The notes under the pieces: generated by a model | What the model was told of the DNA's origin: nothing | Seen by the model: the letters and a program-made list of their open reading frames with translations, nothing else | The model's database searches: none | In this document: in pieces, positions 1 through 64,000 of the stretch | How the letters are laid out: every line of letters begins with the position of its first letter | Position numbering within the stretch: position 1 is the stretch's first letter | Translations under genes and position numbers: made by a program | Assembly: GCA_036874045.1 (NCBI GenBank) | Contig: CM072344.1 | Location: 6,234,501 to 6,298,500 of the forward strand | Direction of reading: 5' to 3' | From: Cymodocea nodosa | Taxonomy: Eukaryota; Streptophyta; Magnoliopsida; Alismatales; Cymodoceaceae | DNA: 64,000 nt

Positions 1-316
1 CCTTTTTCAAATATTTTGCATACTGTTCCAAAAATGCAATCTCAGCACACTTCATTCTGTATTCTCTATCATATTTACTTCAAATACCTATGTATGTAAT
101 ACTTGCATTAGTATGTTGAAGTTCTTGTCTAACTTCATCTAATTTTCCCTAAGGAAAGAAGTAATCTCTATAAAGTTCTTCTAACCTTTTGTCCACTCAA
201 AATATTTTCTTGAACCAAGTACGTGAAACTTCATCATTCTCTATTTCTTTTCCTTTTTCATCTCTTCTGCTTTTGCCTTTTCCTCTGCCACGACCTTTGT
301 AGAACTTGGAGACCAT
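1..316 (-). pseudogene. C1 env-position ORF, N-terminal part
   Basis: An ATG at 316 opens a frame that starts MVSKFYKGRGRGKGKSRR, a basic glycine/arginine-rich N-terminus. It runs toward the left edge, interrupted by TGA (about 187) and further stops. From about 175 leftward it matches C2 just after C2's second deletion point (44040 onward), so it is the start of the same third ORF that C2 keeps as far as 46146. Third ORFs downstream of pol are typical of Sireviruses and are often called env-like. No signal peptide or membrane segment is visible here. Function unknown. Confidence 0.6.
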
Positions 317-1900
317 CGTCGTAGGTTGTAACAGCAACAAGCGGGAAAGATTTTCTTGACAAAGTTTACAATTAACCTAAGTCCCCGTGTAATAAGTGTT
401 TAAATAGGGTTTTTAGGTATATAACTCAACATGAAGAGAAGTCGAGTTTAGAAATTAAATAAATATTGAATAAAGTTTATTCAATCAAGGTACCCGAAAT
501 ATTCAAGTATAACTCGTTGAGTTAACCAACCTAACGAGTAAAACACTATTTAGAGGGAGTTTTACACGTTACCTTATCTAACATAACGTCTAGTTAGTAC
601 ACAACAATTTTCGGATGCTTCCAATTGAAACGTTCCGAAAACAACACACATGCTAAACTTAACATTATCTTGAGAACATTGTAAACCATTTGAACATTTT
701 GTCCTTTGAATCTAAAATAGTTTATTTGTCTTTCTAAATTATTTCATCAAGATTTTAAGAGGACATTAATTCAGATTAACTAAGATTTGTATTCTAAATT
801 ATATTAATCTATTTTCGACATTGTTAATCCTCCCCCTACAAATATACTTCAAATATATTCAATCAAAATACAAAATATACTTGTAGTGACAATAGATGTT
901 AAGTATAACTATACTTTTACATTTTCTTTTCAGAGACTTCCGTTATCCTGACATCATCAAAAATGATTTCCAGAATCAATTCCTACTGTATATGAATCAA
1001 AACACAACTTTGAACTCAATTCAATTAATTCAAGGAGAATAAAAGAATGTATCTCAAATAAACGTTTTCAAAAGTACTAATGTTGATTCAATAAATCAGT
1101 AGTCATATTAGTATAAACTATATGCGATTCAAAGATATCTATAATTAATGAAACAACTTTTTCTTTTCAAAACAGTAAATATTGATAATTTTCTTTAAAA
1201 GTTAGTTTGAAAAGCTTGAATCATACAAGAGCTTTCTAATGTACTCGTGTAATGAGCTTTCAGTCAACAATCCCAGATCTGATCAGGACCTTAGGTTGCC
1301 AGATTTAAAGAATCCTTTTTCAGGACAACAATCCTTACATACCTATCTGCTCAAGTACAAAAGGCTCATGATCAAACTGATCAATAAACTCTCAAAGATT
1401 TTTACTTTGTAAGCACTTTTCATTTTAAGCATAGTATATATGTATTCCATTAATACAGATGCAATAAAACACAAATCTCATACAATTTTTACTTCTATGA
1501 TTGTACTGAGAATATGAATCAGTTTCAATAAGCTTATACTTTTGATTAATAGTTTAAGATGAGTTACATATAACTTATTCTACAATTTTAATCAATTAAG
1601 TCAAATTTATGCATGATCATATGCATTTTCCTTAATTCAAAGAAAAAATTTAATCAAAATTTCAGAATGTCAGAAGTATTTAATGTTTTTCATTTACATT
1701 TCCACTTAAAATCGTAAAAACCATTAAAATTGATAAACTACTTAAAATCAATAAGATACTATTATGATTTTACAATAAATACATAGTATCTTAAGTAGCA
1801 GTTTAGATATTACTTTAGATATTTATAATAAGTATATAATATCTATGAGGTGAACAATATCATCAATAATATTTATCTTTTTATGTGGAGTTTAAGCATT
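317..1900 (-). other. C1 pol-env spacer, including a module shared with the Athila-type elements
   Basis: No coding potential is seen. The part from about 827 to 1800 aligns along its length with the non-coding module that lies before the 3' LTR of G-B, G-D and G-E (for example 12977-14280), in the same orientation relative to the element. The leftmost end of the shared part carries a purine tract on the minus strand (about 824-840). The part 331-826 has no match I could find elsewhere in the window beyond short CGTTGAGTTA-type motifs near 506-540. Confidence 0.6.
1204..1396. repeat. Conserved 190-bp block, copy in C1
   Basis: This is the best conserved part of the shared module. It recurs at 13504-13697, 28168-28362 and (inverted) 59635-59825. 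A core of 38 bases is identical in all four copies. On the element sense strand the core contains GATAGGTATGTAAGG, which fits a plant 5' splice site (AG before GTATGT). Flanking sequence is much more diverged. Confidence 0.75.
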
Positions 1901-2011
1901 TTACACATCACATAGCCTACAAATACCTAAATTTAATCTAATGTTGCAGAATGTATTTTCGTCTAGAGGTTTTGTAAATATATCAGCTAATTGATTTTTA
2001 CAAGACAAAAA
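1901..2011 (-). pseudogene. C1 pol C-terminal tail beyond the premature stop
   Basis: In frame with the polyprotein and directly after its TAA, the minus strand reads FLSCKNQLADIFTKPL and on to a TAA at 1901-1903. ADIFTKPL is the conserved end of copia RNase H. The stop at 2012 is therefore a recent mutation and not the family's natural end. Confidence 0.8.
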
Positions 2012-5000
2012 TTATAATTTAATTTTTCCTTTAATTACGTTATCTTTTAGAAAATGATGTCTAACCTCTATATGCTTTGCTCTTGAATGTAATACAGGAT
2101 TTTTAGAAAGATTTATTGTAGAACTACTGTCACAATAAATCTCAGTTGTATCATAAGATAATCCAAAATCTTCTAAAGTCTGCCTTATCCACAGAATCTG
2201 AGTGCAACATAGTGCAGCAGCAACATATTCAGCTTCTGTAGTAGAAAGTGCTACATAGTTTTGCTTTTTACTAAACCGTGACACCAAATTATTTCCCAAT
2301 AATTGACATGTGCCACTGGTACTCTTTCTATCAGATTTAGATCCTACATAATCAGCATCAGTATATCCTATAAGATCTGTTGAACTATCCTTTGAATAAT
2401 ACAATCTAAAATTTTTAGTTCCTTGTATATATCTAAATGTTCTTTTAACTGCAATTAAGTGTGATTCCTTAGGATTAGATTGAAATCTAACACAAACACA
2501 CACAGCAAACATAATATCAGGTCTACTAGCAGTCAAATAAAGTAAAGAACCAATCATACTTCTGTATTTTCTTTGATCTATAGATTTTCCTATGTCATCA
2601 ATATCTAACTTTAAAGTAGTACTCATAGGAGTTCCTCGAATCCTTGTATCATTAAAATTAAATTTCTTAAGCATTTCATCTGCATATTTTTCCTTATTTA
2701 AAAATATACCTTTATCCATTTGCTTAATTTGAAGTCCTAGAAAATATGAAAGTTCTCCTATCATACTCATTTCAAACTGATTAGTCATCTCTTCAGAGAA
2801 TATTTCTATCAACTTATCAGAGGTTACTCCAAAGATTATATCATTCACGTATATTTGAACAACAATCTGATCTTTACCATCTCTCTTAATAAATAGAGTA
2901 TGATCCACTTTTCCCATGATATAGCCTTTTTCTATTAAAAAAGTAGACAATCTTTCATACCATGATCTAGGTGCTTGCTTCAAACCATATAAGGCTTTCT
3001 TCAATTTATACACAAAGTCAGGATTTTTAATATCTTCAAATCCGGGTGGTTGTTTTACATAGACTTCTTCATTAATTAAACCATTTAGAAATGCACTCTT
3101 TACATCCATTTGATATAATTTAAAATCCATATAACAAGCATAGGCCAATAATATTATAATACTTTCTAACCTAACCACAGGAGCAAATGTTTCATCATAA
3201 TCTAATCCTTCTTCCTGTGTATACCCTTGTGCAACTAATCTAGCTTTATTCCTTATAATTTGACTAGTTTCGTTAGTTTTGTTTCTAAAGATCCACTTTG
3301 TACCTATTATGGACTGATTTTCTGGTGGAGAGACTAATTCCCATACATCATTTCTGATGAATTGATTTAGTTCTTCTTGCATTGCCACTATCCAATTTTC
3401 ATCAGATAATGCTTCTTGTATATTCCTTGGTTCCACCATAGAAACAAACATACACATACTATTTAAATTTACTGAAGCTCTAGTTTTAACTCCCTCATTA
3501 ATATCACTAATGACTTGAGTAATAAGATGTGATGAAGAATAACGCCAATTTCTCTGATTTTCCTCAATATTCTCATCAACATCTGAAAGTCCATCACTTT
3601 CATCATTAGTTTGATCATTTAAGTTCATATTTTTTATTTTTTCAGACAAATCATCAATCTCTCTATTGATCTCTAACTCATTTGGAAAATTGATCATATC
3701 ATCATTATCAGCTTTAGATTGAGATTCTCTAAGAGAATTTTCATTGAAGCTTACATGGAGGGTTTCTTCAATAGTCCTAGAAGTCTTGTTATATACTCTA
3801 TAGGCTTTACTTCTAGTAGAGTAACCTACAAAAATTCCTTCATCCGATTTGGCTTGAAATTTATCCCTTTTATCCTTAGTATTAAGAATAAAACACTTGC
3901 ACCCAAACGGTTTCATATAGGAAATTTTTGGAACCCTATTAAACATAATTTCAAAAGGAGTTTTATTAACATGAGGTCTTAAATGACTTCTGTTAATAAC
4001 ATAACAAGCTGTATTTACTGCTTCAGCCCAAAGAATTTGGGGTAACTTATGTTCATTCAACATAGTTCTGACCATTTCTTGAAGTGATCTATTCTTCCTC
4101 TCAGCAACACCATTTTGACACGGTGCTCTTGGAAAAGAAAATCTGTGATCAATGCCATGCTCATTACAATAGTTATCCATTTGATCATTATCAAATTCAG
4201 TTCCATGATCACTCCTAAGTTTTTGAATAGAGACACTTTGCTCATTTTGAACAAAATTGCAAAACATTTTAAATTTTTCAAAAACTTCTGTCTTAGATGC
4301 TAGAAAATATACCCAAATGTATCTAGAGAAGTCATCTACTAAAACAAATACATACCATTTACCACCAAGACTCATGATTCTTGTTGGTCCAAATAGATCC
4401 ATATGTATAAGTTCTAAGACTCTCTTGCTTGAAATATGAGTTTTGGATTTAAAAGAGTTTTTGTGAAGTTTACCTAACTCACATGCATCACATATAAAGT
4501 TCTTTGAGTATATAATCTTTGGTAAACCTCTCACTAAATGTTTTCTAGATAGTTTATGTAACAGTCTCATATTTATATGCCCAATCCTTCTATGCCATAG
4601 ATATGCATCACTAATTTCAACTAGCAAACATGAATTTAAATCAACTACACCAGAAGGTAAAGATAAAATACATACAAAACCTTTTCTTTTAGCAATAAAC
4701 TTAATTTCATCTGTATTTTTATCAATTATTTTGCATACATTATCTTCAAACACTACATAATATCCATTTTCAGTTAGTTTTATGACACTCAGCAAATTAA
4801 ATCCTAGGTTTTCTACATATAGTACATTCGAAATAACACAAGTAGGAGTTATTTGAACATTGCCCATACCTTTGATTTTATCTTTGCTTTTGTTTCCAAA
4901 TGTTACACTTCCTTCCATGGTATTTGTAAAATTTTGTAATAGACTTTTTTGTTCGGTCATGTGACTTGACGCTCCACTGTCCAAGATCCATTTTGATTTT

Positions 5001-6118
5001 GTTTCCTCCTCAGACTCATCTGCCATGAAGCACACATGAGCAATGTCTTCTAACTCTTGTTCTCCTTCTGAATGTGAAGATTTTGATACTGATTCCTCAG
5101 ATTCAGACTCTTCAGACGTGTCATCCCAAGTGACCTTCAAAGCCTTTTTCTTGTAAAACTTTTTCTGAGTTTTCTGAGCCGTCTTCTTCTGATTTGTCCT
5201 ACTTTGCTTTTCACTTTTCCTCATAGGACAATCTGGAGAAAGATGTCCAAGTTTCTTACAATTGTAGCATACATACTTTCTAGATGAAGAATTCTTGTCA
5301 TTCAATGATTTTGACGTTGAGGGTTTATCATTTTTGTTCCTTTGCTGTTTCCTAGCTTTCCATGCTTTCTTGAATTTCCTAGTCAGCAAAATCAAATCCT
5401 CGTCAGAATCAATAGATATATCAGAATCTGAATTAATTTCAAAGGCTATTTCTTTCTTCATTTTTAGTTTGTTGTGACTCAGTGATTCATTTAATTGAAC
5501 TTCATAAGCTATTAAATTTCCTATAAGTTCATTCATAGTACAAACATTTAAATCTCGTGATTCCTCAATTGGTGTTACTTTCTGAGACCATTTAGAACTT
5601 AGGGATCTAAGAATTTTCCTCACCAAATCCTTCTGTTCAAAATTCTTTCCTAAACATTTTAAAGAGTTTATGATATCAAGAAATCTGGAAAACATCTCAG
5701 AAATATTTTCGTCTTCATGCATCTTAAAGAGTTCATACTTATGAATCAACATGTTTATTTTTGTCTCTTTAACTTGAGAAGTACCTTCATGTGAAACTTC
5801 TAATGCATGCCACACCTCATAAGCAGATTTATATGCCGACACTTTACTGAACTGTTCATAACTCAATGCACAAAATAAAATATTTAAGCCCTTAGCATTC
5901 AGAGTTTCATTTTCTTTTTCAGTAATTGTCCAAGTATTATAAGGAGTAGTTAACAGAGTATATGGTTTAGAAATCATGAACCACAATTTATGATCTATAC
6001 TTTGAAGAAAAACAGTCATCCTATATTTCCAATTTTCAAAATGTATTCCATCAAATAAAGGAGGATGATTAAGATTTTGGCCTTCATATAAAGAAAAATT
6101 ACCATTTCTAGTAGCCAT
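2012..6118 (-). CDS. C1 gag-pol polyprotein (Sirevirus-type), single open frame, RT active site altered
   Basis: The 1368-residue polyprotein would supply capsid, protease, integrase, RT and RNase H for retrotransposition. Gag occupies roughly residues 1-370, with a CCHC zinc knuckle at C284, C287, H292 and C297. The protease motif DSGAS begins at D380. The HHCC finger lies about 508-546. Integrase catalytic residues are D574, D637 and E673. RT begins near 920, with first catalytic Asp D1005. The RT box reads YVND at 1090-1093 instead of YVDD, so catalysis is probably lost. RNase H shows D1254 and E1295. The start is the ATG at 6118, about 170 bases after the PBS. The frame stops at 2012 (TAA). 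In the same frame the sequence continues with ADIFTKPL, the usual copia pol C-terminus, to a stop at 1901, so the C-terminus is truncated. Gag is short: C2 has an extra 1.16 kb at the point between residues 370 and 371. Confidence 0.92.
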   Translation of the reverse strand: MATRNGNFSLYEGQNLNHPPLFDGIHFENWKYRMTVFLQSIDHKLWFMISKPYTLLTTPYNTWTITEKENETLNAKGLNILFCALSYEQFSKVSAYKSAYEVWHALEVSHEGTSQVKETKINMLIHKYELFKMHEDENISEMFSRFLDIINSLKCLGKNFEQKDLVRKILRSLSSKWSQKVTPIEESRDLNVCTMNELIGNLIAYEVQLNESLSHNKLKMKKEIAFEINSDSDISIDSDEDLILLTRKFKKAWKARKQQRNKNDKPSTSKSLNDKNSSSRKYVCYNCKKLGHLSPDCPMRKSEKQSRTNQKKTAQKTQKKFYKKKALKVTWDDTSEESESEESVSKSSHSEGEQELEDIAHVCFMADESEEETKSKWILDSGASSHMTEQKSLLQNFTNTMEGSVTFGNKSKDKIKGMGNVQITPTCVISNVLYVENLGFNLLSVIKLTENGYYVVFEDNVCKIIDKNTDEIKFIAKRKGFVCILSLPSGVVDLNSCLLVEISDAYLWHRRIGHINMRLLHKLSRKHLVRGLPKIIYSKNFICDACELGKLHKNSFKSKTHISSKRVLELIHMDLFGPTRIMSLGGKWYVFVLVDDFSRYIWVYFLASKTEVFEKFKMFCNFVQNEQSVSIQKLRSDHGTEFDNDQMDNYCNEHGIDHRFSFPRAPCQNGVAERKNRSLQEMVRTMLNEHKLPQILWAEAVNTACYVINRSHLRPHVNKTPFEIMFNRVPKISYMKPFGCKCFILNTKDKRDKFQAKSDEGIFVGYSTRSKAYRVYNKTSRTIEETLHVSFNENSLRESQSKADNDDMINFPNELEINREIDDLSEKIKNMNLNDQTNDESDGLSDVDENIEENQRNWRYSSSHLITQVISDINEGVKTRASVNLNSMCMFVSMVEPRNIQEALSDENWIVAMQEELNQFIRNDVWELVSPPENQSIIGTKWIFRNKTNETSQIIRNKARLVAQGYTQEEGLDYDETFAPVVRLESIIILLAYACYMDFKLYQMDVKSAFLNGLINEEVYVKQPPGFEDIKNPDFVYKLKKALYGLKQAPRSWYERLSTFLIEKGYIMGKVDHTLFIKRDGKDQIVVQIYVNDIIFGVTSDKLIEIFSEEMTNQFEMSMIGELSYFLGLQIKQMDKGIFLNKEKYADEMLKKFNFNDTRIRGTPMSTTLKLDIDDIGKSIDQRKYRSMIGSLLYLTASRPDIMFAVCVCVRFQSNPKESHLIAVKRTFRYIQGTKNFRLYYSKDSSTDLIGYTDADYVGSKSDRKSTSGTCQLLGNNLVSRFSKKQNYVALSTTEAEYVAAALCCTQILWIRQTLEDFGLSYDTTEIYCDSSSTINLSKNPVLHSRAKHIEVRHHFLKDNVIKGKIKL

Positions 6119-6287
6119 TTTACCTTAGATTTTTCAACCTATTTGATTTTAAACAGTCTAAAAACTTTAAAACAACTTGAGCCTTAAATCAAGAAAGTTA
6201 AACATATGCTCAGATATTAATTTCTATTTAAAAACAAGGAAGGTAGAATAAGTTGGTATCGATTTTATATCAAAGATTATTAACAAA

Positions 6288-6299
6288 GCTCTGATACCA
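6288..6299 (-). other. C1 primer binding site (initiator tRNA-Met)
   Basis: The minus strand reads TGGTATCAGAGC, the complement of the 3' end of plant initiator tRNA-Met. It lies two bases inside the 5' LTR, where minus-strand DNA synthesis is primed. Confidence 0.93.
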
Positions 6300-6301
6300 C
6301 T

Positions 6302-7882
6302 TGTAGGATCGTATGGCTACACAAGAGGGGGGTGAATTGTGTATTTTTAATATTTTTTGAAATATAATTGAAACTTTAAAACTCAAAAACAAGTCGAGAA
6401 ATTGTTTTCATAAAATCATTTTTATTTAAGGTTTCAATTACAATATACAATTCAATTCTCCTCAGAAATTGTAAATGCAATTATATTTCGATACCATGTA
6501 TCATCTAAACAATTTCATAACTACAAACAGAGAAAACTAATTTGCGGAATTTAAAACTTTTCTCCCTGTTTGAGATCTTTCTTCTTCTTCTTTTTCTTTT
6601 TCAGCAATTCTTCAGTGACGAATATCTTGTCTTTTCATGCTTCACCGAATTTGCTTTCTTCTGCTACTTCAAATCTTCAGTGACGAAAATCTTACCTGTT
6701 CATGCTTCACTGAACTTTCTTTCACTTGAGAGATTTTTCCCGAAGAGGTGTTTTTGATCCCTGAAAAAGATTTTTCTTTTGGTGTGGAGGGATGGTTTGA
6801 TCCTTGAAAAGATTTTTCTTTTTATGTGCAAGGATAAATTGATCAACGAGAATTCTATGCCTTTTATACTATATCTTCATTTCATGCATATCCTTCACGT
6901 TTAACCACTATCAGTTTTCCACTTCTCCACGTCTTTTCTTTTTCCTTCATCAAAACACACACATTCTAACCCACGTTTATATTTCAAATTTTCTTTAATC
7001 ATTAGTCTTGGATCTCTGAAAAATTTCCTGCAAAATAAACTTTCTCGTCCAAACGTTTTTCATCAGTGTAATAAGAAGTCGTTACTTTAATGTTAACTAA
7101 AGGAGTAACACAAGTATATATATAACTGAACGTTTCTAACTTAACGAGTTCCTCATGTGCCATTTCACGTGACAAGTACTGTAGCTAACTCAATGAACTG
7201 TGTCCGTGGTGTTATGCTATCTCAACGAACCATCTCCATTGTGTTATGATAACTCAACGAACTAGTAATAAACAAATGTTTTTATAATAAGAATTTTACC
7301 ACATGCAAAAATAACAACTTAAGTTTATAATGCTAACCTAACGCGTTGCCTTAGTGTTCAATATAGCAACTCAACGTGTTTAGTTATGTTAACTTAACGA
7401 GTTAAATATGTGCACCTCACGTGATACAATACAACATTCGTAACTTATAATTTCACCACGTGTATAACACTAACTTAACGAGTTTGTCTCTTCTTTTACT
7501 CACTAACTTAAGGAGTTATCACGTGACCTATTTTAACCTTTAAGCCTTTAACTTAACGAGTTCTCACATGACCTCTATACAAACAAAACTCTAACTTAAC
7601 GAGTTGTCTAAACGTGCATTGTTCATGATATAGAAGATATAACATTAAAACATATCATGTTTTTCTATAAAAACACACGTTAACTTAACGTTTAGCTAAA
7701 TGAGAAATTAATGCAACGAAACAACTAGTTATTAACTTTAGATCCAATACACACAAGTATTTATATCAGTAAGCTTTTTCTGTATTAATTGATGATTTTA
7801 ATTTCTTTTCACAAGCAATAGTAATTGAGCAAATATGATTATTTTCATTCAGCACACATCATCAAAACAAAAATACTCAACA
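6302..7882 (-). repeat. C1 5' LTR
   Basis: The LTR begins TGTTGAGTATTTTTG (minus strand, from 7882) and ends CGATCCTACA (6302), the same ends as the C2 LTRs. It is 1581 bp. It carries a TATA box, several CACGTG G-boxes and many CGTTAAGTTA/TAACTTAACG motifs between about 7080 and 7620. Confidence 0.9.
6861..6868 (-). promoter_or_regulatory. Probable TATA box of the C1 LTR
   Basis: TATAAAAG on the minus strand, followed by a conserved GGCATAGA-type start region. It sits at the same relative place as TATAAAAG in both C2 LTRs (40681 and 47750). Confidence 0.6.
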
Positions 7883-8215
7883 GCATGTCCACCAATATGG
7901 CATACAAACCATAATCTAGACTTGCGCCGGATCAATTCTAAGGCAACTTCGTTGTTTGGCTTGATTCTTCTTTCTCTATTCACTGCAACTTTTGTTGCTA
8001 CTTTTATCCTCATTTCCACAATCTTAGGTATTGTAATATTTAATGTACTAAGACTTTCCTCCAATAGAAAATGTCAGATTCTACCTTTTGGAGTTCTTTT
8101 TCCCCCGTCGTGCTCGTGATCTTTTGTCTCGTATGCCATTTTTTTGATTCTCTAAGAAATCTCATGGTGTCTATTTCCTCCCAAAACTCTGTCGTAATCT
8201 TGTCTTCGTGGTGTG
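7883..8215 (-). pseudogene. G-A env-position ORF, N-terminal fragment
   Basis: This matches the start of the env-position ORF of G-D (50715 onward): a charged, probably coiled-coil segment with a stretch reading IVEMRIKVATKVAV. The usual ATG is changed to ACG. The fragment ends where C1 inserted, so the rest lies outside the window. Function unknown; see the fuller copy at 50715-52956. Confidence 0.75.
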
Positions 8216-8874
8216 ATGAAATAAAATGGAATCGCTCTAATCTCTACTATTCTAAGTTCTAAATGATTCTGCGAATAATGCCTCCAAATCCTAAGTTTTA
8301 GTATAAATAAACCCTAAGTTTTTGGTAGGTAATCGGGTAGTTTTCTTGTGCAAACTCTCGCTCTCTCACTTACCTCTCCGTGGAGTAATGGTTAACTCCA
8401 CGAACTAAGTCTGTGGACCTAACTACAATACTTCGTTGAGTTATAGTTAACTCAACAGGGTAAGTTCGTCAACTTATCCTAGACTAACAAAAATACTTAT
8501 AATAATAGTTTTTACTTCAATCTAGATTGAAGAATTTCTGGTCTAACCAACTCTAAATTTTTCAACATTTTAAAATTTCGGTCGAACCATTACATTCCTC
8601 GGTTGAACCGAAATTAAATACTCTTCCTTCTTCTTTTTTCTTCTATTAGTTGAAACGATACCATGCTTCGGTAAAATCGACATTTTTACTTAATATAATA
8701 TATAGATTTTTTATGTTTTTATGTTTCGATCAGACCGATGGATCCTATCGATTGGACCACAATGATTTTTTTTCTTTTAATATATGTTTCAGTAAAATCG
8801 ATAATTTCTTTGGATTGAATTGGGACTATGTTTAAGTAAGGTTTTTTTTTTTTTTACATATAGATAATTTCTTA
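8216..8874 (-). other. G-A pol-env spacer, non-coding
   Basis: No ORF is supported. The stretch 8400-8500 carries GTTGAGTTA/TAACTCAAC inverted motifs. The stretch 8570-8820 carries short palindromic motifs around CGGTTGAACCG and TTCGGTAAAATCGA. The same arrangement is at 20713-21442, 50165-50714 and 63322-63887. Confidence 0.6.
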
Positions 8875-10121
8875 CTAAGCAAAGCTCGAGTAGTCATCTA
8901 CTCTTCTTCTATAATTCCAAAGGAACTTTTTGGAATCTTCTGAATAGGTCTAAGTCTTTGTCCATTTACTTTAAATATATTCTGACTTTTAGGATTTTCA
9001 ATTTCAATAGCTTCATAGGAATAAATATTTTGAATTATATAAGGTCCTGCTCATCTAGATCTTAATTTTCTTGGATGGTTATAGAGTCTAGTCATGTAAA
9101 GATATACTTCTTGTCCTATTTCAAAGGTTTCTGGAATAATTTTCTTGTCATGCTAGAACTTCATTTTCTCTAGTTTTTGAATAAGCTTCATTCCTAAATT
9201 CTTCTAATTCAATCAATTGTATTTTCTTGTTTTCAGCAGTTTGATTTAAATTAGTGTTTAGAGTTTTTAATGCCCAATAAGCTTTATGTTCAATTTAAGC
9301 TGGTAAATGACAACTTTTCCATATACTAGCCTAAAAGGTGACATGCCTAAGCTTGTCTTATAAGCAGTTTTATAAGCCCAAAGTGCATCTATTAATCTAT
9401 TAGCCCAATCTTTTCTAGTAGGATTTACTCCTTTTTCTAAGATTAACTTAATTTGTTTGTTTGCACTTTCTACTTGTCCACTTGTTTGTGGATGATATGA
9501 TATTGCAATTTTGTGATTTACTCCATATTTCTTCATTAAGGCTTCAAAACTTCTATTAAAGAAATGAGTTCCTCTATCACTGATAATAGCTTTAGGTATT
9601 CCATATCTGGCAATTAAATTAGTTCTTATAAAGTGTATTACCATTTTGTTGTCATTAGTTTTTGTAAGAATAGCTTCTATCCATTTAGATACATAATCCA
9701 CCCCCAACAATATATAATTAAATTGATTAGACATAGGAAATGGACCCATAAAATCTATTCCCCACACATCAAAGATTTCAACCTCAACAATAAGATTGAG
9801 AGGCATCATATTCCTCTTTGACATTCTTCCTATTTGTTGACATCTTAAACAACTTAAGCAGTATTTATGAGCATCTTTGAATAGTGTTGGCCAGTAAAAT
9901 CCACATTGTAGAATTTGACAGCAATTTTCCCTAAACCAAAATGCCATCCACATGCTTGGTCATGGCAGAAAGACAATATGCTCAAATATTCAGTTTTTAG
10001 AACACACCTCCTTAAAACCAAATCAGAACATTTCTTAAGTAAGTATGAGTCTTTCCAATAGTAATATTTTACTCTTGAAAAGAACAATTTCATATCCTGT
10101 CTATTCCAATTCTTAGGTGTT
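8875..10121 (-). pseudogene. G-A integrase remnant
   Basis: Integrase of the gypsy type, which would insert element DNA into the genome. Visible are the zinc finger cysteines in [11 protein letters not shown], core Asp motifs GIDFMGPF and SDRGTHF, and the Glu motif SGQVESAN. The C-terminus ends near VEDY and stops at 8875-8877. The ORF 9267-9953 holds the core; frameshifts near 9930 and stops after 9267 break it. The upstream RNase H and RT are deleted at about 10122. Confidence 0.85.
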
Positions 10122-10758
10122 AATCATTTTCGTGATTATGATCTTCAATTGTTTTTAGTTTTAAATTGCATTCTTTAAATTCTATTGCATTGGTATTTTC
10201 ATTTGTTTGTATGTCTTACAAATTATGCACTTCTGTAACATTAAAGTTTTCATTTGTGTTTTCTTATTGCATAACTTGTAATTTCATTGTAAATTCGTCT
10301 AATGCTTTTAGTTTTCTTTCCAAATCATCTAATCTCATTACATTCAATTTTTGATCAATTTTCATTATGGTTTTTTCAGTTTCGTAAATGATATCAATTT
10401 TAGGTTTTGAATATTCTTCCCTATAGTTTAATTGGTTGACTTCTTGTTGCTAACACATGTATTATTTCAGTTAGTCCATGTTTTGCTCTAAGCTACACTC
10501 CAATTTGTCATACCTATCCCACACTTCCTTGTCTCTCAACATATTACACATTCTAAACTGACCATCAGTTGGGTAAACTATAGGATTCTCATACTCAACT
10601 CTATTATATTGATTATAATTCATTTATTGTTAATGTGATCTAACCATCTACAATCGTCTCAGTTTCAAACAATTAGAGATGTCGTGACCTTCCAAATTGT
10701 AGAATTCACATATGCTAACTACAGGTTTCAGAAATCTTTGAGCATAAGCATATGCCAT
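10122..10758 (-). pseudogene. G-A 5' gag fragment (nucleocapsid region)
   Basis: This begins with an ATG at 10758 (MAYAYAQRFLKPVVSICEF), the same start as G-D at 36853, about 80 bases after the PBS. The zinc knuckle has lost its second Cys (CEFY in place of CEFC). Several CAA/CAG codons have become stops. The usual gag capsid core does not precede it: there is no room between PBS and ATG. The end is a deletion junction at about 10122. Confidence 0.75.
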
Positions 10759-10839
10759 ATTCTCAATTATAGAATAAAACACACAACACTCTCTCTGCTA
10801 TTAAAACAAAACAACACTCACAATTGCTTAGCTTCTCAA

Positions 10840-10857
10840 TCCTCGGCAATAGCACCA
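10840..10857 (-). other. G-A primer binding site (tRNA-Asp type, mutated)
   Basis: The minus strand reads TGGTGCTATTGCCGAGGA. It compares with TGACGCCGTTGCCGGGGA in G-D and the plant tRNA-Asp complement TGGCGCCGTTGCCGGGGA. Most differences are C-to-T or G-to-A. It lies 7 bases from the LTR end, as in G-D. Confidence 0.75.
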
Positions 10858-10864
10858 GAAAACT

Positions 10865-12963
10865 TGTTTGGGGTTGTTAACTTCTATTTTTAAACTTGTT
10901 TAATTTGTCTTTATGCTTATATCAATAATTACTTTTAGAAGTAAACAAACAACCTTTCACACAAATTAGATATTAATTCCAATTTGTATTTTAACTGCAA
11001 GTGCATAGTGTATAATGTATTGGTGTGCAAGTATAGGTCGATCCCACAGAGATTGAGAAAGAATTATGTACTGTTCCAATTTTTACATTGGAGTTTATAT
11101 GTATTTAGTAAGCACTCTGTTGAGTTACAGTTAACACAACAGACTTAGTTCATTAAGTTATGGCTAACTCAACGGATTGACCTCGTGGACTTAAGTTAAC
11201 TCTACGAGCCTATCTCTCTAGTTAAATACTGCTATTTATAGAGGAATTCAGCCAACCATTGGATGGTTCCACAAATTGGAAATAACATCAATTAAGCTCT
11301 TTAATGTTAATTAATATTAGATTTATCATTAAGCAACACTAACATTTAGATATTTCAAACAGTAACCAGTAAAATCTTTAAGTTTCTAGAACGATTGAAT
11401 TTCAATAAACTGTAAAACTATTTTCTATTTTCTAAATCAAACAAACATAAAACATTCACAATACTGACAATGACAACATTAATCACGATATAAAAAAAAT
11501 AATACAACACTTTAATACTAAATGTAAACACAAATAATTTGTTGTTTTTGGTATTTTGTTTTGATATGTTCTTGAAGATGAATGAAAGGTGAAATGCAAA
11601 AATCTCCATCGACAGTAAAAACTTCTATCACTACATGCAACGCAATTACACCACTGAAAACTTAATCACTTACAATCTTGCCTCCTCTCCCTATAGAATC
11701 GTGAATCCAAAATTGTAAGATGATCTCCTCTTCAGCATATTGGCATCAACTCAAAACCAAGGCTAGAAGATTTACGATCTCCTAAGATATGAGTCAGTGC
11801 TTGGTGAAAATGGCTTCCCTTCTCGCAACATGATCACTCCTCACAGTGGTTGTCAGTCACCGTGTTTGGCTCGGAATCAACCCGACATTAGGAAAGTATC
11901 CTCACAGACCTCCGATGGTTGGTGCTTTTGGTGGTGGAGTACAGCTTCAGGGAACTTTCGACGCTGCATGTAGTTAGCGTAGTCCTCCACCTCTACACTC
12001 ACCTTTCTTCATCTTTCTCCTCTTCTTTTATATTTCTTTCATTAGTAACTGCTTCTGCTTAGATAATCGGTTGGATTTCCTTCATTCATATCAACGATGG
12101 TGATTTCTTCCTTTCACGAGTGAATTCTTATGTGATACGTGCAATCGTGGTTTTTCTTCAAATGCCCTGTTTCTGCAACTACTACAGTGGCATATTAGTC
12201 TTCGTTTTAGTCGAACACTTATCCTTTAAGTCTTGTAAAAATTTGAACACTTATTTGTAACTATTCGAGTTTTTGCGCTTGCAACACATGTGATGGAACA
12301 TAGAAAACTTATCTGTCCGTTAGTTATTTTATAAAACTCAAACAATTATCTAATAAAAACTCCAATAGTTATCTATCCAAAAGTAAACTTTTCATATTTC
12401 TGCATAACACTAACACAACACGTTAGCTTAATGTATATTCAAGTAACTCAACACGTATAGTTATGCTAACTTAACGAGTTAAACATGTGCAACTCACGTG
12501 ACATAATAAAGCATTTAAATTCAACACGTGCATAATTCTAACTTAACGAGTTCAGATATTTTAGATACTTACGAACCTATCCGATGCTCAGATGCATTTC
12601 GGATAGTTAGCAAATAACTTACCGAACATTCACTTAAGTCATGCATTATGGTTACAACACGAGTACTCTAGGAAATAATGAAATATTCTTTAAGCATTAA
12701 AAACATAATTGTCCGGTACATGCAATATAACTCTCTGAAATAACAGAAAATTTAGATACTTAAGAATTAAAAACCTGCAATTTACCGATAGTTTAGAAAT
12801 GTACTTAATTAATGTTAATTTCCTAAAATTATGTAGATTCTTTCATTAAAGCATATAACAATGTAATTATAATATAATGGTTTAATTCTTATATGATAAG
12901 ATAAATATTATGCAATTAACCATCATTTAACCCTTAATATTATGCACTTTTTCCTTCAAAACA
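10865..12963 (-). repeat. Athila-type LTR between G-A and G-B
   Basis: On the minus strand it begins TGTTTTGAAGGAAAAAG (12963) and ends CCAAACA (10865), matching the G-D LTR ends. It has the G-A PBS on one side and the G-B polypurine tract on the other. It therefore serves as 3' LTR of G-B and 5' LTR of G-A, as expected after recombination between tandem copies. G-box and CGTTAAGTTA motifs occur at 12400-12620. It is 2099 bp. Confidence 0.85.
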
Positions 12964-12976
12964 CTTCCCTCATACT
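12964..12976 (-). other. G-B polypurine tract
   Basis: The minus strand reads AGTATGAGGGAAG directly before the LTR, the plus-strand primer site. G-D and G-E read GGTATGGGGGAAG here. Confidence 0.8.
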
Positions 12977-14280
12977 TAAATTTTGCTAGTCCCTTAGCAA
13001 ACTAAGATCTAACTAGTTGGTCTTTCTAAAGTTCTAGAATTAATTCTTCATTTTGTTCTTCTTTAGTATACATAAATTAGATTACTATATAGATATTCTG
13101 TATTTTTCAGTAATTTGTTTTAACATTGTTTTCTCCTCTTCAACTTGCAAATATATTTAAAACATATGTAAATTACATAAAAAATATATTAACATCGCAT
13201 AGGTGTTAATTATATTATCATTTTTTCTTCTTTTCAACATCTGTTATCCTAAATTTTCCAATATGATTTCTAGAATAAATTTCAACTACATACAAATCAA
13301 AACACAATCTAACTCAATATAATTAAAACAAGTAGAATAATGAATTGTATCTCAAATAAACACTTCAAAAGTCTAATCTAGATTCATACTTTAGTAATCT
13401 TAGATAACAGAAAATATACTTGATTCAAAAGATATCTGTATTTCACAAAACACTTTTATCTTTTCAAAACAGTATATGCATATTTGTACTTTAAAAGTTA
13501 ATTTGAAAAGCTTGAATCATACAAGAGCTTTCTAGTGTACCTAGGTATCGAACTTTCAGTCAACAATCCCAGATTTGACCAGGATCTTAGGTTGCTAGAT
13601 TTAAAGAGTCCTTTTTTAAGTCAACAATCCTTACATACCTATCTGCTCAAGTACAAAAGACTCATGATTAAACAAGTCAATAAACTCTCAAAGTTTTTCT
13701 CTCTTTTTTTCCTCTTCTTTTTCTTTTCAACACAGAATATATATGTATTTCATTAATACAGATGCAATAAAACACAAATCTTGTATAGTCCTGCTCATAC
13801 TTTTTCTATTATTTATTGAAAATATGAATCCATATCAATAAGCTCATACTTTTTCTATAGTTTAATAAGATTTACACATAAATCATTCTACAAGTTTAAT
13901 CAATCAAATTAAATGTATCCTTGATCATATGTATTTCATTTAATCCAAAAATCAACATTTCAGCTCTTTCAGGATTTTAGATAATTTACTAAGTTTTAGT
14001 TAAGCATTTTGTTTTCCTTTTAAAATCGTGAAACTACTAAACTCATAAAATTCAGCAAAAACATAAGATATATATCTAGATTTGTATAAATAGTAAAATT
14101 TTGTAGTATCTTATATAACATTCTAAATATAACATTCAAGTAGTTACAGTTCTTAAAAATTTTACAATCTCAATTATCAGATAGTTACAGCAAATTCATA
14201 AAAAATTTTCAATTTCCACAAAACTTTTGTAATACCATTCTAATTCCTTTAATTAACAAAATTACTTGAATTTTAATTAA
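12977..14280 (-). other. G-B non-coding 3' module (1.3 kb)
   Basis: AT-rich DNA without a supported gene, lying between the terminal PPT and an internal PPT-like tract. It has the same extent in G-E (27645-28952) and G-D (59038-60324), and a diverged relative inside C1 (827-1800). Confidence 0.7.
13504..13697. repeat. Conserved 190-bp block, copy in G-B
   Basis: Same block as 1204-1396. The 38-base core with the splice-donor-like GATAGGTATGTAAGG is at about 13624-13661 on the minus strand. Confidence 0.75.
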
Positions 14281-14300
14281 ATTACCTCCCCCCCATACCT
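14281..14300 (-). other. G-B internal PPT-like tract
   Basis: The minus strand reads AGGTATGGGGGGGGAGGTAA. It is preceded by GCAAAATGT, much as the terminal PPT is preceded by GCAAAATTT. It lies 1.3 kb upstream of the true PPT and could prime a second plus strand. Confidence 0.55.
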
Positions 14301-14754
14301 ACATTTTGCATTGTCCTCAATGTAAAAGATTTTACAGTAAACACAATAAATGTTAGCAGGCATGAATATTGTTTCGTTGACTTAGCACCTAACTCAACGA
14401 ACTTAATTCGTTGAGTTAATAAATAACTTCACAAACTGAGTTTAAATCTAAATTCAAGATAAGTAATCAATTACATACCTTGTTCTTTTGTATCTCCTTC
14501 CATATCTTCTGATTTTTGATTCTGAAAAACTTTTCATTCACAAATAAAAGCAGAATATATAACAAAATAACAAAACATAAATTGTTAATTCAGTGTCTTG
14601 TGTGGAACCTAGGCTCCTATGCCTTTGGTGGCTTACAAGTAAGCTAGTTGGTTTCCTAGAGCAGATACCAACAAACTGGATTGATATTTTGTTTTTTTTT
14701 CTTTTCTTTTTCTAAAAATAAATGTAGAATACACACAACATTAAAAGCATAGAA

Positions 14755-15900
14755 TCATAGTTTAAGAACATGATTGAAAGTAGTAACAAATGGAATAAAC
14801 GTGTCAGTCCAAGAAAACTTTTTAGGCATATTTCTTTTTGCTATTAATTTTGTTTCAATGTAGTCTATTTTCCTTTTCTACTTGTAAACTTGCAATATCT
14901 TATCAATACTAAATATGAGTGTATTACCATTAATGAAATGAAATGTAGAAAGAGATCCTCTTCTATTCCAAGATAATGTAGCTATTTCTATTTCTACATC
15001 TATTTCAATATATTCCTCTTCCCACTTTCATTCATTTAGGTCTTTCATAATCCATATTTAAAATTTCCTTAATTCATCCCACCATCTTATCAAACATAAA
15101 GTAGGATCATCATATTCATTATACCACATTCCTAATTGAATTCTATCATCTTCTGCAGACGGTGGTTTAGCTATATCACTCAGTATAGGTAATATTTCTA
15201 TGAAGTCATCATCATAACTATCTATGCTTACTATGTATAAATCAGATCTAAATGCAACTGATATATCTGTGACTAAATATATATATCCATCAAGTATGAC
15301 ATGTATGCTATTAATTAATGCTTTCTGTTCTAGATATATCATAGTATTTTCAGTCCAAGATCTATTTAGAAAATTATACACACTTAAGCATAAATCTTCA
15401 TCCCAATTTCCAATTGGTCTCCAATAATACAATTTTTCAGGAATAGTCAAATTTTTATCAGAAAAGATTAATGCTGACCCACAATTTTCAGTTGATACTT
15501 CAAATCTATTAGGCCTTCCTATATTCCATTCTTCTCTAGTGATAGGATTTCTAATCAAAATATCAGGTAATTGAATTGCATTCCTTGGTTTGGTTCTGTA
15601 AATAATTAATCCTTCATCCATCCTCATAATATGATCTATTCCTTCTAATGTATTGGGTGGAATTCCAACAGTTTCTTCCATATTCAGATATTCATAGCTA
15701 ATTGAATTACAATTAAATGACTTCCATAAAAATCCATCTCGAATCTTAGTCATTTTTGAAGCTTGTAATCCATGAAAATATTTTTCTCTAACACAGTCTT
15801 TAATTTTCTTTGATACACAACACAATCTACATAGATCTTTAGCTAGCAGGTTACTTAGTACTTCCCTCAATGCATCCAGTGGTAGTTTCATCAATTCCAT
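14755..15900 (-). pseudogene. F-box protein ORF of G-B
   Basis: F-box proteins are substrate adaptors of SCF (Skp1-Cullin) ubiquitin ligases. The first 45 residues match the F-box pattern: LPLDALREVLSNL, then KDLCRLCCVSK. The rest resembles the beta-rich substrate-side domains of plant F-box proteins (GSLSTFHFINGNT near the C-terminus), with no clear kelch or LRR repeats. The start is the ATG at 15900, which directly follows ACAG and a TACTAAAT plus U-rich stretch. The frame is open for 280 codons to TAA at 15058, then reads on with further stops (for example near 15031 and in VYK-stop) to 14755. It lies between the gag core and the 3' module, same strand. Homologues with the same place and start are at 29430-30565 and 57449-58588. 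Substrate unknown. Confidence 0.85.
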
Positions 15901-16117
15901 CTGTTATGATTCTTTATAACATAAACAAAAATTTAGTAGAGACAAAATTAACATAGCTACTTACATACCCTCATGGAGTTCGGTCATAACTCAATGGACT
16001 GAGTTCGTTGAGTTAAGTAATAACTCTACGATATTACTAACTATAATTAAACTTATATTTTTTTATTATTTTTTTTATACATACTATATTATACATAGTT
16101 GCTTTCGTTATACTACT

Positions 16118-17467
16118 TCATTTAGCTTCCCTCTCATAGGAGGTATCAATTTCATTCACAGTTCTGTTGACAAGGTTAGGTACTACTTGCATTGGCAATC
16201 CTCCAATAGGTCTAACTTCTATTGATTCCTTCTATCTAGGAGGTATATTTCTATTCATATTTTGATTTTGAATGGCAACATTTCCAAATACAAGATCTAG
16301 ACGATTGTTTAATTGTTGAATTATCTTTTCTAACTTTTCTATTCTAGATCCTTGTTCAATTAATGCTTCATAACTTATATTTTTGTCATTTATATTTTCT
16401 CCTCTCTGGAAATTGTTGTTCCTCCAAGATAGATTCAGGTGATTTCTCCAATTAGGGTTATAAGAATTTCCAAAGTTATCTTTCTGGTTTCTAGCATAAA
16501 TAATATCTAAGTCATTAACGTTTGCATTCTTTTCTATTAGCTTTTAATTTAATGATAACTCTTCTATTTTCTTTGTTAATTCAGTTAATTTAACTTTAAG
16601 CATAGTGTTTGAATCTATTTCATGCATTCTCCTTGGCAATATTCTTTTATCTATAATAGCTTCAGCCGAGTTTTCCCACTATGTAGTTCTTTTTGCAAAG
16701 TTTTCTATGTATGCCCATGCTTCTTCACTACACAATTTTAAAAATCCATTCTAACAAGTAGATTCTAATAAAGATTTTGTTGAAACATCTATGCCTTCAT
16801 AAATTATACCTATTAATTGTGCTTTACTCATTGCATGATGTGAACATTGAGTCAGTAAATCTTTAAATCTTTCAAAATATTTTCAGAATGATTCTCCCTA
16901 TTTTTGGATAGACATTAATATTTCCTTTTTCTTTTTAATCGTTTGATGTGTTGGATAATATTTTTCCAGAAAAACAAAGCAAAATTCAATCCATGTAGAA
17001 ATTGAATCAGGCAATAAAGTATATAACCATCTCTTAGCTGTGTCTTTTAAAGTAAAAGGGATATATCTAAGTTTAATAACATCAATACTCATGTTTGGCA
17101 TTTTCATCATTTGACAAACTTCATTAAATTCTCTAAGGAAATAATAGGCATATTCTATTTCTAATCCATGAAAGTGTGGCAATTGACTAATATAATTAGA
17201 TTTCAATTCAAACCTATCTCCCTCAAAGTTTGGCAATCGAATACATGAAGGTTCATCAACTAATTCAGGATACAGAATTTCCCCTAATGGTTTTTCTACT
17301 GGAGCAGTCATATCTTCGTTCTCTTTTAAAGAAATGTTAGCTACACCTTTAAGGATTTCGTTAAAGTCCAATTCAAAAAATATTTCAGTATGCCTCTGTG
17401 TTGAATAATCTTGTGTAGGTGTTCTTACTAATTGTTTAGTGCTAGGAGAATGAATTCATGTGCTCAT
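16118..17467 (-). pseudogene. gag capsid core of G-B, downstream of env
   Basis: Gypsy gag capsid region (Retrotrans_gag type), which would form the particle shell. It starts at the ATG 17467 (MST, then an in-frame TGA). Readable segments include IRLPNFEGDRFELKSNYI, AKRWLYTLLPDSISTWIEF and YNPNWRNHPNLSW. The last is a hallmark of Athila/Tat gag, where it normally follows the zinc knuckle. Here no CCHC knuckle is present; in G-A and G-D that part lies at the other end of the element. Stops at about 16916, 16753 and 16544 break the frame. The ORF 16898-17371 holds the N-terminal half. It ends at TGA 16118. Confidence 0.85.
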
Positions 17468-18448
17468 AAACTCTTAACATAAAGTAAAATAGTAGAAGAT
17501 TAATTACATACCAGTCTGAAGCTTTGTTTTCAGTAAATAGTTGTTGACAGATGAAGTTGAATTAGCTGCTTCTTCTTCCAGTTCCCCAATGAATTTTCTT
17601 TTCTTTCAAAAGTGTTGGTAACTTGTAAATAACATGCTATTCTCTATTTATAATGCACGTCCATAAAGCAAATGAATCTCGTTGCAAGAACATGTCTTGT
17701 AACGTACAGTGTGGTTCCTATTTTTATGGATACATGTTCCACTTTTAATTTCAAATTTCAGTTACCGCTAAACCCACGAAGTTTCATTCGTGGCTAAAAG
17801 AATAACTGTTTAGCTTAATCCACGAACTAACCTCGTTGAGTTACAATTAACTCAACGGACTAGCTTCGGTTACTTATTTGCTAACTCCACAGACTAACTT
17901 CGTTGAGTTACAGTTAACTCAATGAAGTGACCTTATATTATATTATTGACCTCGTGGAGTTAAGGTTAACTCAACGAACTTACTCCATTAAGTTAACACT
18001 TAGCAAATTTCTAAAACTTACTCCTCATATTAACTTCTATATTTTTTTCTTTCTACATTTTATCAACTTAATTAAAGTTAAATACATGTCATTAATGCAG
18101 TGTTCTAATTTAACTCATTAAATCTAAACATTATATGCATACTTAACTTATAGTTCATTTCCCGTTGTGAAGAATTTACATTTTACTTTTCAGCATGCAG
18201 ATATATTCAGGCATTAACCAATTATCGTGCATTTAATCATGTCATTCAGATAATTTGTAAATCTTTTAAATAGTCTTGCACATTGTTTAAATAGTTATAT
18301 AATATTCAATACAGTTCTCAATTCTATCATTCATTCTCAAACACGAATTAAAAAAAAACATCTAAAATTCATTCATTTATATGAATAATTTACATTTACA
18401 TATAGTCAAATATCTTTCAATACAAATATAAGTAGATGAACAATACAA
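17468..18448 (-). other. G-B env-gag spacer
   Basis: Non-coding. The stretch 17780-18000 carries a run of GTTGAGTTA/TAACTCAAC inverted pairs. On the minus strand CAGACTGGTATGTAAT at about 17506-17521 resembles a splice donor and is conserved in G-D (55879-55894) and G-E. Upstream of it a short conserved frame ends in KLQTG. Otherwise nothing is recognised. Confidence 0.55.
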
Positions 18449-20712
18449 TTAGTCTTTTCTCCTAAGTTCATCTACTTCTTTTTGGAGTTTTTCTAATTAT
18501 TGCTCTAATTGATTTATCTGTTCAACAACCCTTATAATGTCTCCAAAAGGTATAGATATTTCAGCAGCTGCAGCATTGTAGTTTCTGTATTCCTTCATTA
18601 AAATGGCTCTTGATTTTATCCTTTTTGATGTCCATTTTGTGAAGTCAATATAGTCCACCATCAGGATAGGTATCAAATCTCTATAAAATAATTTCTTCTT
18701 TGCAGATTTTATCTTGGACAGGAAGACTTGACACTAGTTAACTTGAATTCTGTTCACAACTGCATATGTGGCCCATTTGACAAACTAACTCAGTTCAATA
18801 TCATGGCTTTATCATTGGTAAATATTCTTAATCAAAATGTTAACTACCATGTGTGTTTTACCATTTAAGTGCTTTAGTTTGTTTAATAATGGCACACTAG
18901 GATTGATAGCTAAACTATCCTTGATTTCTTATTCTGTCCACTCAACAGCAGTTGTGCTTTCCAAAATTTCTTTCCCTTCATTTTTCAATCATAAAATGTT
19001 GTGGAGAGCTCTAGTGTCATCTGTATATCAGCTTGCTCCACGTTGGAAATTAATTGTCATTCTTCTTCTCTCAAATTTGCATAGAAATAGGGCACTAGAT
19101 TTTCATATACTGCATGCCCTTTCTGTTGAGAAATACATTGTAGTAGACCCTAGAACTCAAATAATTCTTTGATTTCCTACATACCATCTCAGTTTACTTG
19201 TCTACTATATATAATATCATAACCCCTTATCTCTTGATATTTATTATATACTTCTTGACTCCAAAAGTGTACTTCATTCAAAACTGTTGCTTTAGTCGGG
19301 TCAGGAATTTAAATTTGTTGCTCTAGAGGGGTTTATTCTTGAATTTCCTCTTCCATGTGCTAAACTTGACTTTGTTGGAAATGATCCAGAGATTCTAGCT
19401 TTTTTGCTTCTACTTTTGTCTATGGTGGTGAGCTAGCAGAACTCTCCACTCTTCTCTCTTGAATTCTTTCCAAAATTTGCTGAAGAGTCCCTTACTGTTT
19501 AGTGGAATCTGTCAAGATATTTCCTTCCTATTCCATATGCTCTTGTTCAACTTTTTGTTTAGTTTCTGTTCTTTCTTCTTCCTCCTGACTACCAATCTGC
19601 ATTGTCACTGTTCTTTTTGATTCTGTGGCAGATTGGGATGGAGTCACGGGCACAATAGCTTCTGCCCTAATTTCTGTTTCTTCTGTTTGTACAAGCTGCA
19701 GATTAGTTTCAGCCTGTTTTTCTTCTTCTCTTTGCTCTTGCTGCTACTACTCCTGCTCCTCCTCAAAATCGGAGAGCAGGTTTACAAAAACTAGCTCTAC
19801 AAGCCCTATTGATATTTGCATCTCAAATTTAATCTCTTCTTTATGTTCAGGCACTATCTCTTTTCATTTCCTTCTTCTAATTAACTATGCCTGGTCTTCC
19901 TCTTCTTCTTCTGAGATTAAATCTACTAAAATGGGCTCTATAGGCCCTCGAGCCACAAGTACTAGCTCTTCCTATTTTACTCTTTCTATAGTTATTGGTC
20001 TTGAAGGACTAGCTTCAACTTCTCTTGCAGTAGGTATGACAGTGGCTTCTTGATGCTGTTCAACTTTAACTTTGTATTGGGCCTTCAACTTTTCTACAAT
20101 CCTCCTTTTGTAAAGTGCATCAAACACCAGATGTGCTTTAGCTACTACCAAATCTTCTAGTTCTCCTTGGTTTTTTCCAACTCGAACCAGTTCTTCAAAT
20201 TTTCTTAATTCTTCCTCAGTAGAAGGCCCCGTAACTACCACCCTTTCTAGTGGTTTAGGTGGTGGAATTGATGGTCTAGGTTGTTGTTCCTCAAGGACAT
20301 GTCTTTCAGCAGTCGATTCCTCTTGTTCTTTAGTTGCATGTTCTTCAGTTCCTTTCCTCTGTTGTTCCTAGATTGTCCAACGTGCATGTCCACCAATGCG
20401 TCTTTTGAACCATAATCGGGACTTACGTTAGATCAATTCTAAGGCAACTTCATTATTTGGCTTGATTTTTCTCTCTCTATTTAATGCAACTTCTGTAACT
20501 ACTTTGATTCTCATTTCCATAATTTGAGGTATTTTAATGCCTAAATCCACTAAAACCTTCCTCTAGTAGAAAAGGTCAAATTCTACCTTTTGTAGTTCTT
20601 TTTCCTGTGTTGTATTTCTGATCTTCTACCTCCTATGCCATTCTTTAGATTCTTTGAGAAATCTTGTCATGTCAACTGCTTCCTCTTAGAACTTTGGCAT
20701 CATCGTTGTCAT
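18449..20712 (-). pseudogene. env-position ORF of G-B
   Basis: This lies between integrase and the gag core. It starts at about ATG 20712 (MTTMMPKF, then a stop). It has a charged N-terminal coiled-coil-like part, an acidic Gln/Glu-rich middle (polyE/polyQ runs near 19700-19760), and a C-terminal domain resembling the one annotated in plants as putative plant transposon protein (Transposase_32). In G-B that domain contains many stops, for example at the codons for Trp in NWDGMQEI. Stop 18449-18451. No membrane segment is visible, so the name env rests on position only. The fuller copy is 50715-52956. Confidence 0.75.
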
Positions 20713-21442
20713 CGTGGAGTAATGGAACAGAACGGAGTTACTCTAATCTCTACTGTTCTAAGTTCTAAATGAGTCTACGGATAATGCCCCTAAATCCTAA
20801 GTTTTAGTATAAATAAACCCTAAGTTTAGGTGGGTAATCGGGTCATTTTCTTGCGCAAACTCTCACTCTCTCATTTACTTCTCCATAGAGTTACGGTTAA
20901 CTCCACAGACTAAGTTTGTGGACATAACTACAATACTCCGTTGAGTTATAGTTAACTCAACAGGGTAAGTTTGTGAACTTATCCTAGACTTAATGGAGTA
21001 AGTTCGTTGAGTTAAGTGTAACTCAACAGACGTTCTGTAAAGTTATAAGTAATAAAAATACTTATAATAATAATTTATACTTCGGTCAAGATCGAAGAAT
21101 TTCTGATCTAACCAACTCTTAATTTTTCAACATTTTAAAATTTCGGTTAAACCATTATATTCCTCGGTTGAATTGAAATTAAATACTCTCTTTTTTTTTC
21201 TATCGGTTGAACTCATACTATGCTTTAGTAAAATCGACATTTTACTTAATATAATATATAGATTTTTTTATGTTTTTGTGTTTCAATCAGATCGATGGTT
21301 CCTGTCGATTGAACTGCAATGATTTTTTTCTTTTTAATATATGTTTCAGTAAAACCGATAATTTCTTTCAATTGAATAATGACTATGTTTAAAAAATTTT
21401 TTATTTTTTTTTACATATAACACACACTTAGATAATTTCTTA
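20713..21442 (-). other. G-B pol-env spacer
   Basis: Non-coding. The stretch 20880-21040 holds GTTGAGTTA/TAACTCAAC pairs. The stretch 21100-21370 holds CGGTTGAA, TTCGGTTAAACC and CAGTAAAACCGA motifs in both orientations. The arrangement matches the other copies. Confidence 0.6.
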
Positions 21443-24400
21443 CTAAGTAAAGCTCAAGTAGTCCTCTACTCTTACTTCTTCTATAATTCCAAAGGAACGT
21501 TTTGGTATTTTCAGAATAGGTCTAAGTCTTTGTCCATTTACTTCAAATATATTCTAATTTTTAGGATTTTCAATTTCAATAGCTCCATAGGAATAAATAT
21601 TTCAAATTATATAAGGTCCTGCCCATCTAAATCTTAATTTTCTTGGATGGTTATGGAGTCTAGTCATGTAAAGATATACTTCTTGTCCTATTTCTAGGTT
21701 TCTGGAATAATTTTCTTGTCATGCCAAAACTTCATTTTCTCTTATAGTTTTCGAATAAGCTTCATTCCTAAATTCTTCTAATTCAATCAATTGCATTTTC
21801 CTATTTTCAACAGCTTGATTTAAATTAGTGTTCAGAGTTTTTAATACCCAATAAGCTTTATGTTCAATTTCAACTAATAAATGACAACTTTTTCCATATA
21901 CTAGCCTAAAAGGTGACATACCTAAGCTTGTCTTATAAGCAGTTCTATAGGCCCAAAGTGCATCTATTAATCTATTAGCCCAATCTTTTCTAGTAGGATT
22001 TACTACTTTTTCTAAGATTAACTTAATTTATTTGTTTGCACTTTCTACTTGTCCACTTGTTTGCAGATGATATGATGTTGCAATTTTCTCATTTAGTCCA
22101 TATTTTTTCATTAAGGCTTCAAAACTTCTATTACAGAAATGAGTTACTCTATCACTAATAATAGCTTTAGGTATTCCAAATCTAGCAATTATATTAGTTC
22201 TTATAAAATGTATTACCAATTTGTTGTCATTAGTTTTTGTAGGAATAACTTCTATCCATTTAGATACATAATCCACCCCAACAATATATACTTAAATTGA
22301 TTAGACATAAGAAATGGACCCATAAAATCTATTCCCCACACATCAAAGATTTCAACCTCAACAATAGGATTAAGAGGCATCATATTCCTCTTTGATATTC
22401 TTCCTATTTGTTGACATCTTAAACAACTTAAGCAGTATTTATGAGCATCTTTGAATAGTGTTGGCCAATAAAATCCACATTGCAAAATTTTAGCAGCAGT
22501 TTTCCTTGAACCAAAATGCCCTCCACATGCTTGGTCAAGGAAGAAAGATAATATGTTTTGCTATTCAGTTTCTGGAACACACCTCTTTAAAACCCAGGAC
22601 ATTTCCTAAATAAGTATGGTTCTTCCTAGTAGTAATATTTTTCTCTTAAAAAGAACAATTTCTTATCCTATCTATTCCAATCCTTAGGTGTTAAACCAGT
22701 AACTAAGTAATTAACTATGTCTGCATACCAAGGCATTATGTTGATGGTCATTAATTGTTCATCAGAAAAATTATCCTTAATTTCAATATTTGATTTTTCT
22801 ATTTGTAATCTTGATAAATGATCTACTACTACATTCTCACAATCTTTTTTATCTTTAATTTCCAAATTAAATTCTTGTAATAATAATATCCATTGGATCA
22901 ATCTAGGTTTAGTCTCTTTCTTTGCTATTAGGTGTTTTAAAGCTAAATGATCCATGCATACTATCACTTTAACTCCAATCAAATATGATCTAAACTTTCT
23001 AAGGCAAACACAACAACTAACAACTCTTTTTCAGTAGCTGTATAATTAACTTGAGGGCATTATTTAAAGTTTTGCTTGTATAATGAATCACTCTAGGAGA
23101 TTTTTCTATCTTTTGTCTCACCACTGCTCCTACAGCAAAATCAGATGCATCACACATTAATTCAAATGGATGGCTCCAATCTAGTGCTTGTATTATAGGA
23201 GTTGAAATTAAGCTAGTTTTAAGCTTGAAAAATGCTTCTTTGCAATTTTTATCAAAGTTAAATGGGACATCTTTTAATAGATTAGTTAAAGGTTTAGCTA
23301 TTTTGCTAAAATCTTTAATAAATCTTCTATAAAATCTAGCATGTCCTAGAAATGATCTAATATCTTTTATTGATTTAGGTTTTGGTAAATTAGAAATTAC
23401 TTCTATTTTAGCTTTATTTTCTTCCAACCCTTTCTTTGAAACAACATGTCCCAAGACTATTCCTTGTTTAACCACGAAGTGACATTTTTCCCAATTTAGA
23501 ACTAGACCTTTTTCCACACAGCGTTTTAATACTTAGTCTAAATTGTTTAAACACACTTCATATAAAGTTCCATATACAATAAAATCATCCAAAAATATTT
23601 CTAAAAAATCTCCAGTCATTCCAATGAATATGCCCTACATACACCTTTGAAAGGTGGCTAGTGCATTGCATAATCCGAATGGCATTCTCTTAAAAGCATA
23701 AGTTCCATTAGGATAGGTGAAAGTTGTTTTCTCTTGATCCTCTAATGCTACTGGCATTTGGTTATATCTTGAATACCCATCTAGGAAACAAAAATATTCT
23801 TGCCTTGCTAATCTCTCTAGCATTTGATCTATAAAAGGTAAGGGAAAATGATCTTTCCTAATCACAACATTCAGCTTTCTATAGTCTATACAAACTCTCC
23901 AGCCTGATTGAATTCTAGTAGGTATCAAGTCCTTACTTTCATTCCTAATAACTGTTAATCCTGATTTCTTGGGAACTACATGGATTGGACTAACCCATGA
24001 GCTATCAAAAATTAGATAAATTATGTCATTATCTAACCATTTCACTATTTCTTTCCAGACTACTTCTTTAAGGTTTGGATTTAATCTCCTCTCAGGAATT
24101 CTAACTGGTTTAGCATTCTTTTCTAAATATATGTGGTGACAGCATAAAGTTGCACTTAACCCTTTTGTATCAATCATTGTCCATCCTATTGCTTCTTTAT
24201 AAGTTTTTACTTCATTTTTTAATTTAGCAATTTGATCCTCTTTTAAATCTAAAGCAATAATGATTGGACATATTCATTTTTCTTCTAGAAATATATAGGT
24301 TAATTCAAGAGGTAAATATTTTAAATCTAAATGTTGACCATTAGAAGCTAGAGCTCCTAATTGAACATTTTCATTTTCTATATTAATTTCTTTTTGATCT

Positions 24401-24575
24401 CCTTCTACATTTATGCTTTCACTTTCTCCTAAAGTTTTAGAATTTAGTTGCCTATTTAATTCTTCTTGAATCACATCATCTAACATATCTCTTTCATCCT
24501 CTAAAAAGTCTATAGTAAGGACATTTCTAACTCCTCAAACTTTCCTGGTTTGAAAAAGTTTAATTGAGTATCCTT
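21443..24575 (-). pseudogene. pol of G-B (RT, RNase H, integrase)
   Basis: Gypsy-order pol. The RT segment (24177-23635) includes RVCIDYRKLN and AFKRMPFGLCNA. The FMDDF-type active-site region follows near 23590. RNase H includes HPFELMCDASDFAVGA, and the 22982-22668 segment ends in VVDHLSRL. Integrase (22668-21443) has [15 protein letters not shown] (the usual SDRGTHF with G to V) and SGQVESAN. Frameshifts and stops divide it into at least six pieces. The region before RT (24486-24274, LDLKYLPLELTYIFLEEK) is kept, but protease is lost at the junction with G-C near 24575. It ends at TAG 21443-21445. Confidence 0.88.
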
Positions 24576-25664
24576 ATTTGTTAGGCTCTAAGGTTATCAT
24601 TTTCACTGATCATTCTGCCATTAAATATTTATTAGCTAAAAAGGATGCTAAGGCTAGATTAGTTAGATGGATTCTTCTCTTGCAAGAATTTGATATTGAG
24701 ATAAAAGATAAGAAAGGATGTGAGAACGTAGTTGCCGACCACTTGTCTCGTATTGTCACACCCCAAGGAGAGTTACCCATTGATGAATCATTTCCTGATG
24801 AGCAGTTGATGGCTATAACTCCAATCCCTTGGTTTGCAGATATTGTGAATTATCTTGTGACAAAACGACTACCTAGCAATTGGTCAAGACATGATATGAA
24901 GAGATTTTTAGCTAGGGCCAAAGAATTTTATTGGGATGATCCCTATCTTTATAAGTTAGGCCTTGATTTGATTTTGAGGAGATGCATTCTAGATATGGAA
25001 ATTCATAGTGTGCTATCTTTTTGTCATGACCAACCTGTTGGTGGTCATCTTAACCCTATTAAGACTGTAGCTAAAGTTCTTCAATGTGGTTTTTTCTAAC
25101 CTACATTGCATAAGGATGCATACTTCTATGTTAAGAATTGTAGAGATTGTCAAAAAGTGGGAAGATTGACTAGAAGAAATATGATGCCACTTACACCAAT
25201 TATTGAAGTTGAAGTATTTGACGTGTGGGGTATTGATTTCATGGGACTCTTCCCTAATTCTAGAGGTTATTTGTATATTTTGTTAGCTATTGACTATGCG
25301 TCAAAATGGGTTGAAGCTATTCCCACATGGACTTGTGATTCTAAGGTAGTAATCAATTTTATTAAGAGCAACATTTTTGCTAGATTTGGCATTCCTAGAG
25401 CAATCATTAGTGATAGGGGAACACACTTTAATAATAGAAGTTTTGAAGTATTAATGAAAAAATTTGGAGTAAACCATAAAATGGCAACCCCCTATCACCC
25501 ACAAACCAATGGACAAGTAGAAAATGCCAATAAGCAAATTAAACAAATTTTGGAGAAGATAGTAGGAAAGACAAGAAAAGATTGGGTAGAAAAGTTAGAT
25601 GAGGCATTATGGGCTTTCCAAACTGCTTTTAAGTCTGTTTTAAATATGTCTCTATTTGGTTACC
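24576..25664 (+). mobile_element. G-C: fragment of a second Athila/Tat-like gypsy family (RNase H to integrase)
   Basis: One frame reads from RNase H ([18 protein letters not shown], ending VVADHLSRI) through the integrase zinc finger ([17 protein letters not shown]) and core (GIDFMGLF, SDRGTHF, NGQVENAN) to NMSLFG, where it breaks off before the C-terminus. One in-frame TAA near 25098 interrupts FFWPTL. The protein is clearly related to G-D but diverged at many positions, and codon choice is less AT-rich, so it is another family. Both ends are truncated, with no LTR. Confidence 0.88.
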
Positions 25665-25684
25665 TAGCACGACACCAGAAAACT
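25665..25684 (-). other. Degenerate PBS stub beside the 25685 LTR
   Basis: The minus strand reads TGGTGTCGTGCTAGGTA next to the LTR end, alignable to the tRNA-Asp type PBS of G-D with differences mainly C to T plus a one-base gap. It suggests that another Athila-type interior once followed this LTR and was cut off where G-C begins. Confidence 0.4.
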
Positions 25685-27631
25685 TGTTTGGATCTCCAGC
25701 AACGCACCAGAAAAACTTGGATTTGTTAACTTCTATTTTTACTTAGTTAATTTATCTTTATGCCTATTCCCTTTTTTTCTTAGAAGTAAACAAACAACCT
25801 TTCACACAAATTAGATTTTAATTCCAATTTGTATTTTAACTGCAAGTGCACAATGTCTACTATATTAGTGTGCAAGTACAGGTCGATCCCACAGGGAATT
25901 GCTTAAGAATTGAGAACTGTTCCATTTTGAACAATCAAATTTATATATTCAATAAGCTCTCCGTTGAATTACAGTTAACTCAACGGACAAAGTTCGTTGA
26001 GTTATGGCTAACTCAACAGACTAACCTTGTGGACTTAAGTTAACTCCATGAGCCTATCTTTCCAATTTAATACTGCTATTTACAAAGGAATTCGGCCAAC
26101 CATTGGACGGTTCCAAAGATTGTAAATAACATCAATTAAGCTCTTTAATGTTAGTAAACACTAGATTTATCATTAAGCATACTAACATTCAGATAATTCA
26201 AACAGTAACCATTAAAATCTTTAAGTCTTTTGAATGAACCAATTTCAGTAAACTATAAAACTAAAACAAACATAAAACAATCACAACATTGACAAAGATA
26301 ACACTAATCACGATACAACACAAACAACACAACACTCAAATACAAAATACAAACACAGATAAATTGTTTTTGGTATTTTTGTTTTAATATGAACATGGAA
26401 ATGGGTGAAAGGTGAAATGTAAAGTAATCTCAGTCGATAGTAAATACTTCTGTCACTACATGCGATGCGATTACACCACTGAAAATTAAACCACTTACAA
26501 TTTTGTCTCCTCTCCCTATAGAATCGTGAGTCCAGATTTGCAAAATGATCTCCTCTTCAGCATAAAGGCATCAACTTGAAACCAAGGCTAGAAGCTTTAC
26601 GATCTCCTGAGATATGAGTCGACGCTTGGTGAAAATGGCTTCCCTTCCCGCGACGCGATCACTCCTCACAATGGTTGTTAGGCACTGTGTTTGGCTCGGA
26701 ATCGACCCGACATCAGGAAAGTATTCTCACAGACCTCCGATGGTTGGTGATTATGGTGGTGGTGATGATGGTTGGTGTGGTACTTTAGAGAATTATCGAT
26801 ACTATAAAACATGTACATAAATTTAACTATCCGATGCTCAAGTGCATTTCAGATACTTACAAACCTAACTATCCGATGCCTAGATGCATTTTGGATAGTT
26901 ACAAACTTAACTATCCGATGCCCAGATGCATTTCGGATAGTTACAGATAACTCACCGATATATAACTTAAGTAGATCTACTAGATCTCGACATGTGTCAG
27001 TAGTAGTTTAATAATAAAAGAAACATTTCGGAGAGTTATAGGTCTAACTATCTAATGCTTAGATGCATTTCGGATAGTTAGAGATAACTCATCGAAAATC
27101 CACTTAAGTCACTTTCCCAAAACACGACACTTGTTCACAGCTATTTTATAAATAAAAGGAGATTTCGAAGAGTTACACATATAACTATCCGATGCCCAAC
27201 TGCAATTTCGGATAGTTATAGATAACTCACCAAAAGTTCACTTAAGTCATGCATTATGGTTTCGACACGTGTACTTCAGGAAATAATAAAATATTCTTTT
27301 AAAATATAACTGTTCGGTAATTTAAACATAACTATCCAATACATGTTCGGTATGTTAAACATAACTGTCCAAAATATGTTCAGTATGTTAAACATAACTA
27401 TCTGAAATATTAGAAAATTCAGATACTTTAGGATTTCACAGCCTACAACTTACCAATAGTTCAGAAATGTACTAAATTAACATTAATTCCCCAAAATTAA
27501 GCAGATTCTTTAATTAAAGCTTATAATAGTGCAATTATAACATAATTGTTTAATTCTCATATTATAAGCTAAATATTATGCAATTAACCATCATTTAACC
27601 ATTAATATTATGCACTTTTTCATTCTAAACA
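25685..27631 (-). repeat. Athila-type LTR (3' LTR of G-E)
   Basis: On the minus strand it begins TGTTTAGAATGAAAAAG (27631) after a PPT and ends CCAAACA (25685). It is 1947 bp. The stretch 26820-27420 holds a tandem array of hairpin-like units: AACTATCCGATGC, a short loop, then GCATTTCGGATAGTT, alternating with TAACTCACCGA. It lacks the segment with CGTTAAGTTA and G-boxes that the G-D and G-A/G-B LTRs carry next to this array. Confidence 0.85.
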
Positions 27632-27644
27632 CTTCCCCCATACC
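27632..27644 (-). other. G-E polypurine tract
   Basis: GGTATGGGGGAAG on the minus strand, directly before the LTR. It is identical to the G-D tract. Confidence 0.85.
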
Positions 27645-28952
27645 TAAATTTTGCTAGTCCCTTAGCAAACTAAGATCTAATTAATGGGTCCTTCTAAAAG
27701 TGCTAGAATTAATTCTTCCCCTTTTTTTTTCTTTTTTTTTTCTGCAAAGGAACTAGTATTATTATATAGATATTCTGTATGTTTCAGTAATATTGTTTTC
27801 TCCTCTTCAACGTACAAATATACTTAGAATATATGCAAATTACATACAAAGTATATCATCATCACATAGGTGTTAATTATATTATCGTTTGTTCTTCTTT
27901 TCATCATATGTCATCTTGAATTTTCCAATAAGATTTCTAGAAGAAATTTCAACAACATATGAATCAAAGTACAATCCAATTCAATATGATTAAGACAAGT
28001 AGAATAAAGAATTGTATCTCCATTAAACAACTTCAAAAGTCAATTCTAGATTCATATTTCAGCAATTCTAGATAATTGAAAGTATACTCGATTCATAAGA
28101 TATCTGTATTTCACAAAACACTTATATCTTTTTAGAACAGTATATGTATTTTTGTACTTTAAAAGTTAATTTGACAAGCTTGAATCATACAAGAGCTTTC
28201 TAATGTACCCATGTAACGAGCTTTCAGTCAGCAATCCCAAATCTGTTCAAGATCTTAGGTTGCCAAATTTCAAGAGTCCTTTTTCAAGTCAACAATCCTT
28301 ACATACCTATCTGCTCAAGTACAAAAGGCTCGTGATCAAACAAGTCAATAAACTCTCAAAGTTTGTTTTTTTTTTCTTTTTTTTTCTCAGTAATCACAAC
28401 AAAAACATTAATCACATACTGTATATGTACATATTTCATTAATACAGATGTAGTAAACACCAATCTCATATAGTCTTGCTTCTATCATTTACTGAAAATA
28501 TGAATCCATAACAATAAGCTCATACTTTTTCTGTAGTTTAATAAGATCTACACATAAATCACTCTACAAGTTTAATGAGTCAAATTAAATGTATCTTTAA
28601 TCATATGTGTTTCATTTAATCTAGAATTCATATTTCCGCTCCTTTAGGACTTCAGATAATTTTTTCATTAAGCATTCTGATTTCATTTTAAAATCGTGAA
28701 ACTGTTAAACTCATGAAATTCAAAAAAAAAAAAAACATAAGATACTATATCTAGATTTGCATAAATAGTAAATTCTATAGCATATTATATAGCCTTCTAA
28801 ATATAACATTCAAGCAGTTACAGTTTATAAAAATTTTACAATCTCAATTATCAGATAGTTACAGCAAGTTCATAAAAATTTTCAATTTCCACAAAACTTT
28901 GCAGTACCATTTTAATTCCTTTAGTTAACAAACTTACATGGCTGTTACTTTA
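27645..28952 (-). other. G-E non-coding 3' module (1.3 kb)
   Basis: Homologous along its length to 12977-14280 and 59038-60324. It contains the conserved block at 28168-28362, including the identical 38-base core. No gene supported. Confidence 0.7.
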
Positions 28953-28972
28953 ATTACCTCTCCCCCATACCT
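28953..28972 (-). other. G-E internal PPT-like tract
   Basis: The minus strand reads AGGTATGGGGGAGAGGTAAT, 1.3 kb from the terminal PPT, as in G-B and G-D. Confidence 0.55.
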
Positions 28973-29429
28973 ACATTTTGCATTGTCCTTAATGTAAAAG
29001 ATTTGACAATAAATATAGTAATTGTAGCAGGCATGAATACAGTTTCGTTGATTTAGCGCCTAACTCAACAAATGAGTTTAAATCTAAATTCAGGATAAGT
29101 AATCAGTTACATACCTTGTATCATTTGTATCTCCTTCTACATATTTCGATTTTGATTCTAAAAAACTTTTCATTCATAGATAAAAGTAGAATATATAACA
29201 AAATAACATTTAACAGATATTGATAAATTAGTGTCTTGTGTGGAACCCAGGCTCCTACGCCTTTGGTGACTCACAAGCAAGCCAGTTGGTTTCCCAGAAT
29301 AGATACTAACAAACTAGATTGATATTTTGTTTTTGTTTTCTTTTATAACATAAAATGAAAACTAACATTTTTTTTTTTTCTAAAAATAAATGTAGAAGAC
29401 ACACAACATTAAACACACAAAATCATAGC

Positions 29430-30565
29430 TTAAGAACATGATTGAAAAGTAGAAACAAATGGAATAAATGTGTTAGTCCAAGGAAACTTTTTAGGCATAA
29501 TTCCTCTTGCTATTAATTCTGTTTTAATGCCATTCTTGTTCCTTCTTAATTTGTAAACTTGTAATATATTATCAATGCTAAATACAAGTGTATTACCATT
29601 AATGAAATGAAATGCAAAAAGGGATCCTTTTCAGTTCTAGCGTAATGTAGTAGTTTCTATTTCTACATCTATTTCAATATATTCCTCTTCCCACTTCCAT
29701 TCATTTATGTCTTTCATAATCCATATTTGAAATTTCATCAATTCATCCCACCATCTTATCAGACATAAAGTAGGATCATCATATTCATTATACCACATTC
29801 CTATTTGAATTTTATCAAATTCTGCAGATGGTGGTTTAGCTATTTCTCTCGGTATAGGTAAAATTTCTATATATTCATCATAACTGTCTATGCTCACTAT
29901 ATATAAATCAGATCGAAATGCAACTGATATATTATGACAAGATATATATATCCATCAAGTATGACATGCATGTTGTTAATTAATGATTTTTGTCCTAGAT
30001 ATATCATAGTATTTTCAGTCCAAGATCTATTTAGAAAATTATACACACTCAAGCATAAATCTTCATCCCAATTTCTTGAAGGTCTCCAATAATATAATTT
30101 TTCAGGAATGACAGAATTTTTATTAGAAAATATTAAGGCCGACCCACAATTTATAGTTAGTACTTCATATCTATTAGGTCTTTCTATATTCCATTCTTCT
30201 CTTGTTATAGGATTTCTTATCAAAATATCAGGTAATAGACTTGCATACCTTGGTCTGGTTCTGTATATGACTAATCCTTCATCCATCCCCATAACATGAT
30301 CTATTCCTTCTAATGTATTGGGTGAAATTTCAGTAGTTTCTTCCATATTCAGATATTCATGGGTAATTGAACTACGATTAAATGACTTCCATATGAATCC
30401 ATCTCTAATCTTAGTCATTTTTGCAGCTTGTAGTCCCTGAAAATATTTTTCTCCTACACAGTCTTTAATTTCCTTTGATACACAACACAACTTGCATAGA
30501 TCTTTAGCTGACAAGTTACTTAGTACTTCTCTTAGTGCATCTAACGGTAATTGCATCAATTCCAT
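29430..30565 (-). pseudogene. F-box protein ORF of G-E
   Basis: Same protein as in G-B and G-D: N-terminal F-box LPLDALREVLSNLSAKDL followed by LCCVSKEIKDC, then a long beta-rich region. The ATG at 30565 opens 222 codons. A frameshift near 29935 (after IYLV) moves the frame, and the C-terminal half resumes in 29897-29637 (MSIDSYDEYIEILPI), with another break near 29637. The terminal motif MPKKFPWTDTFIPF is readable to a TAA at 29430. Over the first 40 codons compared with G-B, eight codons differ silently and five change the residue. This suggests protein-level constraint before the copies decayed. Place: between gag core and module. Confidence 0.87.
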
Positions 30566-30750
30566 TTGTTGATTTTGTATAACACAAACAAAAATTTAGT
30601 AGAGACAAAAATTAACATAACTACTGCACACCCTCTTGGAGTTAGGGCATAACTCAACAGACTAAGTTCGTTGAATTAAGGACTAACTCTACGATACTAT
30701 TAACTATAAATAAACATATATATACAGATAGTTGCTTCAGTTATACTGCT

Positions 30751-32095
30751 TCATTCAGCTATCCTCCCAAAAGAGGTATCAATTTCATTAACAGTTCTAT
30801 TGACAGGGTTAGGTATTGCTTGTATTGGCAATCCTCCAGTGTGTCTAACTTCCATTGATTCCTTCTGTCTAAGTGGTATGTTTCTATTTTGATTTTGAAT
30901 TGCAGCATTTCCAAATACAAAATCCAAACGATTGTTTAATTGTTGGATTATCTTTTCTAATTTCTATATTCTAGATCCTTGTTCAAGTAATGCTTCATAA
31001 CTTGTATTCTTCTCATTTACATTTTCTCCTCCCTGGAAATTATTATTTCTCCAAGATAAATTTGGGTGATTTCTCCAATTAGGATTATAAGAATTTCCAA
31101 AGTTATCTTTCTGGTTTCTAGCATAAATAATATCTAAATCATTAATGTTTGCATTCTTTTCTGCAAGCTTTTGATTTAATGATAACTCTTCTATTTTCTT
31201 TCTTAATTCAGTTAATTTCACTTCAAGCATAGTACTTGAATCTATTTCATGCATTCCTCTTAGCAATATTCTTTTATCTGTAATATCTTCAACCGAGTTT
31301 TCCCATTGTGTAGTTCATTTTGCAAAGTTTTCTAAATATGCCCATGCTTCTTCACTACATAGTTTCAGAAATCCATTTTGACAAGTAGATTCTAATAAAG
31401 ATTTTGTTGAAGCATCTATGCCTTCATAAATTATACCTATTAATTGTACTTTACACATTGCATGATGTGGACATTGAGTCAGTAAATCTTTAAATCTTTC
31501 AAAATATTTCCAAAATGATTTACCTTGTTTTTGGCTACACATTAATATTTCTTTTTTCTTTTTAATCATTTGATGTGTTGGATAATATTTTTTTTCCAGA
31601 AAAATAGAGTAAAATTCAGTCCATGCAAAAATTGAATCAGGCAACAGAGTATATAACCATCTCTTAGCTGTCTTTTAAAGCAAAAGGGATATATCTAAGT
31701 TTAATAGCATCTATACTCATGTTCGGCATTTTCATCATTTGACAAACTTCATTAAATTCTCTAAGGAAATAATAGGCATCCTCTCTTTCTAATCCATGAA
31801 AATGTGGCAATTGACTAATATAATTAGATTTCAGTTCAAACCTATCTCCCTCAAAGTTTGGCAATCGAATACATGAAGGTTCATCAACTAATTCAGGATA
31901 CAGAATTTCTCCTAATGGTTTTTCTACTGGAGCAGCCATCTCTACGTTCTCTTTTAAAGAAAGGTTAGCTACACCCCAAAGAATTTTGTTAAAGTCTAGT
32001 TCAGAAAATGTTTTAGTACGCCTCTATGTTGAATATTCCTAGGTAGGTGTTCTTACTAATCGTTTAGTGCTTAGAGAACGAGTCCATGTGCTCAT
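30751..32095 (-). pseudogene. gag capsid core of G-E, downstream of env
   Basis: The ATG at 32095 begins MSTWTRSLSTKRLVRTPT, then two stops where G-B has Gln codons (CAA/CAG to TAG). Readable parts are 31939-31664 (IRLPNFEGDRFELKSNYI), 31644-31315 (capsid C-terminal half, KYFERFKDLLTQCPHH) and 31266-30964 (coiled-coil plus YNPNWRNHPNLSW). A short deletion near 31670 removes the start of AKRWLYTLL. No CCHC knuckle. The frame ends GRIAE-stop at 30751. It lies immediately upstream of the F-box ORF on the same strand. Confidence 0.87.
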
Positions 32096-33042
32096 AAATA
32101 AATAGCAGAAGATTAATTACATACCAGTCTGAAGCTTTCCATTCAGTAAATATTTGTTGATGGATGAAGTCGAATCAACTACTTCTCCTTCCAGTTCCCC
32201 CAACGCTTTTCTCCTTACTTTTAAAAGTGTTGGTAACTTGTAAATAACATTCTATTTTATATATATAATGCACATCCATAAAGTGAATAAATCTCGTTGC
32301 AAGAATGTGTCTTGCAACGTGCATCGTGGTTCCTATTTTTATGGGTACATGTACCACTATTAATTTCAAATTTTGGTAACCGCTAAGCCGACGAAGTTTC
32401 GTTCATGGTTAAAAGAATAACTGTTCTACTTAATCCATGAACTAACCTCATTGAGTTACAGATAACTCAATAGAACAAAGTCAATTATTGTTGCTAACTC
32501 CACGGACGAACCTCGTTGAGTTACAGATAACTCAATGGAGTGACCTTATATTATATTACTAACCTCGTGGAGTTAAGTTTAACTCAACGAACTTACTTCG
32601 TTGAGTTAACACTTAGCAACTTCTAAGTTTACTCTTCGTAAGTAACTCTCTGTTTTTTTTTCTCTACATTCTGCTAACTGAAATAAAGTTAAATCCATGT
32701 CATTAATGCATCATTCTAATCAAAATTCGTTTAAATCTGAACATTATATAAATATTTAACTTGCAAGTCATTTTATGTTATGTAGAATTTACATTTTACC
32801 TTGCAACATGCAGAAATTTTCAAGCATCTATCCTGTCATTCAACAAACTATAAATCTGTTAAACATTCATTCATAATGTTCCACAAATTATATAGCATTC
32901 AATATAGTTCATCCATTTCATCATTCTAAACACGCATGAAAAGTATATCTGAAAAACATATATTCATTAATATGAATCAATTACAGTACAATCAAATCAG
33001 ATATTTTTCATATAAATATATAAAAATAGATGAACAATACAA
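32096..33042 (-). other. G-E env-gag spacer
   Basis: Non-coding. It has a donor-like CTGGTATGTAATTAATC near 32115-32131 (minus), a short conserved frame ending in KLQTG before it, and GTTGAGTTA inverted pairs at 32440-32620. The stretch 32280-32330 is the intact version of the site where the solo LTR entered G-D. Confidence 0.55.
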
Positions 33043-34485
33043 TTAGCCTCTATTCCTAAGTTCATCTACTTCCTTCTGGAGTTTTTCTAATTGTTGCTCT
33101 AATTGATTAATTCTTTCTACAACTCTTGTAATGCCTCTAGAAGGTATAGCAATCTCTGCAGCTACAAAATTTCTGTACTCTTTCACTGAAATGGTTCTTG
33201 ATTTGATCCTTTTTGATGCCCATTTAGTGAAATCGATACAATCCACCATCAGTAGTGGAATCAAATCTCCATAAAACAATTTCTTCTTTATTGTTCTTAG
33301 CTTCGAGATAAAAACTGCAGACCAATCTATTTGATTTCTATTTATAACTGCAAACATGGCCCATTTGACAAATTGACTCAGTTCTATGTCATGTCCTTGT
33401 TGTTGATAGACATTCTTAATCAAAATGTTGGCTATCATGTGTGCTTTACCATTTAAATGCTTCAGTCTATTTAATAAAGGCACACCAGGATTGATAGTCA
33501 AACTGTCCTTGATTTCCTGTTCTGTCCATTCAACGGTAGTTGTACTTACCAAAATTTCTTGTCCTTCATTTTTTAACCCAAAAATGTTGTGGAGAAGCTC
33601 AAGTGTTATCTGTACATTCGCTTCCTCCACGTTGAAAATTAATTTTCCTTCTTCTCTTAAATTAGCATAAAAGTAGAGCACTAGATTCTCATATACTGCA
33701 TGCCCTCTTTCTTGAGAAATAAACTTCAATAGACCTTGGAATTCAAATAATTCTTTGATTTCTTGCATTCCGTCTCAATTTACTGGTCTACTGTATATAA
33801 TATCATAACCCCTAATTTCTTGGTATTTATGATAAACTTCCTGACTCCAAAAATGTACTTCATTCAAAACTGTTGCTTCAGTCGGGTCAGGAATGTGACT
33901 TTGTTGTTCAGAGGGGTTTGTTCTTGATCTTCCTCTTCCATATGTTGAACTTGAACATGTTCTGCAGATTCCTGAATTTTTGCTTCTACTTCTGTCTATG
34001 GTGGAGAACCGATAGAACTCTCCACTTTGTCTTGAATTCTTTCCATAAATTGCTGAAGAGTTTCTTGCTCTTCAATGGAATCTGCAAAGTCATTTTTTTC
34101 CAAATGGCTTTGTTCAGCTTCTTCTTCATTTTCTGTTCTTTCTTCTTGTACAGGCTGCAAACTAATTTTAGCCTATTTTTCTTCTTCTCTTTGCTCTTGA
34201 ATTCCAGCCTGATTTTCTTCTTTTCTTTGCTCTTACTGCTACTGCTCCTCAAAATTGGATAGCAGGTTTATAAAAATTGGCTCCATAGGCCTTGTTGATA
34301 TTGGTACTTCAGATTTAATCTCCTTTTGACATTCAGGCACTATCTCTTTTCCTTTCCTTCATGTGATTAATTGTGCTTGGTCTTCCTCTTCTTCTTCTGA
34401 GATTAAATCTAAAAACAAAGGCTTTGCACGCCTTTGAGCCACAGGTATTAGCTCTTCCTATTTAATTTTTTCAATAATTACTGGT
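33043..34485 (-). pseudogene. env-position ORF of G-E, C-terminal part
   Basis: The 241-codon frame 33768-33043 covers the C-terminal domain (MQEIKELFEFQGLLKFI to LEKLQKEVDELRNRG) with a leucine-rich coiled-coil end. It is the best preserved version of this domain together with G-D. Upstream (34485-33769) the acidic Gln/Glu-rich middle is broken by stops. The N-terminal part is at 62610-63321, separated by G-D. It resembles the plant domain often listed as putative plant transposon protein. Function unknown. Confidence 0.8.
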
Positions 34486-36728
34486 TGTTTAGAATGAAAA
34501 AGTGCATATTATTAACGGTTAAATGATGGTTAATTGCATAATATTTAGCTTATCATATAAGAATTAAGCCATTATGTTATAATTGCACTGTTATATGCTT
34601 TAATTGAAGAATCTACTTAATTTGGGGGAATTAATGTTAATTTAGTACATTTCTGAACTGTCGATAAGTTGAAAGCTGTAAAATTCTTAAGTATCTGAAT
34701 TTTCTGATATTTCGGACAGTTATGTTTAACATACCGAACATATTTAGACAATTATGTTTAATAGACTGAACATATCAGATAGTTATGTTTAAATTGCTTA
34801 ACAGTTATGTTTTAAGAGAATATTTTATTATTTCTTGAAGTACACGTGTCAAAACCATAATGAATGACTTAAGTGAACTTTCGGTGAGTTATCTATAACT
34901 ATCCGAAATTGCAGCTGGGCATTAGATAGTTATCCCTGTAACTCTCTGAAATCTCTTTTTATTTATAAAATAGCTTAGGACACGTGTCATGTTCAGGGAA
35001 AGTAACTTAAGTGGATTTTCGGTGAGTTATCTCTAACTATCCGGAATGCATCTAAGCATCGGATAGTTAGACCTGTAACTCTCTGAAATGTTATTTTATG
35101 ATTAAACTACTGTTGACACTTATCGAGATCTGGTAGATTTACTTAAGTTATATATCGGTGAGTTATTTGTAACTATCCGAAATGCATTTAAGCATCGGAT
35201 AGTTAAGTTTATAAGTATTCGAAATGCACCTAAGCAATCGGATAGTTAAATTTATGCACGTGTTGAATTTAAATGCTTTAGTATATCACGTGAGGTGCAC
35301 ATGTTTAACTCTTTAAGTTAGCATAATTGTACACGTTGAGTTACATGAATACACACAAGGCAACACATTATGTTAGCAGCTTATTTCTTTATATTTTCTA
35401 ATATGCCACTATAGCGGTTGCAGGAACAGACAATTGGAAGAAAAAACCACGTTTGCACGTATCGCGTAGGGAAAGAAATCATCATCATTGATACGAATGA
35501 AGGAAATCCAACCGACCATTCAAGCAGAAGCAGTTACTACTGAAGAAATATAAAAGAAAAGAAGAAAAAAGAAGAAGTGTGTGATCGATGGGTGGATAGT
35601 GTGTGTAGAGGAGGATCAGCGTCGCAATTCTCTGAAGTACCACACCAACCATCATCATCACCAACCACCATCATCACCACCATAATAACCAATCATCGGA
35701 GGTTTGTGAGAATACTTTCTTGATGTCGAGTCGATTCCGAGCCAAACACAGTGCCTGACAACCACTTTGAGGAGTGATTGCATCGCGGGAAGTGAAGTCA
35801 TTTCAGGAAATCGTAAAGCTTTTAGCCTTGGCTTTGGGTTGATGCCTGTATGTTGAAGAGGAGATCATCTTGCAATTCTGGACTCGCGATTGTATAAGGA
35901 GAGGAGACAGAATTGTAAGTGGTTTAATTTTCAATGGTGTAATCGCGTTGCAAGTAGTGTTAGAAGTATTTACTGTCAAGTGAGATTACTTTACATTTCA
36001 CCTTTCGCCCATTTCCATGTTCATATTAAACCAAAAATACCAAAAACAACTTATCTGCTATTGTATGTTGTATTTGAGTGTTGTATTGTTTGTGTTGTAT
36101 CGTGATTAATGTTATCTTTGTTAGTGTTGTGATTGTTTTATGTTTGTTTTAGTTTTACAGTTTACTGAAATTGGTTCGTTAAAAAGACTTAAAGATTTTA
36201 ATGGTTATGGTTTGAATTATCTAAATGTTAGTATTGCTTAATGATAAATTCAATGTTAACTAACATTAAAGAGCTTAATTGATGTTATTTACAATCTGTG
36301 GAATCGTCCAATGGTTGGCCGAATTCCTCTATAAATAGCAGTATTAAAAAGGAAAAGATAGGCTCGTGGAGTTAACTTAAGTCCACGAGGTTAGTCTGTT
36401 GAGTTAGCCATAACTCAACGAACTTTGTCCGTTGAGTTAATTGTAATTCAACGAAGAGCTTATTGAATATATAAATTTGATTGTTAACAAACGAACAGTT
36501 CTCAAGTTCTTCAGCAATTCCCTGTAGGATCGACCTGTACTTGCACACTGATACAATAGACACTGTGCACTTACAATTAAAGTACAAATTGGAATTAATA
36601 TCTAAATTGTATTAAAGGTTGTTTGCTTACTTCTAAAAGAGAGAATAGGCATAAAGATAAATTAACTAAGTAAAAACAGAAGTAACAAATCCAAGTTTTT
36701 CTAGTGTAGTGCTGGGAAAATACAAACA
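34486..36728 (+). repeat. G-D 5' LTR
   Basis: 2243 bp, begins TGTTTAGAATG and ends ATACAAACA. The stretch 34850-35250 holds arrays of CGGTGAGTTA, TAACTATCCGA and CGGATAGTTA. The stretch 35281-35380 is homologous to part of the copia LTR. The region 35640-35700 carries a CAT/CAC-rich simple repeat. Confidence 0.92.
35549..35556 (+). promoter_or_regulatory. Possible TATA box of the G-D 5' LTR
   Basis: TATAAAAG downstream of the hairpin array, conserved as TATAAAAG at 61410-61417 in the 3' LTR. The transcription start is not determined. Confidence 0.4.
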
Positions 36729-36735
36729 AGTTTTA

Positions 36736-36753
36736 TGACGCCGTTGCCGGGGA
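36736..36753 (+). other. G-D primer binding site (tRNA-Asp type)
   Basis: TGACGCCGTTGCCGGGGA matches TGGCGCCGTTGCCGGGGA, the tRNA-Asp complement typical of Athila elements, at 17 of 18 positions. It is 7 bases past the LTR end. Confidence 0.92.
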
Positions 36754-36852
36754 ATTGAATTGAACTGAATTGAATTGAATTAATATAAGCAACTATTAGA
36801 GTTGTTTTGTTTTAATAGCTAGAGTTGTGTGTTTTCTTCTATAATTGAGAAT

Positions 36853-39493
36853 ATGGCATATGCTTATACTCAAAGATTTTTAAAACCTGTAATTAGCATA
36901 TGTGAATTCTGCAATTCTGAAGGACACGACATTTCTAACTGTTTGAAATTGAGACATTTACAGATGGTTAGATCCCATGAACAACAAATGAATTATCCTC
37001 AATATAATAGAGCCGAGTATGAGAATCCTATAGTTTACCCAACTGATGGTCAGTATAGAATGTGTAATATGTTGAGAGACACTGAAGTTTAGGATAGGTA
37101 TGACAGACTAGAGCGTAGTATAGAGCAAAATCTGGACAAACTAGAATACCTTATGTGTCAACAACAAGAAGTCAACCAATTAAACTATAAAGAAGCATAT
37201 TCAGAACCTAAAAAGGATATAATTACAAAATTGAAAAAACCATAATGAAAATTGATCAAAAATTGAATGCAATGAAATTAGATGATCTAGAAACAAAATT
37301 AAAAGCATTAGACGAATATACAATGAAAATACAAGTTATGCAATAGGACAATGAAAATTATAATGTTATAAACCTGCATAATTTGCAAAATATACAGCAA
37401 ACAGAAAATACTAATGCAAGAGAATTTAAAGAATGCACTTTAAAACTAAAAACAATTGAAGATCATAATCACGAAAATGATATACAAAAACATCATGAGA
37501 ATAACGAAAATCTGGAAGATGTATGTGTAACATTAAGATCTGGAACTGATATACCACCAAGAACTCAAAATGAAAATGATATGAAGGTGGATAAGAGTAA
37601 AAATCAAAATGATAATGAAAATGTAATAGCTGAAACTCTAGAAATCACTAAGGAACAATCTGAATCTGCGAATGAAGCTAAAAATGATCAAACAAATCAA
37701 CTAAAAGAAAAAGAGTCTTTGAAATCTTTAGCACCCTATCCCGAAAGATTACAACAAACAATACCTGAAAAACAAGAAAAAATCAGAGAAATTTTTGAAA
37801 AAGTACAAGTTAACATTCCTTTGTTAGATCTATTGTAGAAAATGCCACCATGTGCTAAATTTCTTAAGGATTGGTGTACTAAGAAAAGAGAGCGAAAAGT
37901 TCTTAGAAAGGTCTTTTTAGCTGAGCAAAGTAGTTCCCTATTTCTGCCACAAATTCCTAAAAAGTTATCTGATCCTGGAATCCCTGTTATATCATGCACC
38001 ATAGGAAATACCATTCTAGAAAGAACCTTAATAGACTTAGGTGCAAGTATAAATGTTATGCCAAGTGATATATTTGCATCCTTAGGATTACAAGGCTTAA
38101 CTCCTACTAGTACAGTTATTCAATTAGCTGATAGAAGTATAAGATACCTTAGAGGAAAAATAGAGGATGTCTTAATTAAAATCAAAAACTTTATATATCC
38201 TATTGATATTGTAATTTTGGATTCCCAACAAATTAACCATAAAAATAGTGATACATCTTTAATTTTGGGAAGGCCATTTTTAGCAACATGAGAGGCTATT
38301 ATAAATTGTAAGACTGGAGTAATGAAGTTAGCATATGGTAATGAGGATACTCAATTAAATATTTTCAAACTAGAAAGGTTTGAAGAGTTAGAAATGTCCT
38401 TACATACCATAGACTTTTTAGAGGATGAAGGAGATATGTTAGATGATGTGATTCAAGAAGAATTAAATAGGCAATTCAATTCTGAAATTTTAGAAGAAAG
38501 TGAAAGCATAAATATAGAAGGAGATCTGGAAGAAATTCATTTAAAAGATGATGATGTTCAATTAGGAGCTCTAGCTTCTGATGGGCAGCATTTAAAATTA
38601 AAACATTTACCTCCTGAATTAACCTATATATTTCTGGAAGATAAACGAACCTGTCCAATCATTATTGCTTCAAATTTAAAAGAGGATCAAATAGCTAAAT
38701 TAAAAGATGTAGTAAAAAGTTATAAAAAAGCAATAGGATGTACTATGACTGATATAAAAGGGTTAAGTTCAACTTTATGCTGTCATCACATATATTTAGA
38801 AGAGAATGCTAAACCTGTTAGAATTCCTAAGAGGAGATTAAATCCAAACCTTAAAGTAGTCAGGAAGGAAATAGTTAAATGGTTAGATAATGACATAATT
38901 TATCCGATTTTTGATAGCTCGTGGGTTAGTCCAATCCATGTAGTTCCCAAGAAATCAGGATTAACAGTTATTAGGAATGAAAGTCAAGACTTAATACCTA
39001 CTAGAATTCAATCAGGCTGAAGAGTATATATAGACTATAGAAAGCTGAATGTTGTGACTAGGAAAGATCATTTTCCCTTACCTTTTATATATCAAATGCT
39101 GGAAAGATTAGCAGGGCAAGAATATTTTTGTTTCCTAGACGGGTATTCAGGGTATAATCAAATTCTAGTAGCATTAGAGGATCAAGAGAAAATAACTTTC
39201 ACCTATCCTAATGGAACTTATGCTTTTAAGAGAATGCCATTCAGATTATGTAATGCGTCAGCTACCTTTCAAAGGTGTATGTAGGGCACATTTACTGGAA
39301 TGACTGAAGATTTCTTAGAAATATTTATGGATGATTTTACTATATATGGCAACTCATATGAAGTTTGTTTAAAAAATTTAGACTTAATATTAAAACGTTG
39401 TGTGGAAAGAAATCTAGTTTTAAATTGGGAAAAATGTCACTTCATGGTTAAACACGGAATAGTTTTAGGGCATGTTGTTTCTAAGAAAGGGTT
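36853..39493 (+). pseudogene. G-D nucleocapsid, protease and RT (5' part of pol, interrupted by C2)
   Basis: It starts at ATG 36853 (MAYAYTQRFLKPVISICEF). The CCHC knuckle CEFCNSEGHDISNC follows at once, with no capsid core before it. VCVTLRSGTDIPP, the usual gag-protease linker of this clade, is near 37530. Protease shows LIDLGASINVMPSDIF (38030) and ILGRPFLAT (38270). RT begins near 38810 (KPVRIPKRRLNPNL), with IDYRKLN and the active-site box IFMDDFTIYG at about 39320-39350. Stops at 37090, 37242, 37367, 37836, 38289, 39018 and 39282 plus at least one frameshift make it a pseudogene. At 39493 the frame is cut by C2 after VVSKKG and resumes at 48265 with LEVDKAKIEVIS. Confidence 0.9.
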
Positions 39494-41244
39494 TGTTGAG
39501 TATTTTTGTTATGATGATGTGTGCTGAATGAAAATAATCATATTTGCTCAATTACTATTGCTTGTGAAAAGAAATTAAAATCATCAATTAATACAGAAGA
39601 TGCTTACTGATATAAATACTTGTCTATATTGGATCTGAAGTTAATAACTAGTCGTTTCGTTGCATTAATTTCTCATTTAGCTAAATGTTAAGTTAACGTG
39701 TGTTTTTTTTGAAAAGCATGATATGTTTTAAAGTTATATCTTCTGTATCATGAACAGTGCACGTTTAGACAACTCGTTAACTTAGAGTTTTATTTGTACA
39801 GAGGTCACGTGAGAACTCGTTAAGTTAAAGGCTTAAAGGTTAAAATAGGTCACGTGATAACTCATTAAGTTAGTGAGTAAAAGAAGAGACGAACTCGTTA
39901 AGTTAGTGTTATACATGTGGTGAAATTATAAGTTACGAATGTTGTATTGTATCACATGAGGTTCACATGTTTAACTCGTTAAGTTAACATAACTAAACGC
40001 ATTGAGTTGTTATATTAAACACTAAGGCAACGCGTTAGGTTAGCATTATAAACTTAAGTTGTTATTTTTGCACGTGGTAAAATTCATATTATAAAAACAT
40101 TTGTTTATTACTGAATCGGTGAGTTAATGTTTTTCGGAGACTTACAGTCCTAACTATCCGAAAGGTAACTTAAGTCATGTTATTAGGTCATGACACGTGT
40201 CTCACTAGTTTTATAATATAAAGAGTTTTTCGGTGACTTACATCCGTAACTATCCGAAACTTAAACTATTTTCGGTGAGTTATCGTTTAACCTTTCGAAA
40301 GAAAGGTTAAGCTGGTTCGTTGAGTTAGCATAACACCACGGACTTAGTTCGTTGAGTTAGCTACAGTACTTGTCACGTGTAATGGCACATGAGGAATTCA
40401 TTAAGTTAGAAACGTTAAGTTATATATATATATACTTGTGTTACTCGTTTAGTTAACATTAAAGTAACGACTTCTTATTATACTGATGAAAAATTTTTGA
40501 ACGAGAAAGTTTATTTTGCAGGAAATTTTTCAAAGATCCAAGACTGATGATTAAAGAAAATTTGAAATATAAACGTGGGTTAGAACGTGTGTGTTTCGAT
40601 GAAGGAAAAAGAAAAGACGTGGAGAAGTGGAAAACTGGTAGTGATTAAACGTGGAGGATATGCATGAAATGAAGATACAATATAAAAGGTATAGAGTTCT
40701 CGTTGATCAAACCATCCTTGCACACAAAACGAAAAATCTTTTCAAGGATCAAACCATTCCTACACACCAAAAGAAAAATCTTTTTCAGGGATCCAAAAAC
40801 ACCTCTTCGGGCAAAATCTCTCAAGTGGAAGAAAATTCAGTGAAGCAGAAAAATGTATTATTTATGTCACTAAAGATTTGAAGTATTAGAAGAAAGCAAA
40901 TTCGGTGAAGTATAAAAAGACAAGATATTTGTCACTGAAGAATTGCTGAAGAAAAGAAGAAGAAGAAAGATCTCAAACAGGGAGAAATGTTTTAAATTCC
41001 GCAAATTAGTTTTCTCTATTTGTAGTTATGAAATTGTTTAGATGATACATGGTATCGAGTTATAATTGCATCTACAATTTCTGAGGAGTATTGAATTGTA
41101 TATTGTAATTGAAACCTTGAATAAAAATGATTTTATGAAAACAATGTCTCGACTTGTTTTTGAGTTTTAAAGTTTCAATTATATTTCAAAAAATATTAAA
41201 AATACACAATTCACCCCCCTCTTATGTAACCATACGATCCTACA
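39494..41244 (+). repeat. C2 5' LTR
   Basis: 1751 bp, TGTTGAGTATTTTTG to CGATCCTACA. G-box motifs (CACGTG) near 39804, 39852, 40074, 40196 and 40376. CGTTAAGTTA and CGTTGAGTTA motifs throughout 39770-40460. Polyadenylation-like AATAAA at 41120. Confidence 0.93.
40681..40688 (+). promoter_or_regulatory. Probable TATA box of the C2 5' LTR
   Basis: TATAAAAG followed by GTATAGAGTTCTCG, conserved in the C2 3' LTR (47750-47757) and in C1 (6861-6868, minus). About 430 bases upstream of the AATAAA at 41120. Confidence 0.6.
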
Positions 41245-41246
41245 AG

Positions 41247-41258
41247 TGGTATTAGAGC
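41247..41258 (+). other. C2 primer binding site (initiator tRNA-Met, one change)
   Basis: TGGTATTAGAGC, two bases after the 5' LTR. C1 has TGGTATCAGAGC, so one C-to-T change. Confidence 0.9.
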
Positions 41259-41444
41259 TTTGTTAATAATCTTTGATATAAAATCTATACCAACTTATTT
41301 AATATCATTGCTTATTCTACCTTCCTTGTTTTTAAACAGAAATTAATATCTGAGCATACGTTTAACTTTCTTGATTTAAGGCTCAAGTTGTTTTAAAGCT
41401 TTTAGACTATTTAAAATCAAATAGGTTGAAAAATCTAAGGTAAG

Positions 41445-43681
41445 TTGGTTACTAGAAATGGTAATTTTTTGTTATATGTAGGCCAAAATCTTAATCGTCC
41501 TCCTTTATTTGATGGAATACATTTTGAATATTGGAAATATAGGATGACTGTTTTTCTTCAAAGTATAGATCATAAGTTGTGGTTCATGATTTCTAAACCA
41601 TATACTCTGTTAACTACTCCTTATAATACTTGGACAATTATTGAAAAAGAAAATGAAACTCTGAATGCTAAGGGCTTAAATATTTTATTTTGTGCATTGA
41701 GTTATGAACAGTTCAGTAAAGTGTCGGCATATAAATCTGCTTATGAGGTGTGGCATGCATTAGAAGTTTCACATGAAGACTAAAATAAACAGGTTGATTC
41801 ATAAGTATGAACTCTTTAAGATGCATGAAGACGAAAATGTTTCTGAGATGTTTTCCAGATTTCTTGATATCATAAACTCTTTAAAATGTTTAGGAAAGAA
41901 TTTTGAACAGAAGGATTTGGTAAGGAAAATTCTCAGATCCCTAAGTTCTAAATGGTCTCAAAGAGTAACATCAATTGAGGAATCACGAGATTTAAATGTT
42001 TATACTATGAATGAACTTATAGGAAATTTAACAGCTTATGAAGTTCAATTAAATGAATCACTAAGTCACAACAAACTAAAAATGAAGAAAGAAATAGCCT
42101 TCGAAATTAATTCAGATTCTAATATATCTACTGATTCTAACGAGGATTTGATTTTGTTGACTAGGAAATTCAAGAAAGCATAGAAAGCTAGGAAACAGCA
42201 AAGGAACAAAAATGATAAACCCTCAACGTCAAAATCACTGATTGACAAGAATTCTTCATCCAGAAAGTATGTATGTTACAACTGTAAGAAACCTGAACAT
42301 CTTTCTCCAGATTGTCCTATGAAGAAAAATGAAAAGCAAAGTAGGACAAATCAGAAGAAGACAGCTCAGAAAACTCAGAAAAAGTTTTACAAGAAAAAGG
42401 CTTTGAAGGTCACTTGGGATGACACGTCTGAAGAGTCTAAATCTGAGGAATCAACATCAAAATCTTCACATTCAGAAGGAGAACAAGAGTTCGAAGATGT
42501 TGCTCATGTGTGCTTCATGGTAGATGAGTCTGAGGTAATATCTGATCCTAAAAGTCATTCAGATTTCAACTTTGATGAATTATTATGTGCTTATCAAGCA
42601 TTATTACAAAAACTTAAAGTATGTAAACTGAAAAATAAGAATATTAGAAAATCTTCATTCATTATGGAAGAAGAAAATTGTTTCCTGTCTACTACATTAG
42701 AAAAGTTTAAATGTGATAATGAAAATCATGCTAGAGATTTGCAAAAATTTAGATTTAATGAATGTATCTTGCATGAACAAATAAAGAATATAAATGTTGA
42801 AAAATTAAAGATAGAATCTGAAAATGAAATGTTGAGAAACAATATAAATGAACTTGAATTAGAGATAGATAAATTAAAACTGAGAGAGCAAGATTTAAAT
42901 TCTATCATTGAGAAATGTAATTTAAGTCAAACTAAGTTAGACAAACTAACTAGTACCACTGCGATGTTTTATAAATTTGACTTAGGATTTGATTATCCTG
43001 AATATCCTGAATCTCAAACCAATAAAGGATTTATTAGTTGCAGTTCAAGTAATCTAAGACTAAAATTCCTTTTATTATGAAACAAGGTAATAAATATGTA
43101 GAAGTAGGTACTTCAAGGGATGAATCATGTAGTAATAATATAAATCAATGTGATTTGTCAAATTGTACTTCTAACATGACTATAAATGTTTCTAAAAATC
43201 TTGTTTCTTGTTCTGGAAATTCAGTTTCTAATGTTTTTAAAATTTCAGACAATTGTAGTAAACTGAAAATTCAAAAACTTGAGCATGTAATTCAATACAT
43301 TGGTATTAGACCAATTACTCATTCTACATGTGATAAAACTAAAAATTCTTGTGCAGAAAAAGATTTTGTATGTACGGAAAATGTTAATACAAGTACAAAA
43401 TCTTGGTATGAACTTACTGAAATGTATAAGCATGACCAAAATAAATTAACATCTGATAAAAATCTGTTTGGTCTTGATTATACTATATCTAAAAACAAAA
43501 AGAATGATTGTAAAAGCAATAATGCTATATGTGAGTATGAAGCTAATGATAAATCAATAGTACTTACAACTAATAAGAATATAAATGATAATGTTCAACT
43601 ATTTTAAACAAAAAGAAGAAATATGCGTTTAATGAACTTGGTCCTCAACAACATTGGGTACCAAGAAAAAGTTTTTCTTAA
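41445..43681 (+). pseudogene. C2 gag with long C-terminal region
   Basis: Homologue of C1 gag with the ATG changed to TTG (41445). A short deletion near 41780 shifts frame (after VSHE), and a TAG at 42181 precedes the zinc knuckle. The knuckle itself is CYNCKKPEHLSPDC (G of GH to E). From 42535 it continues into a region C1 lacks: about 380 codons with a strong heptad-like coiled coil (42620-42940, leucine, glutamate and lysine rich) ending in the linker GPQQHWVPRKSFS and a TAA at 43679. This linker is typical of Sirevirus gag-pol, so C2 shows the full-length gag. Frameshifts near 43060 and 43610. Confidence 0.88.
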
Positions 43682-43693
43682 TTTGTGTTGTAG
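42535..43693 (+). other. Possible intron, present in C2 and exactly absent in C1
   Basis: C1 joins GATGAGTCTGAG directly to GAGGAAACAAAATC. In C2 the same two parts are separated by 1159 bases that begin GTAATATC and end TTTGTGTTGTAG, a legal GT-AG pair with a U-rich acceptor. Both flanking codons stay whole. The segment also contains the gag stop (43679) and a second in-frame TAG at its last three bases. Removal fuses gag to protease in frame. Up to three bases are shared at the two ends, so a microhomology deletion gives the same product. Confidence 0.5.
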
Positions 43694-44037
43694 GAGGAAA
43701 CAACATGAAAATGGATCTTGGACAGTGCAGTGTCAAGTCACATGACCGAACAGAAAAGTCTATTACAAAATTTTACAAATACCATGAAAGGAAGTGTAAC
43801 ATTTGGAAACAAAAGCAAAGATAAAATCATAGGTATGGGCAATGTTCAAATAACTCCTACTTGTGTTATTTCGAATGTACTATATGTAGAAAACCTAGGA
43901 TTTAATTTGCTGAGTGTCATAAAAGATAAAGGTATATTTTTAAATTAGGAAAAATATGTAGATGAAATGCTTAAGAAATCTAATTTTAATGATACAAGGA
44001 TTCGAGGAACTCCTATGAGTACTACTTTAAATTACTT
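43694..44037 (+). pseudogene. C2 protease remnant joined to a piece of RT
   Basis: Protease begins KWILDSAVSSHMTEQ, with the catalytic DSGAS changed to DSAVS. It runs to LLSVIK and then jumps straight to DKGIFLN, which in C1 is RT residue 1135 onward. Integrase and most of RT are thus deleted. After MSTTLN (about 44034) a second junction skips the rest of RT, RNase H and the spacer and enters the env-position ORF. Confidence 0.85.
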
Positions 44038-46146
44038 CTTTCCTGAAGGTATACTAAATGAAGTTAGACAAGAACTCCAAAATACTAATGCTAGTATTAC
44101 ATACATGGGGATTTGAAGTAAATTTGATAGAGAATACAAAATGAAATGTGCTGAGATTGCATTTTTAGAACAGTATCCAAATATTTGGAAAAAGGTGTAG
44201 GTTCATCAAATAGAACTCCTCAAACTCCTATAAACAGTACAAGACTACATGCATTTGAGGAAGAGCATGAATCAGCTATCCCTACTCCTTTATATTCAAA
44301 ACAAGTAGAATCAGATATTGCTATAGACAAAACAAAAGTTGATAGTCTTCGAAAGGCCGTTGCAATAGAAAGTGCCTTAGAAGAATTAAAGCAGAAAACT
44401 TTTATGGAGCAATTTGAAAAGAAAACAGCAATACTTGAAAAGGAGAAACAAAAATGTTATAGAAGAAGGAAAGTCAGAAAAATTATGTCTAAGGAAACAA
44501 AGTCTATTTAAAAAGAAAAATCAAACGAAAATTTATTTCCAAAGGACAATGTATGTCTAGACATTGTACCTTATTATGCATCTGATAAACTCATCAGTTC
44601 CGAACACACTGAAACTGATGAAGATAATGAGACTTTATTTTCCCTTGCTAGAAAGCTTGAGAAGAAATACAAGTCAAATATGAGCTCAAGTTTTTCTATT
44701 AGTACAAGTCCTGATGATGTAGAAATTGACAAATCAGAGAATCAGGCACCTGACATTGAACAAGTTATTGCAGATATAATTGACAATGTTGAAGCAGTAA
44801 TTAGTTCACAGGCTGAATTGTCTTGAGTAGCAGATATTGAAAATGTTAAGACTCCAAAAGAGCTAAAAGTTAACTAGCCTTCTATAGAATCTATAGAAGT
44901 AGAGTCTGAGAATTCACAGCATGAATCAATGGAATTATTTGTTGAACAAAATGAACAATTATAGACAGATACACCGGTTGTAGAATTTGTGGAAAAATTG
45001 AACTCTGAACATTCTATAGAGACTGAACAGATGAATGTTGAGCATATTGACAATGTTCCTAACATTTTGAAGCTGAAGAATCAAGCTTACTTGAGCAACT
45101 TCAAGATAACATTTTGGAAGAGGAACAACATGACATTCATTTTGAAGAAGAGGTTCTTAAAGATGAATTAAACTCTGAATCACGACTTTAGGTATCACCT
45201 TCTTTTTATACAATATTAAAAATTCAAGGTAATGCAATTCATTTTAGATCTGAAGAAGCATTGTAGAAATACAATAATTTGATTACATGTCAAATTCTAC
45301 ATGCTCGTCCAATAAAATTCAGAAATTTGATGGAAATAAGAGATCTGTTTGAGTTTCAAGGCCTCATTAAATTCTTGCCAGTAGGAACGAAATGGAAGCA
45401 ATACACAGAGCTTATTGTAGCTTTTTATAGCAACCTGGTCAAGAATGGAAATTTTCTGAAAACTCAAATAAATGAACAGGAGTTTATAGTCTCCTGAGTT
45501 AATTTTTGAAGTTTTAGGATTAAAGAATGAAGGTGTTGTTGTTACCAACAGATTTGACATGATAAGACAACTGGAATGGAACATTCAGTCTTTATCAAAA
45601 ATTTCAGATGTATATTCTGAAATGAGATTAATGGAAAATCTGAATGCAAAGCCAAGGTTTATTGCAAATATATTGCATGCAAATTTATTTCAAAGAGTTG
45701 GACACAATTTGGAAGTCAGCAGAAACTGTTTATATGCAACTTATGACCTACTGAATAGAATTCAAATAAATTAGGTTGATATTTTTATGTCTCAACTACA
45801 GCATATGAGTTCAAAGTTATTTTATGGTGATGCTGTATGTAGAATCCTTGCAAGCCAATTGACTTTATTCGACTGGCCCTCGGAAACTAAAGGCATGAGA
45901 GCATTTAGTGTTAAAGATTTGCAAAAATTTCAAGCCATGCATAAACCTCAATGACAACAACAACAACAACCTGATACAAACCATATACAACAACAACAAC
46001 AACAAAGTTATTCAGTTCAAGCAGAACAACAAACCCAGCTACCTCCTGACTTAGATGTAGTGTTTAACAACATCAGAAATGATATTAGGCATCTAGGAGA
46101 TAAAATATGTAATGCTATAAGTGATATACTTAGGAGGGGTCGATAA
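44038..46146 (+). pseudogene. C2 env-position ORF
   Basis: Third ORF of the Sirevirus, N-terminus lost at the deletion. Segments 44185-44511 and 44570-45060 are acidic with coiled-coil stretches. The segment 45279-45780 (DLFEFQGLIKFLPVGTKW, then LKNEGVVVTNRF and PRFIANILHANLFQRVGH) aligns with the C-terminal domain of the Athila-type env-position ORF (52190-52680). A Gln-rich tail with CAA repeats (45955-46040) follows, then a final coiled coil ending ILRRGR and a TAA at 46144. Several stops and frameshifts. No clear membrane segment, so an envelope role is not shown. Confidence 0.75.
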
Positions 46147-46548
46147 CTGTTTTTGTTTGTTTCTGAATACAAAATGTAATGTTTGTATTACTTGTTTGAT
46201 TCATTGAACAATACATTTTTCTGTAAATGTGTTCAATTATTATTCTTGTTTACAGATATCATTGTTGTAATTCTCTTATATATATATATATATTCTCTGT
46301 AATTATCTTGATTAATGACAAAAAGGGGAGAAATATTATAAAAAAATGATTATAATCTTAATTGCATATATATATTATAAAAGGAGATGCTATTTAAATG
46401 GTTATTGTAATCTGACAGATGATAATTAGAAAACTAATACTTATATAATTATTGACATCTAAGACTTTTAGTTCTGAGAGGTAAAATTTACACAAACAAT
46501 AGAAATAAGCTTAAGTCATAATTGATTTAATATAGTTTTGTCATCATC
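46147..46548 (+). other. C2 3' untranslated region
   Basis: Non-coding, AT-rich, with a TA microsatellite at about 46278-46293. Nothing else recognised. Confidence 0.6.
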
Positions 46549-46562
46549 AAAAAGGGGGAGAT
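46549..46562 (+). other. C2 polypurine tract
   Basis: AAAAAGGGGGAGAT directly before the 3' LTR, the expected plus-strand priming site. Confidence 0.88.
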
Positions 46563-48264
46563 TATTGAGTATTTTTGTTTTGATGATGTGTGCTGAATGA
46601 AAATAATCATATTTGCTCAATTACTATTACTTGTGAAAAGAAATTAAAATCATCAATTAATACAGAAAAAGCTTACTGATATAAATACTTGTCTGTATTG
46701 GATCTGAAGTTAATAACTAGTCGTTTCGTTGCATTAATTTCTCATTTAGCTAAACGTTAAGTTAACGTGTGTTTTTTTTGAAAAGCATGATATGTTTTAA
46801 AGTTATATCTTCTGTATCATGAACAATGCACGTTTAGACAACTCATTAAGTTAGAGTTTTGTTTGTATAGAGGTCATGTGAGAACTCGTTAAGTTAAAGG
46901 CTTAAAGGTTAAAATAGGTCACGTGATAACTTGTTAAGTTAGTGAGTAAAAGAAAAGACGAACTCGTTAAGTTAGTGCTATACACGTGGTGAAATTATAA
47001 GTTATGAATGTTGTATTGTATCACGTGAGGTGCACATATTTAACTCGTTAAGTTAATATAACTAAACGCGTTGAGTTGCTATATTGAACACTAAGGCAAC
47101 GCATTAGGTTAGCATTATAAACTTAAGTTGTTATTTTTGCACATGGTAAAATTCTTATTATAAAAAGATTTGTTTATTCCTGAATCGGTGAGTTAAAGTT
47201 TTTCGGAGACTTACAGTCGTAACTATCCGAAAGGCAACTTAAGTCATGTTTTCAGGTCTTGACACGTATCTCACTAGTTTTATAATATAAAGAGTTTTTC
47301 GGTGACTTACATCCGTAACCATCCGAAACTTAAACTGTTTTCGGTGAGTTATCGTTTAACCTTTTGAAAGAAAGGTTAAGCTGGTTCGTTGAGTTAGCAT
47401 AACACCACGGACTTAGTTCGTTGAGTTAGCTACAGTACTTGTCACGTGTAATGGCACATGAGGAACTCGTTAAGTTAGAAATGTTAAGTTATATATATAT
47501 ATACTTGTGTTACTCGTTTAGTTAATATTAAAGTAACGACTTCTTATTATACTGATGAAAAATTTTTGGACAAGAAAGTTTATTTTGCAGGAAATTTTTC
47601 AGAGATCCAAGACTGATGATTAAAGAAAATTCGAAATATAAACGTGGGTTAGAATGTGTGTGTTTCGATGAAGGTAAAAGAAAAGATGTGGAGAAGTGGA
47701 AAACTGGTTGTGATTAAATGTGGAGGATATGAATGAAATGAAGATACAGTATAAAAGGCATAGAGTTCTCATTGATCAAACCATCCTGCACACCAAAAGA
47801 AAAATCTTTTTCAGAGATCAAAAACACCTCTTCGGGCAAAATCTCTCAAGTGGAAGAAAATTCAGTGAAGTAGAAAAAGGTATTATTTATGTCATTGAAG
47901 ATTTGAAGTATCAGAAGAAAGTAAATTCGGTGAAGCATAAATAGACAAGATATTCGTCACTAAAGAATTGTTGAAGAAGAAGAAGAAAGATCTCAAACAG
48001 GGAGAAATGTTTTAAATTCCGTAAATTAGTTTTCTTTATTTGTAGTTATTAAATTGTTTAGATGATACATGGTATCGAGTTATAATTGCATCTACAATTT
48101 TTGAGGAGAATTGAATTGTATATTGTAATTGAAACCTTGAATAAAAATGATTTTATGAAAACAATGTCTCGACTTGTTTTTGAGTTTTAAAGTTTCAATT
48201 ATATTTCAGAAAATATTAAAAATACACAATTCGGCCCCCTCTTGTGTAGCCATACGATCCTACA
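46563..48264 (+). repeat. C2 3' LTR
   Basis: 1702 bp, starts TATTGAGTATTTTTG (the terminal TG changed to TA) and ends CGATCCTACA. TATAAAAG at 47750. Same G-box and CGTTAAGTTA content as the 5' LTR. Confidence 0.93.
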
Positions 48265-50161
48265 AGGTTGGAAGTAGATAAAGCTAAAATAGAAGTAATT
48301 TCTAATCTACCAGAACCTAAATCAGTAAAAGATATTATATCATTTCTAGGACATGCTGGTTTTTATAGAAGATTTATTAAAGACTTTAGCAAAATAGCTA
48401 GACCTTTAACTAATCTATTAAAAGATGTTCCATTTAACTTTGATAAAAATTGCAAGCATTTTTCAGACTTAAGACTAGCTTAATTTCAACTCCTATAATT
48501 CAAGCACTGATTGGAACCATCCATTTGAATTAATGTGCGATGCTTTTGATTTTGCTGTAGAAGCAATATTAGGATAGAAGATAGAAAAATCTCCTAGAGT
48601 GATTCATTATGCAAGCAAAACCTTAAATGATGCTCAAGTTAATTACACAACTACTAAAAAAGAATTATTAGTTGTTGTGTTTGCTTTAGAAAAGTTTAGA
48701 TCATATCTAATTGGAGCTAAAGTAATAGTATAAACGGATTATTCATCTCTAAAACATCTAATAAAGAAAAAAGAAACTAAACCTAGATTGATCCGATGGA
48801 TATTATTATTACAAGAATTTGATCTAGAAATTAAAGATAAAAAAGATTGTGAGAATGTAGTAGTAGATCATTTATCAAGATTACAAATAGAAAAATCAAA
48901 TATTGAAATTAAGGATAATTTTCCTGATGAACAATTAATGACCATCAAAACAATGCCTTGGTATGCAGACATAGTTAATTATTTAGTTACTGGTCTAATA
49001 CCTAAGGATTGGAATAGACAGGATAAGAAATTGTTTTTCTCAAGAGTAAAATATTACTATTGGGAAGACCCATACTTAATTAAGAAATGTCCTGATCTAG
49101 TTTTAAGGAGGTGTGTTCTAGAAACTGAATATCTAAGCATATTGTCTTTCTGTCATGACCAAGCTTTTGTAGGACATTTTGGTTCAAGGAAAACTACTGT
49201 AAAAATTCTGCAATGTGGGTTTTATTGGCCAACACTATCCAAAGATGCTCATAAATATTGCTTAAGTTGTTTAAGATGTCAACAAATAGGAAGAATATCA
49301 AAGAGGAATATGATGCCTCTTAATCCTACTATTGAGGTTGAAATCTTTGATGTGTGGGGAATAGATTTTATGGGTCCATTTCCTATGTCTAATCAATTTA
49401 ATTACATATTGTTGGGGGTGGATTATGTATCTAAATGGATAGAAGCTATCAGTGATAGAGGAACTCATTTCTATAATAGAAGTTTTGAAGCCTTAATGAA
49501 GAAATATGGAGTAAACCACAAAATTGCAACATCATATCATTCGCAAACAAGTGGACAAGTAGAAAGTGCAAACAAACAAATTAAATTAATCTTAGAAAAA
49601 GTAGTATATCGTACTAGAACAGATTAGGCTAATAGATTGATAGATGCACTTTGGGCTTATAAAACGAGCTTAAGTATGTCACCTTTTAGGCTAGTATATG
49701 GAAAAAGTTGTCATTTACCTGCTGAAATCGAACATAAAGCTTATTGGGCATTAAAAACTCTGAACACTAATTTAAATCAAGCTACTGAAAATAGAAAAAT
49801 GCAATTAATTGAATTAGAAGAATTTAGAAATGAAGCTTATTCGAAGATTGTAAGAGAAAAAGAGAAAATTAAATTTTGGCATGATAGAAAAATTATTCCA
49901 AAAATCTTTGAAATAGGACAAGAAGTATATCTTTATATGGCTAGACTTCATAATCATCTGGGAAAATTAAAATCTAGATGGGCAGGACCTTACATAGTTC
50001 GAAATATTTATCCTTATGGAGCTATTGAAATTGAAAATCCTAAAAATCAGAATATATTTAAAGTAAATGGACAAAGACTGAAACCTATTCTGAAAACACC
50101 AAAAAGCTCCTTTGGAATTATGGAAGAAGTCAGAGTAGAGGACTACTCGAGCTTTACTTAG
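48265..50161 (+). pseudogene. G-D RNase H and integrase (3' part of pol)
   Basis: The frame resumes after C2 with the end of RT (IISFLGHAGFYRRFIKDF). RNase H includes ELMCDAFDF and ends VVVDHLSRL; stops lie at 48481, 48576 and 48732, with frameshifts. The long frame 48788-49627 covers the integrase zinc finger ([11 protein letters not shown]) and core ([23 protein letters not shown]). About 31 residues between WIEAI and SDRG are missing relative to G-A, between two GCTAT copies. The C-terminal part 49637-50161 ends FKVNGQRLKPIL and VEDYSSFT, typical of Athila/Tat. One TAG at 49627. Confidence 0.9.
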
Positions 50162-50714
50162 TAGAAAATCAATTTTTATGTTGATATAAAAACTAAAAAA
50201 ACATTAAAAAAATATATATATAAAATATAAAAATCGTTGTGGTTAAACCGACTAGATCCATCGGTATGACCGGAACTTAAAAAATATGTATATTAATTTT
50301 TAGAAAAAAATGTTGGTTTTACCAAAACATAGTATCGGTTCAACTGTAAAAAAAATTAGGTCTGATCGAAACATAGTATCGGTTAAACCGGTAAAAAAAA
50401 AACAGAAAAACTATTATCTGTAATATTTTTATTATTATATTTGCTTGTACGGGGGGAGTCCGTTGAGTTATGCTTAACTCAACGAGCTTACTGCGTTGAG
50501 TCTTGAGTTAGTCAACAAGCTTATTCCGTTGAGTTAACTATAACTCAACAGAGTACTATAGCTAAGACCTCAGATAAAATAGTAATAGTTGGTTCGGGAA
50601 ATGACCCGATTACCCACCTAAACTTAGGGCTTATTTAAACTAAAACCTAGGGTTTTGCGAGCATTATCCAACAAATCATTTAGAATCTAGAACAATAGAA
50701 ATCAGAGCGATTTT
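50162..50714 (+). other. G-D pol-env spacer
   Basis: Non-coding. The stretch 50230-50400 has repeated ATCGGT, CGGTTAAACCGG and TTTTACCAAAACATAG motifs. The stretch 50458-50560 has CGTTGAGTTA/TAACTCAACG pairs. It is the same plan as the other three pol-env spacers. Confidence 0.6.
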
Positions 50715-52956
50715 ATGCTGTTGTGTAACTCCATGATGAGGAAGATGAAGCCTAAATTCTGGGAAGAGGCAGTGGACACCACACAGTTTCTAAAGGAATC
50801 TGAAGAATGGCATACCCGGCAGAAGATCAGGAATACAACAAGAGAGAAAGAGCTACAGAAGGTAGAATCAGAACTCTTTAACTTGAGGAAAGTTTTGGTT
50901 GAGTTAGAAATACAGATACCACAAATAATGGAGACACGAATTAAAGTGGCAACTGAAATTGCAGTAAGTAAAGAAAGAAAGATATGGCCAAATAATTAAG
51001 TAGCCCTAGAATTAATCCAACATAAGTCCTAGCTCTGGTTCAAAAGACGAATCTGTAGACGAGCTAGATGGGTGATCTGGGAGCAAGAAAGGAAAGAAAA
51101 TGAAGAAGAGGCAACTGAAGAACAGGAGGAACCAACTGCTGAAAGACCTATTCCTGAGGAACAGCAGTTAGGACCTCCAGTTCAGCCAATAGAGCCATTG
51201 CCACGAGTTGCATTTGCTTGGCCGAAAACTGAAGAAGAAGAGAAAGAATTTGCTAGCTTGGTCAAGACAGCAAGAGACCAAGGTGATACTCAAGAGATAG
51301 CTATGGCTAAGACACATATTTTATATGATGCCATTAAGAAAAAAAGGGTCTAAGAAAGGATATGGGCCCAGTACAAAATAAAAGTTGAACAGTATCAAGC
51401 AGCGACTAAATCAAGTGCTGCAGGAGAGGCTAGTCCTTCGAAACCAGCAATTATACAAAAAGTTAAATAGGAAGAGCTAGTACCTATGGCTCGAAGGCCT
51501 ACAAAGCCTACTTTTGTAGATTTAATTTCAGAAGATGAAGAGGAAGAACAAACACAACTAATCAGAAAAAAGAAAGGAAAAGAAAAAGTGCCTGAATATG
51601 AGGAAATTAAATTTGAATTACCAATTTTTACAGGGCCTGTGGAGCAAATTTTATTAACCTACTATCCGATTCTAAGGAGGAGCAGGAGGAGCTGCAACAG
51701 TAGGAGCAAAGAAAAGAAGAAAATCAGGCTGAAATTAGTGTACAGCTTGTACAAGAAGAAACAGAAATTAGGGTAGAAACTAAATTGCCCGTGACTCCAT
51801 CCCAATCTGTTACAGAATCAGAAAGAACAGTAATAGAATAGATTGGTAGTCAGGAGGAAAAAGAAAGAGTAGAAAATGAAGAGGTTGAAGAAGCCATTTG
51901 GACAAAAATAATTTTACAGATTCCACTGAAGAACAAGAAACTCTTCCGCAATTTATGGAGAGAATTCAAGATAGAGTGGAGAGTTCTGCCGGCTCAGCAC
52001 CACAAACAGAAATAGAAATTCAGGAATCTGTAGAGAATGTTCAAATGCAGCCTATGGAAGAGGAAGAGCAAGAGCAAACCCCTCTAGAACAACAAAGTCA
52101 CCTTCCTAACCCGACTAAAACAACAATTTTGAATGAAGTACATTTTTGTAGTCAGGAAGCTTATACCAAATACCAAGAAATAAGGGGTTACGACATTATT
52201 TACAGTAGACCAATAAATTGGGATGGAATGCAAGAAATCAAAGATTTATTTGAATTCCAAGGTCTACTGCAATCCATTTCTCAAGAAAGAGGGCATGCAG
52301 TATATGAGAATTTAGTACCCTGTTTTTATGCAAATTTAAGAGAAGGAGAAAGAGGATTAATTTCCAACGTAGAGGAAGCTAATGTACAGATAACACCAGA
52401 ACTTTTCCACAACATTTTTGGTTTAAAGAATGAAGGAATAAAAATTTTGGAAGATACAACTACAGCTGAATGGACTAAACAACAAATTAAGGATTGTTTA
52501 GCTATCAATCCTGGTGTGCCGTTATTAAACAGATTGAAGCATTTAAATGGTAAAGCACACATGGTAGCTAACATTCTGATTAAGAATGTCTATCAACGAC
52601 AGGGCCATGATATAGAATTAAGTCAATTTGTCAAATGGGCTACATATGTAGTTGTAAATAAGATCCAAATAAATTGGTCTACAGTTTTTATCTCCAAGCT
52701 GAAAACAGTGAAGAAGAAATTATTTTATGGAGATTTGATTCCACTACTGATGGTGGACTGTATCGATTTCACGAAATGGACATCAAAAAGTATCAGATCT
52801 AGAATCATTTTAGTGAAAGAATACAGAAATTTTGTAGTTGCAGAACTAGCTATACCTTTTAGAGGAATTATAGGAGCTGTAGAGAGGATTAATCAATTAG
52901 AACTTCAATTAGAAAAACTCCAGAAGGAAGTAGATGAACTTAGGCATAGAGATTAA
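50715..52956 (+). pseudogene. env-position ORF of G-D (fullest copy)
   Basis: About 745 codons. The N-terminal part (50715-50999) is a charged coiled coil with MKPKFWEEAVDTTQFLKE. The middle is Glu/Gln/Pro-rich (51072-51353, 51486-51776). The last 352 codons (51898-52956) hold a globular domain from about 52190 (VHFCSQEAYTKYQEI) to 52850, and a C-terminal leucine-rich coiled coil (LEKLQKEVDELRHRD). The domain matches what plant databases call putative plant transposon protein (Transposase_32) and what Athila papers call the env-like region. Stops at 50997, 51030, 51351 and 51468 and one frameshift between 51660 and 51900 break it. No signal peptide or membrane helix is visible. It sits between pol and gag core. 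Function unknown. Confidence 0.82.
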
Positions 52957-53693
52957 ATTGTATTGTTCATCTACTTATGTAAAATTGTATGAAATTGTAT
53001 GATGTACTTGTAATGTAATGGATTCATATTAATGAATATAATTTTTTTTCAGATGCAATTTTTATACGTGTTTTGGATGTGAAATGAATGAAATTTATTG
53101 AATATTATGTAATTTGTGGAACTTTAAGAATGAATATGTAACAGATTTACAATTTGCTGAATGACAGGATAACTACTTAAAAATTTCTACATGTTGTAAG
53201 GTAAAATATAAATTCTGCATAACATAAAATGACCTGCAAGTTAAATCTTTATATAATGTTCAAATTTAAATGTATTTTAATTAGAATGATGCATTAATGA
53301 CATAGATTTAACTTTATTTCAGTTAGCAGAATGAAAGAAAAAAAAAAACAGAGAGGTACATACGAGAGTAAGTTGCGAAGTGTTAACTCAACGAAGTAAG
53401 TCCGTTGAGTTAAACGTAACTCCACGAGGTCAGTAATATAATATAAGGTCACTCCGTTGAGTTATCTGTAACTCAACGAGGTTAGTCCGTTGAGTTAGCA
53501 ACAGTAACCGACTGTATTCTGTTGAGTTATCTGTAACTCAACGAGGTTAGTTCATGGATTAAGCAGAACGGTTATTCTTTTAACCACGAACGAAACTTTG
53601 TCAGCTTAGTGGTTACCAAAATTTGAAATTAGTAGTGGTACATGTACCCATAAAAACAGGAACCACGATGCACGTTGCAAGCCACGTTCTTGC
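52957..53693 (+). other. G-D env-gag spacer, first part
   Basis: Non-coding. The stretch 53370-53560 is a run of GTTGAGTTA/TAACTCAACG inverted pairs, each about 20-30 bases. A TTTTTTTTCAG acceptor-like tract ends near 53052. The spacer is interrupted at 53693 by the solo LTR. Confidence 0.55.
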
Positions 53694-55707
53694 TGTTAGG
53701 ACCCTAGTATTTTGATAATGCAAAACCTATGTGAGGAAACATATTGTATTTTACAGTTAAGTCAATACAGCATTAGATCAAAAGGTAGATAGAACAAATT
53801 CCATGTAGATGAATAGATGGAGAAGTTTCCAGATAATACTGCCTTAAAGTTACAAGAAAATTGAACAATTATAGGTCCGAAGAGCAAGTTTAAAGCAGCA
53901 GCAATACTATCGGACAGTTAGAAGAATAACTATCTGAAATTATAAAGCCTTCGGAGAGTTATTTAATCAGACAGTTAAGGGGATTGAATTATCGGATAGT
54001 TAAGGAGTTAACTATCTAGAAGCTTAAAGGACTTTTCGGAGAGTTACAGGTATAACTATCTGAAAGTTAAGTCATTTAATAAATCACGTGCAGAAATACA
54101 GAATGGAAGCTTAAAAGACTTGTCGGAGAGTTAGATAACTATCCGAGTTTTCTTTTCGTAGAGTTAGATAACTATTCGAGTTTTCGGTAAGTTACAGGCA
54201 TAACTTTCTAGAACTTAAGTCATTTTATTATGCACATGCAAAATGGAGAAGCCAGCAGTTGAAAGCTTAAAAGGAAAAATCGGAGAGTTAGAAAGATAAC
54301 TATCCGAAATTTCAAGAGAGTTTCGGTGAGTTACAGTTTAACTAACTGAAACTTAAGTCATTGAATTTCCCACATGTAGAATTCCAGACAGATGCTCAAA
54401 TGGGTTTTTAAATAGTTAGAAAGATAACTATCTGAAATTTCAAAAGAGTTTCAGTGAGTTACAGTTTAACCATCCGAAACTTAAGTCATTAAATTTCTCA
54501 TGTGTAGAATTCCAAAAAGAAGTGCAAATAAGTTTTCGGAGAGTTAGAAAGTTAACTATCCGAAATCCTAAAGCGTTTCGGTGGGTTACAGGGATAACCA
54601 TCCAAAACTTAACTCATTGAATTTCCCACGTGTAGAATTCCAAAAAGAAATGCAAATAAGTTTTCGGAGAGTTAGAAAGATAACTATCCGAAATCTTGAA
54701 GCGTTTCAATGAGTTACAGGGATAACCATCTGAAATTTAAGTCAGCCTTTATGCACGTGCTGAATTAAAGCAATCGGAAAGTTAACAGAGACAAACTATC
54801 CGACAAGTATATAACTGTTCGATGAGTTACAGTTATAATTATCCGATTGAATGACAGCTCACATTTAAATATTTTGGAATCCTACCTAGCAGTAAAGGTT
54901 AAGTGATCTTTCGGTGAGTTATAGATACTCTTTGGAGAGTTGCATAGCTAACTATCCGAAAGAATAGGAAAATCGGTAAGATATCTTGAAACGATTTTCT
55001 GAACGGTAACTTACCGTATTGGGACTTGAGTCTAATCAAGTACAGTAGAATACATCCATTGGAAGAAAATATGATCGTTGTACATATCAGGTATATATAC
55101 AAGATACAGACAACGGGTTTAGACAACTTTTGCTCATATACATATAGAGATACAGTATACATTGCAGATAAATTACTGATATAGAAGAAAGCTCAAATTC
55201 AATTCAACAAAGAATCGATTGAAAGCTGGAGTTACAAGAAGATTCTTAAAGCTCCCCATGTGCTGAAAGTTTGATCCAAGAAGGATCATTTGGTTCGTGG
55301 CTTCAACCTAAAAGCTACATTCAGTTGTTGGTTTGAGTTTCGACTTGAAAACTCAAGAGATTGGTTTTCTGGAGTTTATACCTAGAAACTTCTAAGTGTT
55401 GGTTTTCTGGAGTTTATACTTGAAAACTTCTATGTGGTTGGTTCTTGCTTCGACCTGAAAGCAAGTGTATAAGTGTTGAGACACTTAGTGAAGCCCAAGT
55501 GATCCTTGGGGGTGGACTAGCCGAGTTAGTGAACCACCTAAAATTCTCTTGTGTTTCTTACCTTTATTTCCACTATGCATGATATTTTTATCTGATTATT
55601 ACTTGTGCAAACTGATTAATCAAATTAGTTAGTAAAGTGAAAAATAGGCTTAAATTCACACTGTTCTCCATTCACCCCCCCTTTGGTGAAGCCATTCGTT
55701 CCTAACA
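53694..55707 (+). repeat. Solo LTR of another copia (Sirevirus-like) family
   Basis: 2014 bp, begins TGTTAGGACC and ends GTTCCTAACA, flanked by a perfect duplication CTTGC (53689-53693 and 55708-55712). G-E at 32280-32330 shows the empty site. The 3' end (ATTCACCCCCCCTTTGGTG) resembles the C1/C2 LTR end, which suggests a related copia family. The stretch 53880-54960 is full of CGGAGAGTTA, TAACTATCCGA and CGGTGAGTTA motifs. Orientation is inferred from the TG...CA ends and this 3' motif. Confidence 0.88.
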
Positions 55708-55712
55708 CTTGC

Positions 55713-55914
55713 AACGAGATTTATTCACTTTATGGATGTGCAGTATATATATAAAATAGAATGTTATTTATGAGTTACTAGCACTTTTAAAAGAAAGGAG
55801 AATGTGTTGGAGGAACTGGAAGGAGAAGTAGCTGATTCAACTTCATCCAACAACAAATATTTATTGAATGGAAAGCTTCAGACTGGTATGTAATTAATCT
55901 TCTACTATTTATTT
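55713..55914 (+). other. G-D env-gag spacer, second part, with splice-donor-like site
   Basis: CAGACTGGTATGTAATT at about 55879-55895 is identical in G-B and G-E and resembles a plant donor (GTATGTAA). Before it a short frame ending in NGKLQTG is conserved in all three copies. Confidence 0.5.
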
Positions 55915-57257
55915 ATGAGCACATGGACTCATTCTCTAAGCACTAAACGATTAGTAAGAACACCTACCTAGGAATTTTCATTGTAGAGGAGTACTGAAAA
56001 ATTTTCTGAACTAAACTTTAATGAAATTCTTTGGGGTGTAGCTAACCTTTCTTTAAAAGAGAACGTAGAGATGGTTGCTCTAGTAGAAAAACCATTGGGA
56101 GAGATTCTGTATCCTGAATTAGTTGATGAACCTTCATGTATTCGATTGCCAAACTTTGAGGGAGATAGGTTTGAACTGAAATCTAATTATATTAGTCAAT
56201 TGCCACATTTTCATGGATTAGAAAGAGAGGATGCCTATTATTTCCTTAGAGAATTTAATGAAGTTTGTCAAATGATGAAAATGCCGAACATGAGTATAGA
56301 TGCTATTAAACTTAGATATATCCCTTTTTTCTTTAAAAGACAACTAAGAGATGGTTATATACTCTGTCGCCTGATTCAATTTCTACATGGACTGAATTTT
56401 GCTCTGTTTTTCTGGAAAAATATTATCCAACACATCAAACGATTAAAAAGAAGAAAGAAATATTAATGTGTAGCCAAAAACAGGGTGAATCATTCTAGAA
56501 ATATTTTGAAAGATTTAAAGATTTACTAACTCAATGTTCACATCTTGCAATGAGTAAAGCATAATTAATAGGTATAATTTATGAAGGCATAGATGTTTCA
56601 ATGAAATCTTTATTAGAATCTACTTGTCAAAATGGATTTTTAAAGTTATGTAGTGAAGAAGCATGGGTATATTTAGAAAACTTTGCAAAAAGAACTACAT
56701 AGTGGGAAAATTCGACTGAAGCTATTGTAGATAAAAAAATATTGCCAAGAGGAATGCATGAAATAGATTCAAATAATATGCTTGAGGTGAAATTAAATGA
56801 ATTAACAAAGAAAATAGAAGAGTTATCATTAAATCAAAAGCTAGCGGAAAAAAATGCAAACATAAATGACTTAGATATTATTTATGCTAGAAACCAGAGA
56901 GATAACTTGGGAAATTCTTATAATCCTAATTGGAGAAATCACCCGAATTTATCTTGGAGAAACAACAATTTCCAAGGAGGAGAAAATATAAATGAGAAGA
57001 ATATAAGTTATGAAGTATTAATTGAACAAGGATCTAGAATTGAGAAATTAGAAAAGATAATCCAACAATTAAACAATCGTCTAAATTTTGTATTTGGAAA
57101 TGCTGCAATTCAAAATTAGAATAGAAATATACCACTTAGACAGAAGGAACCAATGGAAGTTAGACCTACTGGAGGATTGCCAATACAAGCTATACCTAAT
57201 CCTGTCAATAGAACGGTTAATGAAATTGATACCTCTTCTAGGAGGGTAGCTGAATGA
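55915..57257 (+). pseudogene. gag capsid core of G-D, downstream of env
   Basis: The ATG at 55915 begins MSTWTHSLSTKRLVRTPT, then two stops. The Retrotrans_gag-type core runs from IRLPNFEGDRFELKSNYI (56136) through KYFERFKDLLTQC, LWSEEAW-like and FAKRTT segments to a coiled coil (56790-56880) and YNPNWRNHPNLSW (56922). A one-base frameshift near 56330, a TAG at 56499 and others disrupt it. It ends RRVAE-TGA at 57257. There is no zinc knuckle; the knuckle of this element is at 36900. G-B and G-E have the same protein in the same place. Confidence 0.88.
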
Positions 57258-57448
57258 AGTAGCATATCTGAAGCAACTATCTATATGTATATATGTTTTT
57301 TTATTTTTAGTTAATAGTATCGTAGAGTTAGTCCTTAATTCAGTGAACTTAGTCTGTTGAGTTATTCCTTAACTCCACGAGGGTGTGCAGTAGTTATGTT
57401 AATTTTTGTCTCTACTAAATTTTTGTTTGTGTTATACAAAATTGACAA
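57258..57448 (+). other. gag-F-box spacer of G-D
   Basis: A GTTGAGTTA pair is at 57350-57375. CTCTACTAAATTTTTGTTTGTG, split here as TACTAAAT plus a U-rich run, precedes the F-box ATG and is conserved in G-B and G-E. It looks like a branch site and polypyrimidine tract. In G-B it is followed by ACAG just before the ATG. Confidence 0.4.
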
Positions 57449-58588
57449 ATGGAATTGATGCAATTACCGTTGAATGCACTAAGGAAAGTACTAAGTAACT
57501 TGTCAGCTAAAGATCTATGCAGGCTGTGTTGTGTTTCAAAGGAAATTAAAGACTGTATTGAAGAAAATTATTTTCAGGGACTATAAGCTACAAAAATGAC
57601 TAAGATTAGAGATGGATTCATATGGAGGTCATTTAATCGTAGTTCAATTAACCATGAATATCTGGCTATGGAAGAAACTACTGGAATTCCACCCAATGCA
57701 TTAGAAGGAATAAATCATATTATGGGGATAGATGAAGGATTAATCATATACAAGACGAGACCAAGGTATGCAAGTTTATTATTACCTGATATTTTGATAA
57801 GAAATCCTATAATAGGAGAAGAATGGAATATAGGAAGATCTAATAGATTTGAAGCACCAACTATAAATTGTGGGTCAACTTTAATATTTTCTGAAAAAAA
57901 TTCTACAATTCCTAAAAAATTATATTATTGGAGAACTACAGGAAATTGGGGTGAAGATTTATGCTTAAGTGTGTATAATTTTCTGAATAGATCTTGGAAT
58001 GAAAATATTATGATATATCTAGGACAGAAATCATTAATTAACCAAACACATGTCATACTTGATGGATATATATATCTAGTCACAGAGATATCAATAGCAT
58101 ATGGATCTGATTTATACATAGTGAGTATAGACAGTTATAATGAATATATAGAAATTTTACTTGCACTGAGTGAAATAGCTAAACCACCATTTGTAGAATT
58201 TAATAAAATTCAAATAGGAATGTGGTATAATGAAGAAGATGATCCTACTTTATGTCTGATAAGATGGTGGGAGGAACTGATGAAATTTCAAATATGGATT
58301 ATGGAAGACATAAATGAATGGAAGTGGGAAGAGAAGTATATTGAAATAGATGTAGAAATAGAAACTGCTACATTACCTTGGAACCAAAAAGGATCCCTTT
58401 CTGCATTTCATATCATTAATGGTAATACATTTGTATTTGGAATTTATAATATATTACATGTTTACAAATTAAGAAGGAATAAGAACTACATTAAAACAAA
58501 ATTAATAGCAAGAAGACCTATGCCTAAAAAGTTTGCTTGGACTGACACGTTTATTCCATTTGTTTCCACTTTTCAATCATGTTCTTAA
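57449..58588 (+). pseudogene. F-box protein ORF of G-D
   Basis: The longest of the three: 379 residues from ATG 57449 to TAA 58588 with a single in-frame stop (TAA, 57584-57586, codon 46, where G-B has a Gln-type position in GLQA). The F-box is LPLNALRKVLSNLSAKDL plus LCRLCCVSKEIKDC. The remaining 330 codons are open and carry ILIRNPIIGEEWNIGRSN, LYYWRTTGNWGEDLCLSV, LCLIRWWEELMKFQIWIM, a GSLSAFHIINGNTFVFGI strand-rich stretch and MPKKFAWTDTFIPFVS at the end. This resembles the C-terminal domains of plant F-box proteins, without kelch or LRR signatures that I can confirm. It likely acts, or acted, as an SCF adaptor; the substrate is unknown. Downstream is a conserved 3' stretch and a donor-like ACAAGGTATGTAA at 58906. 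Confidence 0.88.
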
Positions 58589-59017
58589 GTTGTGATTTTG
58601 TGTGTTTAATGTTGTGTGTATTCTACATTTATTTTTAGAAAAAAAAAAAAAAGAATTTTGAAGTTTTCATGTTTATTTTATAAAAGAAAAAAAAAACAAA
58701 ATATCAATCCAGTTTGTTGGTATCTATTTTGGGAAACCAATTGGCTTGCTTATGAGCCACCAAAGGCATAGGAGCCTAGGTTCCACACAAGACACTGATT
58801 TATTAATATCTGTTAAATGTTATTTTGTTATATATTCTGCGTCTATCTATGAATGAAAAGTTTTTCAAAAAAAAATCGAAATATCCAGAAGGAGATACAA
58901 ATGAAACAAGGTATGTAACCAATTACTCATCCTGAATTTTAAATCAACAAACTTGTAGCCATGCTTGCTTCAATTATTGTACTTATTATCAAATCTTTTA
59001 CGACAATGCAAAATGTA
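58589..59017 (+). other. Conserved 3' flank of the F-box ORF
   Basis: Non-coding. About 58730-58800 (GAGCCACCAAAGGCATAGG, CACACAAGACACTG) is conserved in G-B (14590-14690) and G-E (29232-29330). ACAAGGTATGTAA at 58906-58918, donor-like, is conserved in all three. Confidence 0.5.
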
Positions 59018-59037
59018 GGTATGGGGGGGGAGGTAAT
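59018..59037 (+). other. G-D internal PPT-like tract
   Basis: GGTATGGGGGGGGAGGTAAT, preceded by GCAAAATGTA, 1.3 kb before the true PPT. Confidence 0.55.
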
Positions 59038-60324
59038 TGAAGTAACAGCCATGTAAGTTTGTTAATTAAAGGAATTAAAATGGTACTGCAAAGTTTTGAG
59101 GAAATTGAAAATTTTTATGAACTTGTTGTAACTATCTGATATTGAGAGTGTAAAATTTTTATAAACTATAACTACTTGAATGTTATATTTAAAATGCTAT
59201 ATAAGATGCTATTGAATTTACTATTTATGCAAATCTAGATATAGTATCTTATGTTTTTTCTGAATTTCATGAATTTAACAGTTTCACGATTTTAAAATGA
59301 AATCAGAATGCTTAATGAAAAATCAGTAAATTATCTGAAGTCCTGAAGGAGCTGAGATATGAATTCTAGATTAAATGAAACACATATGATTAAAGATACA
59401 TTTAATTTGACTGATTGAACTTGTAGAATGATTTATGTGTAGATCTTATTAAACTAGAGAAAAAGTATGAGCTTATTGTTATGGATTCATATTTTCAGTA
59501 AATGATAGAAGCAGGACTATATGAGATTGGTGTTTTACTGCATCTATATTAATGGAATACATACATATATAGTATGTGATTAATGTTTTGTTTTGTGTTT
59601 GTAGTTTGATTGAAAAAAAAAAAAAAAAAAAGGAAAATTTTGAGAGTTTATTGACTTGTTTGATCACGAGCCTTTTGTACTTGAGCAGATAGGTATGTAA
59701 GGATTGTTGACCTGAACAAGGACTCTTAAAATCTGGCAACCTAAGATCCTGATCAGATTTGGGATTGTTGATTGAAAGCTCGTTACATGAGTACATTAGA
59801 AAGCTCTTGTATGATTCAAGCTTGTCAAATTAGCTTTAAAAAAAAAAAAAAAAAACATATACTGTTCTAAAAAGATACAAGTGTTTTGTGAAATATAGAT
59901 ATCTTATGAATCGAGTATATTTTCTATTATCTAGAATTGCTGAAATATGAATCTGGAATTGACTTTTGAAGTTGTTTAATGGAGATACAATTCTTTATTC
60001 TACTTGTCTTAATCAGATTGAATTGGATTGTACTTTGATTCGTATGTTGTTGAAATTTCTTCTAGAAATCTTATTGGGAAATTCAGGATGACAGATGATG
60101 AAAAGAAGAACAAACGATTATATAATTAACACTTATGTGATGATGATATACTTTATATGTAATTTGCATATATTCTAAGTATATTTGCAAGTTGATTACT
60201 GAAACATAAAGAATATATTTTTTATGCTAAACAGAAGAAAAAAGAAAGGGGAAGAATTAATTCTAGCACTTTTAGAAAGACCAATTAATTAGATCTTAGT
60301 TTGCTAAGGGACTAGCAAAATTTA
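59038..60324 (+). other. G-D non-coding 3' module, with conserved 190-bp block
   Basis: The block is at 59635-59825. The donor-like AGATAGGTATGTAAGG core lies at about 59686-59702. Two long poly-A runs flank the block (59613-59630 and 59837-59855). No gene supported. Confidence 0.7.
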
Positions 60325-60337
60325 GGTATGGGGGAAG
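60325..60337 (+). other. G-D polypurine tract
   Basis: GGTATGGGGGAAG immediately before the 3' LTR. Confidence 0.9.
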
Positions 60338-62609
60338 TGTTTAGAATGAAAAAGTACATATTATTAACGGTTAAATGATGGTTAATTGCATAATATTTAG
60401 CTTATCATATAAGAATTAAGCCATTATGTTATAATTGCATTGTTATATGCTTTAATTGAAGAATCTGCTTAATTTGGGGGAATTAATGTTAATGTAGTAC
60501 ATTTATGAACTGTCGGTAAGTTGCAAGCTGTGAAATTCTAAAGTATCCGAATTTTCTGATATTTCAGACAGTTATGTTTAACATACTGAACATATTCGGA
60601 CAGTTATGTTTAACAGACCAAACATATCGGATAGTTATGTTTAAATTGCCGAACAGTTATGTTTTGAGAGAATATTTTATTATTTCCTGAAGTACACATG
60701 TCTAAACCATAATGAATGACTTAAGTGAACTTTCGGTGAGTTATCTATAACTATCCAAAATTGCAGTTGGGCATCGGATAGTTATCCTTGTAACTCTCCG
60801 AAATCTCTTTTTATTTATAAAATAGCTGAGGACACGTGTCATATTCAGGGAAAGTGACTTAAGTGGATTTTCGGTGAGTTATCTCTAACTATCTGAAAAT
60901 CTGAAATGCATCTAAGCATCGGATAGTTAGACTTGTAACTCTCCGAAATGTTATTTTATGATTAAACTACTGTTGACACATGTTGAGATCTAGTAGATTT
61001 ACTTAAGTTATATATCGGTGAGTTATTTGTAACTATCCGAAATGCATCTGAGTATCGGATAGTTAAGTTTATAAGTATCCGAAATGCATTTGAGCAATCG
61101 GTTAGTTAAATTTATGCACACATTGAATTTAAATGCTTTAGTATATTATGTGAGATGCACATGTTTAACTCGTTCAGTTAGCATAACTGTACGTGTTGAG
61201 TTACATGAATATACACTAAGGCAACACGTTATGTTAGCAGCTTATTTCTTTATATTTTCTAATATGCCACTGTAGCGGTTGTAGGAACAGATAGTTGGAA
61301 GAAAAAACCACGTTTGCACGTATCGCGTAGGGAAAGAAATCATCGTCGTTGATACGAATGAAGGAAATCCAACTGACCATTCAAGCAGAAGCAGTTACTA
61401 CTAAAGAAATATAAAAGAAAAGAAGAAAAAAGAAGTGTGTGATCGATGGGCGGACAATGTGTGTAGAGGAGGATCAGCGTTGCAATTCTCTGAAGTACCA
61501 CACCAACCATCATCATCACCAACCACCATCATCACCACCATAATCACCAATCATCGGAGGTCTATGAGAATAATTTCTTGATGTCAGGTCGATTCCGAGC
61601 CAAACACAGTGCCTGACAACCACTGTGAGGAGTGATTGCGTCGTGGGAAGGGAAACCATTTTCACCAAGCGCCGACGCATATTTCAGGAGATCGTAAAGC
61701 TTTTAGCCTTGGCTTCGGGCTGATGCCTATATGCTGAAGAGAAGATCATCTTGCAATTCTGAACTCATAATTCTATAGGGAGAGGAGACAGAATTGTAAT
61801 TGATTTAATTTTTAGTGGTGTAATTGCGTTGTAAGTAGTGTTAGAAGTATTTACTGTCAAGTGAGATTACTTTACATTTCACCTTTCACCCATTTCCATG
61901 TTCATATTAAACCAAAAATACCAAAAACAACTTATCTGCTATTGTATGTTGTATTTGAGTGTTGTATTGTTTGTGTTGTATCGTGATTAATGTTATCTTT
62001 GTCGGTGTTGTGATTGTTTTATGTTTGTTTTAGTTTTACAGTTTACTGAAATTGGTTCATTCAAAAGACTTAAAGATTTTAATAGTTACGGTTTGAATTA
62101 TCTGAATGTTAGTATTGCTTAATGATAAATCCAATGTTAACTAACATCAAAGAGCTTAATTGATGTTATTTACAATCTGTGGAATCGCCCAATGGTTGGC
62201 CGAATTCCTTTGTAAATAGCAGTATTAAAAAGAAAAAGACAAGCTCGTGAAGTTAACTTAAGTCCATGAGGTTAGTCCGTTGAGTTAGCCATAACTCAAC
62301 GAACTTTGTTCATTGAGTTAACTGTAATTCAACGAAGAGCTTATTGAATATATAAATTTGATTGTTAACAAACGAACATCTCTCAAGTTCTTCAGCAATT
62401 CCCTATGGGATCGACCTGTACTTGCACACTGATACAATAGACACTGTGCACTTGCAGTTAAAGTACAAATTGGAATTAATATCTAAATTGTATTAAAGGT
62501 TGTTTGCTTACTTCTAAAAGAGAGAATAGGCATAAAGATAAATTAACTAAGTAAAAACAGAAGTAACAAATCCAAGTTTTTCTAGTGTAGTGTTGGGAAA
62601 ACACAAACA
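60338..62609 (+). repeat. G-D 3' LTR
   Basis: 2272 bp, TGTTTAGAATG to ACACAAACA, followed by TTGGT (target duplication). Hairpin motif array at 60720-61110, copia-like segment at 61141-61240, TATAAAAG at 61410. Confidence 0.92.
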
Positions 62610-63321
62610 TTGGTCTCGAAGGACCAGCTTCAGTTTCTTTTGCAGCAAATCTGACAGCAATTCTGGCAGTAGCTTCTTGATGCTGTTCCACTTTAATTTT
62701 ATATTGGGATTGCAATTTCTCTGTAGCCCTCTTTTTGCATAGTGCATCAAACACCAGATGTGCTTTGGCTACTGCTAAATCTTCTGGTTCTCCTTGGTTT
62801 CTTCCAACTTGAACCAGTCCTTGAAATTCTTTTAATTCTTCTTTAGTCAAAGGCCCCAACATTGCTGCTCGTGCCAACGACTTAAATGGTGGAACTAAAG
62901 GTCCTGGCTATTGTTCCTCAAGAACAAGTCTTTCAGCAGTCGGCTCCTCCTGTTCTTCCTTTGCTTGTTGCTACCGCCTTATTGCACCCCTTACACAACC
63001 AGCAATGCACTTTTTGAACCATAATCTAGCTTTACGCTAGATTAGTTCTAGGGCTACTTCATTGTTCGGCCTTATTTTTCTTTCTTTACTTAAAGCAATT
63101 TCTATCGCTACTTTTATTTTTATTTCTACTATTTGGGATATTTGTATACCCAAATCAACCAAAAATTTCCTTAAGTTGAAGAGTTATGATTCTAGCTTTT
63201 GTAACTCTTTTTCTTTTATCGTGTTCTGAATCTTCTAGCGCGTGTGCCATTCCTCCGACTCTTTCAAAAACTGTGCTGTGTCCATTGCATCTTCCCAGAA
63301 CTCAAGTGTCATCTTCCTCAT
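62610..63321 (-). pseudogene. env-position ORF of G-E, N-terminal part
   Basis: The ATG at 63321 (MRKMTLEFWEDAM) matches the G-D start. A charged coiled coil follows, then an acidic middle with GLVQVGRNQGEPEDLAVAK (62877-62640) homologous to 51240-51340 of G-D. Stops near 63230 and elsewhere. It is cut at 62610 by G-D; the C-terminal part is at 33043-34485. Confidence 0.8.
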
Positions 63322-63887
63322 CGTGGAGTTACACAATAGTATGGAATCGCTATGATCTCTACTGTTCTAAATTCTAAATGGCTTGCTGGATAATGCCCCC
63401 AAAACCCTAGGTTTTAGTTTAAATAAGCCCTAAGTTTAGGCAGGTAATCGGGTCATTTCCCGAACCAACTATTGCTCTCTCATCCGCGGTCTTAGCTACA
63501 ATACTCTGTTGAGTTACAGTTTACTCAACAGAATAAGCTCGTTGACTAACTCAAGACTCAATGGAGTAAGTTCGGTGAGTTAAGCATAAGTCAACGGACT
63601 TCCCGTACAAATAGATATAATAAATAAATAAATAAATAAAAACTTAAGATAATAGTTTTTCTGTTTTTTACCAGATTAACCGATATTATGTTTCGGTCAG
63701 ACCTAATTTTTTTACCGGTTGAACCAATACTATGTTTCGGTAAAACCAAAAATTTTTACTAAAAATTAATATAGATATTTTTATGTTCTGGTCATACCGA
63801 TGGATCCGGTCGGTTAAATCGCAAAGATTTTTATATTTTATAATTTTTTTTTTTATATGTAAACATAAAATAAAAACTGATTTCTTA
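63322..63887 (-). other. G-E pol-env spacer
   Basis: Non-coding. GTTGAGTTA/TAACTCAAC pairs at 63500-63600, an AAAT microsatellite near 63621-63641, and CGGTTGAACC and TTCGGTAAAACC motifs at 63660-63820. Confidence 0.6.
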
Positions 63888-64000
63888 CTAAGTAAAGCTC
63901 AAGTAGTCCTCTACTCTGACTTCTTCTATAATTCCAAAAGAACTTTTTGGTATTTTCAGAATAAGTCTAAGTCTTTGTCTATTTACTTTAAATATATTCT
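63888..64000 (-). pseudogene. G-E integrase C-terminus (partial at window edge)
   Basis: The minus strand reads the end of the Athila/Tat pol: a segment of the FKVNGQRLKP type with KSSFGIIEEVRVEDYLSF and TAG at 63888-63890. Only about 37 codons lie in the window. Confidence 0.8.

What the first reader, a model, noticed from the sequence alone, without database searches (positions are those of the whole stretch)
57449..58588. An F-box protein gene is a stable part of an Athila-type retrotransposon family
Three copies of one gypsy family (14755-15900, 29430-30565, 57449-58588) carry the same F-box ORF between a gag core and the 3' module, on the element strand. The three insertions are at different places in the window, so the gene moves with the element and is not flanking host DNA. 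Hand comparison of the first 40 codons of the G-B and G-E copies gives eight codons that differ silently and five that change the residue, which is more silent change than neutral drift would give. In G-D only one stop interrupts 379 codons, while the gag and pol around it are far more damaged. F-box adaptors are used by some plant viruses against silencing (polerovirus P0 is the known case). An anti-silencing or host-control role here is inference only.
Basis: partly seen in the sequence, partly recalled or inferred. Interest (0 to 1): 0.9.

Follow-up and report, generated by a model that had tools for sequence, protein, structure and literature searches.

The report
F-box gene carried by a retrotransposon
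An abundant plant retrotransposon family carries its own copy of a plant-type F-box gene, has kept it under natural selection and appears to make it by RNA splicing, which suggests the element uses the host's protein-disposal machinery for its own benefit.

Summary
The three ORFs are copies of one 379-codon F-box plus F-box-associated gene at the same place in one gypsy family. Copy E (34486-62609) is an LTR-bounded element with a 4-of-5 target-site duplication, so the gene lies inside it. In the window's own genome (375 Mb) all 138 places scored match the ORF strongly. It lies beside a noncoding spacer in 30 of 30 fetched loci, one being E. 19 of 19 spaced F-box-profile hits are copies of it.

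Against that baseline the gene is still constrained. In 43 copies chosen without using the codons tested, internal omega is 0.31, with 2.05 stops per copy; 0 of 40 neutral simulations reached either.

New: in 4 of 75 copies the sequence before a splice donor (GTATGT) joins directly to that after an acceptor (mostly AG), skipping the gag core; one more uses another donor. These look like retrotransposed spliced RNAs. No relative was found. An SCF-adaptor role is likely; its target, silencing factors included, is untested.

The parts
57449..58588 (+). F-box + F-box-associated ORF, copy E: 379 codons and stop, one internal stop at codon 46
29430..30565 (-). F-box ORF, copy D: two internal stops, one frameshift
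14755..15900 (-). F-box ORF, copy B: open for the first 280 codons, then three stops and one frameshift
34486..36728 (+). 5' LTR of element E (TG...CA), K2P 0.064 to the 3' LTR; preceded by CTGGT
36736..36753 (+). primer-binding-site-like sequence after the 5' LTR (tRNA-Asp type by recall)
36853..37089 (+). front ORF with a CCHC zinc knuckle at 36901; no capsid core found here
37383..38291 (+). gag tail and aspartic protease
38322..39493 (+). start of reverse transcriptase (recognised by eye), then interrupted by a copia element
   Evidence: no Pfam match for 38322-39017
48266..50161 (+). RNase H / integrase part of pol; integrase matches in 48788-49624
51898..52956 (+). ORF with weak Transposase_32 match (PF20167, 23.3 bits, cut-off 45), downstream of integrase
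55886..57439 (+). inferred intron of the F-box transcript (long form): GTATGT donor at 55886, acceptor dinucleotide at 57438-57439 (AA in E, AG in 58 of 70 unspliced loci read); holds the gag core
55987..57140 (+). gag core (capsid) coding region, frameshifted in E; no CCHC knuckle in the open 385-codon copy L012
30575..32124 (-). corresponding stretch in copy D: donor intact, acceptor decayed
15912..17511 (-). corresponding stretch in copy B: donor and acceptor dinucleotides intact
60325..60337 (+). polypurine tract directly before the 3' LTR
60338..62609 (+). 3' LTR of element E, followed by TTGGT

Best explanation
The F-box gene is a working gene of an Athila-like Ty3/gypsy family, not a passenger. 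Shown: it lies inside an LTR-bounded element; it was found beside the family's spacer or gag core in the loci whose flanks were read; its source lineages kept it by purifying selection; and some copies lack the gag-core stretch with ends at splice-site positions. Inferred: a spliced RNA, the gag core being the intron, gives the F-box protein while unspliced RNA gives Gag. The protein joins the host SKP1-CUL1 ligase by its F-box and brings in a host protein by its F-box-associated domain, so that a host factor limiting the element is ubiquitinated. A silencing factor is the likeliest single target class, but that last step is a guess.
For: Position: LTR pair, 4-of-5 TSD and empty site. Linkage: F-box in 30 of 30 loci fetched by the noncoding spacer (one is E), of 40 scored; three of them only partly. 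Upstream of L001-L030, 29 of 30 have the gag 3' end and L013 has the spliced form. 19 of 19 spaced F-box-profile hits are copies of the ORF; their flanks were not read beyond about 50 bases. Selection: 43 copies, codons 51-379, omega internal 0.311, terminal 0.494, 2.05 stops per copy over 44; 40 tree-matched neutral simulations gave 0.505-0.977, 0.542-1.009 and 4.63-13.79, 0 of 40 reaching any observed value. Noncoding spacer in three pseudo-frames: internal 0.84, 1.09, 0.90, terminal 0.93, 0.63, 0.82. Gag core and F-box in the same 31 copies: internal 0.239 and 0.203, without a simulation for gag. Deep pairs: L066 dS 0.78-1.56, omega 0.15-0.28 over 166-170 codons; L061 against the other copies dS 0.47-0.78, omega 0.28-0.44. 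Splicing: 4 of 75 readable loci join E positions 55885 and 57440, one uses a second donor; intact first donor in all three window copies; acceptor AG in 58 of 70. Domain fits.
Against: No RNA or protein evidence. 5 of 61 copies are free of stops and frameshifts. The window pair E-D gives omega 0.71, no lower than neutral. Within the E-type burst the transversion-only N/S ratio is 0.91. The spacer-selected set alone gives internal 0.363 and terminal 0.514, not far below its three tree-matched simulations (0.60-0.90 and 0.61-0.84); three star-tree simulations gave internal 0.36-0.44 and terminal 0.60-0.70, so its internal value alone is not decisive. One of four further simulations of the 43-copy set gave internal 0.41. 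For L067, L078 and L070 only about 45-60 bases upstream are held, so loss of the gag core is read from the junction; it is shown with longer sequence in L013 and L044 only. How many separate splicing events there were is not settled. The F-box-associated match stays under its cut-off. The predicted structure failed (pLDDT 30). No target is indicated.
Confidence: 0.72

Rival explanations
1. Passenger: a host F-box gene was transduced once into an ancestor and is only hitch-hiking, without use to the element.
For: 56 of 61 copies have a stop or frameshift; within the E-type burst the replacement/silent ratio is near neutral, and so is the window pair E-D.
Against: 0 of 40 neutral simulations with the measured decay spectrum reached the observed omega or stop count; internal omega is like that of gag; low omega lasts to dS near 1 and above.
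Confidence: 0.07
2. The F-box protein acts on the element's own proteins, for example by turning over Gag or integrase, and so sets copy number or timing rather than fighting the host.
For: F-box and Gag would be alternative products of one splicing switch and have similar internal omega.
Against: No direct evidence; an element that limits itself gains little unless host damage is large (inference).
Confidence: 0.15
3. The protein makes the cell permissive in another way, for example cell-cycle control, as nanovirus Clink does, and has nothing to do with silencing.
For: Clink is a plant-virus F-box protein that interacts with SKP1 and binds RB proteins (passages of PMC3588083).
Against: No target motif was tested here; nothing favours it over silencing factors.
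Confidence: 0.2
4. The intronless copies are chance deletions, or one deletion spread by later copying, and not retrotransposed spliced RNA.
For: Partial losses are seen in L003, L005, L016, L018 and L028. Among nine copies compared, L067 is slightly nearer to L044 (94.6%) than to the others, so these two could share one event. No RNA was examined.
Against: The same junction occurs in a B-type copy (L013) and in E-type copies 87-89% like it; L044's nearest copy is L052 and L078's is L070, neither with this junction. The ends fall at GTATGT and at a T-rich stretch ending mostly in AG, and a second copy class uses another site that reads GT in 16 of the 20 copies readable there, of 55 tried.
Confidence: 0.08

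Closest known systems
Athila / Calypso / Diaspora lineage of plant Ty3-gypsy elements (PMC1142308, abstract and passages seen)
   Same: Long LTRs with TG...CA ends, primer-binding-like site of the tRNA-Asp type (recall), pol, long region between integrase and the 3' LTR
   Different: There gag with its CCHC finger precedes pol in one frame. Here, in the fronts seen, a CCHC knuckle stretch follows the primer site while the capsid core lies downstream of integrase beside an F-box gene
Orchid Ty3/gypsy elements with an ALKBH RNA demethylase ORF (PMC9289625, passages and sections 12 and 17 read)
   Same: Host-type gene added to a gypsy family and kept through subfamily divergence
   Different: RNA demethylase instead of F-box. 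Their screen of 121 angiosperm genomes names no F-box in section 12
Antisense TRP28 and other extra ORFs of Retand elements (PMC11963269, passages seen)
   Same: Extra ORFs in the long pol-3' LTR region
   Different: Those are mostly antisense and DNA-binding by prediction; this one is sense, F-box type and seemingly spliced
Polerovirus P0 and nanovirus Clink (PMC3588083, passages seen)
   Same: Viral genomes that bring F-box-type adaptors to plant SCF ligases
   Different: P0 has an F-box-like region and lacks typical C-terminal domains; here a plant-type F-box with a probable F-box-associated domain. No sequence relation was tested
Nematode F-box genes fused to a Tc1/mariner helix-turn-helix (PMC12062965, abstract start and passages seen)
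   Same: F-box and transposable element joined in evolution
   Different: The reverse direction: host F-box genes took a transposase domain

Membership tests
Plant F-box protein family (F-box + F-box-associated domain) | N-terminal F-box matching PF00646 above cut-off | tested here: met
   All three window copies above the cut-off; matched in the 6 of 7 rows of alignment A2 that have the N-terminus
Plant F-box protein family (F-box + F-box-associated domain) | C-terminal F-box-associated domain | tested here: inconclusive
   TIGR01640 E 1.3e-8 and 3.2e-6 but 34.5 and 26.7 bits against a cut-off of 37.9; FBA_1 E 0.017, under its cut-off
Plant F-box protein family (F-box + F-box-associated domain) | Binding to SKP1 and formation of an SCF ligase | not testable with these tools
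   Needs a binding assay
LTR retrotransposon gene (inside one element) | Flanked by LTRs with target-site duplication | tested here: met
   Element E, CTGGT/TTGGT (4 of 5), empty site found; one element only
Athila lineage of Ty3/gypsy | Reverse-transcriptase phylogeny placing it with Athila | not tested
   No tree was built; integrase search gave 6433 matches, up to 64% identity in the 120 listed, the rows with an organism name being flowering plants
Athila lineage of Ty3/gypsy | gag upstream of pol | tested here: not met
   Within the window the capsid core is found at three places, all beside the F-box and downstream of integrase; only the knuckle stretch lies after the primer site. Two element fronts seen
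Polerovirus P0-type silencing suppressor | Suppression of silencing / loss of AGO1 | not testable with these tools
   Function only; no homology claimed

The most novel reading that the evidence does not exclude
A plant retroelement lineage has captured a full F-box plus F-box-associated adaptor, has its capsid gene inside an intron upstream of it, and uses an RNA-splicing switch to make either Gag or an SCF adaptor that removes a host silencing or restriction factor. This would be a retrotransposon-encoded E3-ligase counter-defence that helped the family reach very high copy number.
Probability: 0.3. Interest if true: 0.92.

Novelty: new variant of a known kind. Interest (0 to 1): 0.74.

Why it matters
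Whether plant retrotransposons actively fight silencing is an open question with few concrete candidates (recall). A selected, seemingly spliced F-box gene matched in at least 138 places of one genome would be such a candidate and can be tested directly by SKP1 binding and target proteomics. It also warns annotators: 19 of 19 spaced hits among the 150 scored for the F-box profile are copies of this ORF, so a profile count would greatly overstate the host's F-box family.

Tried and rejected
Rejected: host flanking DNA or segmental duplication (LTR, TSD and empty site; linkage). Rejected as evidence: the plain dN/dS contrast with 1, since C-to-T decay alone gives about 0.7.

Led nowhere: protein search with one ORF (327 candidates, none at E up to 0.001) and with a seven-row alignment (5094 candidates, none at E up to 1), although the same database gave 6433 integrase matches, those with an organism name in the 120 listed being flowering plants. 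Solved structures gave three weak matches of no bearing and none. Structure prediction from five short rows failed (pLDDT 30). IMG/VR gave none. Not reached because the genome machine was busy from then on: genome-wide count of spliced junctions, sequence upstream of L067, L078 and L070, further complete elements, and more element fronts. The donor host gene was not found. L080, the one host F-box gene looked at (picked, not sampled), gave no nucleotide match to the element ORF.

Rows dropped before counts: L008, L015, L018, L041, L045 and L059 were left out of the codon models as too broken, which lowers the observed stop means there; identical rows were merged by the script. In one search L041, L045, L059 and four of the 19 sampled loci (L066, L068, L073, L075) were left out as partial in the stretch held. 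L013 fell under the 0.8 coverage limit. In one search three loci had no readable F-box start and one could not be classed.

Full report
WHAT IS THERE. The first 45 codons are an F-box (PF00646). The rest matches the F-box-associated domain TIGR01640 at 1.3e-8 in one open genomic copy and 3.2e-6 in another, both under the curated cut-off. State of the frames: E one stop; D two stops and a frameshift; B three stops and a frameshift.

THE GENE IS INSIDE THE ELEMENT. Self-comparison and end sequences give an LTR of about 2.25 kb (TGTTTAGAATG...CAAACA), a polypurine tract GGTATGGGGGAAG before it and a primer-binding-like site after it. Element E on the + strand runs from 34486 to 62609. Its LTRs differ by K2P 0.064, its flanks read CTGGT and TTGGT, and the joined flanks align continuously to 19707-20230 at 79%. 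E therefore sits inside element D, which must be older. A copia element (39493-48278) and a repeat-rich insert (53692-55707) sit inside E; the insert is absent from L013 and L044. Order in E: LTR, primer site, CCHC knuckle ORF, protease, reverse transcriptase, integrase, Transposase_32-like ORF (weak match), gag core, F-box, spacer, polypurine tract, LTR. B and D show the same order from the end of integrase to the LTR and appear to share an LTR in tandem.

A HIGH-COPY FAMILY. The window's genome is held (375 Mb, 28 contigs, unnamed). The F-box ORF of copy B gave 6269 first-look candidates; 138 were scored, B itself among them, and all 138 matched at E below 1e-160. A 601-base noncoding spacer gave 4093 candidates, 40 scored, 30 fetched; the F-box ORF lies beside it in 30 of those 30 (one being E), 27 of them over at least 1000 of 1140 bases. 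Upstream of L001-L030, 29 of 30 have the gag 3' end, five of these only in part. The Pfam F-box profile gave 4218 candidates, 150 scored. I took about every eighth row, 19 places, and all 19 are copies of this ORF, two of them clearly diverged (L061 at 77-79%, L066 at 70-72%). Copy numbers above those scored are first-look counts only.

SELECTION. The three window copies alone give NG86 omega 0.71 (E-D, bootstrap 0.47-1.2), 0.43 (E-B) and 0.32 (D-B). I then wrote a codon model with separate omega for terminal and internal branches. For 54 copies it gave 0.417 and 0.237; internal omega of 1 was rejected with 2dlnL 131. The adjacent noncoding spacer, read in three pseudo-frames, gave internal 0.84, 1.09, 0.90 and terminal 0.93, 0.63, 0.82, and showed strong C-to-T and G-to-A decay in CG and CHG sites. 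Simulating neutral decay with that spectrum on the real tree (four runs) gave internal 0.51-0.76, terminal 0.68-0.71 and 7.5-8.4 stops per copy, against 0.237, 0.417 and 1.73, the last after dropping six very broken copies. So the neutral expectation is about 0.7, and a simple count would not suffice. About half of these copies had been found by protein score, which favours low omega. I therefore repeated the test with 43 copies found by spacer DNA or by F-box profile, plus the window's own three, using codons 51-379 only: internal 0.311, terminal 0.494, 2.05 stops over 44 copies. Forty neutral simulations gave internal 0.505-0.977, terminal 0.542-1.009 and stops 4.63-13.79; none reached an observed value.

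RESULTS THAT WEAKEN THE CASE. One of four earlier simulations of that set gave internal 0.41. The spacer-selected set alone gives internal 0.363, terminal 0.514 and 1.89 stops against three tree-matched simulations of 0.60-0.90, 0.61-0.84 and 2.8-3.8; three star-tree simulations gave internal 0.36-0.44 and terminal 0.60-0.70. Transversions alone, which methylation decay does not touch, give N/S 0.44 between E-type and B-type copies and 0.36 within B-type (protein-selected), but 0.91 within the E-type burst. That is the pattern expected if source elements are constrained and inserted copies decay freely. The gag core next door, in the same 31 copies, has internal omega 0.239 against 0.203 for the F-box, without its own simulation. 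At greater depth L066 has dS 0.78-1.56 and omega 0.15-0.28 over 166-170 codons, and L061 has omega 0.28-0.44.

SPLICING. Reading upstream of the F-box start in 78 loci, 75 have a readable 5' end: 69 run into a T-rich stretch, four are joined instead to ...AAGCTTCAGACT (L013, L044, L067, L078), one to ...GAAGCAACTATCT (L070), and one could not be classed. The T-rich stretch ends in AG in 58 of 70 unspliced loci read. In E coordinates the four join 55885 to 57440; BLAST places two ends a few bases off, but the letters show the same junction. In the three window copies the missing stretch begins GTATGTAATTAATC. At L070's cut point E reads ATATGT, and of 55 loci with enough upstream sequence 20 could be read there, 16 of them starting with GT. 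The missing stretch is the gag core. This is shown with longer upstream sequence in L013 and L044; L067 and L078 have only about 45 bases upstream in hand. The four are 87-95% alike. L013 is B-type and the others E-type; L044 and L067 could share one event, so the number of events is open. I read this as follows: unspliced RNA gives Gag, and spliced RNA gives the F-box protein, possibly with a short N-terminal extension. No RNA was seen.

SPLIT GAG. By pattern, the window's only CCHC knuckle outside the two copia elements is in the ORF directly after the primer site (36901). The capsid core occurs in the window only beside the three F-box genes, and the open 385-codon gag of L012 has no knuckle. 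A second element front at 10758-10522 (minus strand) has the same short coding stretch at 85% identity, broken by stops and with the knuckle altered. In Athila relatives gag with its knuckle precedes pol (PMC1142308 passages). Only two fronts could be read, so this is a lead.

HOW IT PROBABLY WORKS. By F-box chemistry (established knowledge) the protein should bind SKP1 and offer a target through its C-terminal domain. The element gains if the target is a host factor against it. Plant viruses use P0 and Clink in this manner, P0's exact mode being debated (PMC3588083 passages). I put about 0.3 on a silencing or restriction factor as the target. Own-protein turnover and cell-state control remain open.

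WHAT IS KNOWN. Searches for F-box with retrotransposons (18, 20 of 33, 7, 2 and 5 papers listed) showed none that, by title and start of abstract, describes an F-box gene inside an LTR retrotransposon; only open-licence papers are held and most were not opened. A domain screen of 121 angiosperm genomes names other extra domains and no F-box in section 12, and its main text holds no mention of F-box (PMC9289625). A review and a survey of extra ORFs also have none (PMC7264820; PMC11963269; term counts and passages only). The protein database gave no relative of the F-box ORF although it holds many related integrases. Extra ORFs in plant gypsy elements are a known kind; an F-box adaptor with an apparent splicing switch and a displaced capsid gene is a new variant.

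Noticed in passing
36853-37089 and 55987-57140: Split gag: CCHC knuckle ORF right after the primer site, capsid core downstream of integrase beside the F-box gene; a similar but broken front is seen at 10758-10522 (minus).
   Followed up: partly
39493-48278: Copia-type element with 1.7 kb LTR-like ends (39493-41256 and 46562-48278, 92% alike) inserted in the reverse transcriptase of element E.
   Followed up: no
2012-6118: Copia polyprotein ORF of 1368 codons without a stop (RVT_2, gag and integrase matches), possibly a younger insertion.
   Followed up: no
53692-55707: Repeat-rich insert (related units near 53989-54744) present in E but absent from L013 and L044.
   Followed up: partly
59018, 28971, 14299: A second polypurine stretch GGTATGGGGG after the F-box in each element (about 1.3 kb before the LTR-adjacent one in E and D), reminiscent of a central polypurine tract.
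   Followed up: no
24575-25690: Inverted integrase fragment directly behind the LTR that D and B appear to share, where the front of B should be.
   Followed up: no
60717-61086, 26887-27249, 34865-35226: Diverged direct repeats inside the LTR, offset by about 137 bases.
   Followed up: no
51898-52956: Transposase_32-like ORF after integrase, weakly matched; role unknown. Part of it lies upstream of the F-box splice junction in L013.
   Followed up: partly
L080: An ordinary host F-box gene (LCR-like by recall), open for 384 codons in the stretch fetched; no nucleotide match to the element ORF.
   Followed up: partly
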